The position numbers and the translations under genes are program-made. From Bacteroidia bacterium (GTDB lineage Bacteria; Bacteroidota; Bacteroidia; Cytophagales; Cyclobacteriaceae): a stretch of DNA of 64,000 nt. Positions 1-64,000 of this stretch are shown piece by piece. The stretch's first letter is position 1, and each line of letters begins with the position of its first letter. The stretch covers positions 62,001 to 126,000 of the forward strand of contig JAUIAO010000002.1 of NCBI GenBank assembly GCA_030425425.1, read 5' to 3'. Below the pieces are notes generated by a model that saw nothing but the letters and a program-made list of their open reading frames with translations, did not search any database and was not told where the DNA came from.

Positions 1-913
1 CAAGTTTGCACTTGGAGAAAATGTAAAACAATCCAACTGGGGAGATGACAACACCATTCGTTTTCCGCAAACCAGAATGGGAGTGGAGCAAGTGTATATG
101 GATGGTTTCACACGTGCAAAAGAATACGGTGAGGCTTTGGCCAAATACAATGGTCTGAGCAGAAAGATGAAATCTAAAACTCCGGCACCACGCAGAGATT
201 TGCAATTGGAAACTTTACTGGAAATCATCAACAAAGAGCGATTCATTACATGTCACTCTTATGTGCAGTCAGAAATCAATATGTTGATGAAGGTGGCTGA
301 CAAATTTGATTTTACGGTGAATACGTTTACTCACATTTTGGAAGGCTACAAAGTAGCGGATAAAATGGCTGAGCATGGTGCAGGTGGATCGACATTTGCA
401 GATTGGTGGGCGTACAAGTTTGAAGTGAAGGATGCCATACCTTACAATGCCAAGTTAATGTCTATGGCAGGAGTGACCACTGCGATCAACTCTGATGATG
501 CGGAGATGGCTCGTCGATTGAATCAGGAAGCTGCAAAGTCGGCTAAATATGGTGGAATGGATGAAATTGAGATCTTAAAAATGGTCACGTTGAATCCTGC
601 CAAATTATTGCATCTCGATGATCAGGTTGGTACAATCAAGGTTGGTAAAGATGCTGATTTGGTGCTTTGGAATGATCATCCGCTATCTATCTATGCCAAG
701 TCTGAAATGACCATGGTGGATGGTAAGATTTATTACAGCACTGAAAAAGACATGGCAGCAAGGAAAGCATTGTCTGATGAAAGAGCCAGACTTGTAAATA
801 AAATGTTGGATGCGAAAAATGGTGGAGCGAGAACTCAAAAACCAAGAAAGAAAGAGCAGCACTTATTCGACTGTGAAGATGTGATTTATGAAGGTGCTAC
901 TCTAAATGATTAA
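1..913 (+). CDS. Amidohydrolase family protein, 5' part cut by window edge
   Basis: The reading frame is open from base 2, before the first ATG at 77, so only the C-terminal ~303 residues are present. Visible amidohydrolase features are a TCHSYV strand, a histidine in the FTHILEG segment, and an INSDD segment that supplies the usual catalytic aspartate. The C-terminal LNPAKLL and GTIKVGKDADLVLW block is typical of imidazolonepropionase/dipeptidase-type members. The substrate cannot be told. A second amidohydrolase-like gene follows almost immediately, so the two are probably one operon and may work as a pair; export of this one cannot be judged without its N-terminus. Confidence 0.88.
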   Translation, partial: KFALGENVKQSNWGDDNTIRFPQTRMGVEQVYMDGFTRAKEYGEALAKYNGLSRKMKSKTPAPRRDLQLETLLEIINKERFITCHSYVQSEINMLMKVADKFDFTVNTFTHILEGYKVADKMAEHGAGGSTFADWWAYKFEVKDAIPYNAKLMSMAGVTTAINSDDAEMARRLNQEAAKSAKYGGMDEIEILKMVTLNPAKLLHLDDQVGTIKVGKDADLVLWNDHPLSIYAKSEMTMVDGKIYYSTEKDMAARKALSDERARLVNKMLDAKNGGARTQKPRKKEQHLFDCEDVIYEGATLND

Positions 914-920
914 TGAAGAT

Positions 921-2231
921 ATGAATAAGCTAATAATCAATATAATATTAGGATTGCTGGTAAGTACAAGCCTGATGGCTCAGGTTCCAGCTCCAGGATC
1001 GGCACAGTCTGAGCCTATTGCCATTATGAATGCCACGGCCCATATTGGTAATGGTGAGGTAATCGAAAATGCCATAGTAACTTTTGAAAATGGGAAAATC
1101 AGGAATGTGGTAGATGCGCGAAAAGTGCGCATGGATCTCAGTGGATACAAACAGATTTCCGCTTCAGGTATGCATGTATATCCGGGGTTGATCTTACCAA
1201 TGACTAATCTTGGATTGGTGGAATACAATGCGGTACGTGCTTCCAGAGATTATTCTGAGGTAGGAAAAATCAAGCCTCACGTAAGAGCGGCAATTGCTTT
1301 TAATACAGATTCTGAGTTAATTCCTACGATGAAATTCACTGGAATCCAGCTTGCACAGGTTTGTGGACAAGGTGGTCTGGTGAGTGGTACAAGTAGTGTG
1401 ATGCAGTTGGATGCCTGGAATTGGGAAGATGCTTTGTATGTGGAAGATGATGGTGTTCAGGTGAATTGGCCGGCTCTCACGCTACGTGCCAGATGGTGGA
1501 TGGGTGAGAACGAGCGCCGAGTGAATAAGAATTATGATGAAGATGTAGCGGCCATCAAAAAGCTTCTTGAGGATACAAAATCATATAAAGAAAGTAATCC
1601 TGCAGAGAAGAATTTGGTGCTTGAGGCAATGGTGCCCGTTCTGGAAGGGAAGAAACGTCTATTTGTGAATGCCAACAGGCCCAAACAAATCATTGATGCC
1701 ATTCAGACTTTGAAACCATATTCTGTCAAACTTGTGATTACGGGAGCTGAAGATGCCTGGTATGTGAAAGATTTGCTCAAGGAAAATGATATTCCAGTAT
1801 TGCTAAGCAATGTTCATCGTTTACCAAATCGACCGGAAGAACCTGTGGATATGCCTTACAGCTTACCAGCAATGCTGGCCAATGAAGGTATTATGGTTGG
1901 CTTGACGCATAGTGACGGCATGATTGCCAGTTCAAGAAATCTACCGTTTTTTGCAGGGACAGTAGCCGGATACGGAGTAGGCAAAGAAGAAGCACTGAAA
2001 ATGGTGACTAGCAATACCGCAAAAATCCTTGGAATAGATAACATGACCGGAACACTGGAAAGTGGTAAAGATGCCAATATTGTGATCAGTGAAGGAGATT
2101 TGCTAGACATGCGAGGCAACATCATCCAATATTCCTTTATTCAAGGAAGAGAAGTGAGCTTTGATGCTTTGCAGCAGAGATTGTATGAGAAGTTTAAGAC
2201 TAAATATGAAAGTCAGGGTTTAGGAAATTAA
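921..2231 (+). CDS. Exported amidohydrolase-like protein lacking the usual HxH motif
   Basis: The protein is 436 aa if started at the ATG at 921, which puts a clean signal peptide (MNKLIINIILGLL...LMAQ) at the N-terminus. The ATG at 906 is in frame but only adds five polar residues and overlaps the upstream stop. The C-terminal half has amidohydrolase features: GLTHSDG, SNTAKILGID and GTLESGKDANIVI. Where active family members carry P-G-x-I-D-x-H-x-H, this protein has YPGLILPMTNLGL, so the N-terminal metal-binding histidines are missing. It may be a non-catalytic partner of the gene upstream, or use a different metal site. Transcription probably ends at the hairpin at 2253. Confidence 0.85.
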   Translation: MNKLIINIILGLLVSTSLMAQVPAPGSAQSEPIAIMNATAHIGNGEVIENAIVTFENGKIRNVVDARKVRMDLSGYKQISASGMHVYPGLILPMTNLGLVEYNAVRASRDYSEVGKIKPHVRAAIAFNTDSELIPTMKFTGIQLAQVCGQGGLVSGTSSVMQLDAWNWEDALYVEDDGVQVNWPALTLRARWWMGENERRVNKNYDEDVAAIKKLLEDTKSYKESNPAEKNLVLEAMVPVLEGKKRLFVNANRPKQIIDAIQTLKPYSVKLVITGAEDAWYVKDLLKENDIPVLLSNVHRLPNRPEEPVDMPYSLPAMLANEGIMVGLTHSDGMIASSRNLPFFAGTVAGYGVGKEEALKMVTSNTAKILGIDNMTGTLESGKDANIVISEGDLLDMRGNIIQYSFIQGREVSFDALQQRLYEKFKTKYESQGLGN

Positions 2232-2252
2232 TCCTCCGATACCAGTATAGTG

Positions 2253-2288
2253 AAAAAGGAAGGCTCAAACGGGTCTTCCTTTTTTTGT
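2253..2288 (+). terminator. Rho-independent terminator after the amidohydrolase pair
   Basis: An AAGGAAG / CTTCCTT stem encloses a short loop and is followed by a run of T residues. It lies 20-55 bases after the stop codon at 2231 and before the dyad that precedes the first DUF2202 gene. Confidence 0.8.
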
Positions 2289-2292
2289 GCTT

Positions 2293-2308
2293 TGTAACAC
2301 TTGTTACA
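2293..2308. promoter_or_regulatory. Palindromic operator upstream of first DUF2202 gene
   Basis: TGTAACACTTGTTACA has 7-base arms around a 2-base centre (core GTAAC-N4-GTTAC). A second copy of the core lies at 3263-3278 at nearly the same distance from the paralogous gene. A TAAACCTT element starts at 2335, about 35 bases from the dyad centre. This spacing fits an activator site near -41. The 5-4-5 layout resembles Crp/Fnr-family sites, but the regulator is not in this window. Confidence 0.55.
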
Positions 2309-2388
2309 CTGCTCGGTTATTTTGAATCGAGTAGTAAACCTTTCATGATTGTGGCTGTCAAAGAGCCAAACAATTAAAAATTAGAATT

Positions 2389-3162
2389 ATGAAAAAGTTA
2401 TTTTTTATACTCGTAGCGGCTCTCGCATTTGCATGTAATGACACATCGGCAATAGATGAGCTGAATGTTGAAAATCAAAGTGTTGTTGCCAATGAACCGA
2501 TCGGTACAGTGGTAAGTGAAGATGCTATTGTGGAAGGAGAGGAGTTGTCCACAAGTTTGATTTTTATGAGAGAAGAGGAAAAACTGGCGAGGGACGTTTA
2601 TTTGACTTTTTATGAGCTGTTCGAAGCTGAGATTTTTGAAAATATCGCAGCTAGTGAGCAAAAGCATACTGATGCCATACAGCAGTTGATAACTCTTTAT
2701 GGATTCACCGACCCAGTAACGGAAGATGTCAGAGGAGTATTCCAAAACAAGGATTTGCAGGAATTGTATGACCTCCTGATCGAACAAGGATCAGGTAGTC
2801 TGGTAGATGCATTGGAAGTAGGTGCGCTGATAGAAGAAGTAGATATCAAAGATTTGAATGATGCCGAAGTATATATCACGGATGATGAAGTCTTGTTGGT
2901 TTATAACAACTTGTTGAAAGGTAGTAGAAACCACCTCAGAGCTTTTGCAGGTCAGTTAGAATTGCTTGGAGAAACTTACTATGCACAAATTTTGGATGAC
3001 GAATACTTCACAGATATTGTGAATTCGGAGATGGAAACTGGAGGAATGATGAGTGGTGATGGCTTGGGAAATGGTAGTCAGCATGGGTATGGAATGGGAA
3101 AAGGAAATAACAGAGAAGGTGATGGTAGCCAGCCTAAAGATGGTTCTTGTAATAATGGCTAA
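2389..3162 (+). CDS. DUF2202 (ferritin-like) lipoprotein, first paralog
   Basis: The 257-residue protein starts with a lipoprotein signal whose lipobox ends LAFAC (Cys16). The DUF2202 domain spans roughly residues 58-205. Its signature is MREEEKLARDVYL, then FENIAASEQKHTDAI, then GALIEEVDI and KGSRNHLRAF. These Glu/His positions are those expected of a ferritin-like four-helix bundle with a carboxylate-bridged metal site. The tail is rich in Gly, Asn and Ser and looks disordered. A paralog lies 193 bases downstream with a matching upstream palindrome, so both are probably controlled together. The function of DUF2202 is not established; metal binding or stress protection at the cell surface is inference. 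Confidence 0.9.
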   Translation: MKKLFFILVAALAFACNDTSAIDELNVENQSVVANEPIGTVVSEDAIVEGEELSTSLIFMREEEKLARDVYLTFYELFEAEIFENIAASEQKHTDAIQQLITLYGFTDPVTEDVRGVFQNKDLQELYDLLIEQGSGSLVDALEVGALIEEVDIKDLNDAEVYITDDEVLLVYNNLLKGSRNHLRAFAGQLELLGETYYAQILDDEYFTDIVNSEMETGGMMSGDGLGNGSQHGYGMGKGNNREGDGSQPKDGSCNNG

Positions 3163-3193
3163 TGGTAATGGATATAGGTAGATGTTTTTTGAT

Positions 3194-3221
3194 AGTCCCC
3201 GGCTTTTTTGAGTCGGGGATT
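3194..3221 (+). terminator. Possible hairpin terminator between the DUF2202 paralogs
   Basis: A GTCCCCG / TCGGGGA stem with a T-rich loop follows the first DUF2202 gene by about 30 bases. There is no clean T run after the stem, so the call is tentative. Confidence 0.45.
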
Positions 3222-3262
3222 TATGATTCATCCCTAAAAACCAAAAAGGATAGCGCCGTTTG

Positions 3263-3278
3263 TGTAACCATTGTTACC
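3263..3278. promoter_or_regulatory. Palindromic operator upstream of second DUF2202 gene
   Basis: TGTAACCATTGTTACC shares the GTAAC-N4-GTTAC core with the site at 2293. It lies 93 bases before the ATG, against 96 bases for the first gene. The same TAAACCTT element follows at 3306. The conserved geometry at two otherwise diverged intergenic regions supports a real shared operator. Confidence 0.55.
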
Positions 3279-3355
3279 TACTTAGGCCGCTTTAAAATTC
3301 AATTTTAAACCTTCACAAGTGAGAGCGGTCTTAGCTTTCAAAAACAAATAATAGA

Positions 3356-4087
3356 ATGAAGAAGATTTTTTTAATTGCCGGATTGATTGCAATGATTTCA
3401 TGTAGTGAATCCTCTGACTTGGATGAATTACTCGTTGATAACCTGGATGTGAAGTCAGATACAGTTACGATTATGGATACTGTAGTTGTTATTGATACCG
3501 TCACGGTTGTAGATACTGTATCAGTTATTGATACGCTGATCGTAACAGATACTATTCTTTCAGAATATGCCTCACAGAGTCTGGTTTTTATGAGAGAAGA
3601 GGAAAAACTGGCACGGGATGTTTATCTGTTTTTATTCGACACATGGGAGCTAAGTATTTTCGAAAATATTGCCGCCAGTGAGCAAAAGCATACAGATGCG
3701 GTGAAAAACTTATTAGTGCAGTTTGGAATACAAGATCCTATGACGAATGATGTTGCGGGTCAGTTTGAAGATGAGTTGCTACAATACTTGTATGATTCTC
3801 TGACGGAACTTGGTTCTGGAAGCCTTGCAGAGGCTTTGCATGTGGGAGCGTTGATAGAAGAAGTTGATATTAATGATCTGGATATTGCTGTGGGTGAGAT
3901 TGAAAATGCTGATGTCATCACTGTTTATGAAAACCTAACGAAAGGAAGCAGAAATCATTTGAGAAGCTTCTATTCTAATCTTCAAAACCAAGGAGTGACC
4001 TATGAGCCACAGGTGTTGGGAGAGGAGTATTTTTATTCCATCGTAAACTCCGATATGGAAAACGGAGGAAATGGGAATGAAGGTTGA
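3356..4087 (+). CDS. DUF2202 (ferritin-like) lipoprotein, second paralog with DTV-repeat linker
   Basis: The 243-residue lipoprotein (lipobox AMISC) carries a DUF2202 domain from about residue 77 to 235 with the same MREEEKLARDVYL, FENIAASEQKHTDAV and KGSRNHLRSF motifs as its upstream neighbour. Residues ~36-67 are a six-residue repeat of the type D-T-V-x-V-x, probably an extended spacer between the membrane anchor and the domain. The protein ends in a Gly/Asn tail. In-frame codons after the TGA still read Asn-Gly-Asn-Gly-Gly before a second TGA at 4103, so the tail may have been shortened recently by a nonsense change. The molecular role is unknown, as for the paralog. Confidence 0.9.
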   Translation: MKKIFLIAGLIAMISCSESSDLDELLVDNLDVKSDTVTIMDTVVVIDTVTVVDTVSVIDTLIVTDTILSEYASQSLVFMREEEKLARDVYLFLFDTWELSIFENIAASEQKHTDAVKNLLVQFGIQDPMTNDVAGQFEDELLQYLYDSLTELGSGSLAEALHVGALIEEVDINDLDIAVGEIENADVITVYENLTKGSRNHLRSFYSNLQNQGVTYEPQVLGEEYFYSIVNSDMENGGNGNEG

Positions 4088-4131
4088 AATGGGAATGGTG
4101 GTTGATTAATCATTGAACCAAACGAAAACAG

Positions 4132-4159
4132 AAACCCTGGCCAATGGTCAGGGTTTTTT
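4132..4159 (+). terminator. Rho-independent terminator after second DUF2202 gene
   Basis: AAACCCTGGCC pairs with GGTCAGGGTTT across an AAT loop with one mismatch, then T6. It sits 44 bases after the stop and just before the HD-domain gene. Confidence 0.85.
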
Positions 4160-4174
4160 GTTGATTTTTGTAAG

Positions 4175-4834
4175 ATGACAGCAGAGCAGCAAAATATCAT
4201 CGACAACACTGTGACATTTGTAAAACAAACCCTGAAAGGAGCAGAAGGTGGACATGATTGGTTTCATATAGAGCGGGTTTGGAATACGGCTAAGAGCCTC
4301 TCTAAAACCGAGCAAGTTGATGTTTTTGTAGTAGAACTAGGTGCATTACTACATGATATTGCCGATTCCAAATTCCACGATGGAGATGAAACGGTTGGGC
4401 CACAATTGGCAAAAGCATTTCTGGAAGATCAGGAAGTAAATCCTTCGTCCGTTGATCATATAATCACTATCATCCAAAATATTTCTTTCGGTGGAGGAAA
4501 TCAAACGCAGAAATTCAGATCACCAGAGCTGGATGTGATTCAGGATGCGGATCGGCTGGATGCCATAGGTGCTATTGGGATTGCCCGAACTTTTAATTAT
4601 GGTGGTTTCAAAAACCGTGAATTATATAATCCTGATATTCCTCCAAATCTTCAAATGACCAAGGAAGAGTATAAAAAAAGCACAGCCCCAACGATCAATC
4701 ATTTTTACGAAAAGTTGCTTTTACTAAAAGACCGAATGAACACAGAGAGTGGAAAGAAAATGGCTGAGCAGCGTCATCAATTCATGGAGCAGTTTCTGGA
4801 TCAGTTTTATGCAGAGTGGGAGGGGGCTCGTTGA
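4175..4834 (+). CDS. HD-domain phosphohydrolase (YpgQ/YedJ-like)
   Basis: The 219-residue soluble protein carries the HD superfamily metal-binding pattern: His in GGHDWFHIERV, the HD pair in LLHDIADSKF, and the later Asp in QDADRLDAIGAIGIAR. GGHDWFHIERV and DADRLDAIGAIGIAR are characteristic of the YpgQ/YedJ branch, whose members hydrolyse nucleotides or related phosphoesters. The length matches that branch. There is no signal peptide, so it is cytoplasmic. It follows the terminator at 4132 closely and is probably expressed by itself. The exact substrate cannot be read from sequence. Confidence 0.85.
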   Translation: MTAEQQNIIDNTVTFVKQTLKGAEGGHDWFHIERVWNTAKSLSKTEQVDVFVVELGALLHDIADSKFHDGDETVGPQLAKAFLEDQEVNPSSVDHIITIIQNISFGGGNQTQKFRSPELDVIQDADRLDAIGAIGIARTFNYGGFKNRELYNPDIPPNLQMTKEEYKKSTAPTINHFYEKLLLLKDRMNTESGKKMAEQRHQFMEQFLDQFYAEWEGAR

Positions 4835-4912
4835 TCGCTAAACGTCATACGCTGACCGCCGTACGCTTTTCGCTGCAATTGTGCATTTGATCATTATAAA
4901 CTTGGTATCTAT

Positions 4913-5000
4913 TAAATTAAGATAATTTGCAATCTAAATTAAGATAATTTGCAATCTAAATTAAGATAATTTGCAATCTAAATTAAGATAATTTGCAATT
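4913..5000. repeat. Four tandem copies of a 22-bp A/T-rich unit
   Basis: Copies start at 4913, 4935, 4957 and 4979. The unit reads TAAATTAAGATAATTTGCAATC. The first three are identical and the last differs only in its final base. Each unit contains the self-complementary TTGCAA. The array ends 28 bases before the start of the ATPase gene at 5029, a position that would suit autoregulation. The ~190 bases between 4834 and 5029 hold nothing else recognised. Confidence 0.9.
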
Positions 5001-5028
5001 TACTATCTGGGTTGACTAATTTTGAAAG

Positions 5029-6189
5029 GTGTGGATCACCAGAAAACATACTATTCAGAAGATCGAAAGGGCTGTAAAAACCAGACCTGTGCTGTTGCTG
5101 ACAGGAATCAGACAGTCGGGTAAGAGCTCTTTGCTTCGTAAGTTATACCCTGAGGCTACTTACGTGACATTGGATAGGGTGCTACTGGCTGAAGAAGCCC
5201 AGCAGAATCCGGAATCATTTCTGAATAAATTTGAAACTCCAATCATCATAGATGAGGTGCAGCATGCACCTGGTATTTTCAGGGATTTGAAAGTACGGGT
5301 AGATGATGACCGACAGACAAATGGCAAATGGATCCTCACTGGTAGTCAGCAGTTTCACTTGATGAAGCAAGTGAGTGAATCTCTTGCTGGAAGAATACGA
5401 ATTATTAACCTGTATCCTTTGAGCGCCTTTGAGTTGAGGGAGAGCGGGCTGCTGAAGGAAAGAAAAGACTTACTTTGGAAAGGTGGGTTTCCTGAGGTTT
5501 GGTCACAGAGTCTTGAGGTGGATGAATTTTTTGATGATTACTTGCGTACCTATTTAGAACGAGACCTCAACGAAATCCTGAAAGTCAATAATATAAGGGA
5601 TTTTAGGAGGTTTTTCGCATTGCTTGCCCTCAGGACAGGTCAACTGCTCAATTATTCTGAACTGGCAAAAGATGTGGGCGTAGCTGTAAATACAATCAAA
5701 TCCTGGGTGAGCTCACTGGAGACCACAGGTGTAATCATATTAGTACCTCCATATTATCAGAATCTTGGAAAGCGCTTGATCAAATCCCCCAAAGTCTATT
5801 TCTGCGACAATGGCTTAGTAGCTTCACTACTCAACATTCGATCAGGAGAAGATTTTGATAAATCACCTTTATTGGGAAATCTGTGGGAGAACTTTGTGTT
5901 GACAGAGCTTCTGAAACAAGGTTTTCTGCCCAATCAGGATTTGTTTTATTACCGTGATCAAAATGGTGTGGAAGTTGATTTTATACTGGAAAAAAATGGA
6001 GAGCCAATCTTACTGGAGGTAAAAAGTCATGAACGACCAGAAAAGAAGAAGCTCAATTTCAGAAAAGTAGCTCCTTTATTCAATCAGGAGGTCAGCTGTG
6101 TGGTAGCCTGTAATGTGCAGGAGCAGGGAATGATCAATCTGGCAGAGTTCAGTATGTACAATCCACTGGATGGTTTCGTGGAAATTTAA
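5029..6189 (+). CDS. AAA_14/DUF4143 P-loop ATPase
   Basis: The 386-residue protein has a Walker A motif GIRQSGKSS near residue 27 and a Walker B-like IIIDEVQHAP near 74. A GSQQF sensor-type strand follows, then a DUF4143 C-terminal domain ending in an endonuclease-like VEVDFILEK-EPILLEVKSH segment. That pattern (D...E-x-K) resembles the PD-(D/E)XK fold. Such ATPases are widespread in bacteria and archaea and are often mobile; their role is unresolved. The start is GTG at 5029. Its stop overlaps the convergent gene by four bases. The preceding 22-bp tandem repeats are a likely control region. Confidence 0.9.
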   Translation: MWITRKHTIQKIERAVKTRPVLLLTGIRQSGKSSLLRKLYPEATYVTLDRVLLAEEAQQNPESFLNKFETPIIIDEVQHAPGIFRDLKVRVDDDRQTNGKWILTGSQQFHLMKQVSESLAGRIRIINLYPLSAFELRESGLLKERKDLLWKGGFPEVWSQSLEVDEFFDDYLRTYLERDLNEILKVNNIRDFRRFFALLALRTGQLLNYSELAKDVGVAVNTIKSWVSSLETTGVIILVPPYYQNLGKRLIKSPKVYFCDNGLVASLLNIRSGEDFDKSPLLGNLWENFVLTELLKQGFLPNQDLFYYRDQNGVEVDFILEKNGEPILLEVKSHERPEKKKLNFRKVAPLFNQEVSCVVACNVQEQGMINLAEFSMYNPLDGFVEI

Positions 6190-6743
6190 GAATGCTTCAA
6201 AAGCTGTTTTCTGATTTCTTCTTCGATTTTTTGAAAAAACGCAGAATCCAGAGCCGCTGAGATCATTTCATCAGTTTTCGATTTGGGACATAAGCCTTTA
6301 ATGGTGAGAGATAGACTTGAGTTGATGCTGCCTTCAGATTCAAGGGTGAAATATTCGTTTTTATATGCAAGATTGATGGGGTGAAGCTTAATTTCATATT
6401 CCCGTGTAATATCATATGATTGGTAAAAAACTAGCCAAATAGATTGATCAATGTATTCTTTTTTTGAATAATATACCGTGATTGAATTGCCTTGATCTTC
6501 TTGTCCAAACGGCAATATTTTGATTGGAAAGTGATCTAAATCATCGATTTCCGTATAGGTTAATTCCGTTCCAATGGAATCATTAATAGTGATTAAGTCG
6601 GAGAGAGATGCTTCCGAATTATAAGTTTTGTGTTTTATATTGACATCTCCATTTGTTGATTGTGAAGAAACATATAAGTCAATCGGAGAATATAAGCTAA
6701 CAAGCACAATTGCTGCCAAAATAAGAAAATAGGAGAATTTCAT
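6186..6743 (-). CDS. Hypothetical exported or membrane-anchored protein
   Basis: I do not recognise this 185-residue protein. The start at 6743 is chosen because it opens a hydrophobic N-terminus (MKFSYFLILAAIVLVSLYS) that would act as signal peptide or anchor; the ORF extends further upstream, but that extension overlaps the divergent gene. The rest is a mixed polar domain with several Ser/Thr/Ile-rich strands and a basic C-terminal helix (EEIRKQLLKHS). It converges on the ATPase gene with a 4-base overlap of stop codons and diverges from the lipoprotein gene. Confidence 0.6.
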   Translation of the reverse strand: MKFSYFLILAAIVLVSLYSPIDLYVSSQSTNGDVNIKHKTYNSEASLSDLITINDSIGTELTYTEIDDLDHFPIKILPFGQEDQGNSITVYYSKKEYIDQSIWLVFYQSYDITREYEIKLHPINLAYKNEYFTLESEGSINSSLSLTIKGLCPKSKTDEMISAALDSAFFQKIEEEIRKQLLKHS

Positions 6744-6795
6744 GTTAAGGAATTCTATGATGATATTAAAAATTAATTCGAATTTATTCAAAATA

Positions 6796-7638
6796 ATGGT
6801 TGAATCAATTTTTAAGTTTTCAGTTCTTTTACTGATCACAGGATCACTAACCTGTTTTTCATGTGAAAAGACTTCAGATGAAATGCCCAAACAAGGCTTT
6901 ATAATTGATGATTCAGCGGCCTGGTCACTATCACATTTAGACTATGAATTCTTGCCTGAGAGGCAGTTCGCATACAGCGAAGATTCTAGTTTGGTGGCTT
7001 TTTATTTCAAACCGACAAAAGAGTACAATCATGGAATCCTGGGAGATGATATTGAGGCAAAAGGAGTTGCACTTTATCATCAACAGAAGGATACTGTTTT
7101 GGAATTTAATTTAGACAACCAATACGTGTTTGAAGATTTAGTTCCCCGAGTAGTTGATCTGGATAAAGATTCTATTCCTGAAATCATCTGTATCCGCACC
7201 AATGTCAATAAAGGAGCAGGAATAGTGATCTACAAAATTCATGATGATGCGATAATTGAATACGCATGGGTAAGCGAGATAGGAACCAAATACCGATGGC
7301 TCAATATTGCGGCAATCACAGATATGGACGGTGACAAACAAATTGAAATTGCCTGGGTACAGACACCACATATTGGTGGGGTTTTGAAGGTAGCGCGAAT
7401 AGCTGAGGGTAAGCTTACCGTGCTGGATCAATATTCCGGAGTAAGCAATCATGCCATTGGAAGTCGAAACCTGGATTTGTCCATTTTGCGAAAAGTGGAT
7501 AATATCCAAACTCTGTATTTACCTACACAATCGAGAAAAAGTGTTCTAGGCTTTCAGTTTATAGATAATGAATTGCTCGTTGTGGATACTTTGGCTATCG
7601 AGGTTGACTTTTCTATGCCACTTAGAATCCAGTTTTGA
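6796..7638 (+). CDS. Lipoprotein with VCBS/FG-GAP-like repeats
   Basis: A start at 6796 gives a 280-residue lipoprotein whose signal ends in CFSC; earlier in-frame ATGs at 6742-6760 add a polar leader that overlaps the divergent gene. Two Asp-rich loops, DLDKDSIPEI near mid-protein and DMDGDKQIEI about 55 residues later, match the calcium-binding loops of VCBS/FG-GAP propeller blades. The protein should therefore be a small surface-exposed beta-propeller. The partner or ligand is unknown. Confidence 0.72.
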   Translation: MVESIFKFSVLLLITGSLTCFSCEKTSDEMPKQGFIIDDSAAWSLSHLDYEFLPERQFAYSEDSSLVAFYFKPTKEYNHGILGDDIEAKGVALYHQQKDTVLEFNLDNQYVFEDLVPRVVDLDKDSIPEIICIRTNVNKGAGIVIYKIHDDAIIEYAWVSEIGTKYRWLNIAAITDMDGDKQIEIAWVQTPHIGGVLKVARIAEGKLTVLDQYSGVSNHAIGSRNLDLSILRKVDNIQTLYLPTQSRKSVLGFQFIDNELLVVDTLAIEVDFSMPLRIQF

Positions 7639-7703
7639 CCTGAATTCAGGTCAAAAAATGCAATGATTGACTTGAATATAAGTCAAATATAAAGCTTAAG
7701 CAC

Positions 7704-7732
7704 AAAAAAAGCGCTTCCGAATGGAAACGCCC
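7704..7732 (-). terminator. Terminator of the yceI gene
   Basis: On the minus strand a GCGTTTCC / GGAAGCGC stem around a four-base loop is followed by T7. It lies 30 bases beyond the YceI stop codon. Confidence 0.8.
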
Positions 7733-7761
7733 TTGATCTATATTCACCTAACTAACTATGA

Positions 7762-8304
7762 TTATTGCTTCACTACCTGGATATTCAATAAAAGCTTCAC
7801 TTCGTCGCTTACTACAACTCCACCAGCTTCTGTTACCATACTCCAGTTCAAGCCAAATTCTTTTCTGTTGATTTTGCCGATGATCTCAAAACCAGCCTTA
7901 GTCTGACCATATCCATCTACCATCACACCACCAAGCTCAGCGTCCAGTTCGATTGATTTGGTAACGCCTTTGATAGTCATTTCACCACTAAGCTTGTAAC
8001 CTTCCAAACCATTTTTCTTCAGGTTACCCTCGAAAGTAAGATGTGGATATTTTTCTGAATCGAAGAATTCAGGGCTTTTGAGGTGTGCATCTCTGTCAGC
8101 CACGTTGGTGTCGATACTTGCAGTTTCAGCGCTGAAAGTCACTTTTGCACCATCAAAATCCTCAGTTTCTGATTCTACTGATCCCGAAAAAGATTTGAAT
8201 GCTCCCGTCACCGTACTGATTACCAGGTGTTTTACTTTAAACTGTACTTCACTGTGTGTTGGGTCTATGCCCCATTTGGTTTGTTTTTCTACTAAAGTTT
8301 CCAT
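7762..8304 (-). CDS. YceI-family lipid-binding protein
   Basis: The 180-residue protein matches YceI over its whole length. WGIDPTHSEVQFKVKHLVISTVTG opens the first strands, DAHLKSPEFFDSEKYPHLTFEG sits in the middle, and KINRKEFGLNWS lies near the end. YceI proteins form an extended beta-barrel that holds an isoprenoid-type lipid, often a quinone-like molecule. There is no signal peptide, so this copy is cytoplasmic. A palindrome at 8343 upstream is shared with the nitroreductase-pirin promoter. Together these genes look like a response to electrophiles or quinones, which is inference from the gene set. Confidence 0.93.
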   Translation of the reverse strand: METLVEKQTKWGIDPTHSEVQFKVKHLVISTVTGAFKSFSGSVESETEDFDGAKVTFSAETASIDTNVADRDAHLKSPEFFDSEKYPHLTFEGNLKKNGLEGYKLSGEMTIKGVTKSIELDAELGGVMVDGYGQTKAGFEIIGKINRKEFGLNWSMVTEAGGVVVSDEVKLLLNIQVVKQ

Positions 8305-8342
8305 GATATTAATTTTTAAATGATTGTCTTTTTTAAAGTGTT

Positions 8343-8360
8343 AGTACATTAACTGTACAT
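8343..8360. promoter_or_regulatory. Palindromic operator upstream of yceI
   Basis: AGTACATTAACTGTACAT contains an imperfect inverted repeat, and its core GTACATTAAnTGTA recurs in front of the nitroreductase gene at 9769. It sits 39 bases upstream of the yceI start codon, in a promoter position. A MarR- or HxlR-type repressor would be a typical reader; none is encoded here. Confidence 0.55.
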
Positions 8361-8412
8361 ACATATATAATGTTCTAAAAAAATCACGAAATATTTTCGG
8401 GACGCATTATTT

Positions 8413-9168
8413 CTAAAACGGGCTATTGATCATCGGTACTTCTATGATGAGCAATTGCGCATTTTTTGATGCTTCGATACTCAATGACTCTGCTTCGGTG
8501 ATGCCAATTGCATCTCGTTTATTCAAGTGCTCTCCATTGACGTTCGCTTCACCTTCGATGAGGAAAGTATAAATTCCATTGCCGTTTTTATGAGCATTAT
8601 AATTGATAGACTTACCTGCGTCTAAATCACTTAGCGTAAACCAAGCATCCTGATTGATCCACAATGCCTGATCGTCATCCGGGGCAACTACGGTTTGCAG
8701 TTGGTTTTTTCTATCAGCCGGGTCAAAGGTGATTTGCTCATATCTAGGTTCAATATCTTTTTGTTTGGGTAATACCCAAATTTGTAAGAAATTGACTTTT
8801 TCAGCTTTAGAATGATTGTATTCTGAATGAGTAAGTCCATAACCCGCGCTCATGATTTGCACATCACCTGTATTGATTACTTCGATACTACCAGTGCTGT
8901 CTTTGTGTTCCAAGGCTCCTTTTAATGGGATAGAGATGATCTCCATGTTGTCATGAGGGTGTGTGCCAAATCCCATTCCCGGCTCCACTATATCGTCGTT
9001 GATCACTCTCAGCGCACCAAAATTGATACGCTCAGGATCATAGTATCTCCCAAAACTGAAGGTATGACGACTATGTAGCCACCCAAAAAATGCAGTACCT
9101 CTGCTGTCAGCTGTATGTTTTATTGTTTTCACTTTTGCTCCTTTTTTATTGATTGCTAAACTCTCCAT
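8413..9168 (-). CDS. Pirin-family protein (YhhW-like)
   Basis: The 251-residue bicupin carries the pirin iron ligands: two His in FGTHPHDNMEI and the later His/Glu in SAGYGLTHSEYN. The N-terminal HTFSFGRYYDPERINFGALRVINDD is a pirin hallmark. Bacterial relatives such as YhhW show quercetinase activity in vitro; the physiological substrate here is unknown. The gene starts inside the end of the nitroreductase gene (23-base overlap), so the two are translationally linked. A redox-stress role fits the neighbouring genes. Confidence 0.93.
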   Translation of the reverse strand: MESLAINKKGAKVKTIKHTADSRGTAFFGWLHSRHTFSFGRYYDPERINFGALRVINDDIVEPGMGFGTHPHDNMEIISIPLKGALEHKDSTGSIEVINTGDVQIMSAGYGLTHSEYNHSKAEKVNFLQIWVLPKQKDIEPRYEQITFDPADRKNQLQTVVAPDDDQALWINQDAWFTLSDLDAGKSINYNAHKNGNGIYTFLIEGEANVNGEHLNKRDAIGITEAESLSIEASKNAQLLIIEVPMINSPF

Positions 9169-9739
9169 GATTCACAAAGTTTTCAATTGGTTTTCTGTTG
9201 CGCTCTGCTAATTCTCGCTGTTTTAAATGCTCGTCGAGCGAATCAGGATCACCGAAGTATCCCAAAGCAATACAAGTCACAATGTCAAAATCATCATTGA
9301 TATTGAAGGTATTTTTGATGTGTGCCGGGTTGAAACCTCCCATTTGGTGAAGTCCAATATCCAATGCAGTTGCCTGAATTCCCAGATTCCCAATTGCCAG
9401 ACCAAGATCATGCTGCGCACTTTTGTTTATGGTCATGTTTCTCGAAAAATATTTACTCACGAGCGTGACCATTAGTACAGGGGCGTCTTTTGCCCAAACC
9501 TGGTTGCCGGGCATCAAGGCTTTCACAATTTCATCATAAGCAGCTTCTCCCTTGCGTGCATATATGATCCTCCATGGTTGTTCATTCATACTACTCGGTG
9601 CCCAGCGCATCGCCTCAAATAACTGGTTCAACTCCTCGTCACTGATTGGGCGATTATCAAAAGCACGTGGACTCCATCGATTTTTAATAGTGTCCAGTAT
9701 TTTATGTGTAGTAATTGCCGTTTTTCTATCGAGTACCAT
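9146..9739 (-). CDS. Nitroreductase-family flavoprotein
   Basis: The 197-residue protein has nitroreductase signatures: KNRWSPRAFDNRPI at the N-terminus, EAMRWAPSSMNEQPWRIIYA for FMN binding, and a late IVTCIALGYFGDPD segment. Members reduce nitro groups, quinones or enones with FMN and NAD(P)H. It is the first gene of a two-gene unit with pirin. The promoter region carries a TAnnTTTG box at 9757-9764 overlapped on its upstream side by the palindrome shared with yceI. It probably responds to the same signal as yceI. Confidence 0.92.
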   Translation of the reverse strand: MVLDRKTAITTHKILDTIKNRWSPRAFDNRPISDEELNQLFEAMRWAPSSMNEQPWRIIYARKGEAAYDEIVKALMPGNQVWAKDAPVLMVTLVSKYFSRNMTINKSAQHDLGLAIGNLGIQATALDIGLHQMGGFNPAHIKNTFNINDDFDIVTCIALGYFGDPDSLDEHLKQRELAERNRKPIENFVNHGEFSNQ

Positions 9740-9756
9740 GTTTTATTAATCTTTTT

Positions 9757-9790
9757 CAAATATACGCAAGTACATTAAATGTAGTTACAT
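9757..9790 (-). promoter_or_regulatory. Nitroreductase-pirin promoter with overlapping operator
   Basis: On the minus strand TATATTTG at 9764-9757 fits the Bacteroidota -7 consensus TAnnTTTG. Directly upstream, AGTACATTAAATGTA at 9769-9783 repeats the core found before yceI. A protein bound there would cover the region between the -33 and -7 boxes, so repression is the simplest reading. Confidence 0.55.
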
Positions 9791-9848
9791 ATAAAATCAA
9801 TAATTTGAATTTATTTACTAATTGATTGAAAAATAGTGGTTTAGAGGC

Positions 9849-11924
9849 TTATTTTCTGAATTTGTATCGAAGCATCAGACGTACTTCTGATTTGGTATTA
9901 TCATTGATTTGGCTCAAGCCAGAACCTACATTATCTTGATTTTCATAGTGGAAACGAGCATACCTCAGCCAAAAAGTCAGTGATCGGCTTGCAGTGTATT
10001 GCACCATGGCATAGGAACGAATGCCTGCACCAGAGTACGCAGGTATACTAAAAGCGTAGAGTACATTGCGTTCATAGACGTATTGTCTATTTTGATAGTC
10101 GTCTGTTTCAAAAATGGCAAAACGTGTAGATAGTTTCATTTTCCAGAAAGTGAGATTCACGTCTTGAATCACAGCAATTCCATTTGTTGTCTTTTGTTGT
10201 TCATTATAACTAGACCCCTGAACTCTATAACTAGACCCCTGAACTCTGGTTTTGAAGCTGAAAGTTCGGCCAACAGCATAGTCCACATTGAAAATGTAGT
10301 TTTTCTTACTTGTAGGTATTAGCTGGCTCAAGTTACTGTTTTGCGGTGTGTAAGACTGTTCTTTATTCTCTTGTCTGTATTGGGCATATAGGTGCACATG
10401 CCTGCTCGGACTAAAGGTAAACCGTGACAAATACTCAAAACCTTCCGATGGAGCATTCACTCTGTATCTCAGCCACGGGAAAGTGAATTTATCAAAATAG
10501 GCTACCCATCTAAATCTGCGGTTTGGTTTGTAGGAGATACCCCAATACATGCCTTGTTCATTGATATTTCGGGAACTTTCCCCAAACCCATTTCCATAGA
10601 AGGAGTGGAAGTCCTTGTCATATTGACGGTAAGTCCATGAAAAGTCAAGTGTAGGTGTGAGACTTGTCATTAGTCCTCCTATTGCTCCAATCCCACCGGA
10701 CGAAGATCTGGCAGCTTCTCCAAAAAAGATGAAATTTTGCCAGTTGTAATTGGCATAAATACTCGTTGTAAAATTTTGATCACCTCTAAACTCAAACTGG
10801 TTATAGTTGTTAGGTTTTTTCTGTAATGGTTTGCTGAAACCAGAATATATTCCTGTTGAGCCAACTTTGAACCTTGGGTTCACTTTATAGTCCAATGCAA
10901 ATCCAGCGCTATTTTCTCGTATGGAATTTTTAAAATCAAGCTCAGAGCTGGTTCGGTGCATACCAGTTGCTTGAATGCTATTGACAAATTCCTCAAAATC
11001 AGAATATGTTGTATCATTAACTAGATTGGCATCTTGGAGAAGCGTGGATCCGAATGCAGTGGCTTCCAGTTTTCCAAATGAAACGGTAGCTGCTGCACCA
11101 CGAAAAAAACCTGATTCCAAAACTGAGCTGTAAGGCCTAAGGCCAACTGTATTTCTTTTAACCGTATTTACCGTTTCAGAGCCTTTCCCAGCTGCAAACC
11201 CTGATCCTAAAACTAATCCCTGACCCTGCTGAAGTTGGTAATCACCGATAGCCAATGATTTCAGCTTTCCTTTATTCTGTATCAGCAAATGCGCACTGTA
11301 AAAGTCCATTCCGTATTGCTGATTTTTTGGGTCGAAAAGAAGCTGCTCTCCAGCATCTTTTTCGAATGTAAATCCCAAACTAAAGTCTTTACTGTGGCTC
11401 ACCTTAAACCGGCCGTAAATGGTGCCAGGCCGGCCCTGATATCCACTGCCATCTTCTCTTTGATAGCCTTCTTCTGATTCTAGGGTGCTGGTATATCTCA
11501 ATAAAAAATAGTTGTTAGGCTCATTGAAAACTCGCTGCAATAGAGGACGACCATCTGCCGTCTCAATCAGTGTGACAAAGGGCAATAAGTCACGAATAGT
11601 CCCCATGTCAAATTCCGGGACAGCTTGAAGTTCATATAATGACAGCAGCTTTCCTCTCTTCTCGCGATAGTTGAAATAGGAGTTTAATTGGCTGGGGCTT
11701 AATATATAAAGTGAAGCCAATTCTTCACGGTCCGTTCTGTTGAGATTGACGGGGTTTGTATAAAAAAGTAAAAGTGACTCATAAAGGTCCTCATAGTTGA
11801 TGTCTTCATCTTGCAGCTGAAATCTTCTTTCTGCGAATTCTTCCAGGTCAATTTCTTCTGTTAGCTGTGCACTCCCGAAAAACGAAACGAAGATCAGGCC
11901 GATGAATAAGATCTTGTTTTTCAC
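9849..11924 (-). CDS. Helix-hairpin-helix protein with predicted outer-membrane barrel
   Basis: The 691-residue protein has a signal peptide ending FFGSAQ. Residues ~50-115 form ComEA-like helix-hairpin-helix repeats (NPVNLNRTDREELASLYIL, then GKLLSLYELQAVPEFD). The remaining ~570 residues are rich in alternating aromatic and polar strands and end LMLRYKFRK, as expected for an outer-membrane beta-barrel. This HhH-plus-barrel layout is a recurring Bacteroidota family of unknown role. It overlaps the upstream PorV/PorQ-like gene by four bases (ATGA), so the two are made together. A 21-bp tandem duplication at 10205-10246 adds seven residues to a loop. Confidence 0.85.
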   Translation of the reverse strand: MKNKILFIGLIFVSFFGSAQLTEEIDLEEFAERRFQLQDEDINYEDLYESLLLFYTNPVNLNRTDREELASLYILSPSQLNSYFNYREKRGKLLSLYELQAVPEFDMGTIRDLLPFVTLIETADGRPLLQRVFNEPNNYFLLRYTSTLESEEGYQREDGSGYQGRPGTIYGRFKVSHSKDFSLGFTFEKDAGEQLLFDPKNQQYGMDFYSAHLLIQNKGKLKSLAIGDYQLQQGQGLVLGSGFAAGKGSETVNTVKRNTVGLRPYSSVLESGFFRGAAATVSFGKLEATAFGSTLLQDANLVNDTTYSDFEEFVNSIQATGMHRTSSELDFKNSIRENSAGFALDYKVNPRFKVGSTGIYSGFSKPLQKKPNNYNQFEFRGDQNFTTSIYANYNWQNFIFFGEAARSSSGGIGAIGGLMTSLTPTLDFSWTYRQYDKDFHSFYGNGFGESSRNINEQGMYWGISYKPNRRFRWVAYFDKFTFPWLRYRVNAPSEGFEYLSRFTFSPSRHVHLYAQYRQENKEQSYTPQNSNLSQLIPTSKKNYIFNVDYAVGRTFSFKTRVQGSSYRVQGSSYNEQQKTTNGIAVIQDVNLTFWKMKLSTRFAIFETDDYQNRQYVYERNVLYAFSIPAYSGAGIRSYAMVQYTASRSLTFWLRYARFHYENQDNVGSGLSQINDNTKSEVRLMLRYKFRK
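10205..10246 (-). repeat. 21-bp tandem duplication inside the HhH-barrel gene
   Basis: Two identical 21-base copies abut at 10205-10225 and 10226-10246. They encode two Arg-Val-Gln-Gly-Ser-Ser-Tyr heptads in a predicted barrel loop, keeping the frame. Confidence 0.9.
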
Positions 11925-12730
11925 AATTTTTTATTCAAAAGATAAACCAATGAGATTTCATGTATCGCGCCGAGGGTTTCACTAGTGAATGCATAATCGA
12001 AATCAAATTTTTTCAATCTAAATCCTAAGCCAAACGTTCCGTTGACCTGAGCCTTATGGACATCATTGCCCTGAATATTGACCCCCGAACGAACAAAAAC
12101 GTTACTGATTACTTCATATTCCAGTCCAGTTTTGATTCGCTCATTTGCTTCTATTTGTTTCTCTACCTCTGTATTTAACATTAAATTGTCTGTCGGTCTG
12201 AATGAAATACCAGCTTTCATAGTGGTCGGATTATCCCGGCTGTGCTGCAGGTTGAAAATATGTGCACCTAGAATGATGCTCTTAGTGATCTCTGCCGTAC
12301 CGCCCATCTCAACGGCGATGATCCGATCGGTTTGCTGACCCTCTATATGCGTCTGAATGACATTGACTCCTATTCCTAAACTGACCATCTGAAACCTGTT
12401 GGCTAGCACGATTCCTGCTAATTGCTGGTTGAAATGATCATCACCGAATTTATAGTATTTCACCCCGGTGTTCACAAGGCGATTTGAATAAACTGCACCG
12501 CCACCGATCACGTGAAAACCTTGAAGATTATAACGGTTTTGAAAGCTTACAAATGCTCCCGAATTCTGAACCGAACCCAGAGCGCCGGGGTTGTTGAACG
12601 ATGACCAGTGATCGTTTAGAGTGATTGAGGCACCAGATAATGCTTTATTTCTGGCTCCAAGATCATAGATTCCATCTTGAGCAAGTGCGAGTAAAGGAGC
12701 TAATAAAATGAGGCAGAGAAGGCGACGCAT
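11921..12730 (-). CDS. PorV/PorQ-family outer-membrane protein
   Basis: The 269-residue protein has a signal peptide ending LLALAQ. It then shows the family's start: GARNKALSGASITLNDHWSSFNNPGALG. Repeated beta-strands follow (FVSFQNRYNL, AVYSNRLVNTGVKYYKFG, GISFRPTDNLMLNTEVEKQI), as in the FadL-like barrels of the PorV/PorQ group. It is shorter than PorV or PorQ themselves, so a direct type IX secretion role is not certain. It is the first gene of a two-gene unit with the HhH-barrel protein. Confidence 0.82.
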   Translation of the reverse strand: MRRLLCLILLAPLLALAQDGIYDLGARNKALSGASITLNDHWSSFNNPGALGSVQNSGAFVSFQNRYNLQGFHVIGGGAVYSNRLVNTGVKYYKFGDDHFNQQLAGIVLANRFQMVSLGIGVNVIQTHIEGQQTDRIIAVEMGGTAEITKSIILGAHIFNLQHSRDNPTTMKAGISFRPTDNLMLNTEVEKQIEANERIKTGLEYEVISNVFVRSGVNIQGNDVHKAQVNGTFGLGFRLKKFDFDYAFTSETLGAIHEISLVYLLNKKL

Positions 12731-12778
12731 ACCGCAAAGTATTAATTTCCTTCAATTAATTCAATATTGCTATATTAA

Positions 12779-13402
12779 ATGGTGATTATGAAATATATCG
12801 TTTTTTTGGTTTTGATCAATGCCGGGGCTTTGGCAGCTCAGTCGGTTGATAGCTTGTATTACCAAACTGGAGAGTTAAAGTCTGTTGGAATCAAAAAAAA
12901 TGGATTAAAAAATGGTCTTTGGATTTACTTTTTTCCAAATGGATCACTAAATGCAAAGTTGAATTTTGAGGACGGAGGGTTAGAAGGAGAACAACTTTAT
13001 TATCATCCAAATGGTGAGATAAAAGGGAAAGAGTACTGGGTAGATGACATACCAAAAGACTCTGCGTGGCAGTATTATCCCGATGGGAGTTTGGAGAGGA
13101 GAGGAGTTTTCAAAGATGGACTGCATGAAGGTTTTTGGGAGTTTTATTATCAAAACGGAAACCTGCAACAGGAAGGAAGCTATCAAGATGGTGTGCCACA
13201 TGGATTTTGGCTGAGCTATTATGAAAATGGCCAAGTCCAGGATGAAGGTTTCTATAAAGAAGGATTAGAATCAGGGCTATGGAAGTTCTATAATGATCAT
13301 GGTAAACCAACCTATGAAGGACATTATGAAGAGGGGGAGCAGACGGGACAGTGGTACTTTTTCAAGCGAAATGGGAAGAAGAAAAAGTGGAAGAAGTTTT
13401 GA
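12779..13402 (+). CDS. Exported MORN_2/YwqK-repeat protein
   Basis: The 207-residue protein begins with a signal peptide (ATG 12779 or 12788) ending GALAAQ. It then consists of seven to eight repeats of about 23 residues of the type YYxNGxLxxEGxYxDGxxxGxWxxY, for example FYYQNGNLQQEGSYQDGVPHGFW. These are MORN_2 repeats as found in YwqK-like proteins, which stack as beta-hairpins. The name antitoxin is sometimes attached to the family, but nothing here indicates a toxin partner. It abuts the convergent barrel gene with no gap and probably acts outside the inner membrane. Confidence 0.85.
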   Translation: MVIMKYIVFLVLINAGALAAQSVDSLYYQTGELKSVGIKKNGLKNGLWIYFFPNGSLNAKLNFEDGGLEGEQLYYHPNGEIKGKEYWVDDIPKDSAWQYYPDGSLERRGVFKDGLHEGFWEFYYQNGNLQQEGSYQDGVPHGFWLSYYENGQVQDEGFYKEGLESGLWKFYNDHGKPTYEGHYEEGEQTGQWYFFKRNGKKKKWKKF

Positions 13403-14866
13403 TTAAAACTCCATTGTAAAATTCGGGAAGAAATTCAACTGTCCTTCACTGTTATAGGTCATTTCATAGCTGAAGGTCAGGTCATAGATCATTACTACAT
13501 CTATTCCTAAGCCAAAACTATAAAGCAGAGAATTGGTCAATCGTGTGTTTTGACTCCTATCTTCGTAATATGGATAATTCTGAACATATCCAGCATCCAA
13601 AATTATCTTGGGGTAAAATGCGAAAGGTACTTTTTTAAATTTCGTTAGTGGCATATAGTTGCCGAGATCAACCTGAGTTTTGAATAACTGATATTTCAGA
13701 GAATTTTTAGTCAGCAGGTTGAGTGGCCCTTCTATGACTGTCAGTTCAAATCCTCTCACAAAATAATTCTGAAGGCCGAATTGGGTGTAATTGAAATAGG
13801 CAACATCATTAAAAGTAGATAGCTGGAAACCAAGGCTGGTGTTAGCATAGAACTTCTTACCCAAATCAAAATACTGATAATGGCTAGCTGTGAGTCGCCA
13901 ATTGTCTACATCTCCGAAGATGCCTATGCCTTCCTTTTCCAACATAGCTAAGGTTCGGTATCCTGTAAGCGGATAGTTTTTATTGTTCCTTTTGTCCCTT
14001 CTGTAGGTATATGAAAGCAGAATCATTTTTTGTGTATTTGCACCATCTTGGTAGTAGTTCGGATTATACTTTACAATGGTATCAGAGATCTTTCGATCAA
14101 AAAACTGTACCATGAAATCATGATAATCATAAAATGAAGGTCTGTAAGTATAGATAATATATCCAGTCGTTACTTCTCTGTTAGTGCTTTCGGCTGTGGC
14201 AGTATCCGTAAAATAGGTGAGGTGATCGAATGTGCCGTATTGCAGCTTTTTATTAGAAAGAAACCCCCCACCAAATGTCAAGCCATGAACTTGATTTTTG
14301 TCGATGTAAGGTATTGCATATTGAAAAATCAACCTTTTTTCAAAGCCAGCTAGTCCAATGAAACGGAGATTTTCTTTTTGTCCCCGAAAATTATAAACGT
14401 CTAATTTCAAGCCATAATTGACTCGGCTAAGATCATGACCCCGATTATACCACCAATCATTAAAGCTGCGATCTGCCAGTCTAAAAACCGGTGAAGGCCA
14501 AACATACCAGCGTTCTTCGACTTTAATCAGAATATCCGTTTGAGCCGAGTCCAATTGAAGTTTTTGGATTTCTACTGTATGAAAAAGGTTGGTATTGTAA
14601 ACGTTGTTTTGGGATAGTTCCAGTATTTCATCCAGATCATCTCTGGGAACATATTCCCCTTCTTCAAATTTTAACTCACGTGTGATGATATATCGCTTGG
14701 TTTTTTCATTTCCCAGAATAAATACCTTTTTAATCTGAATCAATTCTGAGGAGGTGCTGTCGGGACTGGATTTTCGCTGTGAAAAAGAAACATGAAATGA
14801 AAACAACAGAAGTATTGTAGCAATTCTCCAACCAATTTTAATATTTGAAACGTATGCTCTATTCAT
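13403..14866 (-). CDS. BamA/TamA-like outer-membrane barrel with POTRA domain
   Basis: A start at 14866 gives 487 residues with a signal peptide ([19 protein letters not shown]); the ORF could extend to 14938. One POTRA-like domain lies at the N-terminus ([23 protein letters not shown] ... [11 protein letters not shown]). A D15/Omp85-type barrel follows and ends in an aromatic C-terminus ([10 protein letters not shown]). The protein is much smaller than BamA (which has five POTRA domains), so it is a reduced Omp85-type member of unknown cargo. It is divergent from yidD. Confidence 0.85.
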
Positions 14867-14925
14867 TAAGTCTCCCAATCCTGTCCTACCGATTCGTGAA
14901 TCAAGCGCAAACAGAGTCAATTTTA

Positions 14926-14956
14926 TTGTTTGCTCCAAATATGAACTGTACTTTTG
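14926..14956 (+). promoter_or_regulatory. Bacteroidota-type promoter for yidD
   Basis: TTG at 14926-14928, a 20-base spacer, then TACTTTTG at 14949-14956 fits TTG-N19-21-TAnnTTTG. Transcription would start within a few bases of the GTG start codon, predicting a leaderless or near-leaderless yidD mRNA. Confidence 0.5.
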
Positions 14957-14960
14957 GTCC

Positions 14961-15182
14961 GTGAAAAACGTAATCCGACGGATATTTATTTTACCGGTGT
15001 TATTCTATCAGTATGCCATTTCTCCTCTCTTTCCGAGTACCTGCAGATATACTCCCACATGTTCTCAATACACTAAAGAAGCAATTATAAAGCACGGGAT
15101 TTTCAAAGGAGGATGGTTGGCAATTAAAAGAATTGGGAGCTGTCATCCCTGGGGAGGAAGTGGGTACGATCCTGTTCCCTGA
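14961..15182 (+). CDS. yidD: Membrane protein insertion efficiency factor YidD
   Basis: The 73-residue protein has the full family pattern: [38 protein letters not shown] and [12 protein letters not shown]. YidD helps YidC insert inner-membrane proteins and lies on the cytoplasmic face through an amphipathic N-terminus. The start codon is GTG and lies only five bases after a TAnnTTTG box, suggesting leaderless translation. The original 3' neighbour was probably nadE, convergent, before the toxin-antitoxin pair came between them. Confidence 0.95.
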
Positions 15183-15226
15183 TTTAATAATTGGTTATTT
15201 GTTGCCCTTTCGTTATCAATTAATTG

Positions 15227-15296
15227 TTTTTTAAATAACCCAATAACCTAACCCCTCAATAACTCATTCAACTCTTCCTGAAAGCCACGGGATAAA
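15227..15296 (-). pseudogene. Relic copy of the nadE 3' end
   Basis: This ~70-base stretch matches 16096-16165, which covers the last codons and stop of nadE and its 3' flank, with about six differences. Read in the nadE frame it still encodes SVLSRGFQEELNELLRG and a TAG stop, against ILSSGFQEELNELLRK in the intact gene. Homology fades beyond 15296. With the intact copy it brackets the toxin-antitoxin genes. Confidence 0.85.
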
Positions 15297-15361
15297 ACAG
15301 AAAAGTAACAGCATGAATCCACAATAATTCAAGTATTATTTGATGAAATTTTCTAATTTTA

Positions 15362-15391
15362 TACGTATGAAATAGAAAATAGACGTATGAA
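15362..15391 (+). promoter_or_regulatory. Candidate autoregulatory operator of the toxin-antitoxin operon
   Basis: ACGTATGAA occurs at 15363-15371 and again at 15383-15391, exactly 20 bases apart (two helical turns). The second copy includes the antitoxin start codon. Ribbon-helix-helix antitoxins usually bind such paired sites cooperatively to repress their own operon. Confidence 0.45.
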
Positions 15392-15644
15392 GACAAAATT
15401 GACATTGAGTCTTGAAGAGAACATCTTAAGAAGGGCGAAGAAATTTGCGAAAAATCAGAAAAAGAGTCTTTCGGCATTAGTTAGCGAAATGTTACGCGAA
15501 AGAATGGATCATGACGCGAATAAAAAAACAATAATCGATGCTCATGATAGATTAGCAGGTTCTATAACACTTCCTACAGAGTGGGATAAAAAAACGCTGG
15601 ATGATATCCGGTATCAAGCGCTAAAAGAAAAACATGGACTTTGA
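15387..15644 (+). CDS. RHH-type antitoxin (DUF6364-like)
   Basis: The 85-residue protein opens with KTKLTLSLEENILRRAKKFAKNQKKSLSALVSEML, a ribbon-helix-helix pattern: one beta-strand followed by two helices. The C-terminal half (LAGSITLPTEWDKKTLDDIRYQALKEK) would wrap the toxin. It overlaps the PIN toxin gene by 11 bases, the usual antitoxin-first order. The predicted role is to neutralise the toxin and to repress the operon through the paired sites upstream. The pair is bracketed by duplicated nadE tail sequence, a sign of insertion. Confidence 0.85.
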   Translation: MKTKLTLSLEENILRRAKKFAKNQKKSLSALVSEMLRERMDHDANKKTIIDAHDRLAGSITLPTEWDKKTLDDIRYQALKEKHGL

Positions 15645-16059
15645 TCGAGTTTTTCTAGATACTAATATCCTTATTGATTATGTCATCGACAGAAAGGAAA
15701 GTGCGCAATCGATCAAAATGATTAAGCAATGTATTTTAAATAGAATAGAATTGAACATTTCAGTTTCAAGCGTTTGTACTTTAATGTATTTATTAGATAG
15801 AGCAAAGGTTGGTTTAGAAATACAAAAAAGAACATTGCTTGATATTTCTCAGGCATTCACGCTTATCAATACAAAGAATGAGAATCTTGCCTCAGCTTCA
15901 TATTCCTTATTTAATGATTTGGAAGATGCAATTCTTTATTTTTCAGCTGTGTCTGAAAATTGCGATGCTTTAATCACCAGAAATGTAAAAGATTTTATTA
16001 ATATGGGTGAGTTACCAGTTTATACTCCTGAAGTGATGTTATCATTCTTGGTTGAGTAG
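15634..16059 (+). CDS. PIN-domain toxin (VapC-like ribonuclease)
   Basis: The 141-residue protein has the PIN acidic residues: Asp in VFLDTNILIDYV near residue 9, an Asp/Glu pair in NDLEDAILYFSA, and Asp in DALITRNVKDF near 118. PIN toxins cut tRNA or rRNA with Mg2+ or Mn2+. The partner is the ribbon-helix-helix antitoxin immediately upstream. This antitoxin-PIN combination is common in Bacteroidota. Target RNA cannot be predicted. Confidence 0.9.
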   Translation: MDFDRVFLDTNILIDYVIDRKESAQSIKMIKQCILNRIELNISVSSVCTLMYLLDRAKVGLEIQKRTLLDISQAFTLINTKNENLASASYSLFNDLEDAILYFSAVSENCDALITRNVKDFINMGELPVYTPEVMLSFLVE

Positions 16060-16095
16060 ATGCTGAGTGCTGGTTGAGTTGTGACTAATAAATTA

Positions 16096-16165
16096 TTTTT
16101 TAAATAACCCAATAACCTATTTCCTCAATAACTCATTCAACTCTTCCTGAAAGCCACTGGACAAA
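16096..16165 (-). repeat. Intact partner of the nadE-tail duplication
   Basis: This stretch includes the final ~16 codons and stop of nadE plus ~20 flanking bases. It matches 15227-15296 in direct orientation, offset 869 bases, and marks the right edge of the inserted toxin-antitoxin segment. Confidence 0.85.
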
Positions 16166-17961
16166 ATTGGGAATCTGCACCATGTGCGAGGATCCACATT
16201 AAAATCATCTAAATGAAAACTAGGAGCGATTCTCTCTCTTTTCCATTGATTGATTGACCACAGTCTGAAAAACTTATTGATCCATTGTTTCAGTAGTTCA
16301 GTATCAGTCCATTTTTCTTTGAGAAAATCAAAGACCTCAAGAGGTGATTTTTTATTTCTGATTGCTTCCACTTCAATATCAAAAAGCACTTCATAAGGCA
16401 TCAGGTCATCTTCGTCAGTTTGATGTTGGTCCTGCGGCCTGAGCTCGGCAGTAGGTGATAAGCTATTAACGTATTTGAGTCCAGAGTACCCCAGCTCTTT
16501 TTCGGCATATTGAAGCCACTGTAGTACAAAATGCTTATCCACTGCAGCAATCGGGGAGATACTTCCGCTTGTGTCTCCATCCATTGTCGCATAACCTACA
16601 TCTCCTTCGCTTCGGTTGCTGGTAGAAAGCAGCAGGCATTTTTTGATGTTCGTCAGCATCCAAATGATCGGTGATCGAGCCCTGGCTTGTATATTCTGCA
16701 AAGCGATATCATCTGTTTCCCATGAAAGCTCGCGCTCAAGTACCTTTTCAATAGACCGAGTGTACTGTTGTACTTCCTCGTCGATAGTCCAATGGTAAAA
16801 ATGAGCACCAATGCTTTCCGCTAAGTTTTTTGCTGAAGTGAAAGTAGCTTTGGATGAGTTTTTTGTTCCCTGATAGGCTGTAAAAAGAATTTGTCCTACA
16901 ATTTGCTGGACAGTCCCTTCATTCAATTCTATTCCCGATTTTCTTCGGAATTCCTCAAATCCTAATTCCTCAATTCCGTTTCTAACCACTTCAGCTACCA
17001 GAACAGCTATACTACTGGAATCAGCGCCACCGCTTAAAGAAAGTACAAATCCTTTGCTTCTGCTTTTGCGCATATAATCAAAAAGTGCCAGAGAAGCAGC
17101 TTTAGAGAATTCCTGAATGGGTTTATGACTGTCGTCTCTGATTTCACTTATAGAATTTTCAGGGTTATCAAAATCTATTGCTGTTGCCAACACTTTGTAA
17201 TCCTGGAAACTCAAACGCTTGTTTTTACCTCTCAAAACTCCATTTTGAGCGATCAATACATCGCCATCATAGATCATTCTGCCTGATTCATTACCAAGTA
17301 AATTGGCATAGAGATAAGTGCAAGAGAATGTTTCCGAACTTTTGACCACCAATTCTTCCCGGAAGTCAGCCTTGTGAAAGGCAAAATGACTGGCTGATGG
17401 ATTCATGATCAGATCTACATTGCTATTGATCAGGTGGCAGGCCGGTCTATCTGCTCTCCAGGCATCTTCACAAATCTCAAATCCAATTTTAAGACCTTGA
17501 TGATTTACAGTAATGTGTCCAAAAGGAACTTGTTTTCCATGAATTTCAAGATGTTCCACTCGTCCACTTTCCCATGGCGAAAACCATCTTGGCTCATAAT
17601 GAACACCATCATTGGCCAGCTTCTGCTTGGCATAAATCCCAATTACTTCCAGATCAAATACAAAAGCCGATACATTATATACATGCTCCTCATATATGAA
17701 GGGAAAACCAATGGTAACAGCTATGTTTTTCGTTAGGGGAATGATTTCTAAAAACTTTTCAAATGATTTTTTTGGAAGCCAATTGCTTAGAAACATGTCT
17801 TCACAACCATAACCAGTAATACTCAGTTCGGGCAGACACAAGATACTCACACCCTCATTTCGGGCCTCTTCAATTGCCCGATCTATATTGCTGAGATTGT
17901 TGGCCCAATCCATCGGAATCTGGTTGAGACAAGCACCACCTATTTTGAGTATTCTGCTCAC
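16117..17961 (-). CDS. nadE: Glutamine-dependent NAD+ synthetase
   Basis: The 614-residue enzyme joins a nitrilase-type glutaminase domain to an ATP-pyrophosphatase synthetase domain and makes the last step of NAD biosynthesis. The glutaminase triad is visible as Glu45 (LPELSITG), Lys114 (YAKQKL) and Cys164 (FEICEDAW). The synthetase P-loop is SLSGGADSSS around residues 308-317. Length matches bacterial two-domain NadE. It follows rnc directly without a gap and is the last gene of acpP-fabF-rnc-nadE. Its 3' end is duplicated at 15227. Confidence 0.96.
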   Translation of the reverse strand: MSRILKIGGACLNQIPMDWANNLSNIDRAIEEARNEGVSILCLPELSITGYGCEDMFLSNWLPKKSFEKFLEIIPLTKNIAVTIGFPFIYEEHVYNVSAFVFDLEVIGIYAKQKLANDGVHYEPRWFSPWESGRVEHLEIHGKQVPFGHITVNHQGLKIGFEICEDAWRADRPACHLINSNVDLIMNPSASHFAFHKADFREELVVKSSETFSCTYLYANLLGNESGRMIYDGDVLIAQNGVLRGKNKRLSFQDYKVLATAIDFDNPENSISEIRDDSHKPIQEFSKAASLALFDYMRKSRSKGFVLSLSGGADSSSIAVLVAEVVRNGIEELGFEEFRRKSGIELNEGTVQQIVGQILFTAYQGTKNSSKATFTSAKNLAESIGAHFYHWTIDEEVQQYTRSIEKVLERELSWETDDIALQNIQARARSPIIWMLTNIKKCLLLSTSNRSEGDVGYATMDGDTSGSISPIAAVDKHFVLQWLQYAEKELGYSGLKYVNSLSPTAELRPQDQHQTDEDDLMPYEVLFDIEVEAIRNKKSPLEVFDFLKEKWTDTELLKQWINKFFRLWSINQWKRERIAPSFHLDDFNVDPRTWCRFPILSSGFQEELNELLRK

Positions 17962-18708
17962 TTATTCAATTTTTAATTCTTCGAGCGTTTTTTGAGCTGC
18001 CGCTTGTTCTGCTTTTTTCTTGCTGAATCCAAAGCCTTTGCTCATTCCATCTTCATCAATGAATACCTGTGCTACAAACTGCTTATCGCGAGCATCATCA
18101 TTAGACTGGATAATCTCAAAACGGATGTTTTTATTTTCTCGCTGTGACCATTCAATAATTTTACTTTTATAATTTGTAGTGGTCTGAGACAATTCTTCAA
18201 AGTCAAAATGAGGAGAGATCAGCCGGTTTTCAATAAATTTTTTTGTAAATCGAAATCCCTGATCCAGATAGATTGCTCCAATAAGTGCTTCGAGCGAGTC
18301 ACCATAAACTGATTTATGAGAAACCGGGGATCCTTTGGTTTTATGGTATTTGACCAGGGCACTCAGGCCAATTTTTTTAGAGAGATTATTTAGTGATTCT
18401 CGATTCACAATTTTGCTTCGTAGCTCAGTAAGAAAACCTTCTTCTTTAAATGGAAATCTTTTAAAGAGCATTTCTGCTACAATCATTCCCAGAATAGAGT
18501 CTCCCAGGTATTCTAATCTCTCATAAGAATCCCTGATTCCATTCGGGTTCAGTTCCGCAGCACTTACATGCCTTGTAGCACGTTCGTATAGGTTAAGATT
18601 GTGCGGTCTTTTGCCCGTTACAATTTTATATTTTTTGTAAAGCTCTCTGTCTTTGTGAGAAAGGAGGTAAAGAAGATATCCGTGTGTTTTTCTGAATATG
18701 GACGGCAC
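17962..18708 (-). CDS. rnc: Ribonuclease III
   Basis: The 248-residue protein has the RNase III signature ERLEYLGDSILG (residues ~63-73) with the catalytic acidic residues, a second acidic site in YGDSLEALIGAIYLDQG, and a C-terminal double-stranded RNA-binding domain ending FSKKKAEQAAAQKTLEEL. It processes rRNA and other structured RNAs. The start overlaps the fabF stop by one base (TAATG), so translation is coupled. The acpP-fabF-rnc order is a standard arrangement. Confidence 0.96.
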   Translation of the reverse strand: MPSIFRKTHGYLLYLLSHKDRELYKKYKIVTGKRPHNLNLYERATRHVSAAELNPNGIRDSYERLEYLGDSILGMIVAEMLFKRFPFKEEGFLTELRSKIVNRESLNNLSKKIGLSALVKYHKTKGSPVSHKSVYGDSLEALIGAIYLDQGFRFTKKFIENRLISPHFDFEELSQTTTNYKSKIIEWSQRENKNIRFEIIQSNDDARDKQFVAQVFIDEDGMSKGFGFSKKKAEQAAAQKTLEELKIE

Positions 18709-19961
18709 TACCCGTTGTATTTGCCAAAAACTATTGATGCGTTGTGCCCACCAAAACCAAAAGTATTACTGATAGCGACATTCACTTCTCTTTCCTGAGC
18801 CTTGTTGAAGGTCAGATTGAGTTTTGGGTCAATATCCGGATCATCAGTGAAATGATTGATCGTAGGAGGCACAATACCTTTATAAACTGCCATCAAAGTG
18901 GCAACACTTTCCACAGCACCTGCTGCTCCTAGTAAATGTCCAGTCATCGACTTGGTGCTGCTGATATTCATCTTGTATGTATGCTCACCAAAAACCTTCT
19001 GAATGGCCTTGATCTCACCAGAGTCACCCAGTGGTGTAGATGTGCCGTGAGTGTTGATGTAATCAACATCACTCAGATTTAGATTGGCGTCTGAAAGCGC
19101 TTCATTCATAACCAACACTACACCTTCACCTTCTGGGTGAGGAGCAGTAATGTGGTATGCGTCTGCTGACATTCCTGCGCCCAGCACTTCAGCATATATT
19201 TTAGCGCCTCGTGCTTTAGCATGTTCCAGGTCTTCGAGTACAAGAGCTGCAGATCCTTCACCAAGTACAAAACCATCACGATCTTTATCAAACGGTCTGG
19301 AAGCTGTTGCTGGATCATCATTTCTTTCTGAGAGGGCTTTCAGTGCATTGAAGCCACCGATACCTGATTCATTCACGGCAGCCTCAGAACCACCAGCTAT
19401 GATTGCATTGGCTTTTCCTAGCCTGATGTAATTGAAAGCATCTGTGAGCGCATTGTTAGAGGAGGCGCATGCAGATACAGTAGCGAAATTCGGACCTCTG
19501 AATCCGTATTTTATCGAAATGAGACCTGGAGTAATGTCCAGGATCATTTTAGGAACAAAAAATGGATTGAATCTAGGTGTACCATCGCCTTGAGCAAAAC
19601 CCATGACTTCATTTTGGAAAGTAGTAAATCCACCGATTCCACTACCCCAGATTACACCTATTCTATCTTTGTTTAATCCATCATGAAGCAATCCAGCATC
19701 CTGAACTGCCTCGTCTGTTGCCACTATGCCATAGTGACTATTCGGATCCATTTTTCTGGCTTCTTTTCGGTCTATGTAGTCAAGGGCATTGAAATCTTTG
19801 ACTTCACAGGCGAACCTGGTGCGGAATTTTTCCGCATCGAATCGAGTTATAGGAGCGGCACCACTAACGCCTTCAGCAAGTGCTTTCCAAAAATCATTTT
19901 TGTTGTTTCCTAAAGGTGTTACTGCACCGATTCCTGTAACTACGACTCTTTTCAATTCCAT
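18708..19961 (-). CDS. fabF: 3-oxoacyl-[acyl-carrier-protein] synthase II
   Basis: The 417-residue condensing enzyme has Cys165 in TVSACASSNN, the first histidine in INTHGTSTPLGD, and the second in MTGHLLGAAGA, completing the Cys-His-His triad. It elongates acyl-ACP with malonyl-ACP in fatty-acid synthesis. The gene lies 35 bases downstream of acpP, its carrier substrate, and is coupled to rnc. Length and motifs are normal for FabF. Confidence 0.97.
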   Translation of the reverse strand: MELKRVVVTGIGAVTPLGNNKNDFWKALAEGVSGAAPITRFDAEKFRTRFACEVKDFNALDYIDRKEARKMDPNSHYGIVATDEAVQDAGLLHDGLNKDRIGVIWGSGIGGFTTFQNEVMGFAQGDGTPRFNPFFVPKMILDITPGLISIKYGFRGPNFATVSACASSNNALTDAFNYIRLGKANAIIAGGSEAAVNESGIGGFNALKALSERNDDPATASRPFDKDRDGFVLGEGSAALVLEDLEHAKARGAKIYAEVLGAGMSADAYHITAPHPEGEGVVLVMNEALSDANLNLSDVDYINTHGTSTPLGDSGEIKAIQKVFGEHTYKMNISSTKSMTGHLLGAAGAVESVATLMAVYKGIVPPTINHFTDDPDIDPKLNLTFNKAQEREVNVAISNTFGFGGHNASIVFGKYNG

Positions 19962-19996
19962 AAAATGGGATCTAAATAAATAATATTAATCTAAGA

Positions 19997-20233
19997 TTAT
20001 TTTACGTTTTCTTCCAGGTATGAGATTGCCTGACCAACTGTAGCGATGTTTTCAGCTTGATCGTCAGGGATAGAGATGTTGAATTCCTTCTCAAACTCCA
20101 TGATCAACTCTACTGTATCCAACGAGTCAGCTCCAAGGTCGTTAGTAAAACTAGCTTCAGGAGTAACTTCTGATTCTTCAACACCTAATTTGTCAATGAT
20201 GATTGACGTTACTTTTTGTGCTATTTCTGACAT
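19997..20233 (-). CDS. acpP: Acyl carrier protein
   Basis: The 78-residue acidic protein carries the phosphopantetheine site [12 protein letters not shown] with Ser37 and otherwise matches AcpP throughout. It carries growing acyl chains for FabF and the other fatty-acid synthesis enzymes. It is the first gene of the acpP-fabF-rnc-nadE run and is divergent from the IPExxxVDY-family gene, sharing a ~126-base intergenic promoter region. Confidence 0.97.
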
Positions 20234-20338
20234 TTCCGTAATATTTAGTTAAAAATCCAGTGCAAAGAAATACATTCTAACTTTTAAAATCAAAACTATT
20301 TATAAGGCTAATATTCTTACATCCATGTGACGATTTTG

Positions 20339-20346
20339 TACTTTTG
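20339..20346 (+). promoter_or_regulatory. -7 box for the IPExxxVDY-family gene
   Basis: TACTTTTG matches TAnnTTTG exactly. It lies 13 bases before the ATG at 20360, which predicts a very short 5' leader and supports that start over the in-frame ATG at 20327. No clear -33 box is seen. Confidence 0.5.
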
Positions 20347-20359
20347 CCACTTTGGTTCA

Positions 20360-20794
20360 ATGAAGAAAAAACTCGAGGAAATATCTACTTATTATCCCAT
20401 GGATTTCGATCTATTTGGGATTATTTCTCCAGCCAAAGAGTATAAACTGGCCTGGCATCTGAACCAATTGCAAGATTTTCATCTGGTAAAAATCGACGAT
20501 ATTAAAATTGATTTTGCGAAGAACAAGCAGATTAGAGTATCCTCCCTGGCCGAGGTGGGAAAATACAGATACATCTACTTACTTAAAAATAAACTTATAG
20601 CATCCAACATTACTTCCACTCAATATTTGCTTCCAGATTTACAACAATTCGATTATTTATTGAAGTTATCATCGGAAACGGAAGAAAATTGGGCGAAGGA
20701 ATTATTTTTGCGGCTTAAAGATGTGGCAGTCATAGACTACTGTGTGCAGCTAGAAGTAGCCAAACTTAAAATGAAAGATAATTTGGTATTCTAA
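20360..20794 (+). CDS. IPExxxVDY-family protein
   Basis: The 144-residue protein matches a Bacteroidota family named for a C-terminal motif, here degenerate as LKDVAVIDYCVQLEVAKLKMKDNLVF. The N-terminal part (DFDLFGIISPAKEYKLAWHLNQ) is also typical. It has no signal peptide or membrane segment. Function is unknown; it sits between acpP and pyk as in several relatives. The start at 20360 is favoured by the promoter box just upstream. Confidence 0.82.
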   Translation: MKKKLEEISTYYPMDFDLFGIISPAKEYKLAWHLNQLQDFHLVKIDDIKIDFAKNKQIRVSSLAEVGKYRYIYLLKNKLIASNITSTQYLLPDLQQFDYLLKLSSETEENWAKELFLRLKDVAVIDYCVQLEVAKLKMKDNLVF

Positions 20795-20876
20795 GTCTAT
20801 TTCGAAACTTTATTGAAATAGAGATGAATATTTTAGATTTTCCTCAGATACATAGAATTAATACACAATTACAATA

Positions 20877-22310
20877 ATGAAGCAAAAGCCATTTAAAAAG
20901 ACCAAAATAGTAGCGACGATTGGTCCTGCAAGTAGGAATAAAGAAACTTTGAGAGAGTTGATCAAAGCTGGAGCCAACGTATTCAGGCTGAATTTTTCTC
21001 ATGGTACTCATGATGATCACCAGAAAACAATAGAAATGGTAAGGGAACTGAACGAAGAACTGGGCACAAACATAGCCTTGCTTCAGGATCTTCAGGGACC
21101 AAAAATCAGAGTGGGTAAGGTAGAAAATGATGGAGTTCCGATTTCACCGGGGCAAGAATTGATCATTACCACTGAAGAAATGCTCGGTACCAGTGAGAAG
21201 GTAAGTACTGTATATCAGGGACTAGCTCAGGATGTGAAACCTGGTGATACCATTTTGGTAGATGATGGCAACATAGAGCTAAAAACCATCAAAGTAGAAG
21301 GTAATGATGTTTACACAGAAGTGATTCATGGTGAATTGCTGAAATCGAGAAAGGGAATCAACTTGCCAAACTCCAACGTTTCTGCCCCTTCGATGACCGA
21401 AAAAGATATTGCAGATCTGGAGTTTGCTTTTCAGTTTGACCTGGAATGGGTAGCACTATCTTTTGTAAGAAGAGCCAGTGATATTCGTGATATCAAGGAA
21501 CGAATAGAAAAAGCAGGGGTGAGCACCAAAGTCATCGCCAAAGTAGAAAAGCCAGAAGCGATTGATAATCTTTTTGAGATCATCTCTGAAACTGACGGAG
21601 TGATGGTAGCTCGTGGTGACCTGGGTGTAGAAGTTCCTTCGGAAATAGTGCCTTTGCTGCAGAAAAGAATGGTGAAAATGTGTAATAGAATGGGTAAGCC
21701 GGTAATCATTGCCACACAGATGATGGAAAGCATGATCGAAAACCCACGACCTACACGAGCAGAAACGAATGATGTAGCCAATGCCGTGTTTGACGGAGCA
21801 GATGCTCTCATGCTCTCAGCTGAATCTGCTGCTGGTAAATTTCCTGTTCAAGCTGTGAAACAGATGGCCAATACCATTGTGGCAATAGAAAAAGATTCTA
21901 CCAGGATCTATTCAAAATATCAGGATGAATTAGTTGGGTCATCTACACGAATGAACGATATCTTAGTAAGATCTGCTTGCCGGATGAGTGATCAGGTAGG
22001 AGCAAAGGCACTGATCGGGATGACTAAGACCGGGTATACAGGCTACAGGTTGGCCATGCACCGACCAAAAGCCAATATTTATTTATTTACTAATCAGAAG
22101 CATTTGCTAAGACAAATGAACCTTGTTTGGGGAGTGACAGGCTTCTATTATGATAAGACTGAAGGAATAGATGATACGCTCAAGCATATAGAAGAGGATC
22201 TGGTAGACAGTGGATTGCTGGAAAAAGGTGATGTTTTCATCAATACAGCCAGTATGCCAATGCACTGGGAAGGACATACCAATATGCTTAGGGTGAGCGT
22301 AGTTGAGTAA
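20877..22310 (+). CDS. pyk: Pyruvate kinase
   Basis: The 477-residue enzyme converts phosphoenolpyruvate and ADP to pyruvate and ATP. Motifs include TKIVATIGPASRN at the start, FRLNFSHGTHDDH, and the active-site block AKVEKPEAIDNLFEIISETDG with MVARGDLGVE. The C-terminal regulatory domain is present. A short hairpin (TCTATTTC / GAAATAGA, 20796-20822) separates it from the upstream gene, and a strong terminator follows at 22332, so it is probably monocistronic. Confidence 0.97.
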   Translation: MKQKPFKKTKIVATIGPASRNKETLRELIKAGANVFRLNFSHGTHDDHQKTIEMVRELNEELGTNIALLQDLQGPKIRVGKVENDGVPISPGQELIITTEEMLGTSEKVSTVYQGLAQDVKPGDTILVDDGNIELKTIKVEGNDVYTEVIHGELLKSRKGINLPNSNVSAPSMTEKDIADLEFAFQFDLEWVALSFVRRASDIRDIKERIEKAGVSTKVIAKVEKPEAIDNLFEIISETDGVMVARGDLGVEVPSEIVPLLQKRMVKMCNRMGKPVIIATQMMESMIENPRPTRAETNDVANAVFDGADALMLSAESAAGKFPVQAVKQMANTIVAIEKDSTRIYSKYQDELVGSSTRMNDILVRSACRMSDQVGAKALIGMTKTGYTGYRLAMHRPKANIYLFTNQKHLLRQMNLVWGVTGFYYDKTEGIDDTLKHIEEDLVDSGLLEKGDVFINTASMPMHWEGHTNMLRVSVVE

Positions 22311-22331
22311 GAGATTTTAAGTAGAAAACGA

Positions 22332-22363
22332 AAGGCCAATCTGTTAGCAGGTTGGCCTTTTTT
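22332..22363 (+). terminator. Rho-independent terminator of pyk
   Basis: AAGGCCAATCTG pairs with CAGGTTGGCCTT (one G-U) around a TTAG loop and is followed by T6. It lies about 20 bases after the pyk stop. Confidence 0.9.
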
Positions 22364-22395
22364 GATGGATTTTAACCTAATAATCGAAAGTAATA

Positions 22396-22863
22396 TTACC
22401 CGACTAGTTCTTTCACCAATACTTCAGAGTTCATGGTGATTTTAGACTTGATGGAGTTAGAGATCAAGCAAGCTTTTTCAGATTTCTCCAATACTCGCAT
22501 GGCCTTATCACGATCCTTTTCATTTTTGATAGTGATGACGGGCTCCAGTATAACTTCAGAGACTACAAACCGCTTATCCTCTTTGTCCAGAATACCTTTC
22601 GAATTACAAGAGAAATTGGAGAACTCCAATTTAGAGTACTCTGCAATGGCCAGGAATGTTGTCATCAAACAGCTACTCACTGAAGCCGTAAACAAGTGCT
22701 CAGGTGACCAGATGCCAGGATGTCCTTTCTCAAATTGTGGGGGAGTGGCTACCTCAATGCAGGTCTGACCTGTTGGGGCAGCCTCTCTGAGTTCTGGTGA
22801 GCACATCAATCCTTTGCGCTCCTGATTCCAATTGATCTGTACATTATATTCGTGCGCTTCCAT
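22396..22863 (-). CDS. OsmC-family peroxide reductase
   Basis: The 155-residue protein has the two OsmC cysteines, one in ASVSSCLMTTFLAIAE and the other in EKSEKACLISNSI, plus the family's WSPEHLFTAS segment. OsmC/Ohr proteins reduce organic hydroperoxides with a cysteine pair. The motif set fits the OsmC/YhfA side rather than Ohr. It is convergent with pyk. The 41-bp repeat array lies upstream of its start. Confidence 0.9.
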   Translation of the reverse strand: MEAHEYNVQINWNQERKGLMCSPELREAAPTGQTCIEVATPPQFEKGHPGIWSPEHLFTASVSSCLMTTFLAIAEYSKLEFSNFSCNSKGILDKEDKRFVVSEVILEPVITIKNEKDRDKAMRVLEKSEKACLISNSIKSKITMNSEVLVKELVG

Positions 22864-23031
22864 ATTATTGTTTTTTTAGCTAATGTACGAGACAGACTCA
22901 CATAGGTCAGTAATGAATGTTACAATGTGCAAACCAATAAACATGTTTGTTATAGTCAATGAAAGTGTACTGAACTGATTCATTAAATGATCTACATGTT
23001 AGTAGATAGATGTTAAATGACTGCTGCATGA

Positions 23032-23277
23032 TTGCAACAAGCTTTCGGGATTACAAGATTCCTTGCCCAGACTTGCAGCAGGTTTTCTTGAAGGTTTGAC
23101 AATTCGCTGAAGGTTGCAGGAGCGTTTCTTGATCTCAAGAATTGTTCCGCAAGATTGCAGGAGGGTTTCTGGAAGCATGTTTTTCTTCCTGAAGATTGCA
23201 GGAGGATTTCTTGAAAATGTGATGAGCCGCTGCAAGTTGCAGGAGGGATTCTAGGATGCATTGATGCACCGGCTAAG
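23032..23277. repeat. Six-unit degenerate 41-bp tandem array
   Basis: Units begin with TTGCA at 23032, 23073, 23114, 23155, 23196 and 23237, exactly 41 bases apart each time. The best units share the core TTGCAGGAGGNTTTCTTGAA and end in C-C/G-C-T-G-A/C-A-A-G/A, leaving ~13 variable bases. The period is not a multiple of three, so the ORFs that cross it on the minus strand are not a repeat protein. The rest of 22864-23410 shows only a short CATGC-AGA-GCATG dyad near 23341. The role is unknown. Confidence 0.88.
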
Positions 23278-23410
23278 TGGAGAATCTGCTACACTTCTAT
23301 GCTCTGATCATTTCGTTTGATCTATTTTTTTGAATACCACCATGCAGAGCATGGCGGGAACGGGGGAATCAATCGTTTTGGTTCAAGTAATCTGCTTACC
23401 TGTCTGAAGT

Positions 23411-24109
23411 TTACTTTGGAAGCTGTTTGACTAAATCTTCTATAGCTTTCGCCAATATAAAGTGATAGGGAATCGGTTCCACGGCAATGTTTGTTGCAAG
23501 CTGAAAACCAGCAATGCCTATAGTTGCATTATTGATTTCGAATTTCTCATCATGCTTGTATTTGCCCACATAGCGAGCGATTTTTTTCCCTTCACTATCT
23601 CCGATTTTTATTTCAACTCTAACTTGCGGACGAATTCTAATTCTCTCAGTTCCTGTCGTAATCCCTTCATTCTCACCTTTAGTACTAGAAACAACAGAGC
23701 CCGTAGGATTTTCAATATGGATACTAATATCCACATATTGCTCACTGTTGCCTTTTTTGGCTGCTTTTTTAATCGAATTGATTGGAAAACCCATGAGGGA
23801 ATATTGTACGATTCCTTCCAGTCGATCAGCATCGGGAATAGTTAAAATGGTAGAATCGTTAATCATTTGCTGGACCATCTGAAAGGACTCTTTGTAGATC
23901 TGAGTAGCTTTTTCATTTTTAAGCTGCATGGCCAGCGCATAGGTCGTCTTTGAATCCAACTCCATGAGGTTACTCATATCCGGATCTAGCATGATTAGAA
24001 ATCTGACTACAGGAGTTTCTACAGGTTTAAGACTCTGGGCGGACAGAGAAGAGCTACCAACGGATAAAATTATAAGCGCTGTAAAAACTGAAAGAAAATG
24101 ATTTTTCAT
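23411..24109 (-). CDS. Hypothetical exported protein
   Basis: I do not recognise this 232-residue protein. It has a clear signal peptide (MKNHFLSVFTALIILSVGSSSLSAQ) and then a soluble region with a helical part (residues ~45-110, including MQLKNEKATQIYKESFQMVQQM) and a strand-rich part (YVDISIHIENP, RIRIRPQVRVEIKIGD) ending in an amphipathic helix. It is probably periplasmic or surface-attached. It lies between the 41-bp array and the hairpin-repeat array and has no operon partner. Confidence 0.7.
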   Translation of the reverse strand: MKNHFLSVFTALIILSVGSSSLSAQSLKPVETPVVRFLIMLDPDMSNLMELDSKTTYALAMQLKNEKATQIYKESFQMVQQMINDSTILTIPDADRLEGIVQYSLMGFPINSIKKAAKKGNSEQYVDISIHIENPTGSVVSSTKGENEGITTGTERIRIRPQVRVEIKIGDSEGKKIARYVGKYKHDEKFEINNATIGIAGFQLATNIAVEPIPYHFILAKAIEDLVKQLPK

Positions 24110-24132
24110 GAGGTTTTGTTAAGTTGAATTTA

Positions 24133-24909
24133 AAGATAATCATCGTTTGAGCAATTCTTTGCCTCTGTTAGTATTGTGACTGGCAGATTGTCTCATATCT
24201 CCGGATGGTGAAAGGCACGACCGGAGGCAAGAGCCAAAAAAGGAAACGACTTTCTCTATTTTTTCTTGAACACGAGCGACACGCTCGCGCCAGCTAGGTG
24301 AGATTTTTCCATTAGTTATCTATTCATTTTATTAATTGGATCACTCAGGAGAGTAGAATAACTTGTTCACGGCATCTCGTCCGTTGGTGAAAAACACCAA
24401 CGGAGGCAAAGGGGGATTCTCTACTCCAAGTGATTGCAGCAGTGAGTTTGGATGATTGTGCCCGTGTTGTGTCTCCTGACCAACACGCTTGCTACAGAGA
24501 GATTTTTCCATTAGTTATCTATTCATTTTATCAATTGGATCACTCTGGAGGATAGCATAACTCGTTCACGGCATCTCGTCCGTTGGTGAAAAACACCAAC
24601 GGAGGCAAAGGGGGATACTCTACTCCAAGTGATTGCAGCAGTGAGTTTGGATGATTGTGCCCGTGTTGTGTCTCCTGACCAACACGCTTGCTACAAAAAG
24701 AAAGATTTTTCCATTAGTTATCTATTCATTTTATCAATTGGATCATTCTGGAGGATTGAATAACTCGTTCACGGCATCTCGTCCGTTGGTGAAAAACACC
24801 AACGGAGGCAAGGATAATGATCGTTTGATCAATTCTTTGCCTCTGTCAGTGTTGTGACTGGCAGATTAGCTCATATCGTCCGATGGTGAAAAACACCAAC
24901 GGAGGCAAG
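24133..24909. repeat. Hairpin-repeat array flanked by ~95-bp direct repeats
   Basis: CCGTTGGTGAAAAACACCAACGG, a perfect 9-bp stem with a 5-base loop, occurs at 24381, 24580 and 24783, with a variant at 24880 and a diverged form at 24201. The first three lie in tandem units of 199 and 203 bases that also share a GATTTTTCCATTAGTTATCT stretch. The two outer hairpins sit in ~95-base direct repeats (about 24133-24228 and 24812-24909) containing TTTGTGACTGGCAGATT-like sequence. No ORF spans the array. Its right edge cuts straight into an HTH gene remnant. Confidence 0.85.
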
Positions 24910-24913
24910 GGAT

Positions 24914-25069
24914 TTCCTGATTGGGAACGCTGAGGATTACCTAAAGGATAAAAGCGTCTTAAAACGTATCAATGACATTATGTCCCTGAAAGATCAGGAC
25001 AAAGACCACATCCTTAAAACTGTAGATGCCCTGCTCCGGGATGCTAAAGCCAGGGCGGCTTATTCATAG
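24914..25069 (+). pseudogene. C-terminal remnant of an HTH (XRE-type) regulator
   Basis: The frame encodes 51 residues beginning FLIGNAEDYLKDKSVLKRI and ending LLRDAKARAAYS before TAG. The layout (YLIGN, then KDKSVLKRINDIMSLKDQDKDHILKTVDALL) is that of the tail after the DNA-binding domain in Bacteroidota XRE-family regulators. The HTH itself and any start codon are missing; the hairpin array occupies the place where they should be. A hairpin follows the stop, as for a former gene end. Confidence 0.7.
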
Positions 25070-25070
25070 A

Positions 25071-25100
25071 AAAAGCCCTCATATCTCTGCAAGGGCTCTT
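25071..25100 (+). terminator. Terminator of the former HTH gene
   Basis: AAAAGCCCT pairs with AGGGCTCTT across a 12-base loop immediately after the remnant's stop codon. The 3' side is followed by a T/C-rich run. Confidence 0.55.
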
Positions 25101-25151
25101 CCTTATTCTCTCCCAAAACTGCTTGTTTGGGAAGTTACTCAACTTAAACAC

Positions 25152-25556
25152 TTACTTTACAAAATAAGTAATTTCAAATGGCACAGATTTGACAATGGTA
25201 TCACCATTTGATGTTTTAATATCTTGAACAATTCCTTCTAGTCTATTCAGCCCTAATTGATTGGGCACGAATGCAAAAAAAACAATTCCATTAGATTGAA
25301 ATGGAAACACACCTAAAGTATCAACAAGTCTATTATCGGTTACTTCTCCCAAAATCAATCCTAAACTATCAAATTCATTATCTTTTACCTTAATTGCCAA
25401 ATCAGTCTCATCTCCATAACTTACGGTATCAGAATTATTTTCAAAGTAAAAAGTTATCTTCAAAGACTTCTCTTCTTTAATCTCGTCCTTATCCCTTTTA
25501 GGGTTACTACAACTTAATAACATCAAGCTGCCTATTAAAATAATTATTCTATTCAT
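25152..25556 (-). CDS. Small lipoprotein behind the Rhs tip, candidate immunity protein
   Basis: The 134-residue protein has a lipoprotein signal with lipobox LLSC (Cys16). The mature part looks like a single Ig-like beta-sandwich (LKITFYFENNSDTVSYGDETDLAIKVKD ... IVKSVPFEITYFVK). Its start overlaps the end of the Rhs-tip gene by 8 bases. Position directly after an Rhs C-terminal region is where immunity proteins usually lie, but the fold and surface location do not prove that role. No family was recognised. Confidence 0.7.
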   Translation of the reverse strand: MNRIIILIGSLMLLSCSNPKRDKDEIKEEKSLKITFYFENNSDTVSYGDETDLAIKVKDNEFDSLGLILGEVTDNRLVDTLGVFPFQSNGIVFFAFVPNQLGLNRLEGIVQDIKTSNGDTIVKSVPFEITYFVK

Positions 25557-26400
25557 AGTAATAAACCGTACTTGTGAATGTTTTCCCTGTTAGTGTATCC
25601 AATTGAAGTAAATCTACAGTTGAGTCTTTTGGTATTAGAGTTGGCTTGGATGAGCTTTTCCCAATCTCGTTTACAGTATTTTTGGCGTTCGTCGCAATGT
25701 TCACTGCTTCACTGACTGCTGTTTTAACAATATCTGCAGTCCCATTCGTACCACCACCTGGAGCGAAACCAGGTGACCATGCGTCTTGAAGTATTTTAAC
25801 ATCAATTTGCCCTGTCGTATTTTCCCCAACAAGGGATGGGCCGTTTGCGCCATTGTTTCCAGTCAACTGCTCACCTACATATTTTGTTTTTTCAGGCGGC
25901 GCATGCTTTTGAGGAACTTGTTTGTCTTGGAGTTTTTTATCAAGATTTTTCAAACCATCATGTAGCCCTCTCCCAAAACTTTTAACTAAGTCAACTACCG
26001 ATTGACCTGCATCATCCATAGCTTTATCTATATCATCATTAGTATACCCTTTTTTATACCAAGGCAACTCTGGTTCCTCTTGGTTTTGTTTTTGTTCTGC
26101 TTGATTCTTTTCCTTTTCGTCTGTGTCTTGATCTCCAACTTGAGTCATCATGCCATCCGGATCAACATATCTAATTGGATTATTCATCGCATACGTATAA
26201 GGGCTAAATTTTCTTGATATTTCTGCCATTGGATCAATCTGCAAAAACCTTCCTAATGCAGGGTCATAATATCTGGCTTGATAATCATACCACCCAGTTT
26301 CTTGTTGCTCTTCGAATGAATTGTATTTGTAGTAATTCGGTGTTCCAGTTGGGCTTTCGTAGTGGTTAAAAGTTAGCCCAAAGGGATAGTAATCGTTCAT
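25549..26400 (-). CDS. Orphan Rhs core tip with variable C-terminus
   Basis: The 283-residue protein begins at the very end of an Rhs/YD-repeat core: DYYPFGLTFNHYE, then YDYQARYYDPALGRFLQIDPMAE and NNPIRYVDPDGM. The long YD-repeat shell and secretion signal are absent. A Lys/Gln/Glu-rich linker and a ~150-residue C-terminal region of unknown type follow. The ATG at 26400 is preceded by GGAG; a GTG at 26409 would overlap the peptidase stop. Either it is a displaced orphan tip awaiting recombination with a full Rhs gene, or a remnant. It is followed by an overlapping lipoprotein gene. Confidence 0.82.
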   Translation of the reverse strand: MNDYYPFGLTFNHYESPTGTPNYYKYNSFEEQQETGWYDYQARYYDPALGRFLQIDPMAEISRKFSPYTYAMNNPIRYVDPDGMMTQVGDQDTDEKEKNQAEQKQNQEEPELPWYKKGYTNDDIDKAMDDAGQSVVDLVKSFGRGLHDGLKNLDKKLQDKQVPQKHAPPEKTKYVGEQLTGNNGANGPSLVGENTTGQIDVKILQDAWSPGFAPGGGTNGTADIVKTAVSEAVNIATNAKNTVNEIGKSSSKPTLIPKDSTVDLLQLDTLTGKTFTSTVYYYE

Positions 26401-26405
26401 TCTCC

Positions 26406-28349
26406 TCACCTCACTATCAATTTCAAGGCCTTTTCACCGTCCACTTTTACAAAATACAGCCCGGGATTTAATGAACCTATTTCAATAATCTGACCTGCAG
26501 TAATTTGTCCTTTTTGTAGCACCAATTGACCGGAAGTATTGTAAATCGCTAGGTGTTTCACGGACTGGTTAAACTGGATCTGATCTCTCGCCGGATTGGG
26601 ATAAAGCAGTGGCATTTCGAGGTTATTTGCCTTGGTGATGACTTTGCCTTCTGCATCTACTTCTCTAAAGGCCGCTACTTTTTTGATCAGCCAGTTATCT
26701 TTATCAAATTCCAGTTTCTGGATTTTGCCGTTGGCAGGTAGAACGAATGTTTCCTCGTTTTGAGATTGCTGCAGTACTATTCTCTTGATGATTCCACTTT
26801 CATAGGTAAGGTATAATTCCAAAGGTGTAGTGAACAAAGGAGTAGAAGCTGAAGTGGTTTGATTGATGGTGATGGTCAGGCTATCAGCCGGGAACTTTGA
26901 CCACCTTATGTCGAAAGTGGGGTAACCTTCTCCATAGTACCACTCTTCAAAAAAGCTTTCAAAGTCTTTTCCAGAGATTTCTTCCAGCACCATTTTGAAG
27001 TCCTCACCAGTTGCAGTACTATGTGCGAATCTGTTTTGAAAAGCTCTTAATATTGTGAAAAACTCTTCATCATCATAGAGAATATGACGGATCATGTTGA
27101 TGATGAGGCCGCCTTTCTGATAGGTGAGCTTGTAGTTAAAAATTCTTGAGTTCTCCAGTTCCTCTTCTTCTCCTATATAAACCGAACCATCCTCAGATCT
27201 GAGCACATCATTTATGTCGGATTGGATATAAGTTCTTGCATTTGTTTCGGACAAAATCTTTTCTGTGGCCAGGTACTCACCGAATCGAGCAAACCCTTCA
27301 TTGATCCAAATGTCTCTCCAGGTGCCACAGGTGACCTGATCGCCAAACCACTGGTGGGCCAGTTCATGAGCATCTAGTGAAAAAGCGAAAAGGTGCATGG
27401 TAGACATGGTCTGGTGCTCCATGCCGCCACCTATGGGAGCCATCATGTGTCCATACTTTTCTCGATCAAATGGATATGGACCAAAGTAATCAGAGAACAC
27501 TTCTATCAACCTCGGCATTTCGTCTAATCGTTCCTTGTAATGTGGAAGGGTTTCGGGATTGCTGTAGATGTAATTCAGGATGAATATTGAGTCTCCATTG
27601 AGATAATCAGGGTGAGCATAGTTGTTATACTCCACATAATCACTCACCGAAAAAGCAATCAAATAATAGGCAATGTCATAAGTGGACTCCCACTCGTAGC
27701 GGACTATGTTTTCGTTTATAGAAACTACATTTTTCAGTAGTCCATTCGAACCTGCTTTTAGTGACTGATCCGTGGTAATGTGAACGCTGCTTGAATCTAT
27801 TTTGTCCGTCAATTCTTGTTTGGCTGGCCAGAAGTACTTCGCATTAAAAGGCTCAGCGAGCGTCCAGGTAACCTGATTTTTCCAGGTATTGTCAGCCTTG
27901 GTATTGATGCCGGTAAAGATTCCTGAAGATGCAGGGTTTGGTTCACCAGAGTAATCGATTTTCAGGGTTTTGACGTCACCAGCATTCATGATTTCTGATG
28001 AGTTGATTGTCAGCAGGTCATTGGCATGCTCAAAATTCACCACGGTTTCATCAATCAGGACTTGACTTACTGTCAATTCATTCACCAATTCCAATTCGAT
28101 GATTGACGTTTCGTCTGTGATAATTTCTACAATGAGTGTTGCTGTTCCCTCGATGTAGGTATTTTGGTTCGTAGCTTTTAGATCCAGAAAAACATATTTC
28201 ATATCAAAATCATTGTATGATTCAGGAATTATATCCTCATTGGTAAGCGTCAATCGTGCAGTTGTTTTGGAGCAAAATGCAGATTGTTTCTGAGCAAACA
28301 CAAGGTTTGAAAATACAAGGAGCAATAAAAGGGCGATTATTCTGAACAT
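26406..28349 (-). CDS. Secreted M1-family aminopeptidase with type IX sorting domain
   Basis: The 647-residue protein has a signal peptide ending NLVFAQ when started at the ATG at 28349. The zinc site is HELAH (about residues 328-332) with the second Glu in WINEGFARFGE, and the exopeptidase motif reads GGGMEHQT near 310. The last ~75 residues (PLLYPNPARDQIQFNQ ... GLYFVKVDGEKALKLIVR) form a type IX secretion C-terminal sorting domain. It should cleave N-terminal residues from peptides at the cell surface or outside. The Rhs tip starts five bases after its stop. Confidence 0.93.
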   Translation of the reverse strand: MFRIIALLLLLVFSNLVFAQKQSAFCSKTTARLTLTNEDIIPESYNDFDMKYVFLDLKATNQNTYIEGTATLIVEIITDETSIIELELVNELTVSQVLIDETVVNFEHANDLLTINSSEIMNAGDVKTLKIDYSGEPNPASSGIFTGINTKADNTWKNQVTWTLAEPFNAKYFWPAKQELTDKIDSSSVHITTDQSLKAGSNGLLKNVVSINENIVRYEWESTYDIAYYLIAFSVSDYVEYNNYAHPDYLNGDSIFILNYIYSNPETLPHYKERLDEMPRLIEVFSDYFGPYPFDREKYGHMMAPIGGGMEHQTMSTMHLFAFSLDAHELAHQWFGDQVTCGTWRDIWINEGFARFGEYLATEKILSETNARTYIQSDINDVLRSEDGSVYIGEEEELENSRIFNYKLTYQKGGLIINMIRHILYDDEEFFTILRAFQNRFAHSTATGEDFKMVLEEISGKDFESFFEEWYYGEGYPTFDIRWSKFPADSLTITINQTTSASTPLFTTPLELYLTYESGIIKRIVLQQSQNEETFVLPANGKIQKLEFDKDNWLIKKVAAFREVDAEGKVITKANNLEMPLLYPNPARDQIQFNQSVKHLAIYNTSGQLVLQKGQITAGQIIEIGSLNPGLYFVKVDGEKALKLIVR

Positions 28350-28389
28350 GGTCAATGAAGTTCTTCATCAAAGATAAGTCAGAGAGGGG

Positions 28390-29937
28390 TTATTTCTCAT
28401 ACTTATAGGGTGTGACCATCACTACTTCTTCTTTTTCTACCACCACAGCTCCCGGAGGATCTCCTTTGCGTTTTCTGATAAATTTCTTGGGTGTGTATAT
28501 GACCGGGCAAAGGCTATCATTACTTCGTTTGCTAAATGCTGCCGCGAGCTGAGCTGCAAATTCAATGACTGGTTTTGGATAATTTTTCCCAGCCTGATGC
28601 TTAATCACTACATGAGACCCAGCAACATCTTTGGCATGTAGCCAGAGATCATCCTTTTTAGCAATCTTGAGTGTGAGCTCGTCATTGTGACGGGCATTTT
28701 TCCCTACCAATACTTTGAATCCCATTTTTTCATATTCATGATAGGGAGTGATCATAGGGTTTTTTGTGGCTTTTTTTGGAGTAGGGCCGAGGGATCTGAT
28801 GCTTTTGATGTCTGTAGCCTGTTCCAGCTCTTTCAGTTTCTTTTTGAGCTTATCCAGTTCTCGTTCCCGGGCTGCCAGGTTGTCTTCCAGATTGTTGATT
28901 TCAAGCTGTTGATTTTTGGCTTTTCGATACAATGTCTCTGCGTTTTTCTGTGGAGAGTGATCAGGATTTAGTTTGATGGTAATTGGTTCCTCACTATAAA
29001 AATCGTCGAGAGTTATGGATTTGGCACCTTTCGGAATTTGGTGAAGATTGGCCATGATGATATTGGCTATTTCATCATATTTTCTCCGAGTTTCTATTTG
29101 CTCTAGCTTCTGATAGGTTTTGGCGAGATAGCTTTCGGTTTTATTGATTTCGCTTAGAATAGGTTTCAGAACGCGATTCTTTTCCTGCGAAACGTATTTC
29201 CACCTACTGAATTGATCAAAGAATTCCTTACAAGCCCTCAATGGATTGTTGAAAGTGTTGCAACCCTCTTTGTCTGTGGGTAATAGGGATAGGGTAGGAG
29301 GTTCTCCCGGGCAAATGGCTATTTCGCTTTTTTCTAAATGCATGAGAATGGTTTGCATCAGGCTCCATTTGTGACTAAGAGAAAGGTTGTCGTAGCCTTC
29401 ATCTTTCAGGTACTGATTGACCTCTTTTCCAAGTGCAGGTATAAACTGTTTTGGATTTCCATCGATCTCTCGAAAATGGATTTCTGATACGTCGAGTTTT
29501 TTATTCAATTCTGACGGGATAATGTCCAGATCGGCAGGAAGATTATTTCTAAAAATGGTTTGTACCTGATCATTTTGTGCCAGTAGTAAATTGGATCGGC
29601 TGGCGTGCATTTTGAAGATGAGCTGATAGTCTTTTTCAAATATGATTTGGAATGATCGCTCATATTCGAAAACACTTACACTGATTACCTCAAGATCAAT
29701 CAAATCCTGAAAAAGATCAATACTGTTTCTTTTAGCTCTTTTGAAATCATCAATTACAGTGAATAGTCCAATCTGTGAACTCAGATCAGCTCTGATGTAG
29801 CGCTGTTTCTCAGCCGATGCAAAACCTAGAATAATTTCATCACGATTCTGTGAAAAGCACTCTAGCAGCTTAAGTCCTCTTAGTTCATTGTTGAGAGATT
29901 CAGAAAGAGGCTTCAGGAAAAAGTAGTTGTGAAACAT
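28390..29937 (-). CDS. NFACT-domain protein (RqcH-like)
   Basis: The 515-residue protein has an NFACT-N domain (MFHNYFFLKPLSESLNNELRG ... IILGFASAEKQRYIRADLS), a coiled-coil middle (residues ~255-385, with AARERELDKLKKKLKELEQ) and an NFACT-R domain (KDDLWLHAKDVAGSHVVIK). Bacterial RqcH binds stalled 50S-nascent chain complexes and adds alanine tails in ribosome quality control; older annotations call it fibronectin-binding protein. It lacks a signal peptide, consistent with a cytoplasmic role. Confidence 0.9.
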   Translation of the reverse strand: MFHNYFFLKPLSESLNNELRGLKLLECFSQNRDEIILGFASAEKQRYIRADLSSQIGLFTVIDDFKRAKRNSIDLFQDLIDLEVISVSVFEYERSFQIIFEKDYQLIFKMHASRSNLLLAQNDQVQTIFRNNLPADLDIIPSELNKKLDVSEIHFREIDGNPKQFIPALGKEVNQYLKDEGYDNLSLSHKWSLMQTILMHLEKSEIAICPGEPPTLSLLPTDKEGCNTFNNPLRACKEFFDQFSRWKYVSQEKNRVLKPILSEINKTESYLAKTYQKLEQIETRRKYDEIANIIMANLHQIPKGAKSITLDDFYSEEPITIKLNPDHSPQKNAETLYRKAKNQQLEINNLEDNLAARERELDKLKKKLKELEQATDIKSIRSLGPTPKKATKNPMITPYHEYEKMGFKVLVGKNARHNDELTLKIAKKDDLWLHAKDVAGSHVVIKHQAGKNYPKPVIEFAAQLAAAFSKRSNDSLCPVIYTPKKFIRKRKGDPPGAVVVEKEEVVMVTPYKYEK

Positions 29938-30477
29938 CCCTCAAATCTAAATCGAGAAAAGTTGTGAGAATGAATAATATGGATTTTACTGATGTCCGAC
30001 TAAAATTTGATTTTCATAAAAAATATCACTTGAGGCACATAAAGGCTTATTTTTTTCATTTCTCAAAAACACCCCCTACAAAGCTTACAGATAATCTTTG
30101 ATCGGTTTTCTCCTTACTTTTTTCCTTGATGAAAAAAGTAACAAAAAAATCAAGAATTTACTCCTTGGCCTTCCCCACCGCTCCAAATTTTCTTCCCCAC
30201 CCTTCTGCATGATTAATTGAAAAGCTGATTAGATTAATTTTCCATGGATACTAATATATGGCTTTCAATTTTCGGGCATATTCAATTCAGTCATGAAGAT
30301 GTATGAGAAAATATTTTCATAGCCAGATCTATTACTCAATCATCAATAACTGTGATGTTTAATCAACATTATTTAGGATATTTCTAATAAACACCAAACG
30401 ATTGTGTGAAATTTACACTTAAAACTTTTTTTTTAAAAAAAAAAAACTATGTAACGTTATGGTGGCTATTGAAAATA
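29938..30477. other. 540-base intergenic region, no gene seen
   Basis: The stretch has an imperfect inverted pair around 30108-30151 (TTACTTTTTTCCTTGATG against AAAAAAGTAAC-type sequence), likely a hairpin, and a long T8/A12 run at 30428-30447. No ORF with convincing family features is present. Confidence 0.5.
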
Positions 30478-30735
30478 ATGAATTCTACTTATCTACATGC
30501 AATATGGAGACGGGTGACCTATACCCTCTCTACTCTACTTGCAATTTTTATTGCAGGGGCTTTATTCAATGTATTCTACATTGGAGATGATTATCTGGAT
30601 GATATCAGGAAAGAGTATTACTTTCTGGAGAATGATAACATGCCTTGTTCAATTTGTATTCGTATCGGAATATGTATGTTATTTTTCATATTCAGACAAC
30701 CATTTTCAGAATTTTCTCGGATTCAATTAATCTAA
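30478..30735 (+). CDS. Possible small two-helix membrane protein before the LytTR gene
   Basis: An 85-residue frame from the ATG at 30478 predicts two membrane segments: TYTLSTLLAIFIAGALFNVFYI and ICIRIGICMLFFIF, joined by an acidic loop (GDDYLDDIRKEYYFLENDN). It ends four bases before the LytTR start. LytTR regulators in Bacteroidota are often membrane-linked, so it could be a separate sensor piece. An alternative frame (30539-30730) overlaps it and no homolog was recognised, so the call is weak. Confidence 0.4.
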   Translation: MNSTYLHAIWRRVTYTLSTLLAIFIAGALFNVFYIGDDYLDDIRKEYYFLENDNMPCSICIRIGICMLFFIFRQPFSEFSRIQLI

Positions 30736-30739
30736 CAAA

Positions 30740-31081
30740 ATGGAAAATAGACTTTTAATTAATTGTAAATACAAGGTTGATTTCATTGATGTATCTCAAA
30801 TCACTTTTGTGAAGGCAGATGAAGGTTATTCTCACATTCATCTTAATGATCAAAGTGTTTATGTCCAAACTAAAACTTTAAGCGAAGTACATGAATTGAT
30901 TGGTGATTTTGGATTTATCAAAGTATGCCAATCATATTTGGTCAATATTGAATATATACAGTCCTTGGATAAAAAGACAAGGGAAGTTATTCTAAAGTGT
31001 GGGTACAGAATACCTTACACTTTAAATTTAAAACAACTGATTGGAATGGTTGAAGGTTATTTTAACCTGAATAAGGCGTAA
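30740..31081 (+). CDS. Stand-alone LytTR DNA-binding regulator
   Basis: The 113-residue protein is essentially only a LytTR domain: VSQITFVKADEGYSHIHLNDQ, then TKTLSEVHELIGDFGFIKVCQSYLVNIEYI and the final basic strands. The F-x-K-V-C-Q-S-Y-L-V-N element corresponds to the R-x-H-R-S-x-x-V-N region of the family. No receiver domain is attached. It precedes the glycan/Ser-Gly peptide cluster by ~190 bases in the same direction and is the best local candidate for its regulator. Confidence 0.88.
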   Translation: MENRLLINCKYKVDFIDVSQITFVKADEGYSHIHLNDQSVYVQTKTLSEVHELIGDFGFIKVCQSYLVNIEYIQSLDKKTREVILKCGYRIPYTLNLKQLIGMVEGYFNLNKA

Positions 31082-31273
31082 TTTGATTTTTTTCAATAGC
31101 ATTTTTTATCAAATCTGGAATTCTTTCAATATCAGCTAGAATACAGGGTATATCGGCTAGAAAATATGAATTAATCGTTTATGCCTGTATTTTGATGAAT
31201 TAGATATAATGTTATTTAGCTTGCCTCAGGAATAGTTTTTAATTTGAGTAGTTGTGTATAAAACATTTACCTT

Positions 31274-31798
31274 ATGTCAAAAGAGTTTTTTCGGATTCGG
31301 CGTGTTTTAAAATTTGGATCAATTAGTACGTTCAATACTTTATTGGATTTTGGGGTATTTTTTATTCTATATGAGGTATTGAGTAATTCAGTTGATATTT
31401 CTCAGGTGTTCGGTTATTTGTGTGGAATGACGAGTGGTTATTTCCTGAATTATTATTTGACTTTCAAAAGGATGAATCCCTATATAAATAGAAGAGTTCA
31501 ATTCTTTTTGTTCATCATAATCCATCTTTTTACTTTATTGGTAGCAATCCTCCTATTGAATATTTTTATTGGGGAATTGGGCTTCGAGTGGATTTGGGCC
31601 AAATCCATTTTGCTAATCGTAACGTTTTCAATTAACTACACAGGGTCGAGTCTATTGGTATTTGGAAATACTTTGATCCGTAGAAAGTCTGAAATTAATA
31701 CAAATACAAACCCGAGCTTTGTCAGCTGGTCTCATCATGAATTTAGATTTCAAGATAAAAGTATCTGTCACCCATCAAACATTGAGCGAACTATATGA
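31274..31798 (+). CDS. GtrA-family membrane protein
   Basis: The 174-residue protein has four predicted membrane helices and the GtrA pattern: RRVLKFGSISTFNTLLDFGVFFILYE at the start, then GYLCGMTSGYFLNYYLTFKR. GtrA-like proteins are proposed to flip or handle polyprenyl-linked sugars for cell-surface glycosylation. The cytoplasmic tail after the last helix (~40 residues) is longer than usual. It overlaps the next gene by ATGA and begins a chain of four coupled genes. Confidence 0.88.
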   Translation: MSKEFFRIRRVLKFGSISTFNTLLDFGVFFILYEVLSNSVDISQVFGYLCGMTSGYFLNYYLTFKRMNPYINRRVQFFLFIIIHLFTLLVAILLLNIFIGELGFEWIWAKSILLIVTFSINYTGSSLLVFGNTLIRRKSEINTNTNPSFVSWSHHEFRFQDKSICHPSNIERTI

Positions 31799-33216
31799 AA
31801 GTGGCAGTAATAGGAGCGGGGCCTGCAGGTCTCAGTGCAGCTTATTTATTAAGCAAGAATAATATAAAGGTTGACGTGTATGAGGCAAGCGATTCAGTAG
31901 GAGGAATGTGTCGTTCAATTGTGTTGTGGGATCAAATAGTGGATATTGGGCCCCATCGGTTTTTTAGTAATGATAAAAAGGTCAATGAACTGTGGTTAGA
32001 AGTCATTGGTGAAGATTACCAGATGGTCAATAGACTCACCAGGATCTACTACAAGAATAAATTCTTCTATTATCCACTGAAATTAGGAAATGTCTTAAGA
32101 AATATTGGATTAGTTGAGGCAGCCATGTGTGTACTCAGCTATATGTTCCAGCGCTTGAAAAAAGAAGATGATGTCAATTCTTCGTTCGAAGCCTGGGTGA
32201 CCAATCGATTTGGAAAGCGCCTATACAACATGTTTTTTAAGACCTATACGGAGAAACTTTGGGGCATAACATGCGATAAGCTTGATGCTGATTTTGCAGC
32301 ACAGCGGATCAAGAAACTTTCTCTTTTCGAGGCTGTGAAGAATGCTTTTTTGAGTGGTAAAGGAAATAAGCATAAAACCCTTGTTGATCAATTTGCCTAC
32401 CCTAGATTAGGTACCGGTCAGGTGTACCAGAAAATGTCGGATTATATCTCTGCCCATGGAGGAAAGATACACTTGAAATCACCTGTTTACAGAATTGATA
32501 CTAAGGTTAACCAAGTAAAAGGCTTAGAGTTAATCAATGGTGATTACATAGCGTATGACCATGTGATTAGTTCGATGCCTTATACAGCTATGGTTCAAAG
32601 GTTACCAGAGGCGCCTGAGCCAATAGTCAAAAGCTCCAGAAAACTGACTTACAGAAATACAGTCATTGTTTATTTGAAAGTCAATGCTACAGATCTATTC
32701 AAAGACAATTGGCTGTATGTTCACTCACCAGAACTGAAAACGGGAAGGATTACCAATTTCAGAAATTGGGTGCCGACACTTTACGGAACTGAAGAGAAAA
32801 CAATTCTTGCTCTTGAATACTGGTGTAATGCGGATGAGGACATGTGGACAGCCAGGGACGAGGAACTAATTCAAATGGCTCGTTCAGAGCTTGAGCAGAC
32901 TGGGCTCGCGAAAAAGGATCAAATTGAAGATGGTTATGTCCATAGAATCAATAAATGTTACCCGGTTTATAGTCGGGGCTATAAGCAAATACTTAAGCCC
33001 ATTGAGGAATGCGTTACCTCAGTGAAGGGACTTTCTGCCATTGGAAGGTATGGAGCATTTAAATACAATAATCAAGATCACAGCATATTGATGGGGATTA
33101 TGGCTGCTGAGAACATCATGGGACAGGCCGATCATCGACTGGAAGATGTCAACTCTGACTATGAATCATATCAGGAATCTTATGTGGTCACTAATACAGG
33201 ACTGGTGAAGCAATGA
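31795..33216 (+). CDS. FAD-dependent oxidoreductase, UDP-galactopyranose-mutase-like
   Basis: The 473-residue protein begins with a Rossmann FAD motif (KVAVIGAGPAGLSAAYLL, Glu35 in VYEASDSVGGMCRS) and contains DIGPHRFFSNDKKV, a hallmark of a family grouped with UDP-galactopyranose mutase and amine oxidases. The C-terminal GRYGAFKYNNQDHSILMG closes the FAD site. The genomic setting between GtrA and GT-C-like proteins suggests a sugar-nucleotide or lipid-sugar substrate, but the reaction is not certain. It is coupled on both sides by 4-base overlaps. Confidence 0.82.
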   Translation: MKVAVIGAGPAGLSAAYLLSKNNIKVDVYEASDSVGGMCRSIVLWDQIVDIGPHRFFSNDKKVNELWLEVIGEDYQMVNRLTRIYYKNKFFYYPLKLGNVLRNIGLVEAAMCVLSYMFQRLKKEDDVNSSFEAWVTNRFGKRLYNMFFKTYTEKLWGITCDKLDADFAAQRIKKLSLFEAVKNAFLSGKGNKHKTLVDQFAYPRLGTGQVYQKMSDYISAHGGKIHLKSPVYRIDTKVNQVKGLELINGDYIAYDHVISSMPYTAMVQRLPEAPEPIVKSSRKLTYRNTVIVYLKVNATDLFKDNWLYVHSPELKTGRITNFRNWVPTLYGTEEKTILALEYWCNADEDMWTARDEELIQMARSELEQTGLAKKDQIEDGYVHRINKCYPVYSRGYKQILKPIEECVTSVKGLSAIGRYGAFKYNNQDHSILMGIMAAENIMGQADHRLEDVNSDYESYQESYVVTNTGLVKQ

Positions 33217-34334
33217 AATACGATTTGAGAGATATTGTTTCTGTGGGATTAGCTACCATATTTTTATGTTTTGCGGCTTTTAATAATAAGTTTCCAATTG
33301 TTACAGGAGATTCTGGCTTGTACATGGACATGGGGTTTTCAAAGAATGTTCATCAAGGCCATTCATTCATATATGGATTGTTTCTAGCTCATTCGAGCTG
33401 GCATCTTACTTTATGGCTTCCAATATTGACTCAAGGATTTTTTGTAGCATTTCTCTTGTCAATACTTTTCAAATTTTACTTTGATAACAGCAATTGGAGA
33501 GTTTATTTTATTGGATTTGTGTTGTTTTTGGTCTTTGCAACAACTGCTTCTTACACCATTTCCACAGTATCTCCTGCGATTTTCATTATTACTGGATTGC
33601 TAAGTTTATCTATACTTTACTTGCCTATACGGTTGCTTTCATACCAACAATATTTCATCTTTTTCTTATTGATTTTAGGCATGTGCATTGATATTGTACT
33701 ATTGATAGAAGCCACTGTATTTATAATAACCGTTTTTTGTCTTAAGGGGTTAAGAAAGAGTAAGGTACAGATAACACCTAATACCCTAAGGGGGCTGGTG
33801 GTTTCGTTGGTAGTAGTTTGGATAATTACATATTCTGCAAATTATTTGATTGAGTTCACCAACAATAGTCATCAAGATCAATTAATCATGGTAGATTCTT
33901 TCAGTGACTATCAGACCAAATTATTTGATTCATTTGGTCGATTGCAGACGGTGGGGTTTAAATCAGATCATGAAGTTACTCCTAAGTCAGCTATATATAA
34001 ATGGTATCATGATCAATTTAGGGAATATGTGATATCTTCTCAGTCTTGGGGGGAGCTTTCTATAACAATTCTGAATTACAGTACGCTAATCCTTGTGGTA
34101 GTTGGAGTGCTAGGTTATTTGGTTATCAGAAATAGAGAAAATATTGAAATGACTCACTTCTTATTCATACTTCTACCAATCTTTTTAGTGTGTCACCCTT
34201 TTTGTTCAGCTATTTTCAAACTTAGCCCAACGATCTCAATAGGGAGTGTTATTTGGATAATGCTGCTACCAATTTATATCAAGTTCATACCTGTGATAAA
34301 CAAAGTCATTCATGTTAACCGGAGTATAGTATGA
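33213..34334 (+). CDS. GT-C-like multi-spanning membrane protein, paralog A
   Basis: The 373-residue protein has about nine to ten hydrophobic helices. After the first helix it carries NKFPIVTGDSGLYMDMGFSKNVHQ and IYGLFLAHSSWHLTLWLPILTQ. An acidic residue in the first outer loop (DSGLY) is where GT-C glycosyltransferases keep their catalytic Asp. The next gene has the same pattern, so the two are paralogs. No full family match was recognised; a lipid-linked-sugar transferase is inference. Confidence 0.72.
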   Translation: MKYDLRDIVSVGLATIFLCFAAFNNKFPIVTGDSGLYMDMGFSKNVHQGHSFIYGLFLAHSSWHLTLWLPILTQGFFVAFLLSILFKFYFDNSNWRVYFIGFVLFLVFATTASYTISTVSPAIFIITGLLSLSILYLPIRLLSYQQYFIFFLLILGMCIDIVLLIEATVFIITVFCLKGLRKSKVQITPNTLRGLVVSLVVVWIITYSANYLIEFTNNSHQDQLIMVDSFSDYQTKLFDSFGRLQTVGFKSDHEVTPKSAIYKWYHDQFREYVISSQSWGELSITILNYSTLILVVVGVLGYLVIRNRENIEMTHFLFILLPIFLVCHPFCSAIFKLSPTISIGSVIWIMLLPIYIKFIPVINKVIHVNRSIV

Positions 34335-35714
34335 AGCCTGTTTTGTTCAACATTTTGATATTTATTCTTTGTATTATCACTTTATGTTCATTGGGTATTT
34401 ATAATGGATTTCCATTTGTTTTTAATAGTGACACGGCAGTGTACCTCGAGGAAGCTTATTACAAGGTATTACATCCAGAAAGACCCGCTATCTATGGGCT
34501 ATTCTTGCAAATTTTCAGCCTTGATTATTCTTTATGGCTAGTTATACTGACACAAGCTATGATGATAACAATCATAATATTTTTGGCTTTTAAGCACCTG
34601 GGCTCTAGGAAAGTACAGGAATTTAGATGGTATTTTCTAACTTTTATTTTGATTGTTTCTTTGGGTATGGGTGCGTCATTTAATGTATCCAGGTTAATGG
34701 CTGATGTGTTTACACCTGTTTGTGTAATTTCTGTGGGAATACTACTTTTTGGCCGAAATGTAAAGCTCATTGATAGAATTTTATTGATACTATTCACCCT
34801 TATTGGTGTATCCATGCACAACACGAACATGTATGTGTGCATTGGGAGTATATTCATTGTTTGGTTGATCAATGAGTATAGTTCAATTACTAATAGGTTG
34901 GTGCCTTTTAAAAAATTCACTCTTACTCTGACAATAGTATTCAATGGCTTATTATTCTCAGTTACGATTCATTATTTGAATTGGCAGGAGTTCAAAACTC
35001 CCAGAGGAGGTGCGGTTTTCTTGTTTGCGAATATGGTTGAAATGGGTATTGTTGATCAGTATTTAAAGGAGCATTGTGAAAAAAACGATTACAAGATCTG
35101 TGAATACAAGAAGGATATACCTAATAATTTTTTATGGGCAGATAATAGCCCGATGAATAAAACAGGAGGTTGGGTGGCCAATGAACAGGAGTATAAAGAG
35201 ATATTAATAGATATTTTGAAGCACCCAAAGTACCTATTTGAATTAGCTTACAAGTCAATTCTGCTTACTGGGAAACAATTCTTTATGTATGATATTGGTG
35301 GAGTATTTATTCCGTCAGAAAGGATTGATGAAACAGTTCGAAGATTCTTTCCAGATGATTTTTCAAGCTACATGAGCTCCAAGCAACATCAAGATACCTC
35401 GGACTTTCAATTCATCAATTATACCCAGAATGTTATAGTAGGCGTTTCTTTCCTTTTCATATTTATAGTCTTAGTCCAGGGATATAAAACCACAAATGAA
35501 ATTCGCTTGCTATGTCTTTATATTTTGATTGCTTTATTGGTCAATGCCTTTATATGTGGAACGGTTTCAGGTGCTTTTTTTAGATACCAAAACAGACTTG
35601 TATGGTTGTTGCCATTACCACTATTTATTCACCTATCGAATCTATTTTATTTCAATAAAAGTAAAAGGGAAAAGAGTACCCCTTCAAGTACTCATCGTTT
35701 AAATTTAATTTCTT

Positions 35715-35725
<11 letters not shown>
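34331..35725 (+). CDS. GT-C-like multi-spanning membrane protein, paralog B
   Basis: The 464-residue protein has about ten membrane helices. Its first outer loop reads NGFPFVFNSDTAVYLEEAYYKVLHPERPAIYGLFLQIF followed by SLWLVILTQ, matching paralog A residue for residue at the key positions. It is longer through a soluble segment (~residues 230-330, including NFLWADNSPMNKTGGW). The Ser-Gly peptide gene starts 11 bases before its stop codon, so the peptide is translated in the same run. A role in glycosylating that peptide is a hypothesis from context. Confidence 0.72.
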
Positions 35726-36203
<478 letters not shown>

Positions 36204-36210
36204 TTAACCA

Positions 36211-36247
36211 TAAATACTGGTAAACTCTTGTTTGCCAGTATTTATTT
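36211..36247 (+). terminator. Strong hairpin between peptide and propeller genes
   Basis: TAAATACTGG pairs perfectly with CCAGTATTTA across a 14-base loop, followed by a T-rich stretch. It starts 8 bases after the peptide stop. It may end most transcripts and let some read into the propeller gene, giving more peptide than partner proteins. Confidence 0.75.
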
Positions 36248-36271
36248 CAATCAAATTCAAGTTACCTATAG

Positions 36272-37498
36272 ATGATAAAATCCCTTAAATGTCCTAATAT
36301 ATATTTAGTATTCTGTTTATTATTTGCAAGTATATCATGCTCAGAATACAAATCAGAGCAATCTCAAAGTGTTAATTATGAAGAATTAAATGTTATTAAA
36401 ATAGATAAGGTATCTAAAAAAATGATTTCCATAGATTCTCTTATCGTGCCAGGATCAATAAATTTCATTCCTTTAGAGACTACCACTAATTCTTCTTTTG
36501 GATCTGTAAGTAAAATATTTTTAACGGATTCATCCTATGTTATTTTTGATGCTCAATTGGAAAGTGTATACCAATTCAATAAAAAAGGAGGATATATTAG
36601 AAAAATTGGAGAAGAAGGGAAAGGTGCATTGGAATATACAATGATTAAAACTTTGTCATTAAATAAATCGGAAGGTACTTTGGATATATTAGATGTCAGC
36701 AAAAGGCTAATTAAATATGATGTTTCAACTGGTAAGGCATTGCATGAGCGAAAATTAGATTTTGATAACTTTACGGTTGATGAATATTTTGCAATTGACA
36801 ATAATAAATTTATTGTATATAATAACTTCAGGTTAGATATGTCTAAGCCTCAGGATACACTTTACCGTTTGAGATATTTGAATAATGACATTACTATTTA
36901 CCAGGGTTTGCCTTATGAATTTAATCTAGAAAAGAAAATTCACCCTCATCGTACAAGGCATAGTATTTATAGCTATCAAGGAAACACTCATTTTTTTGAA
37001 CCATTTAATTCGTTGGTTTACTTGCTTAATGAAGATGGTATTGAAGTAAAATATGAAATAAAATATGAATTAACCGAGGAAATTTCTACTCAGGAGAAGG
37101 TTAAAAATTTGCTAAATGGATCGCAAGATTTAAATCGACAATATTTGGGTAAGGTGATGGAAACAGAAAAGTTTTTGTTTTTAGAGTTTTCAGAGGCGCT
37201 GAAAGGACAAAGTGTAAGATTTAGGAGATATGCTTTGTATGATAAGGAAAATGAGAAGTGTCTTGGTAATTCCATCTATTCCTATTTTATCGTAGAATTA
37301 GGACTTGAAGTTTTTTTACATCAGCTATCTGATCAATTATTTGTAGCGGCAGTTCCTGCAGATGTGATTGTTAAGTATCAAACTGCATATAATGATGCTT
37401 TATCTGAAGATGAAATTTCACCGCTTATACAGGAGGTAATAAATCTTAAGATAGATGTAGCCGATAATCCAGTTTTGATTTTGATGAAGCTGAATTAG
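36272..37498 (+). CDS. 6-bladed beta-propeller lipoprotein
   Basis: The 408-residue protein has a lipoprotein signal (lipobox SISC, Cys23). The body resembles the Bacteroidota 6-bladed beta-propeller group (BF3164/DUF4934-like), seen in blades such as FIPLETTTNSSFGSVSKIFLTDSSYVIFDAQLESVYQFNKKGGYIRKIGEEG. Members are often found beside small exported peptides. It lies 68 bases after the Ser-Gly peptide gene, beyond a hairpin, and 47 bases before the thioredoxin-like gene. It may bind or display the peptide at the surface. Confidence 0.75.
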   Translation: MIKSLKCPNIYLVFCLLFASISCSEYKSEQSQSVNYEELNVIKIDKVSKKMISIDSLIVPGSINFIPLETTTNSSFGSVSKIFLTDSSYVIFDAQLESVYQFNKKGGYIRKIGEEGKGALEYTMIKTLSLNKSEGTLDILDVSKRLIKYDVSTGKALHERKLDFDNFTVDEYFAIDNNKFIVYNNFRLDMSKPQDTLYRLRYLNNDITIYQGLPYEFNLEKKIHPHRTRHSIYSYQGNTHFFEPFNSLVYLLNEDGIEVKYEIKYELTEEISTQEKVKNLLNGSQDLNRQYLGKVMETEKFLFLEFSEALKGQSVRFRRYALYDKENEKCLGNSIYSYFIVELGLEVFLHQLSDQLFVAAVPADVIVKYQTAYNDALSEDEISPLIQEVINLKIDVADNPVLILMKLN

Positions 37499-37545
37499 TT
37501 ATTTACTATTACTTTTTTTTCAGTTTTGATTGAAAGTATAAGCTT

Positions 37546-38181
37546 ATGAAAAAGACAAGCATTGTATTAGCTTCGATAACTACATTTTTTGTAGCGATTT
37601 ATTTTTTTATCTATATCCAGAAGATACGTCATTATGAAACATATATTCAGTCCCTGGAAGAGACTTTAAGTTTGAAAAATGAAATCATTGATAAAGTGAA
37701 CTCCTTTATTCTAACAACGGCTAAAGATGAGAATAAAAGACTAAATATTAATGAGCTATCATCTTTAGAATATGAAAAATTATCTAATTATAACAAGCCA
37801 TTGTGCTCACTACCTCTTTTGGTAGTTAGGCTTAGTGAAGGACAGTGCTCCGATTGCGTGCGAAATTTACTAAATATACTTCAAGAGAAAATTCCTCAGG
37901 CTTTAGAAAAAAGAGTTGTGATTCTTACTGACTTTTCCAGATACTTTTATGCTAAAAAATTTGTAGAAGAGAATCCGGACATTCCTTTTGCATTTAGAAA
38001 TATGAAGAGAACAAAAGCTGTGTTAAAGTCTGATTTTTATAACGCCCCATATATTTTTGTTATTGATAATGACAGTAAAATTAACAATGTGTTAATACAT
38101 TTAACGGATGAGCCAGAAAGAACCAAACAATATATTGTGGCTATGATATCTAAATTTTTGCTAGAGGCGGAATCCAAATAG
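37546..38181 (+). CDS. Membrane-anchored thioredoxin-like CxxC protein
   Basis: The 211-residue protein has one N-terminal membrane helix (residues ~5-24), a short coiled coil (~30-55) and a thioredoxin-like domain with CSDC at 101-104, in the pattern LLVVRLSEGQCSDCVRNLL. A late YIFVIDNDSKINNVLIHL matches the final strands of the fold. Orientation would place the CxxC in the periplasm. The Ser-Gly peptide two genes upstream has four cysteines after its leader, a plausible substrate for oxidation or isomerisation. Confidence 0.72.
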   Translation: MKKTSIVLASITTFFVAIYFFIYIQKIRHYETYIQSLEETLSLKNEIIDKVNSFILTTAKDENKRLNINELSSLEYEKLSNYNKPLCSLPLLVVRLSEGQCSDCVRNLLNILQEKIPQALEKRVVILTDFSRYFYAKKFVEENPDIPFAFRNMKRTKAVLKSDFYNAPYIFVIDNDSKINNVLIHLTDEPERTKQYIVAMISKFLLEAESK

Positions 38182-38361
38182 TATGAAAGTGCAGATGTTA
38201 AGAGAGATTGTCTCCGAATATGCTTAGGCTCATGTAATTTTGCCCCATTGGAATACTTGTTTATTTAGCTTTAGGCTAATGAAGATAGAGTTTACTAAAT
38301 ATTTACTTCAATTGCTTTAATATTTCTCCCTCATTTACGATATATATGAAACTGTCTAGAT

Positions 38362-38645
38362 AATCGCCTTGATTCATAAGGTTCAAACATGGCTTTTGCC
38401 CAGTCGCTGCGAACCAAAGATCTACATTTCCTATTCCATGTGGGGAGCAATTGCTTCGGAGTACATAATGAAGTGACCAATAAGCTCGAAGGAGCATTGT
38501 CACGCTTGCGTAACATCGAAAAACTGGAATCCAGAACATGGGATGGATGAGGTAATGTACTCTCTGATATTAACTCAAGATGTTGATCTTGAGGCTGTGC
38601 GTTTTGGGGTGCCGCACTCATTAGGCAGTTATATGCTGAGATATG
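38362..38645 (+). pseudogene. Decayed copy of the 5' part of the RND permease gene
   Basis: The stretch aligns with 38846-39120 of the intact permease gene downstream, about 484 bases away. Shared blocks include CATGTGGGG, AATGAAGTGACCA-TAAGCT and AGGCAGTT. In frame the relic still reads PKIYISYSMWGA but is broken by small indels and stops. ORFs called here on the minus strand are shadows of it. Confidence 0.85.
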
Positions 38646-38783
38646 TGAAAGAGATGTATGCTAAACTATGAGCATGACACAGGTAGAGGTTCAGGGCTAA
38701 TTAGAGCTACTATTGGTATTTTTATGGTTTATTTTATCATAAAGAGATTGTATAATTAGCTTAATTGTTTTTAGAATGATTTG

Positions 38784-41700
38784 ATGATACAAAACAATTC
38801 TTCTTTTTCCATCTTAACCACATTTACTGTTCTGGTACTAATCGGAATTGCCTTGACTCCTAGGGTGCAAACAAGGCTTCTACCCAATCGCTACGAGCCA
38901 AGGATCTATATTTCCTACTCCATGTGGGGTGCCAATGCGATAGTAGTGGATAATGAAGTGACCAGTAAGCTGGAAGGAGCATTTTCAAGGTTGCAGGATC
39001 TGGAGAAGCTGGAGTCCAGAACTTGGGGTGGGGGAGGAAATATTACCCTTAAATTAGATGAAGATGCTGATATTGATGCTGTGCGTTTTGAAGTGGCCGC
39101 ATTGGTCAGGCAGTTGTATCCTGATCTACCGGAAGGGGTGAGCTATCCCAGTGTGAGCATGGCTGGGGCAGAAGATCAGGATCGTCCGGAGCGGTTGATG
39201 GGTTTCACACTTTCCGGGCAAGGGAGTAATACGGAAATAGGCGCTTGGGCAGAACAGTATTTGGTGCCTGCCTTCTCAGAAGTGATCGATGTGGAAGATG
39301 TCTATGTCTTTGGCGCTTATCCTTATGAATGGGAATTGGTGTATGATCAGGAGAGGTTAAAGGATTTGGGGATCAGGCCATGGGAAATTGCCAATCAGAT
39401 GAGGAATTACTTTCATCGAGCTGATTTGGGAAATGTGAAGGAACAAACTTTTTCCGGGCAGCAGCTGGCTATTCCGGTAGTGTATCAGGGGCTACTGGCT
39501 GATGAGTTTGAAGAGCATGTCATGCTTCGACAGTCTCAGCATGACAAACGTGTCACACTGAGCCTGCCGAAGAGAGACACGAGGCAACCATTCACTATCC
39601 GCCACCAAGGCAGACTTTTCAATCTCTCCGACCTGGTAAAAGTGAGGAAAGTAACTGAAGTGCCTCGTCGCTATGAGCGCATCAATGGATTGGATGCGGT
39701 GAATATATTGGTGACTGCTCGTGGGTCGGCGAATTTCATCGTCAGTGCGGATGCCCTAAGAAAGGTGGCCGAAGAACTGACGACTAAGCTTCCAGAAGGT
39801 TATTCACTACAAGTAAATTATGATGCTTCTGAGTTTATCAAAGATGAACTGCAAACGATCATTCTCAGGGTTTCTGCTTCATTGTTGGTGCTACTGCTTT
39901 TTGTGTATGCAGTGAGTAGAAGCTTGCGCTATTTTGCTATTGTCACCTTGTCCATTTTAGTGAATGTCATCATTGCTTTTGCGGTCTATTATTTTCTGGA
40001 TATTTCCATCCATTTGTATTCACTGGCAGGCATTGCCATTTCTTTAGGAATTATCATTGACAATACCATAGTGGTGGTAGATCAGCTTCGTCATGGCAAA
40101 GGACTGAATGTAATCCGTGCAGTGGTGGCGGCTACATTGACGACTATAGGTAGTTTAATTATCGTTTGGTTCCTGGATCCTGAAACTCAGTTGAAATTGA
40201 TAGATTTTACATGGGTAATGATCATCAACCTGTCATTGTCGTTGTTGGTTTCATTCTTCTTTGTGCCGGCGCTGATGGATAAGCTACCACTCAGAAAGCG
40301 GGATTTATCGCGAAGAATGAAGAAAACACGTCGGATCGTCAGGTTTACAAGATTCTATGGCCGGCCAGTCTTCTGGCTTAATGGTAAGCGTTGGCTGGTG
40401 TGGCTAATCCTGATTTTGGGTTTTGGGCTGCCTATATTTATGCTACCAGGTCATATCAAAGGAGATCAGTTTTACACTCGTTGGTACAATAACGTTTTTG
40501 GAAGTCGCTTTTATGTCGAAACCATTAAACCTGTCAGTGATGTGGCCTTGGGTGGAGTGTTAAGACTTTTTGTACAAGGTAATCAAGGCCAGCGTTTCAA
40601 CCGGTCTGATGAACGCACAGTGCTGAATGTGTCGGGAACTATGGATGATGGCACTACGCTCGAAAAGACGAATGAAGTTTTCCAGCGAATTGAGAATTTT
40701 CTTGCTCAGTATGAGGAGATAGAGCAGTTCCAGACTTCTATCTATAGTCCATCCTCTTCGCGATTGAGCATTATATTCAGACCGGAGGAAGAACATGGAG
40801 GTTTTCCTCACCAGCTGAAAAGTGAATTGGAGCGTTTCTGTATAGATCTGGGTGGTGCCGATTGGCAGATCAGTGGTGTAGGACGAGGATTTGATAACAG
40901 CCTGCATGAAGGACGTAGGAATAACCGGATGACGCTTTATGGTTATAACCTGGATGATCTGAAAGGCTATGCCGATAAACTAAAAAATTACCTGCTCGAA
41001 ATCCAGCGTGTTGACGATGAGTCCATTTTTATCAATGGCCGGGCTACTTACAATTCTAAGATTCACCGGGAATATGAACTTGCCTTTGATAATGACAAAA
41101 TGATGCGTTCGGGGATTTCTCGCGGCTCATTGTTGGGTAATCTTCGGGATTTGTCAACAGACAGGAATTATGTAATGACTGCATTCAACCAGGGACAATA
41201 CGAAAATGTATTTATGAAAGCTGATGAAGCTTCAGTCCCTGATATCTGGGAGTTTACCAATCTACCTTTAGAGCTTGGTAATGATCGATATACAAAGTTT
41301 CAGGAATATGGAAACTTTACTAAAATACGTCAGCAAGACCTCATCAATAAAGAAGACATGCAATACACCATGGTGGTAGAGTTTGATTTTATCGGTAGCT
41401 GGGGACAGCAGCAGTATTTTCTGGGCCAGGTGCAGGACAGGCTTAATCAGCAATTGCCCATAGGCTATTATGTGAAACCAATGCAGAACTTTGGAGGAAG
41501 ATGGGGAGAGGAAGAAGAAGGACATAAAAAGCTATGGTTAGTATTGCTTGTTGTTGGTATAATCTTTTTTGTGAGTTCAGTTGTATTCGGATCGCTTTTG
41601 CAGCCTTTGATGGTGATCTTGTTGATCCCAGTATCTTTTATTGGTGCATTCCTCACATTTCATTTGTTTGATATCCCTTTTAATGAAGGTGGTTTTGCTG

Positions 41701-42008
41701 CGCTGGTATTGCTGAGTGGGTTGACTGTCAACTCGGTTATTTACATCCTGAATGATTTGAATCAATTGAGAAAAGACCGTCTGGGATTGTCACAAAACAG
41801 GTTATACCTTAAAGCTTTTAATCAGAAAATTATACCAATTTTATTGACTATTGTTTCTACTGTATTGGGATTAGTTCCATTTCTGTTTGGTGGTGAAGGA
41901 AATACTTTCTGGATGTCCCTTTCGGCTGGAACGATAGGTGGCTTGTTGTTCTCAATTTTAGGGATAATGATTATTTTGCCGGTGTTTGTGAAGAGAGGAT
42001 TTGGTTGA
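38784..42008 (+). CDS. RND efflux permease, first copy
   Basis: The 1074-residue inner-membrane pump subunit has the two-fold RND plan: one helix near the N-terminus, a large periplasmic porter domain, helices ~345-500, a second porter domain and helices ~915-1070. The transmembrane acidic site is in ISLGIIIDNTIVVVDQL. ATG 38784 is preferred to the TTG at 38781. The N-terminus lacks the usual FIERP start of such proteins. An adaptor, TolC and a second permease follow, so this is probably half of a heteromeric pump. Substrate unknown. Confidence 0.92.
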   Translation: MIQNNSSFSILTTFTVLVLIGIALTPRVQTRLLPNRYEPRIYISYSMWGANAIVVDNEVTSKLEGAFSRLQDLEKLESRTWGGGGNITLKLDEDADIDAVRFEVAALVRQLYPDLPEGVSYPSVSMAGAEDQDRPERLMGFTLSGQGSNTEIGAWAEQYLVPAFSEVIDVEDVYVFGAYPYEWELVYDQERLKDLGIRPWEIANQMRNYFHRADLGNVKEQTFSGQQLAIPVVYQGLLADEFEEHVMLRQSQHDKRVTLSLPKRDTRQPFTIRHQGRLFNLSDLVKVRKVTEVPRRYERINGLDAVNILVTARGSANFIVSADALRKVAEELTTKLPEGYSLQVNYDASEFIKDELQTIILRVSASLLVLLLFVYAVSRSLRYFAIVTLSILVNVIIAFAVYYFLDISIHLYSLAGIAISLGIIIDNTIVVVDQLRHGKGLNVIRAVVAATLTTIGSLIIVWFLDPETQLKLIDFTWVMIINLSLSLLVSFFFVPALMDKLPLRKRDLSRRMKKTRRIVRFTRFYGRPVFWLNGKRWLVWLILILGFGLPIFMLPGHIKGDQFYTRWYNNVFGSRFYVETIKPVSDVALGGVLRLFVQGNQGQRFNRSDERTVLNVSGTMDDGTTLEKTNEVFQRIENFLAQYEEIEQFQTSIYSPSSSRLSIIFRPEEEHGGFPHQLKSELERFCIDLGGADWQISGVGRGFDNSLHEGRRNNRMTLYGYNLDDLKGYADKLKNYLLEIQRVDDESIFINGRATYNSKIHREYELAFDNDKMMRSGISRGSLLGNLRDLSTDRNYVMTAFNQGQYENVFMKADEASVPDIWEFTNLPLELGNDRYTKFQEYGNFTKIRQQDLINKEDMQYTMVVEFDFIGSWGQQQYFLGQVQDRLNQQLPIGYYVKPMQNFGGRWGEEEEGHKKLWLVLLVVGIIFFVSSVVFGSLLQPLMVILLIPVSFIGAFLTFHLFDIPFNEGGFAALVLLSGLTVNSVIYILNDLNQLRKDRLGLSQNRLYLKAFNQKIIPILLTIVSTVLGLVPFLFGGEGNTFWMSLSAGTIGGLLFSILGIMIILPVFVKRGFG

Positions 42009-42231
42009 TGGGGGTTAGGTGTTGGTTGTTAGGTGTTGCCTGCCTGTCGGCAAGGCAGGGTTGTTAGTTGATGGTTGATGGTTTACCCTCTGTAATGAAA
42101 TGGAAGAGGGTTTTTAGTTGTTAGTTGATGGTTTTTGGTTGTTAGTTGTTGGTTGTTAGTTTATGGTTGATTGTTGATGGTTGATTGTTGATGGTTTTTG
42201 GTTGTTAATTGTTTGGTGTTAGTATGAGTGA
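42009..42231. repeat. G/T-rich low-complexity stretch with embedded hairpins
   Basis: Dozens of near-copies of GTTGATGGTTGTTAG fill the gap. They contain the hairpin CCTGCCTGTCGGCAAGGCAGG (near 42037-42059) and a terminator-like ACCCTCT / AGAGGGT stem with T5 (42085-42116). Similar C/A-rich runs on the opposite strand sense occur at 42346-42441, inside the adaptor reading frame. Confidence 0.8.
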
Positions 42232-42450
42232 TTGTTGAATTTTAAGAGTATTATAGAAATGAATTTAAGAGTATTTATCGAAATGAAAAAATTCAAAGAA
42301 TTGAAAAATTGGATTGTAAACGGGTTTCTGTGCAGTCTCTCCCTACAACCATCACCTATCACCTATCAACTTGATAACCCCACCAGACAACCAACAACCA
42401 ACAACTCCGCTCCCACCGCCCAACAACCAACAACCAACAACCTGTTGGCC

Positions 42451-43500
42451 ATGTGCATCGTCCTCAGCCTATTGATGCTGTTTGCTTCATGCACTTCATC
42501 AGACACAAAAAACTCCCTCGCCATGACGCGCTCAGAGTACAAGGAAGAGCGAAATGTTGTAGTAGTCAACAAGGCAGAGGAAGGAGATTTTTTTAAGGAA
42601 TATGTGAATAATGGGGTATTGCAGGCCAGTCAAAGCGCACAAATTTTATTTGAAGAACAAGGAAATATCGAGAAGGTTTTGGTTGCTAATGGTGATTATG
42701 TGAAAAAAGGTCAACTGTTAGGAAGGGTTGAGGATCAGCAACAGCAATATAATTATGACAGGTCAGTACGCAATCTAGAAAAAGCACGATTGGAGATGGC
42801 TACCATGCTGATAGAGCAGGGATATAAGCTTGCCGATTCTAACAATATTCCAAATGAAGTTTATGAGCGTGCTAAAGTAAAATCAGGTTATTATGATGCA
42901 ATCAATGATCAGGAGCTAGCATCAATCAAGTTGGCACATACACGATTAGTAGCACCTTTTAATGGAGTAATAGCTGATCTGGAGGCTAAAGCCAATAACC
43001 AGACTTCACAGTACAAACAGTTTTGTCAATTGATCAACAATGCAGCATTTGAAGTAGAATTTCTAGTATTGGAGTCTGAGTTGGAAGATATGGAGCCGGG
43101 AATGACTGTAGAAGTGAGTCCTTTTGCCTATCCAGAATATTCATGCTCGGGAGAGATACATACTGTTAATCCCAAAGTAGAAGAGAGTGGTATGGTGAAA
43201 GTCAGGGCAATTGTGAAGAATATGGATGGAAAACTCGCAGAGGGCATGAATGTGAAAATTTTAGTGAAGAAACTCATAGGGAAAAGGGTATTTGTTCCAA
43301 AAGAAGCTATTACACTCAGGCAAGAGCGAGATGTGGTGTTTACCCACAGAAATGATACAGCTTTTTGGAACTATGTGAGAGTCGGCCCCACTAATTCAAA
43401 ATACACGGTGATTGAAGAGGGTATCCGGTCTGGTGATGAAGTTGTGGTTGAAGGAAATTTCAATTTAGCTCATTTGGCAGTGGTGGAGGTGATAGACTAG
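42451..43500 (+). CDS. RND periplasmic adaptor lipoprotein
   Basis: The ATG at 42451 gives a 349-residue lipoprotein (MCIVLSLLMLFASC lipobox) with the adaptor plan: a lipoyl half-motif VLVANGDYVKKGQLLGRVED, a short alpha-hairpin, the second half TRLVAPFNGVIADLEAKAN, then a beta-barrel and membrane-proximal domain. The open frame extends upstream to 42232, but residues from there are encoded by C/A-rich repeat sequence (PTTNN-type runs) and look like inserted repeats. It links the RND permeases to TolC. Confidence 0.88.
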   Translation: MCIVLSLLMLFASCTSSDTKNSLAMTRSEYKEERNVVVVNKAEEGDFFKEYVNNGVLQASQSAQILFEEQGNIEKVLVANGDYVKKGQLLGRVEDQQQQYNYDRSVRNLEKARLEMATMLIEQGYKLADSNNIPNEVYERAKVKSGYYDAINDQELASIKLAHTRLVAPFNGVIADLEAKANNQTSQYKQFCQLINNAAFEVEFLVLESELEDMEPGMTVEVSPFAYPEYSCSGEIHTVNPKVEESGMVKVRAIVKNMDGKLAEGMNVKILVKKLIGKRVFVPKEAITLRQERDVVFTHRNDTAFWNYVRVGPTNSKYTVIEEGIRSGDEVVVEGNFNLAHLAVVEVID

Positions 43501-43828
43501 TTGGTTGTTGGGTGATGGTTGTTAGGGATAGGTTTGATTGTAAAATAAAAGATTTTGGATGGGACCTCTTTAGGTGCACGACTAGTGGGGAAGGGGTAAT
43601 TGATAGTTGATAGTTGTTTGTTTCTGGTTGCTGGATGAATAGTAGGAAAATTTAGAAGTAATTAATTGAAGGTGTCAAGGATTTTATACTTAAAGGAAAT
43701 TTTTATCAAGACAAGTTCAACTGGAATTCAGGCAGATGAAATTATAAGTCAAATCGAAAAAACGTGAAATATTTAAATTTTACATATATCCCATCAACAA
43801 ACAACCATCAACTAAAGAATGAAATAAA
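43501..43828. repeat. Low-complexity spacer between adaptor and tolC genes
   Basis: The first ~150 bases repeat the GTTGATGGTTG theme of 42009-42231, and the last ~40 bases hold the reverse-sense CATCAACAAACAACCATCAAC. The middle shows no gene. Confidence 0.7.
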
Positions 43829-45289
43829 ATGAAGAGAATATTCTTAATATCGTTGATTGTTAATATATCCATCTCCGGACACTCCCAAGCAGTCCGTCAA
43901 ATAACTATGGATGAAGCGATAGCTCTAGCCTGGGAAAATTCGTTCGATGCTTACAGCAATAATTATAGCTATGAGTTGAGTAGGTTGAACTGGATGGATC
44001 AGAAATATGGATACCGACCCACCATTAGCCTTGGTTCTACCATTTCGGATTATACACGCTCTATTCAGGAGCAGTGGGATTCAGAAGAGCAGAAGATGCT
44101 GCCTTACGAAGTTCAGTGGTTGGTCAACTCTGCAAGTTTGAATTTATACCAACCCGTTCCCTTCACCGGTGGATCGGTTAGTGTTTATTCTGGTCTTCGG
44201 AGAAATCAAAATTTTGCAGAAACAGGCAATGTTTTGAATTATGTTTCCACTCCTGTTCGCTTTTCATACAGTCAGGATTTTAGCAAGCCCAATTCTTTTA
44301 AATGGAATAGAAAAATTGGAGAGCTGAGATTTCTGGAGGCGAATAGCCAGAGATTGGAGAACCGAGAACAAGTAGCTATAAGGGCAATTACTGCATTTTA
44401 TGATTTGTTGATTGCACAGAATCAACTGGAAATTGCAAGCCTGAACGCCTCCAATGCAGATTCGCTGATGTGGATGGCTCAGCAGAAAAAAGAAATTTTC
44501 GCTATTACACGGTCTGATTTTTTAAATCTGGAGCTTCAGCAAACTAACGCAAAAATCCAATTGGAAAAAGCGCAAAATGATCTGGAAATGCAGCAGGTTT
44601 CGTTCAATATTTTTCTTGGATTGGAGATGGAAACAACGATTGAGTGTATAACTCAAACTGTGACCATGCCTATTGTAATTATTAATGAATTAGCCCTGTC
44701 AAAGTCCTTTGAGAACAATTCTGATATTCTGGCAATTAGCCGAAAGTTACAAGAGGCAGAAAGATCTGTGTTAGAAGCGAGACGTCAGTCTTACAGTTTG
44801 AGTATAAGTGGATCACTAGGATTGAATCAGAATAAAGGAAATATAGTGGATGCTTATTCTGATTTATTGGATCAGCAGGGTGTAGGGCTAACATTGAGTG
44901 TGCCGATTTATGATGGGGGTAGAAATGCCCGATCCTTGCAGCGCTCAAAAATGGCACTGGAGTATCAGCAGAAAGAAGCAGAGCAGAATAAGATTGAGCT
45001 AAGTCAGCAAATCACCCAGCAGGTAACCAATTTCAATATTACAGGGAATCAATTGAAGGCATATGCGAAATCTGACACTCTGGGAGCTATAGTGTATCAG
45101 GCAGTCAAAGAACGATTCATTTTGGGAAAGGCAAGTATCATAGATATGATCAATGCTGAAGAGCGGAGGCAAAATGCACGATTAAGTTACTTGCAACAGT
45201 TGAAAAGCTATTGGATTCAGTATTACGGAATCAGAAAACTTTGTTTGTATGATTTCGAACAAGGCTTGGATTTAATGATTGGTTATTAG
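43829..45289 (+). CDS. TolC-family outer-membrane efflux channel
   Basis: The 486-residue protein has a signal peptide (MKRIFLISLIVNISISGHSQ) and two OEP repeats. The first helical pair lies around residues 170-250 (REQVAIRAITAFYDLLIAQNQLEIASLNASNAD), and the second half holds VGLTLSVPIYDGGRNARSLQRSK, the usual entry to the second repeat. It forms the outer-membrane exit duct for the RND pump encoded around it. Confidence 0.92.
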   Translation: MKRIFLISLIVNISISGHSQAVRQITMDEAIALAWENSFDAYSNNYSYELSRLNWMDQKYGYRPTISLGSTISDYTRSIQEQWDSEEQKMLPYEVQWLVNSASLNLYQPVPFTGGSVSVYSGLRRNQNFAETGNVLNYVSTPVRFSYSQDFSKPNSFKWNRKIGELRFLEANSQRLENREQVAIRAITAFYDLLIAQNQLEIASLNASNADSLMWMAQQKKEIFAITRSDFLNLELQQTNAKIQLEKAQNDLEMQQVSFNIFLGLEMETTIECITQTVTMPIVIINELALSKSFENNSDILAISRKLQEAERSVLEARRQSYSLSISGSLGLNQNKGNIVDAYSDLLDQQGVGLTLSVPIYDGGRNARSLQRSKMALEYQQKEAEQNKIELSQQITQQVTNFNITGNQLKAYAKSDTLGAIVYQAVKERFILGKASIIDMINAEERRQNARLSYLQQLKSYWIQYYGIRKLCLYDFEQGLDLMIGY

Positions 45290-45298
45290 TGAACTTTT

Positions 45299-45344
45299 AA
45301 ACCCCACCAAACCTCCCCTTATTAAGGGGAGGCCGGGAGGGGTT
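45299..45344. repeat. REP-like long hairpin after tolC
   Basis: CCTCCCCTTA pairs with TAAGGGGAGG (10 bp, one-base centre) at 45312-45332, and AACCCC pairs with GGGGTT outside it. The arrangement resembles intergenic palindromes seen in Bacteroidota genomes. The following ~220 bases before the second permease hold only a doubtful short frame at 45439 and a C/A-rich run. Confidence 0.75.
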
Positions 45345-45569
45345 AATAGTTGGTTTTTAGTGAAATGATACAACTTTAATGTACTTGGAATAATTCCTTG
45401 TACGAATTGGATTAAAAACGATTGCTGTTTTTATTAAGATGATAGTAATGGATATAAAATCTTTGAAGGAAATAAGATATTCGGAAATGATTACGGAGTT
45501 GGAGTCTTTGTGTAGGATTGTTATTCAGTTATTCGTGTGCACCTCCCCAACAACTAACAACCAACAACT

Positions 45570-48500
45570 ATGATCCGGTTCCTCATAGAAAGACCAGTTT
45601 CAGTACTCATGGTTTATCTCGCCATAGTGTTGCTAGGTATAGTTTCATTTTTTAAAATTCCTGTTTCTCTTTTACCTGATGTAGCTATACCAGAGATTAC
45701 GATTCAGGTCAGTGCACCTGACAAATCCGCTGTTCAGATGGAGGAAAATTACATAGCTAGAATTCGGAGAAGCATGCAGCAGGTAGCTCATCTGGAAGAT
45801 GTAGAAACCTTTGCAACTAATGGATCTAGTCGTATTCGTCTGGTGTTTGATTTTGGTACGGATTTACAATACGCATTTATTGAAGTGAATGAAAAGATAG
45901 ATGCGCTCATGCAGAATATGCCGGATGAATTTGAACGTCCACGCGTCATCAAAGCATCTTCTACGGATATTCCCGTGTTTTATTTGTCTGTTGGACTTAA
46001 GGAAGGATTGGAAGATGGTTTGGGCAACCGGTTCATGGAGTTAAGTGCATTTTCTGAACAAGTCATCAAACGTAGAATTGAGCAGTTGTCTGAAGTAGCG
46101 ATGGTGGATATTAGTGGAATGGAGTATCCGGAGATTCACATCCAGATTGATTTAGGAAAACTGGAAATCCTGGGATTGAATCCACAATCACTACAGTCAG
46201 TATTGGAACAGAATAATCTTTCTGCCAGCAATATTAAGGTGAGAAATGGATTGTATGAGTTTAATGTAAAGTACTCCAGTCTTTTGAAAAACCGGCAGGA
46301 TATCGAGAATCTTACCTTACTCACTGGGAATCGAATTTTTAAACTGTCTGATGTAGCCAATGTGATGGTGAAGCCGAGAAGTGGAAAGGGATATACTCTG
46401 GACAAAACGAATAAGGTCATAACCATGGCGGTGATCAAAAAATCTACCGCACGCATGGAGGAATTAAAACAGAAAACAAATGAACTTTTAGATGCCATTA
46501 GGAAGGATTATCCCAGGCTGAGATTTGAAGTCACCAGAAATCAGACAGAGCTTTTGGATTACAGCATCGCCAACCTGAAAAGTAGCCTGGCAATTGGGGC
46601 GATTTTAGCCTTTTTGGTGCTCTTCCTATTTATGAAGGATTTACGCTCACCACTTCTGATTGGTATCTCTATACCGGTCAGTTTGATTGTGAGTTTACTG
46701 GCATTTTATCTTCTGGATGTTTCTATCAACATCATCTCCCTGTCAGGATTGGTAGTAGGTGTTGGATTGATGATTGACAATTCAATTATCGTAATAGATA
46801 ACATCAATCAAAGTATTAAAAGTGGAAAAGGAGATTTAGTGGAAGATAGTGCGACTGGAGTTGTAGAAGTCATTACACCTCTGATTAGTTCGGCCTTAAC
46901 CACGTGTGCGGTGTTTGTGCCACTTATTTTCCTTGGAGGTATCGCGGGAGCATTGTTTTATGATCAGGCCATATCCATTTCCATTGGTCTTGCCTCTTCT
47001 CTGATTGTTTCAGTCACCATTATTCCCGTCTTATTCGTTTTGTTTTCAAAGTCAAGGTGGAAATCGATCAAACTACCCGGGAGCAAGGCATATCTGGAAA
47101 ATGCCTATGAAATAGGGTGTCATTGGGTGGTCAATCATAAATCTCTTTTCACCTTCGGAACCTTTGTCCTTTTGGTTGGAGGGGCAGTCGTTTATTTTGT
47201 GCTGGATAAAGAGCGCCTGCCGGCAATGGAGCAGCAGGAAGTGGTGGCAACTATAGATTGGAATCAGAATATACATATTGATGAAAATCGAAAAAGGATT
47301 GAATCTCTGATAAGCGATTTCAGTGATTATACCGCTACCGTTTCAGCTTCAGTGGGTGACCAATGGTTTTTGATGGACTGGACCAATAACCTTACCAATA
47401 CACAGGCTCAGGTATATTTCAAGAGTCATAGTGAGGATTCATTAAAACTTTTTGTTTCAGAGCTGGAAGGGTGGATGAAGGATCATTTTCCTCGTGCCAA
47501 TTATGAACTGCATCCTCCAGAGAACCTCTTTGAGAGGGTTTTTAACACCTCTCAATCGCCATTGGAAGTAAGGCTATCTGCGAATGGAGCAAAACCTTAC
47601 CCTGATGCGGAAATATTAAATGAAATCATCTCTTCAATTCAAGAACGTACCGGTTTGAAGCCTACAGTAAAGCCTGCCATGCAGGAAGTGTATGAGCTAA
47701 AACCTCAGTTCGAAAAGCTACTGCTGTATGAGGTGGATCCTAATATCCTCATTCAGACGCTCAGGGCATCAATGAACCAACTGTCAGTTTTCACGCTTCG
47801 ACAAGGTCAGACTGAGGTACCGGTGGTCATTTCAGAAAAAGAGTCCAAAGACATTGACCATATCTTACAAACGACTCAGGTAAGATCCGGTCAGGAGGCT
47901 TTGATACCTGTGAATCAACTATTAATAGCCAGAAAGATTTTGGGGTATAAGTCACTTTCCGGAGATGCCAACCATCCATTTGTCCGGCTGCCGTATGCAG
48001 TGAAAGACTCAGAAGTAGAAAGTGTGATCCGGGAAGTAGAAGCTGTGATGGACAAATTCCCGAATATAATGGTTGATTTTAGTGGAAGCATATACCAAAC
48101 AAGGCAACTGCTTTCAGAGCTGTGGATCATATTCCTGGTGGCCGTTTTGCTGCTGTATTTTATTCTGGCTTCCCAGTTTGAATCTTTGTTGCAGCCATTG
48201 ATCGTCTTTATTGAGATTCCGATAGATATCGCTGGGGCACTGTTATTTCTATGGCTTTTTGGGCAGAGTTTCAATCTGCTGGCGCTGATAGGGATGATCG
48301 TAATGTCCGGGATTATTATCAATGACTCCATCCTTAAAATAGATACCATCAATCGCCTGAGGAAAACTGGCCTTTCCATCGATGATGCAATCCGAAAAGG
48401 AGGGAAGCGTAGGCTCAAACCTATCATTATGACTAGTGCTACGACTATCCTGGCGATGGTACCTTTCCTATGGGGGAGTGATATGGGATCAGTGCTTCAG

Positions 48501-48617
48501 CGACCATTTGCAGTAGCAATAATAGGAGGGATGTTGATAGGCACATTTGTGAGTTTGTACTTTATCCCAATTGCTTATAGGGCGATTTATCAAAAATCAA
48601 GTCATCATGGGGACTAG
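45570..48617 (+). CDS. RND efflux permease, second copy
   Basis: The 1015-residue pump starts with the canonical MIRFLIERPVSVLMVYLAIVLLG and has the full RND plan. The transmembrane acidic motif is GVGLMIDNSIIVIDN near residue 400, and the C-terminal half has GMIVMSGIIINDSILKIDTINRLR. It differs clearly from the permease at 38784, so the locus encodes two unlike permeases for one adaptor and one channel. Its stop overlaps the start of lepB by 11 bases. Confidence 0.93.
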   Translation: MIRFLIERPVSVLMVYLAIVLLGIVSFFKIPVSLLPDVAIPEITIQVSAPDKSAVQMEENYIARIRRSMQQVAHLEDVETFATNGSSRIRLVFDFGTDLQYAFIEVNEKIDALMQNMPDEFERPRVIKASSTDIPVFYLSVGLKEGLEDGLGNRFMELSAFSEQVIKRRIEQLSEVAMVDISGMEYPEIHIQIDLGKLEILGLNPQSLQSVLEQNNLSASNIKVRNGLYEFNVKYSSLLKNRQDIENLTLLTGNRIFKLSDVANVMVKPRSGKGYTLDKTNKVITMAVIKKSTARMEELKQKTNELLDAIRKDYPRLRFEVTRNQTELLDYSIANLKSSLAIGAILAFLVLFLFMKDLRSPLLIGISIPVSLIVSLLAFYLLDVSINIISLSGLVVGVGLMIDNSIIVIDNINQSIKSGKGDLVEDSATGVVEVITPLISSALTTCAVFVPLIFLGGIAGALFYDQAISISIGLASSLIVSVTIIPVLFVLFSKSRWKSIKLPGSKAYLENAYEIGCHWVVNHKSLFTFGTFVLLVGGAVVYFVLDKERLPAMEQQEVVATIDWNQNIHIDENRKRIESLISDFSDYTATVSASVGDQWFLMDWTNNLTNTQAQVYFKSHSEDSLKLFVSELEGWMKDHFPRANYELHPPENLFERVFNTSQSPLEVRLSANGAKPYPDAEILNEIISSIQERTGLKPTVKPAMQEVYELKPQFEKLLLYEVDPNILIQTLRASMNQLSVFTLRQGQTEVPVVISEKESKDIDHILQTTQVRSGQEALIPVNQLLIARKILGYKSLSGDANHPFVRLPYAVKDSEVESVIREVEAVMDKFPNIMVDFSGSIYQTRQLLSELWIIFLVAVLLLYFILASQFESLLQPLIVFIEIPIDIAGALLFLWLFGQSFNLLALIGMIVMSGIIINDSILKIDTINRLRKTGLSIDDAIRKGGKRRLKPIIMTSATTILAMVPFLWGSDMGSVLQRPFAVAIIGGMLIGTFVSLYFIPIAYRAIYQKSSHHGD

Positions 48618-49776
48618 GGTAATCATATTTATCGCAGCATTTATACTAATTCTGTTGCCAACCTTTTTTAATCTGATCTGGCTTTCGGGTTTATTGATTG
48701 GACTGATATCTTATGGTTTAATATTATTTGGGTTGTCAAAAGTCCGGTTTGGAGGAATAAAAGTTATAAGATCAGTATTCTTGATCTTTGGAATTGTAAT
48801 TATTTCTGTGGCTGTAAGAGTCTATGGATTTGAAGTTTATGCCATTCCTACTCCATCAATGGAAAAAACAATATTGGTCGGAGATAAAGTTTTAGTGAGC
48901 AAGCTCAAGCATGGTCCTTCACTACCGAGATCTCCTTTTGAAATTCCGTGGGTCAATTTACTTTTTTACTTCAATGAGGCTTATGCGGGTACAGAAGACT
49001 CAGTGTTTTGGGACTATCAAAGGTTGGAAGGTTTTGGTCAAATCAAACGTGGTGATGTACTCGTGTTCGATCACCCGAGGTGGAATCAGGTGTTCATCAA
49101 GAGATGTGTGGCACTGCCTGGCGATACGCTGGAAATCAGAGATGGCCTGGTATATATTAATGGCAATCGGTATAAAGATGAGGATAAAATCAGGAGACCA
49201 TGGAGAATTCAGGTGAATGATCCCAATCGGTTCAGACAGATCATGCGCGAGGATAAAGTTTGGGGTAAATGGGAGAAGCACAATGTTGTGGAGATTTCTC
49301 TAACGGAAGATCAGATGCAGGAGTATGCCACTTATGATGTGGTGGATTTCATTGAACCCAAGTCACTTCCTTATGATCCTAATCATGAAGTCTTCCCGGG
49401 AAGAAGTTACTACCACCATTCCAAATGGTCAATAGATAACTATGGCCCATATGTGGTGCCGTATCAAGGAATGAAAATTGATCTCAATGCGATCACAGAT
49501 AATCATTATTGGTTCATGATCAAATACCGGGAAGGCAATACTGAAAGTTTAAATGTGAGAGATGGTGTGTTGTATTTCGGTGATACTATTGCGACTACCT
49601 ATGAATTTAAGAAAGACTATTATTTCATGATGGGAGATAATCGTCATGATTCTAACGACTCTCGTTATTGGGGTCCAATTCAGGAAGATATGATCATAGG
49701 GGTTGCCAACACGATTTTGTTTTCCAATAACAAAGAAGGATTTCAGTGGGGAAGAGTATTTAAAAATATCAATTAG
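48607..49776 (+). CDS. lepB: Signal peptidase I
   Basis: A start at 48607 gives 389 residues; the ORF reaches 48571 inside the permease. The catalytic Ser is in AIPTPSMEKTI (about residue 84) and the Lys in QVFIKRCVALPGD (about 165). The late motif MGDNRHDSNDSRYWG completes the S26 family pattern. About three N-terminal helices anchor it. It is larger than E. coli LepB through an insert of about 150 residues before MGDNR. It removes signal peptides on the outer face of the inner membrane. Confidence 0.93.
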   Translation: MGTRVIIFIAAFILILLPTFFNLIWLSGLLIGLISYGLILFGLSKVRFGGIKVIRSVFLIFGIVIISVAVRVYGFEVYAIPTPSMEKTILVGDKVLVSKLKHGPSLPRSPFEIPWVNLLFYFNEAYAGTEDSVFWDYQRLEGFGQIKRGDVLVFDHPRWNQVFIKRCVALPGDTLEIRDGLVYINGNRYKDEDKIRRPWRIQVNDPNRFRQIMREDKVWGKWEKHNVVEISLTEDQMQEYATYDVVDFIEPKSLPYDPNHEVFPGRSYYHHSKWSIDNYGPYVVPYQGMKIDLNAITDNHYWFMIKYREGNTESLNVRDGVLYFGDTIATTYEFKKDYYFMMGDNRHDSNDSRYWGPIQEDMIIGVANTILFSNNKEGFQWGRVFKNIN

Positions 49777-49784
49777 TTAAAGCT

Positions 49785-52580
49785 ATGACCATTTTTTCCT
49801 TAAAGAGTGCCTTGTTGATTTTTGTCGGATTGCTAAGTGCATGCAGTCCCTGGACATCAGAGACTGACCACACATTAGAATTAGCCGGAGAAAATCGAGC
49901 TGAATTGGAAAAAGTTCTTTTACATTATAAGGAAGTGGATCCGGATGAATTGAAACTTAAGGCTGCTGAATATATAATATCCAATATGCTTTATCAATAT
50001 TCGTTATCGGGTGCCAAAATTGATAATTTGAATAAGCTATATAAAAAAATATTTGAAGTACCCAAAGATCTTAGACATGAAGTGTTTAACAATGACACAA
50101 CACTTGCAAAAATGAATGGTAATTTGAGAGCAAATTATGATGTTTTTCATGTAGACTCTCAAATGTTAATTGATCAAATAGAATTTGCTTTTATCACATA
50201 CAATAGATTTCCTTGGTGTCAAAGTTATTATACATTTAATCAATTTTGTGAATATATATTGCCATTTAAAATTGGTAATTCTTCTATCATTAATTGGAGG
50301 GAGAAGGCCATGGCACAATATAATTCTGAACTAGAGTTTCTTGAATTTGAAAGCGGAGAAATTTTTGAAGCTGAGTTATTTGTTCATGAAGATACACTTA
50401 CTAGGTCTGTGGGAAGAGCATCTGGAGGGAAAGTTGCTAAATTATTTCCCGGAGACTCACTCGCATTAGAATTTCAATTTTATACAAGTTCTTTAGATAA
50501 ACAGAAATTGCAAATCGGCTATATGAATGGCCATATTGGAGCAGTAGAAGTGTTAGTTTTTATAGATGGGCAACCAACTGACAACATCCTTTTACCAAGT
50601 GATGGGAATTGGTGGGGATGGGATGTAAATCGTTTACCACAGGAGTTAGAATTTGACCTTGATACTGGGTATCACTCTCTAAAGCTGATTTCTAAAAATC
50701 GTTTGCTTTTTGTGGATTATTTGAAAGTTTCTGAGAGGGTAAAAAGGGTAGAACAAAATGTGTCCATTCCAGAAGGTGAATTTTTAGTAAAAAATTCAAT
50801 AGGATTTCTAACGCCAATTAATGACCCTCTGATAAATCGAGGAAGTATAAAAGTTGTATCAGATTCAATAAATGCATTCAGGATAAGAATATCAGACTCT
50901 TTCGTGGGATTTCATCAGATTTCGTTTATTTCAGATTCAGGGACTCAAAAAGTATTGGATGCTTATACAAATTCGGACAGCTCTTGGGTGCTAACTTATG
51001 ATAATTTCAATGCATCTAATCAACAATGGGCGTTCCTTCAAACTGATGATGGTCTTCAAATAAGAAATAGGCATACGGCTAAGTATTTGGCTATGTCAGC
51101 TGATGATAGTTCATTGGTTCAGTATCCCATTGATTCAATTAACGAATCTTTCTTTTGGTCATTAGTTCAATTAAAGGATTCAGTTGACCAATTTGAGGTT
51201 ACCTTGGATGATGCTATTAGAGTTGCACATATTTTAAATCCTATTACAGATAAGGATTTTCATTGGTATGGACCCAAAGGAAATATGGATGGACTCAATC
51301 TTATCAATTTACTTGACTACCCATATGGCACTTGTAAAGAAGGAACCCAACATCAAGTTATGGTTTTACGATCTCTTGGAGTTGCTTCGGCTACTGATTT
51401 CGTTATAAACTGGGCAGATAGGGCTTCAGGGCATAGTTGGTGTGTAGTTTTTGATAATGAGGGAAATACAATTCAAAGCAATCGATTATCTAAAGTTGGA
51501 GAATTGTTATGGTGGATTGAAGGATCCAAGAAAGGGAAAGTATACCGCAATGTAAATTCAATAAATGAAGAAAGTTTATTTATACAGAATAATAACTATC
51601 GAACCATTCCAGATGTCTTTAACAATCCCTACATTAAGGATGTAACTATGGAATACGCGGATGTTTCTCACGCCGAAATATTTTGTGAAAGATTTAAAGA
51701 GAATGACATGGATTTCGGGTATGTTCAGGTGTTTGATAATCAAAATTGGACTACTATTGGTTGGGGTATTAAGAATGGAGAAACTTTTAAATTCAGTAAT
51801 ATCGAAAAACAGGTAGCATTCCTTCCAACTACTTTTGTCAATCGTAGATACGAACCAATAAATGATCCTTTTTATCTGGACTCTCTCGGCTTAGTTCATC
51901 ATTTCACAGCAGATACAAATGACAGGCGACACGTTGTAATTAAAAGAAAATACCCTAACAGAGTTGTGAGTGAATGGCATCATGCCAGAATTCTGGGTGG
52001 TAAATTTCAAGGAGCTAATCAACCATATTTTGCTGACTCGGTGACTATCGGTATGATTGACTCCACTATGTTAGATCCACTATTTCATACAGTGAAAGTA
52101 GACTCAATTCAGAAATATAAATACTTCAGGTATCTTGGGCCGAAAGGAGGATATTGTAACATTAGTGAGTTAGTGTTATTCGATCCTGAAGGGGATTCCA
52201 TTCAAGGTGAAATCATCAGGACTGATGGTAGAGATGATAGAACAAAGGAAAAAGCTTTTGACGGTAATGTATTAACTTACTTCGATGCACAATCTGGAGA
52301 TGAAGGCTGGGTAGGCTTAAAACTGGATCAGCCAACAGTAATACATAAAATCAGATTTGCTGCCAGAAATGATGGTAATATGGTAGAGGTTGGTGATGAA
52401 TACGAACTGGTCTATTGGGACCGGGAATGGAAAAGTTTAGGTAAGATCACAGCAACGACCGACTCATTGGTATATGATAATGTGCCTTCCGGTGGGTTAT
52501 ATCTATTACATAATCTTACCAAAGGAAAAGAAGAGCGGATCTTTACCATTGATGAAAACGGTGATCAAGTGTGGTGGTAG
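49785..52580 (+). CDS. Large lipoprotein with transglutaminase-like and discoidin-like domains
   Basis: The 931-residue protein has a lipoprotein signal (lipobox LSAC, Cys20). A central transglutaminase-like core carries Cys in DYPYGTCKEGTQHQV (about residue 517) and His in ASGHSWCVVFDNEG (about 546). Beta-rich domains flank it, and residues ~780-900 resemble a discoidin/F5-8C carbohydrate-binding domain (ISELVLFDPEGDS ... EKAFDGNVLTYFDAQSGDEGWVGLKL). It probably acts on peptides or glycans at the cell surface. Direct adjacency to lepB (8 bases) suggests co-transcription. Confidence 0.8.
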   Translation: MTIFSLKSALLIFVGLLSACSPWTSETDHTLELAGENRAELEKVLLHYKEVDPDELKLKAAEYIISNMLYQYSLSGAKIDNLNKLYKKIFEVPKDLRHEVFNNDTTLAKMNGNLRANYDVFHVDSQMLIDQIEFAFITYNRFPWCQSYYTFNQFCEYILPFKIGNSSIINWREKAMAQYNSELEFLEFESGEIFEAELFVHEDTLTRSVGRASGGKVAKLFPGDSLALEFQFYTSSLDKQKLQIGYMNGHIGAVEVLVFIDGQPTDNILLPSDGNWWGWDVNRLPQELEFDLDTGYHSLKLISKNRLLFVDYLKVSERVKRVEQNVSIPEGEFLVKNSIGFLTPINDPLINRGSIKVVSDSINAFRIRISDSFVGFHQISFISDSGTQKVLDAYTNSDSSWVLTYDNFNASNQQWAFLQTDDGLQIRNRHTAKYLAMSADDSSLVQYPIDSINESFFWSLVQLKDSVDQFEVTLDDAIRVAHILNPITDKDFHWYGPKGNMDGLNLINLLDYPYGTCKEGTQHQVMVLRSLGVASATDFVINWADRASGHSWCVVFDNEGNTIQSNRLSKVGELLWWIEGSKKGKVYRNVNSINEESLFIQNNNYRTIPDVFNNPYIKDVTMEYADVSHAEIFCERFKENDMDFGYVQVFDNQNWTTIGWGIKNGETFKFSNIEKQVAFLPTTFVNRRYEPINDPFYLDSLGLVHHFTADTNDRRHVVIKRKYPNRVVSEWHHARILGGKFQGANQPYFADSVTIGMIDSTMLDPLFHTVKVDSIQKYKYFRYLGPKGGYCNISELVLFDPEGDSIQGEIIRTDGRDDRTKEKAFDGNVLTYFDAQSGDEGWVGLKLDQPTVIHKIRFAARNDGNMVEVGDEYELVYWDREWKSLGKITATTDSLVYDNVPSGGLYLLHNLTKGKEERIFTIDENGDQVWW

Positions 52581-52608
52581 TCGTTACCACACTTTTCACA
52601 AACATCCC

Positions 52609-53370
52609 TCAAAGCTCCACAATAAGTCCATCATGAGCAATCTGAATGCCTTCTGGTAGTTCCTTTTCTACATCTCGATGCTTACCCATGTTGTGACTGA
52701 GATGAGTGAGATAAGTTTGTTCTGCACCTATTTCCTGAGCCAGGGCAACTGCCTGATCCAATGTAAAGTGACTGATGTGATCTTCCTTTTGTAAGGCATT
52801 TAAGACTAATACTTTGCTGCCTTTGATTTTTTCTTTTTCCTCTTCAGAGATGAAATTAGCGTCCGTGATGTAAGTGAAGTCCCCAATTCTGTACCCTAAA
52901 ACTGGTAATTTGTAATGCATCACTTCTATTGGGGTGATTGTAACATCTTTGATTTTGAAAGGTGATAGAGAAATAGGGTTCGTCACCACCTGAGGCACAC
53001 CGGGATATTTCTTTTCAGCAAAACAGTAAGCAAACTCTTGTTTGAGCTGGTCTATTACCTCCTGCCGAGCATAAAGCGGCATGTCCATTTTTTGCTTGAA
53101 ATTGAAGCTACGGATATCGTCCAAACCACCCACATGATCTTTGTGACCATGCGTGATGATCACCGCATCCAGCCGCTGGATTCGTTCTCTCAGCATCTGA
53201 GTTCGAAAATCAGGTCCCGTATCTATGACAAAATGTTTTCCTTCAATCTCGATAAAGACGGAAGTGCGGTTGCGCTTATCTCGATAGTCTATCGAGTTAC
53301 ATACTTCACAGTCACAAGCAATGACCGGAATTCCCTGGGAGGTACCGGTACCTAAAAAAATAATTTTCAA
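52609..53370 (-). CDS. MBL-fold hydrolase (PhnP-like)
   Basis: The 253-residue protein has the metallo-beta-lactamase signature ITHGHKDHVGGLDDIR and the opening FLGTGTSQGIPVIACDCEVC typical of PhnP-like phosphodiesterases. Further ligands lie in VIDTGPDF, VMHYKLPV and THLSHNMG. Relatives hydrolyse cyclic phosphodiesters, but substrate here is not fixed. It overlaps the small upstream gene by ATGA and ends the minus-strand signalling operon. Confidence 0.88.
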   Translation of the reverse strand: MKIIFLGTGTSQGIPVIACDCEVCNSIDYRDKRNRTSVFIEIEGKHFVIDTGPDFRTQMLRERIQRLDAVIITHGHKDHVGGLDDIRSFNFKQKMDMPLYARQEVIDQLKQEFAYCFAEKKYPGVPQVVTNPISLSPFKIKDVTITPIEVMHYKLPVLGYRIGDFTYITDANFISEEEKEKIKGSKVLVLNALQKEDHISHFTLDQAVALAQEIGAEQTYLTHLSHNMGKHRDVEKELPEGIQIAHDGLIVEL

Positions 53371-53642
53371 AACGAAAGTTGTGTTTGGTTTATATCGTGA
53401 AAAAGTTTTTGATTTTTTTCACTCAGTTTACTAGTGTCAAGGTCTATTTGTTTGAGGATTTCCAACAGGCTGTTAATTTTTCCGTCTAGAGAATAGTACT
53501 TGTTCACTATCGCGATTTTATTGTCTTTCAGAATACAATAACCCGATTGAAACCTTCCTTTTTCATACCTTAGATTGTAATCCGTCTCTGAAAAAATATC
53601 CTCGAGCCTATTGAGAAAGTGTTTGGTGTACTTAATTTCCAT
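53367..53642 (-). CDS. Small protein between receiver and MBL hydrolase
   Basis: The 91-residue soluble protein is not recognised. It opens MEIKYTKHFLNRLEDIFSE, like toxin-type or HTH-partner small proteins, and continues YNLRYEKGRFQSGYCILKDNKIAIVNKYYSLDGKINSLLEIL. Overlaps of 11 bases with the receiver gene and 4 bases with the MBL gene show it is a real coupled gene. Confidence 0.75.
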   Translation of the reverse strand: MEIKYTKHFLNRLEDIFSETDYNLRYEKGRFQSGYCILKDNKIAIVNKYYSLDGKINSLLEILKQIDLDTSKLSEKNQKLFHDINQTQLSF

Positions 53643-54009
53643 TCGTCAGATAACTATTTACTGTTTCTACCAAAGTGTCATAATTAAGCGGTTTTGGTAA
53701 GTATCCGTTGATTCCAGCAGCTTTGAAATCATCCATGCTGTAATTATTAGCATTTCCTGTGATTGCAATGATAGGTATTTTGGCATTATCATTTTCCATT
53801 TTTCGGATCTCTCTGGCGCACTCCATTCCATCCATCACGGGCATATGGATATCCATCAATACCAGGTCGTAATCATCACCTTCCAACAAGTCGATGACCT
53901 TTTTTCCATTTTTCACAGTATGAATACTGTAGTTCTGCAAAGTCAGGATTTTTTTGGTCAGGTTTTGTATGACAGAGCTGTCTTCAGCTACGATTATTTT
54001 TTTGCTCAT
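53632..54009 (-). CDS. Single-domain response regulator receiver
   Basis: The 125-residue protein is a receiver domain without output. The phospho-acceptor is Asp53 in LVLMDIHMPVMDG, with the acidic pair near residues 9-10 (VAEDSS) and Lys in YLPKPLN near 106. It lies 14 bases after the hybrid kinase, whose HPt domain is an obvious phosphate source. It is a CheY-like shuttle or direct effector. Confidence 0.93.
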   Translation of the reverse strand: MSKKIIVAEDSSVIQNLTKKILTLQNYSIHTVKNGKKVIDLLEGDDYDLVLMDIHMPVMDGMECAREIRKMENDNAKIPIIAITGNANNYSMDDFKAAGINGYLPKPLNYDTLVETVNSYLTNGN

Positions 54010-54023
54010 GGTTCAAATTTAGT

Positions 54024-57000
54024 TTAGGTGGTTATAAAATTCTTATAGCTTTCTTTAAACTCTCCCAGGCAATCAGCCAGATGGTTGAGTTTTTCTGTTA
54101 ATTCTGTTGTGTCGTTTTGCTTCAGTTGTTGCTCTATGATCCTGGAGGCTGTGGCCATTCGCTCTATACCTAGTGTTCCGGCGTTACCTTTTAGGGTATG
54201 GAGTTCCTGTCTGGTTTTCTCCAATTCTCCATTTTTGGCATAATTCAGGGCATTTTCTACTTGTTCAGTAGCTTCCAGATCAAAATCTTCGAGTACACTT
54301 TCGATCAATTCCTTTCCTCCATATTTGAATAGATGATTGAGGGTGTTTTGATTAATGATCAACTCTTCTGTATTCTCTTCGAATACTTCCGAACTAACAG
54401 ATTTCGGTTCGAAATGTAACCATGTTTTTACTTTTTCTATCAGCGCTGTGGCTTTTATTGGCTTGGCAATGTAGTCGTCCAGTCCTTTGCTAAGGAAAAT
54501 CGCCCGGTCCTCTTCCATGCTATAGGCCGTCATAGCCACTAAAGGCGGAACCTTCTCTAAGCCCAAGTTCTTGATTCTGTGCGTTGTTTCCACGCCATCC
54601 ATTTCAGGCATCTGAATGTCCATAAAGATCAGATCGTACGTGTTTTCCTCTACTTGCTCAATGGCCATTTTGCCACTAGAGGCTTCCGTAACGAGGCAAC
54701 CAGATTTCTTCAGAATACTACTTGCTACCGTCCTATTGATATGATTATCGTCTACTAAAAGGATTTTCGGATTCGATTCAGTGAATTGTCTTACGAAATT
54801 GGCTTCTTCCAATACCTTGCTCGATGTTTCTGCCGACACTTCTTCTGCCACAAATGTGAACCAGAAGGTACTTCCAAGACCTGGAGTAGATGCCACACCA
54901 ATCTCTCCACCCATTGATTTCACCAATTCTTTTGAGATGGCCAGGCCAAGACCTGTACCGGAATAGTTCTTGGTCCGCGAGCTGTCTATCTGACTAAATG
55001 TTTGGAAAAGCTTATCAATATCAGCAGGCAATATGCCTATACCGGAATCTTTGATTGAAACTTTGAATTTGTATTTAGGTTCGTCTACCTCCATTACCCG
55101 AATACTCAGGTTGATATTTCCTTTGTTTGGAGAAAATTTAATGGCGTTTGAAGTTAGGTTGGAGAGTACTTGAGCAAGTCTGGTTTCATCCGCCAGTACA
55201 AATTTTGGTAGCTTCTCATCGAGGTGATAGTATAGCGTGTTATTGCTGAGATGTGCTTGCTGAGAGTAAAGTGCATAAACTTTTTCGAAAGTCTCAATCA
55301 GATTGGTTGGTTGGAGGCGAAGTTGCATTTTACCAGCCTCAATCTTGGATAAATCCAAAATGTCATTCAAAATCATCAGTAGACTGTCAGATGATTTTTT
55401 AATGGTCTTGATGTATTCTGATTGTTCTCTATCTAGTGCTGTAGTTCCCAGTAGATCTATCATACCGATGATCCCGTTCATCGGGGTACGAATTTCATGA
55501 CTCATATTGGCCAGGAACCGCTCTTTAATCTGTAATGAGCGCTCGGCAAGTTCCTTCGCTTCAACAAGTTGTCGGTTGGTCTCTTTCAATCGAGTAAAAT
55601 CACGAGCTACGCCTTCAACTTCAAACGTGTTCTTTTGGCGTTTTATAAGGCGAACATTACTCAGAAACTCAATCGTTTGCCCATCTCTTGTATGTACCTC
55701 TCCTTCGAAATTCTGAACCTGTTTGTCTCGGTACAATTTCTTAAAGAGAGTAGCCATACTAGATTTTGAGAAAAAGAAATCCGTAATATTTTTCCCTATC
55801 AGGTCTTTTTGGTCATAGCCAATTACCTTTTTTACTGATGGACTGACCATTGAGATTACGCCATCCATATTGCATCGGAAATAGATATCCTGGAACGATT
55901 CAAAAATATTTCTGAACTTTTCTTCGCTTTCCTTCAGTGCAGTTTCTGAAAGTTTTTTCTCGGTGATGTCATTGGCGATAGCTGATATCTCTTTGATGCT
56001 ACCATCAGCTCTGTAAATGGGGTTGAGAAAAACATCTCTCCACACTTTTTCACCATTAAGCTTTTTTTGGCTGGTCTGAAAATTGAGAGGGTTGCCAGAG
56101 AATACTTTGTTGTATTTGCCTTCCCAGAAACTGATTGCTTTCTTTCTAAGCATTTTATTCTGAATTCCTGTCAGCTTCAAGCCCAGCGTAGGAGTGATGC
56201 CGTAATAGGATTCGAATGCTTCGGCGTAGTTTTGGTTGAACGAAGTGAATTTAAAATTTCGATCTACGGACCAAATCTGGTGGGTACTGCTTTCGAAAAT
56301 CGCATTGATTCGTGCAGCCTGGTTTTGAATTTTTTCAGTGTTTTGCTGCCGCTCCATGGAGAGCGTCACCTGTCCGGAGATGAAATCCAGAAGTTCCAAA
56401 TCCTTGTGGTTGTAAGCACTTTGATCTTGATATGAAAAGACAGAAAGCACGCCTATCGCCTTGCTATCCATATATATCAGTACTCCGAGCCAGATTGTAG
56501 GCAGCTCATCAGTTAGCTTGATTTTCTTCTGCTGAGCGATTTTCTCAATGCCCTCATTATAAATGATCATGGGCTTTCCTCGCTCATAGATATAATCATA
56601 CAGCAGTGTCTCCACGTCTCTGTTCAATCGTTTCTGCTGGGATGATTCCAGTTCATTGGTCCAAAACGCGTGATTGTACCCGTCTTCTGTTTTTAAAGCC
56701 ACCGCAAAACTTCGAACTTTTAGAATCTCATTTAATTCCTGAAAAATCTGACCATAAAAATCCTCAGGATTGTTTCTGGAGATGGTAATACTGGCAATCT
56801 TGTAGTAAAGGCTTTGTGCGCGTTCTGCTCTGAATCGTTCAGTAATATCAAAAAAGACACAACGAAATTCTGAAGGTTCATCATCTTCGAACACGCAAGT
56901 AAGTTTGCCGATTACATAGATGTTCTTGCCATACTTGGTTTTTAATACAGTTTCAAAACGCTCAAGTCTGCTGCCGGCGGTAATTTTTAGTAGATTTTCG

Positions 57001-57287
57001 AGAGTTTGTTTTCTATGCTCGGGATGAATGACTTCCACGAATTTCAAATCATAGATTTCATTTTCGCGGTAGCCAAGTTTATTTCGCCAGGCTTCGTTGA
57101 CAAAACGAAATTCTCCATTAGGCTTGAAAATCTGGATCAGGTCATTACTGGAGTCAAAGAGTTCTTTTAGGTGATAATTAGTTTTATCTGCCAGTGTAAA
57201 ATAAGCTTCATTGGCTTTCTCAAGCTTTTCCCGCAGGAGCTGATTTTCCTTTTGTAATGAAGTAATGTCTTGATTCGCCAGATCCAT
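54024..57287 (-). CDS. Hybrid sensor histidine kinase with PAS, GAF, receiver and HPt domains
   Basis: The start at 57287 gives 1087 residues; the frame runs further into miaA's upstream region. Domain order: coiled coil, PAS (~35-150), GAF (~155-310), PAS (~320-445), PAS (~450-565), HisKA with [11 protein letters not shown] (His near 598), HATPase_c, receiver (Asp in [11 protein letters not shown] near 886) and HPt (His in [12 protein letters not shown] near 1027). No transmembrane segment is seen, so the sensing is probably cytoplasmic. It heads the operon with the receiver, the 91-aa protein and the MBL hydrolase. Confidence 0.93.
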
Positions 57288-57329
57288 ATCTCCTAAAATT
57301 AGCCAAAACATGCTACTTTCGGATGACAA

Positions 57330-58247
57330 ATGAGAGGGAAAAAGAGAATATTGGTTTCTGTGGTGGGGCCCACGGCTGTTGGGAAAACCCGTTTTGCGAT
57401 TGAGCTTGCTCGTCATTTCAATACGGAAATTATTTCTGCAGATTCCAGGCAGTTTTACCGGGAGATGGAGATTGGCACAGCCAAACCTGATGCGGAAGAA
57501 CTAGCCGCAGCCCTACATCATTTCATCGATAGTCATAGCATAGAGGACTACTACAGTGCGGGTATGTTTGAGCGCGAAGCGGTAGCTTTATTGGATTCAC
57601 TTTTCGAAAGTCACGAAGTTGTCATTGCTGTAGGTGGGTCAGGCTTGTTTTTCAAAGCACTTTGGGAAGGTTTTGATGATATGCCGGATGTTTCTGATGA
57701 GATTCGTGATGAACTCAAGAGCACGTTAAAAAGTGAAGGGATAGTGAATTTATTGAATGAATTGAAGGAGCGAGATCCAGCTTATTTCGAACAGGTAGAC
57801 CATAAGAATTATCAACGTGTGCTACGTGCACTGGAAGTAATAAGGTCATCTGGGAAAACATACAGCGAACATCGAAAAGGTCACCAAACGGCGAGCAGAA
57901 ACTTCGAAAACATCAAAGTTGGTTTGAATCAGGAACGAGCAATGCTTTTTGATCGAATCAATCGAAGAATGGATATTATGATTGAAAATGGCTTATTGAA
58001 AGAAGCTAAATCATTGATGAAGTACCGCGAACACTCTGCTTTAAAAACTGTAGGATATACCGAAATATTCAGTTACCTGGATGGAGAATATGATTGGGAG
58101 GAGGCGGTTCGCCTTCTAAAAAGAAATTCACGAAGATACGCCAAGCGGCAGATTACCTGGTTTAAAAAAGACGAAGAAGTAAAATGGTATGAACCGAACC
58201 AACTGGAAGAGGTGATTCGGCTCATTGAAAATCAATTAAATACTTAA
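57330..58247 (+). CDS. miaA: tRNA dimethylallyltransferase
   Basis: The 305-residue enzyme has the P-loop GPTAVGKT (residues 13-20), ADSRQFYREMEIGTAKP and the tRNA-contact stretch KTVGYTEIFSYLDGE ... RNSRRYAKRQITWFKKD. It attaches a dimethylallyl group to A37 of tRNAs reading UNN codons. It is divergent from the hybrid kinase and convergent with pfkA, overlapping that gene's 3' end by 12 bases. Confidence 0.95.
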   Translation: MRGKKRILVSVVGPTAVGKTRFAIELARHFNTEIISADSRQFYREMEIGTAKPDAEELAAALHHFIDSHSIEDYYSAGMFEREAVALLDSLFESHEVVIAVGGSGLFFKALWEGFDDMPDVSDEIRDELKSTLKSEGIVNLLNELKERDPAYFEQVDHKNYQRVLRALEVIRSSGKTYSEHRKGHQTASRNFENIKVGLNQERAMLFDRINRRMDIMIENGLLKEAKSLMKYREHSALKTVGYTEIFSYLDGEYDWEEAVRLLKRNSRRYAKRQITWFKKDEEVKWYEPNQLEEVIRLIENQLNT

Positions 58248-59207
58248 TATTTCAACCAATCTCATCAAATCAGAGTTGATCGGTTTAGCTTTTGAAATGG
58301 CCAGTTTGAAACTGGTATAGGTCACTTTATCATTGATAATACCAACCATAACGTTTTTCTCCCCATTCAGTAATCCTTCCACGGCTGCCATTCCCAGTCT
58401 TGAGGACAAGATTCTGTCATAGGATGTAGGAGAACCACCACGCTGAATGTGACCAAGGTTCGATACACGGATATCTAATTCTGGAAGAACTTTTGATACT
58501 TCACTGGCAATCTGGTGAGCATCACCTTGTTCGCCACCTTCTGCTACCACCACGATAGATGAAGTTTTCTGATGTTCTCTTCCACTTTTCAAGGTGTCGA
58601 TCACTTCCTGGATAGTAGTGGAAGTTTCTGGTACCATTACATACTCAGCACCACCCCCAATACCACTCTGAATGGCAATGTAGCCAGAGTGACGACCCAT
58701 TACTTCGATAAAGAAAACTCTATCATGTGAGTTGGCCGTGTCACGAATTTTATCAATAGCATCCAGTGCAGTATTTACTGCTGTATCAAATCCAATTGTA
58801 TGGTCTGAGCCATATAAGTCATTATCAATTGTACCTGGTGCACCTACAATAGGAATTCCGTATTCTTCAAAAAAGATATTTGCCCCTGTGAAAGTACCAT
58901 CACCACCTACGGCCACCAATCCTTCTATTCCTCTTTTCTTGAGCTGCTCATAAGCTTTGGCTCTTCCTTCTTTGGTTTGGAAATCCTTGGATCTTGCAGA
59001 TTTCAAAATCGTACCACCGCGCTGAACGATATTACTTACCGAATAGGATTTCATTTTGTAAATATCCCCTTCGATCATTCCATTGTACCCGTACTTGATC
59101 CCATATACATCAAGTCCAAGATACAGTCCGGTTCTAACTACCGAACGGATGCAGGCATTCATACCTGGTGCATCACCTCCTGATGTAAAAACACCAATAC
59201 TCTTCAT
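58236..59207 (-). CDS. pfkA: 6-phosphofructokinase
   Basis: The start at 59207 (MKSIGVFTSGGDAPGMN) gives 323 residues, the usual bacterial length; an in-frame ATG at 59243 would add 12. Motifs: TSGGDAPGMN, GGDGTFTGA for ATP, PGTIDNDL with the catalytic Asp, and MGRHSGYIA for fructose-6-phosphate. It phosphorylates fructose-6-phosphate with ATP. Convergent 3' overlap with miaA. The ~325 bases upstream (59208-59532) hold no other gene. Confidence 0.96.
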   Translation of the reverse strand: MKSIGVFTSGGDAPGMNACIRSVVRTGLYLGLDVYGIKYGYNGMIEGDIYKMKSYSVSNIVQRGGTILKSARSKDFQTKEGRAKAYEQLKKRGIEGLVAVGGDGTFTGANIFFEEYGIPIVGAPGTIDNDLYGSDHTIGFDTAVNTALDAIDKIRDTANSHDRVFFIEVMGRHSGYIAIQSGIGGGAEYVMVPETSTTIQEVIDTLKSGREHQKTSSIVVVAEGGEQGDAHQIASEVSKVLPELDIRVSNLGHIQRGGSPTSYDRILSSRLGMAAVEGLLNGEKNVMVGIINDKVTYTSFKLAISKAKPINSDLMRLVEILSI

Positions 59208-59532
59208 ATGCTTAATTTTTGTGTTCTGTTTGACGTTTGGCATGAATGTTAATCATGCACTTTTTGATCGTTTTGTGAATTCAAGTCACACTTGATTCTA
59301 ATTATCTGATATAAATCGGGGCTATGTTGTTTTATTTGCTCTTTCAGCACTCAATATTAACCAAATTAGGATTGGTAAAAAATGATTTAGAAATGAATCA
59401 GAAGGATTCAATCTGTATAGATAAAGAGTTCTCTGGTGGAATCTGCTGAAAATCCTGAATTGATTGAAATTCAATCGATTGCAGAAGATTGTTAATTTTT
59501 TAATGAGGAGTTTGAGATATTTTGAAAAAGAG

Positions 59533-60846
59533 ATGGGCAACAAGAAAATATTGATCATTACATATTATTGGCCACCAAGCGGGGGAGTAGGAGTACAGCG
59601 ATGGTTACACTTTACGAAAAACTTAAAGAAAGAAGGTTGGGATCCAATAATTTATACTCCAGAAAACCCTCAATTCGATATCACAGATGATAGTTTACAA
59701 AAATTTACAGAGGGAATTGAAGTCATCAAGTCATCAATTTGGGAACCTTTTGGGTTATTTCATCAGCTCACTGGCAATAAAAACAAGAATGAAGTGAAGC
59801 AAGGTCTGGTTTTGGAGAAGCCTAAAAAAACCTGGAAAGATGATCTGATCGTATGGATCAGAGGAAATCTTTTTATTCCTGATCCCCGGATGTTTTGGGT
59901 GAAACCATCGGTGAAATTTCTATCAGGCATTATAAAGGAAAGAAAGATCGAAACCGTAATAACTACTGGACCTCCACATTCTATGCATCTCATAGGACTA
60001 GGGCTAAAAAAGGAATTTCCTGAAATTAAATGGGTGGCGGATTTTCGTGATCCCTGGTCAGAGTGGGATGTTTTACCTAAACTCATGGCTACAAAGAGAA
60101 CGCTGAAACAACACAGATCCTTAGAATTAAAAGTATTAAAGAAATCGGATCATATTCTCACTGTCAGCAATAGCTTATTGGAATCTTTGAAGTCCAAATT
60201 CCCCGAAGGGCAGGTAAGCCTCGTAACTAATGGAATCTCTGATGATAAAACAAAAATATATGAGGCACAGACTGAGAGGACTTCTGGTAAATTTGTAGTT
60301 GGCTACTATGGTATGCTCAATGAGATTAGAGACCCTGAAACCCTTTGGGGTGTATTGGAAGAAATATGCGAGCAAAATGAAGTATTTAATCATAATCTCG
60401 AAATTAGACTTGGCGGTATAGTAGCTAACTCGATTTTGGATAGATTGAATAAAAGCAAATGGTTATCGGGGAAAGTGGTGTCTCTGGGGTATTTAAATCA
60501 TGAACAAGTATTTGACGAATATCAAAAATGTGATTTACTACTATTGCTTCTCAATAAATCAGATAATGCAAAGTGGATTTTACCAATGAAATTCTTTGAA
60601 TACTTATCTGCAACTAAACCGATTCTGAGTCTTGGGCCCGAGGATAGTGATCTGGCGAAGATGTTTGAAGGTTTTTCAGTTGGCGAAATGATTGACTTTG
60701 ATCATCATTCAGCAATATCACAGTTCGTTTTATCTATTTTTGAAGAGACTTACGATCTAAACCTCGAACACTTCCAGCGCTTGCTAAAACTGTATTCGAG
60801 ATCAAATCAAACAAAGGAATTAATTAAGGTATTGGAAACACTATGA
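59533..60846 (+). CDS. Glycosyltransferase (GT4-like, GT-B fold)
   Basis: The start at 59533 (MGNKKILIITYYWPPSGG) gives 437 residues; the frame extends to 59464. The N-terminal domain has YYWPPSGGVGVQRWLHFTKNL, typical of the glycosyltransferase group with a GT4-like N-terminal domain, and WVADFRDPWSEWD. The C-terminal half keeps SLGYLNHEQVFDEYQKCDLLLLL and KFFEYLSATKPILS. It is the first of three genes joined by ATGA overlaps (with a dehydrogenase and an acyltransferase), a glycan-building set. Confidence 0.88.
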   Translation: MGNKKILIITYYWPPSGGVGVQRWLHFTKNLKKEGWDPIIYTPENPQFDITDDSLQKFTEGIEVIKSSIWEPFGLFHQLTGNKNKNEVKQGLVLEKPKKTWKDDLIVWIRGNLFIPDPRMFWVKPSVKFLSGIIKERKIETVITTGPPHSMHLIGLGLKKEFPEIKWVADFRDPWSEWDVLPKLMATKRTLKQHRSLELKVLKKSDHILTVSNSLLESLKSKFPEGQVSLVTNGISDDKTKIYEAQTERTSGKFVVGYYGMLNEIRDPETLWGVLEEICEQNEVFNHNLEIRLGGIVANSILDRLNKSKWLSGKVVSLGYLNHEQVFDEYQKCDLLLLLLNKSDNAKWILPMKFFEYLSATKPILSLGPEDSDLAKMFEGFSVGEMIDFDHHSAISQFVLSIFEETYDLNLEHFQRLLKLYSRSNQTKELIKVLETL

Positions 60847-61853
60847 GTGAAAAGATAAAATTTGGGATTATTGGTTGTGGAAGGATAGCAGGCAGACATG
60901 CAGGACATATTAGCCGGCTAGGAGAACTGGTTGCTGTGTGTGATATAAAAGAAGATAAAGCCAGGGATCTCGCAAAAGAACATGATAGTCAGGCTTATAC
61001 TGAAGTTAGTAAGATGCTTGCAAAACATCCTGAAATTGATGTGATATCGGTTTGCTCACCTAATGGCTTACATGCAGAGCACACTATAGCTTCATTACAG
61101 GCTGGTTTCCATGTTTTGTGTGAGAAACCAATGGCCATCAATGTATACGATTGCGGGCAGATGATACAGGAAGCTGAAAAGGCCAACAAAAGGTTGTTTA
61201 TTGTAAAGCAAAACCGCTTTAACCCGGCAATTGCAGAACTAAAAAAGGTAGTAGATGAAGGAAGATTAGGGAAGATTCTTTCCGTACAGTTGAGTTGCTT
61301 TTGGAACCGGAATTTCAATTATTACTTGAATTCTGATTGGAAAGGAAGTATCGACATGGATGGGGGAACTTTGTATACTCAGTTTAGCCATTTTGTTGAT
61401 TTATTGTATTGGATAGTAGGAGATGTGAGCGAAGTAAAGGCTTTAATAGGAAATTATACTCACGAAGAAATTATCGACTTTGAAGATACTGGAGTAATTG
61501 CATTGAAATTTTATAATGGAGCCATCGGCACAATCAACTACACGGTGAATAGCTATGGAAAGAATATGGAAGGTTCTCTGACTATTTTCGGAGAAAAAGG
61601 AACTGTCAAAGTGGGTGGACAATACCTAAATAATCTTGATTATCAGAATATCGAAGATTTCGAAATCGGGGAATTGGCTCCAGGTAATCCAGCTAATGAG
61701 TACGGGGAATATCAAGGATCCATGTCCAATCATGATAAGGTTTACGAGAATGTGATTGACGTTTTGACCAATCAGGGAGTTATTGCTACGAATGGATTTG
61801 AGGGATTGAAAACAGTAGAGATCATCGATAAAATCTACAGGGCAGCCCAATGA
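60843..61853 (+). CDS. Gfo/Idh/MocA-family sugar dehydrogenase
   Basis: The 336-residue protein has the NAD-binding start FGIIGCGRIAGRHAGHISRL, the family EKP motif in VLCEKPMAINVYDC, and the catalytic-site segment GGTLYTQFSHFVDLLYW. Members of this kind in glycan loci oxidise UDP-sugars (WlbA/WbpB-like). The hexapeptide acyltransferase encoded next fits a WbpB-WbpD style path to an acetamido sugar. Coupled to both neighbours by 4-base overlaps. Confidence 0.92.
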   Translation: MSEKIKFGIIGCGRIAGRHAGHISRLGELVAVCDIKEDKARDLAKEHDSQAYTEVSKMLAKHPEIDVISVCSPNGLHAEHTIASLQAGFHVLCEKPMAINVYDCGQMIQEAEKANKRLFIVKQNRFNPAIAELKKVVDEGRLGKILSVQLSCFWNRNFNYYLNSDWKGSIDMDGGTLYTQFSHFVDLLYWIVGDVSEVKALIGNYTHEEIIDFEDTGVIALKFYNGAIGTINYTVNSYGKNMEGSLTIFGEKGTVKVGGQYLNNLDYQNIEDFEIGELAPGNPANEYGEYQGSMSNHDKVYENVIDVLTNQGVIATNGFEGLKTVEIIDKIYRAAQ

Positions 61854-62308
61854 CCGAGCCAAGAAAATTACAGGTAGGGATAAGGAATGTCAACTTTGGA
61901 GATCAGGTGACTATTGTCGAACCTGTCAATCTGTATGGATGTGATATTGGCGAAGGATGCTTCATTGGTCCCTTCGTTGAGATACAAAAAAGCGTTAGGA
62001 TCGGTCGTCGTACTAAGGTCCAATCTCATGCTTTTATCTGTGAACTGGTAACCATCGGTGCAGATTGCTTTATTGGTCATGGGGTGATGTTTGTCAACGA
62101 TCTTTTTCAGGATGGAGGCCCGGCCGGCGGAGATGTCTCAAAGTGGAAATCTACTACAATTGGTAATCATGTATCCATAGGTTCAAATGCCACGATTCTT
62201 CCAGTCAACATTTGTGATCATGTAGTTATAGGAGCTGGAAGTGTGGTAACCAAGAATATTTCGGAACCAGGAGTCTATGTAGGTAATCCGGCGAGAAAAT
62301 TGCGTTAA
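61850..62308 (+). CDS. Left-handed-beta-helix acyltransferase (WbpD-like)
   Basis: The 152-residue protein consists of hexapeptide repeats (GEGCFIGPFVEIQKSVRIGRRTKVQSHAFICELVTIGADCFIGHGVMF) and ends with VVIGAGSVVTKNISEPGVYVGNPARKLR. This matches UDP-2-acetamido-3-amino-sugar N-acetyltransferases such as WbpD/WlbB. It probably acetylates the sugar formed by the preceding dehydrogenase after transamination; the aminotransferase is not in this window. Confidence 0.9.
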   Translation: MTEPRKLQVGIRNVNFGDQVTIVEPVNLYGCDIGEGCFIGPFVEIQKSVRIGRRTKVQSHAFICELVTIGADCFIGHGVMFVNDLFQDGGPAGGDVSKWKSTTIGNHVSIGSNATILPVNICDHVVIGAGSVVTKNISEPGVYVGNPARKLR

Positions 62309-62342
62309 TCATTTTTAGAATGGTAGAGATGTATTTTTAAAC

Positions 62343-64000
62343 ATGATTAGAAAACTTGCCCAGGTATTTACGCTTATTCTCAGCCTTGCTGCTTCGGGAC
62401 AAGAATCATATTCAATTACTACCAATTATACGGAGGAAGACGGACTACCTTCTAACCAGGTTTATGCAGTAGCACAGGATAATCTGGGTTTCATTTGGTT
62501 TGGGACAGATCATGGGCTAAGTAGATTTGATGGTCAGAATTTTGTCAATTATTCAATAGCTAATGGGGCACCTGATAGTGAAATTCTAAAATTTTATAAG
62601 GACAGTATAGGTCAGCTATGGTGCTATACCCTTAGTGGTAAAATAGGCGTGATTTGGGATGGGAAGATTCTATTGGATAGAGATAATCTAGGTAGAGTGT
62701 TGCCTAACTTAGATGATCAGATTACGGATATAGTTGAATACAAAAGTGAGATTTTTGTTTCTACTACAAATCAAATAGGAAACTTAGATACTCTTGGTTT
62801 TACAACCATAACAAAGAGCGTGAGATACCCTCATTTAATTTCAAATAGGGATAAGTTATTTGCCACTTCTTTTGATACGCTGTTATATTATTATGATGAT
62901 TCTGAAAAACAATTCGAAGTGTTGTTTGAAACTAAGTTTGCTAATTTTCGATACGCTTATGGTATTAGTTATCATAATCATTTGGTTTCATATCCATTCC
63001 AATATTTTGAGTCTTATATAAAGTATTTTGATATCCAAACAGGCACATCGAGAGAATACCCATGTCCTTATTCAATAAACAATATTCAGATCATTGATGA
63101 CGAGATTTTGGTAGTTACTACAGGAGGGATATTAAAATTTTATCCTGAGATACCAGCTTTGAAAGATTATATTTTGGTGGACAATGCCACTTCGATACAT
63201 AAAGACACTGATTTTAATAAGTGGGTCTCTTCCTATGGCAATGGGGTCGTGCATATGCGTTCTTCTCATTTTGAGCCAATAGAATTAATCGAGGATATTG
63301 GAGTTGAAAACATAATTATTGCGGAAGATTCTCTTTTTTTTATTTCTAAGAAGGGGTTTGTAGTCTCAACCGGAGATTTGAATGAAATAAGAGAAATCGA
63401 CAAGTTTATTGTTCAGGTTAATGATATCGAATTATTACCCAATTATAAGCCCATTTATGCCACTAATCAATGGATTGAGAGTGGCAAAAATCTATACGCC
63501 AATTCTTTTTATAAAACTGATTCTGTCCTTATTGCCGGTGGCAAGGAGAGTATTCGTATTTATAATTTGCATTTTGATGGGTTAAAGGAAAAATCAAGTT
63601 GGGTAAACGTAGAATTTGGCCAGGTTCAAAAAATAGTCCATTTATCAGATTCGTCTATACTGTTTTTTAATAAGCAGGGGTTGTACGAATTTTTGATCAG
63701 TCCTTCACATCAAGTGTTGCAGGTTTCGAATGTAGCTCTTTCTGGTGATGCCTTGGTAACAAACAATGAGGAAATTTGGTACGGAACTTATGGTAAGGGA
63801 ATTCAACTGATAAGTGCGAAAAGTGAAAAGTTCATGACAACAAATGAAGGATTGTCTTCTGATTATATCCAGCGTATCATTGAAGATGATGATAAGCTCT
63901 GGGTATTGACCTCAGCAGGAATTGATATTTTGGATATTGGTAATCTTGACTCTATTGTCATCAAAAATGTTCCAACTTTCACCAGCCAGATCAATGATAT
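62343..64000 (+). CDS. Two-component-type propeller sensor protein, 3' end outside window
   Basis: An open frame from the ATG at 62343 runs to the window edge (552 complete codons). It has a signal peptide (MIRKLAQVFTLILSLAASGQ) and then repeated propeller blades of the regulator-propeller type: TEEDGLPSNQVYAVAQDNLGFIWFGTDHGLSRFDG at the start and NEGLSSDYIQRIIEDDDKLWVLTSAGIDILDIG near the end. Such proteins continue into a Y_Y_Y domain, a membrane helix and a kinase, LytTR or AraC output; the output part is not visible here. Confidence 0.88.
   Translation, partial: MIRKLAQVFTLILSLAASGQESYSITTNYTEEDGLPSNQVYAVAQDNLGFIWFGTDHGLSRFDGQNFVNYSIANGAPDSEILKFYKDSIGQLWCYTLSGKIGVIWDGKILLDRDNLGRVLPNLDDQITDIVEYKSEIFVSTTNQIGNLDTLGFTTITKSVRYPHLISNRDKLFATSFDTLLYYYDDSEKQFEVLFETKFANFRYAYGISYHNHLVSYPFQYFESYIKYFDIQTGTSREYPCPYSINNIQIIDDEILVVTTGGILKFYPEIPALKDYILVDNATSIHKDTDFNKWVSSYGNGVVHMRSSHFEPIELIEDIGVENIIIAEDSLFFISKKGFVVSTGDLNEIREIDKFIVQVNDIELLPNYKPIYATNQWIESGKNLYANSFYKTDSVLIAGGKESIRIYNLHFDGLKEKSSWVNVEFGQVQKIVHLSDSSILFFNKQGLYEFLISPSHQVLQVSNVALSGDALVTNNEEIWYGTYGKGIQLISAKSEKFMTTNEGLSSDYIQRIIEDDDKLWVLTSAGIDILDIGNLDSIVIKNVPTFTSQIND

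What the first reader, a model, noticed from the sequence alone, without database searches (positions are those of the whole stretch)
30740..38181. Candidate undescribed Ser-Gly peptide surface system
A LytTR regulator, a GtrA-like protein, a UGM-like FAD enzyme and two GT-C-like paralogs run into an exported (Ser-Gly)10 peptide with a cysteine tail. A propeller lipoprotein and a membrane CxxC protein follow. The first four genes and the peptide are chained by 4- to 11-base overlaps. Ser-Gly dipeptides are well-known O-glycan attachment sites in eukaryotic proteoglycans; whether bacteria do this here is inference. The set would supply a regulator, sugar handling, transferases, a substrate, a binding protein and a disulfide enzyme.
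Basis: partly seen in the sequence, partly recalled or inferred. Interest (0 to 1): 0.78.

Follow-up and report, generated by a model that had tools for sequence, protein, structure and literature searches.

The report
Bacteroidota peptide maturation and export cluster
The Ser-Gly peptide looks like one member of a large, little-studied family of small exported peptides in Bacteroidota, encoded with a beta-propeller lipoprotein, a thioredoxin-like protein, a signal peptidase and an efflux-type exporter; here a set of sugar-transfer-like genes sits where an O-antigen-ligase-like gene often sits.

Summary
The genes are real, with two corrections: LytTR lies 192 bp from GtrA (no overlap), and the cluster runs on to about 52580. 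The window peptide's leader (N-terminal helix, linker, L..L..AxA) resembles those of 74 peptides in related clusters; 7 of 30 sampled match Pfam NVEALA (PF14055), the window's does not. Those clusters, across Bacteroidota, hold a Wzy_C/TPR (O-antigen-ligase-like) protein, the peptide, a 6-bladed propeller, a CxxC thioredoxin-like protein and HlyD-RND-TolC, often with a transglutaminase-like protein and signal peptidase I. The window has all of these but Wzy_C; both its RND pumps fall in clades of cluster pumps. Directly before the peptide, where Wzy_C often stands, it has GtrA, a PRK07208 FAD enzyme and two GT-C-like genes, seen in 0 of 80 related loci. Best reading: a periplasmic peptide maturation and export system, the GT-C operon perhaps replacing the Wzy_C step. 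Glycosylation of the Ser-Gly stretch is plausible but unproven, and the Wzy_C family lacks the WaaL/PglL catalytic His. The repeat is a TCTGGY microsatellite, read as an expansion of a Gly-rich start. Six full-text searches aimed at the system (open-licence papers only) showed no description of it.

The parts
30740..31081 (+). LytTR DNA-binding regulator; 34% identical to the LytTR that precedes Wzy_C and peptide in Marinoscillum furvescens
   Evidence: PF04397 1.6e-14; BLASTP 2e-20 against L079:1720-2067
31274..31798 (+). GtrA/DPMS-type membrane protein
   Evidence: PF04138 3e-19; 192 bp after LytTR
31795..33216 (+). PRK07208-type FAD enzyme (UGM-like, not a UGM by cut-off)
   Evidence: NF005548 541 bits over cut-off 389
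33213..34334 (+). GT-C-like polytopic protein 1 (shorter paralog)
   Evidence: 10 hydrophobic segments; paralog of the next gene; conserved Asp; no Pfam hit
34331..35725 (+). GT-C-like polytopic protein 2
   Evidence: 9 hydrophobic segments; homologs 26-32% identical in four other genomes, one beside a gene that I read as DPM1-like (not scanned)
35715..36203 (+). exported leader peptide: helix, linker, AMA|Q site, (SG)10S, beta-type domain (by eye), C-x5-C-x4-C tail; four Cys after the site
   Evidence: leader profile 13.0 bits, 0 of 500 whole-leader shuffles reach it
35865..35927 (+). TCTGGC/TCTGGT hexamer repeat coding (Ser-Gly)10-Ser
36272..37498 (+). 6-bladed beta-propeller lipoprotein, the only PF17170 match (E 0.01 or better) in this genome assembly
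   Evidence: PF17170 1.2e-35; one match in the genome; 50% identical homolog in G001
37546..38181 (+). membrane-anchored CxxC thioredoxin-like protein
   Evidence: model pLDDT 84.6; Foldseek hits are peroxiredoxin, ResA, CcmG and TlpA-type proteins; CxxC in 20 of 20 aligned rows, which were picked partly by that motif
38362..38720 (+). broken 5' copy of the RND gene (pseudogene)
   Evidence: direct repeats 78-82% identical to the intact gene's start; stops in all three frames
38781..42008 (+). RND permease 1, in a clade of 14 rows that holds only pumps of these clusters
   Evidence: PF00873 1.9e-85; trees
42232..43500 (+). HlyD-type adaptor (true start probably further in)
   Evidence: PF16576 2.9e-14
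43829..45289 (+). TolC-type outer membrane factor
   Evidence: PF02321 5.1e-34
45570..48617 (+). RND permease 2, in a second clade of 32 rows that holds only pumps of these clusters
   Evidence: PF00873 4.1e-167; trees
48571..49776 (+). signal peptidase I (S26)
   Evidence: PF10502 1.1e-37; profile match in 34 of 80 related loci
49785..52580 (+). transglutaminase-like protein of the type found near Wzy_C in related clusters
   Evidence: used in building the TG2 profile; 37% identical to part of the gene near the genome's own Wzy_C; Pfam hits only below cut-off

Best explanation
It is a periplasmic peptide maturation and export system of Bacteroidota. A small precursor is carried to the periplasm by its N-terminal helix. 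A membrane enzyme of a sugar-transfer type acts on it: often a Wzy_C/TPR protein, here perhaps the GtrA-FAD-GT-C-GT-C set. The neighbouring signal peptidase I cuts at the AxA site, the thioredoxin-like CxxC protein sets its disulfides, the propeller lipoprotein receives or escorts it, and the HlyD-RND-TolC complex carries the mature peptide out. Shown: the gene set, its recurrence, the leader type, mostly even cysteine counts, pumps that group by cluster. Inferred: every functional step, above all sugar addition to the Ser-Gly stretch and export by the pump. The peptide's final role (antagonist, signal or surface component) is open; near-constant leaders with freely varying mature parts in most arrays looked at favour a secreted effector or signal over a structural protein.
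For: 80 Wzy_C loci: 60 hold a propeller-type gene, 51 a pattern-matched peptide, 44 an RND, 42 a CxxC gene (some by motif alone), 41 HlyD, 36 the transglutaminase-like protein, 31 TolC, 34 signal peptidase I. Of the 49 with at least 9 kb on both sides: 45 propeller-type gene, 35 peptide, 30 RND. For scale, 163 RND matches lie in about 99 Mb of 19 related genomes, about 0.04 per 22 kb (my division; a stricter criterion than the labels). 31 of 81 pattern-matched peptides follow Wzy_C directly. 69 of 74 retained peptides have an even number of mature Cys; the window has 4. In three of four genera with several copies, leaders are 78-85% alike and mature parts 12-24%, shuffled baseline 16%. RND tree with 70 other RNDs: 43 of 45 cluster RNDs and both window RNDs form two clades without any other row. 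A sample taken by RND1 instead of Wzy_C: 10 of 13 loci hold a propeller-type gene. M. furvescens has LytTR-Wzy_C-peptide-propeller, the window LytTR-GtrA-FAD-GT-C-GT-C-peptide-propeller.
Against: Most counts come from loci chosen for Wzy_C (best 80 of 202, several from one genome), so they are conditional; in the RND1-led sample Wzy_C is in 2 of 13 loci. The window peptide does not match PF14055, and 2 of 500 shuffles that keep its helix score as high on the leader profile. The Wzy_C family has Phe for the WaaL/PglL catalytic His in 78 of 79, so it may not be a glycan ligase. Propeller and mature-peptide similarity do not go together over 38 pairs (partial rank correlation -0.16; 1929 of 2000 permutations as high or higher). 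One genus of four (Aestuariibaculum) does not show conserved leader with variable mature part. Two of 45 cluster RNDs lie outside the two clades (L179 among other RNDs; L144 in a pair with a G006 pump just outside), and a 46th (L168) was left out of the second tree for its long branch. The GT-C replacement is a single case.
Confidence: 0.6

Rival explanations
1. The GT-C operon glycosylates the Ser-Gly stretch of the peptide, as protein O-mannosyltransferases do with Ser/Thr-rich secreted proteins (recalled): GtrA moves a polyprenyl-phosphate sugar, the FAD enzyme alters the sugar, the GT-C proteins transfer it to Ser. This is the bold form of the best explanation, not exclusive with it.
For: Four-gene chain overlapping the peptide start by 11 bases; occupies the slot of Wzy_C; the GT-C homolog in G142 sits beside a gene that reads like a DPM1-type transferase. 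PRK07208-like genes lie directly beside proteins with 7-9 hydrophobic segments in 3 of 6 other genomes, and within two genes of one with 6 in a fourth. O-oligosaccharyltransferases are often encoded beside their acceptor (PMC3643930: 21 of 31 PglL homologs beside pilin genes; abstract and passages seen).
Against: No sugar donor, acceptor or activity shown; the GT-C family is unassigned and a profile search of solved structures gave only unrelated hits; only one genome shows the arrangement; the Ser-Gly run is a microsatellite, none of the 81 sites listed is followed by such a run, and Ser/Thr is not enriched in the first eight mature residues.
Confidence: 0.35
2. The peptides are secreted antagonists (bacteriocin-like) and the propeller or a partner gives immunity.
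For: Arrays of peptides with near-constant leaders and unrelated mature parts; peptide and propeller side by side in 59 of 104 cases.
Against: Propeller similarity does not follow mature-peptide similarity; no bacteriocin family among the Pfam or NCBIfam hits of 30 peptides.
Confidence: 0.25
3. The peptide is a signal read by the LytTR or other regulator of the cluster, with the propeller as sensor or carrier.
For: LytTR at the head of the window cluster and of one M. furvescens cluster; weak hits of single peptides to pheromone families.
Against: LytTR in only 3 of 80 loci; the pheromone hits (E 0.0008, 0.024, 0.085 over 30 scans) are near chance.
Confidence: 0.2
4. The GT-C operon and the peptide module are unrelated neighbours in an AT-rich variable stretch and only share a promoter.
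For: GT-C homologs occur without peptides and peptides without GT-C; LytTR, GtrA, GT-C, propeller and CxxC genes are AT-rich (GC 0.30-0.34) against 0.39 for the window, the FAD gene is not (0.41).
Against: Four consecutive overlaps up to and into the peptide gene; same slot as Wzy_C.
Confidence: 0.35

Closest known systems
NVEALA proteins (Pfam PF14055)
   Same: small exported peptides with a helix, linker and A-x-A end of the leader, near 6-bladed propellers; 7 of 30 sampled peptides match the model
   Different: the window peptide does not match the model, is longer, and carries a Ser-Gly run and a beta-type domain
PglL/TfpO-type O-oligosaccharyltransferases with an adjacent acceptor gene (PMC3643930 and PMC12645811, abstracts and passages seen)
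   Same: a Wzy_C-superfamily membrane protein encoded directly before a small exported protein in related clusters; two Arg aligned with the essential WaaL ones kept in 79 of 79
   Different: Phe for the catalytic His in 78 of 79; C-terminal TPR; no such gene in the window cluster itself
RND tripartite exporters (PF00873, HlyD, TolC)
   Same: full set present, with two RND genes as in heteromeric pumps such as MdtBC (recalled)
   Different: the RNDs group with pumps of other peptide clusters and are encoded with peptide, propeller and signal peptidase
Bacteroides thetaiotaomicron BT0662 (O-antigen ligase family) and BT0664 (6-bladed beta-propeller)
   Same: listed two gene numbers apart in one expression table (PMC10434189, one passage seen), so the unit may exist in a laboratory strain
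   Different: the passage gives changes only (-9.3 and -4.2, with 0.132 and 0.353 in the column I take to be p); BT0663 is not named there and I did not see the sequences

Membership tests
NVEALA (PF14055) | match to the Pfam model | tested here: not met
   no hit for the window peptide; 7 of 30 scanned peptides hit, best 1.4e-11
NVEALA-like leader peptides of these clusters (defined here) | helix, linker, L..L..AxA leader | tested here: met
   13.0 bits against a profile of 67 other leaders; 0 of 500 full and 2 of 500 partial shuffles as high
NVEALA-like leader peptides of these clusters (defined here) | propeller directly downstream, even Cys count | tested here: met
   68-bp gap to a PF17170 gene; four mature Cys
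PglL/WaaL O-antigen ligase superfamily (for the Wzy_C proteins of related clusters) | Wzy_C domain and two essential Arg | tested here: met
   PF04932 1.7e-16 to 1.5e-19 in the 6 scanned; Arg 79 of 79
PglL/WaaL O-antigen ligase superfamily (for the Wzy_C proteins of related clusters) | catalytic His (E. coli WaaL H338, PMC3643930) | tested here: not met
   Phe in 78 of 79, Tyr in 1; alignment to 7tpg puts H of EHAHND against F of EYAFNE (E 0.0052); that this H is the catalytic one is my reading of the motif
UDP-galactopyranose mutase | match over family cut-off | tested here: not met
   TIGR00031 56.7 of 303.75, PF03275 24.7 of 26.3
GT-C glycosyltransferases | GT-C fold, acidic residue in first outside loop | tested here: inconclusive
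   Asp conserved in 4 of 4 rows; no family hit; model too poor
Thioredoxin-like (TlpA/ResA) oxidoreductases | CxxC and thioredoxin fold | tested here: met
   CxxC at 101-104; Foldseek E 2.7e-4 to 4.1e-3 for the 50 rows shown, peroxiredoxin/ResA/CcmG/TlpA folds; TM-scores modest (0.23-0.41 by query, 0.24-0.53 by target). No Pfam hit
Serglycin-type proteoglycan | match over family cut-off | tested here: not met
   PF04360 18.2 of 30 bits, on the repeat region

The most novel reading that the evidence does not exclude
A widespread bacterial route in which small disulfide-bonded peptides are sugar-modified in the periplasm by a dedicated membrane transferase (a His-less Wzy_C protein, or in this genome a GT-C pair acting on a Ser-Gly repeat), cut by a dedicated signal peptidase and exported by a dedicated RND pump: a glycopeptide secretion system of Bacteroidota.
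Probability: 0.25. Interest if true: 0.85.

Novelty: new variant of a known kind. Interest (0 to 1): 0.62.

Why it matters
If right, many Bacteroidota (202 Wzy_C relatives in one scan), Bacteroides among them, make families of secreted disulfide-bonded peptides through one recurring gene set whose parts carry mostly 'unknown' labels today. That would give a function to the NVEALA, DUF5128, DUF4221 and TolB_like families at once, assign a natural cargo to two clades of RND pumps, and make the role of these Wzy_C/TPR proteins testable. The window adds a case where a GT-C operon stands where Wzy_C often stands, which hints at what that step does.

Tried and rejected
Ser-Gly system as such: rejected. 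The peptide search over 341 genomes of the order gave 15 other genomes with weak matches (best E 2.1e-4), mostly over the repeat; I did not inspect them one by one. Proteoglycan/serglycin likeness: rejected. UGM: rejected. Cognate peptide-propeller co-variation: tested, not found. GT-C structure: the single-sequence model is unusable and was not searched. Solved relatives of GT-C: only unrelated hits. The Wzy_C search over the order scored only 3 candidates per genome and the RND1 search only 2, so both undercount.

Papers: six searches aimed at the system and two for O-oligosaccharyltransferase precedents. One search found 68 papers and listed 20; one search listed 6, of which one names BF3164 (PMC1887533) and was not opened. 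Three papers were opened for passages only. The library holds only open-licence PMC papers, so this is weak evidence of absence.

Filters and dropped rows: the 81 peptides are a pattern match; 7 were then dropped by eye as not leader-like, leaving 74 for and, after joining with PF17170-type propellers and removing identical ones, 37 plus the window. CxxC counts include genes recognised by motif alone, and the rows were picked partly by that motif. DUF4221 is counted as propeller-type by its place and size; Pfam calls it unknown. The 80 loci are not all independent: L100/L159, L113/L114, L131/L161, L135/L139, L142/L143 and L155/L168/L179 share a genome each. The RND tree was repeated with 40 newly fetched RNDs (and one held before but not used) as a control.
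Full report
What is there. GtrA, FAD enzyme, GT-C1, GT-C2 and the peptide overlap by 4, 4, 4 and 11 bases; LytTR is separated from GtrA by 192 bp, so it is not in the overlap chain. The FAD enzyme belongs to PRK07208 and not to UDP-galactopyranose mutase. The two polytopic proteins are paralogs with an Asp kept in all four aligned rows; they match no Pfam or NCBIfam family above cut-off and the structure model of the longer one failed, so 'GT-C' is a reasonable but unproven label. The peptide carries (Ser-Gly)10-Ser encoded by a TCTGGC/TCTGGT hexamer repeat.

The window in its kin. GT-C2 homologs were found in 4 of 146 genomes besides the window's own, one gene each (a fifth, weak hit to GT-C1 only was not followed up). 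None of these four loci (three of 18 kb, one a 10-kb contig) holds a leader peptide, propeller, CxxC or RND gene by my profiles and pattern. The propeller led elsewhere: a congener, G001, has a 50% identical propeller. Its contig C10 holds a cluster of propellers with an exported Cys peptide, a CxxC gene and an RND pump 64% identical to the window's. In that cluster and in a second one of the same genome (C19) the gene directly before the peptide is a Wzy_C/TPR protein of the O-antigen ligase superfamily.

The wider family. A scan of one genome per species (84,980 species held, by the tool's description) with eight Wzy_C proteins returned 202 relatives, of which the best 80 were kept; by record title they are Bacteroidota except one labelled Campbellbacteria (L121) and one Balneolaceae (L127). 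Labelling their neighbours with profiles built here gives: a propeller-type gene (PF17170, DUF4221 or TolB_like) in 60 of 80, pattern-matched peptide in 51, RND in 44, CxxC in 42, HlyD in 41, transglutaminase-like protein in 36, TolC in 31, LytTR in 3, GT-C in 0. Pfam gave DUF4221 or TolB_like for 8 of 10 unlabelled genes tested beside peptides. Signal peptidase I is in 34 of 80; GtrA, the FAD enzyme and GT-C in 0. Of 49 loci with at least 9 kb on both sides, 45 have a propeller-type gene, 35 a peptide and 30 an RND. For scale, 19 related genomes hold 163 RND matches in about 99 Mb, about 0.04 per 22 kb, by a stricter criterion. Of 104 propeller-type genes 59 have a peptide directly upstream and 42 a CxxC gene directly downstream; 31 of 81 peptides directly follow Wzy_C, 25 have no labelled gene close upstream, and 25 follow other labelled genes. 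These counts are conditional on Wzy_C. A second sample taken by the window's RND1 over 395 genomes found 13 loci in 12 genomes besides the window; 10 hold a propeller-type gene and 2 hold Wzy_C.

The peptides. They share a leader: N-terminal helix, polar linker, L..L, then AxA mostly followed by E, Q or D. Seven of 30 sampled match Pfam NVEALA. The window peptide does not match that model, but its leader scores 13.0 bits on a profile of 67 other leaders, above all 500 whole-leader shuffles and all but 2 of 500 shuffles that keep its helix. Of 74 retained peptides 69 have an even number of mature Cys, and the window has four. Within three of four genera with several copies (7, 4 and 3 peptides), leaders are on average 78-85% alike while mature parts are at 12-24%, near the shuffled baseline of 16%; the fourth (Aestuariibaculum, 4 peptides) goes the other way, 57% and 67%. 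The first eight mature residues are richer in Gly (18% against 9%) and Glu (15% against 5%), and [ST]G occurs in 23 of 74 against 16% of other 8-mers; Ser/Thr itself is not enriched (17% against 19%). I therefore read the Ser-Gly run as an expansion of a Gly-rich start. The C-x5-C-x4-C tail of the window resembles those of the L102, L133 and L146 peptides, a likeness seen by eye, not tested.

The rest of the window cluster. After the CxxC gene come a broken 5' copy of the RND gene, RND1, HlyD, TolC, RND2, signal peptidase I and a transglutaminase-like protein. In a first tree (46 cluster RNDs, 29 others) both window RNDs fell in clades without other rows. As a control I raised the others to 70 of the 163 matches and left out one long-branch cluster row (L168): RND1 again lies in a clade of 14 rows (12 cluster, window, M. 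furvescens; support 100) and RND2 in a clade of 32 rows (31 cluster, window; support 100), none of them 'other'. Two cluster RNDs lie outside (L179 among the others; L144 paired with a G006 pump). These are quick trees with SH-aLRT support, and 93 of the 163 matches were not sampled. The grouping ties the exporter to the peptide genes independently of distance. The genome has one PF17170 match in all and a Wzy_C gene on another contig, with a transglutaminase-like gene in the same 19 kb but no leader peptide by the pattern.

Mechanism. Shown: gene set, order, recurrence, leader type, mostly even Cys, and a model for the CxxC protein (pLDDT 84.6) that resembles thioredoxin-type folds with modest TM-scores. 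Inferred: export to the periplasm, cutting by the S26 enzyme at AxA, disulfide formation, hand-over to the propeller, export by RND-TolC. The step before the peptide is the open point. Wzy_C proteins beside an exported small protein recall PglL-type ligases, found beside pilin genes in 21 of 31 cases (PMC3643930, passages). But the family here, while keeping two Arg (79 of 79), has Phe where WaaL and PglL have the catalytic His (78 of 79), so it fails a defining feature. In the window the GtrA-FAD-GT-C-GT-C set holds that position, between LytTR and the peptide, as Wzy_C does in M. furvescens. Replacement of one sugar-transfer enzyme by another would explain this, but it is one case. Of six other loci of the FAD enzyme, three have it directly beside proteins with 7-9 hydrophobic segments and a fourth within two genes of one with 6; none has a leader peptide or PF17170 propeller, two have an RND within about 7 kb, and one of these (L258) also HlyD and a TolB_like hit. 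So the operon looks like a general sugar module brought into the cluster, though L258 leaves room for a looser link.

Against the reading. No co-variation of propeller and mature peptide was found over 38 pairs, so cognate binding is not supported. Twenty of 80 loci lack a propeller-type gene; 16 of these have a flank under 9 kb, 4 do not. The window peptide is an outlier in length and sequence.

Novelty. The parts are known families; the whole was not described in any paper that the six searches aimed at it put before me (listings only, part of one list unseen). One expression study lists BT0662 (O-antigen ligase family) and BT0664 (6-bladed propeller) of B. thetaiotaomicron in neighbouring table rows (PMC10434189, one passage), which may offer a laboratory strain for tests.

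Noticed in passing
window 38362-38720: A broken 5' copy of the RND gene lies just before the intact RND (78-82% identical in blocks, stops in all frames). RND pieces outside a full RND also occur in L176 (60 residues, 72%) and, very short, L061 (18 residues), i.e. 3 of 43 sources with a full RND by near-identical pieces (other hits there are remote second RNDs or run off the locus end), as if modules were added or lost by recombination at the pump gene.
   Followed up: partly
L062:2372-13883: Four peptide-propeller modules in tandem (genome G138) separated by repeats, among them a 182-nt one (79-93% identical) and a 140-nt one (91%) whose translation looks like an RND start (read by eye), with an ATAATTC-type microsatellite.
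   Followed up: partly
L142, L143 (Arthrospiribacter ruber), L165 (Belliella kenyensis): Arrays of peptides with nearly constant leaders and unrelated mature parts beside propeller-type genes; L165 also holds pieces of a second Wzy_C gene.
   Followed up: partly
L253:1648-4851 and L258:1848-15000: Two of six loci of the FAD enzyme have RND genes nearby, and L258 also HlyD and a TolB_like hit, a possible looser link between this enzyme and such clusters.
   Followed up: partly
window 42057-42223: A run of GGTTGTTAGTTGAT-like repeats between RND1 and HlyD; the listed HlyD start probably lies too far upstream.
   Followed up: no
L105:14254-14691, L107:14429-14803, L139:14703-15101, L153:4960-5364, L062:6716-7129: A small SCGCT-motif protein (I take it for DUF1573; name recalled, not scanned) recurs near the propeller/CxxC genes, often before HlyD.
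   Followed up: no
L073:9596-9832, L081:2375-2608, L082:10454-10663, L085:4362-4595: A 69-78 aa helix-turn-helix-like protein recurs near the modules or Wzy_C genes (read by eye).
   Followed up: no
window 26406-28355 (-): M1 peptidase with a type IX secretion C-terminal signal (PF18962), upstream of the cluster on the other strand.
   Followed up: no
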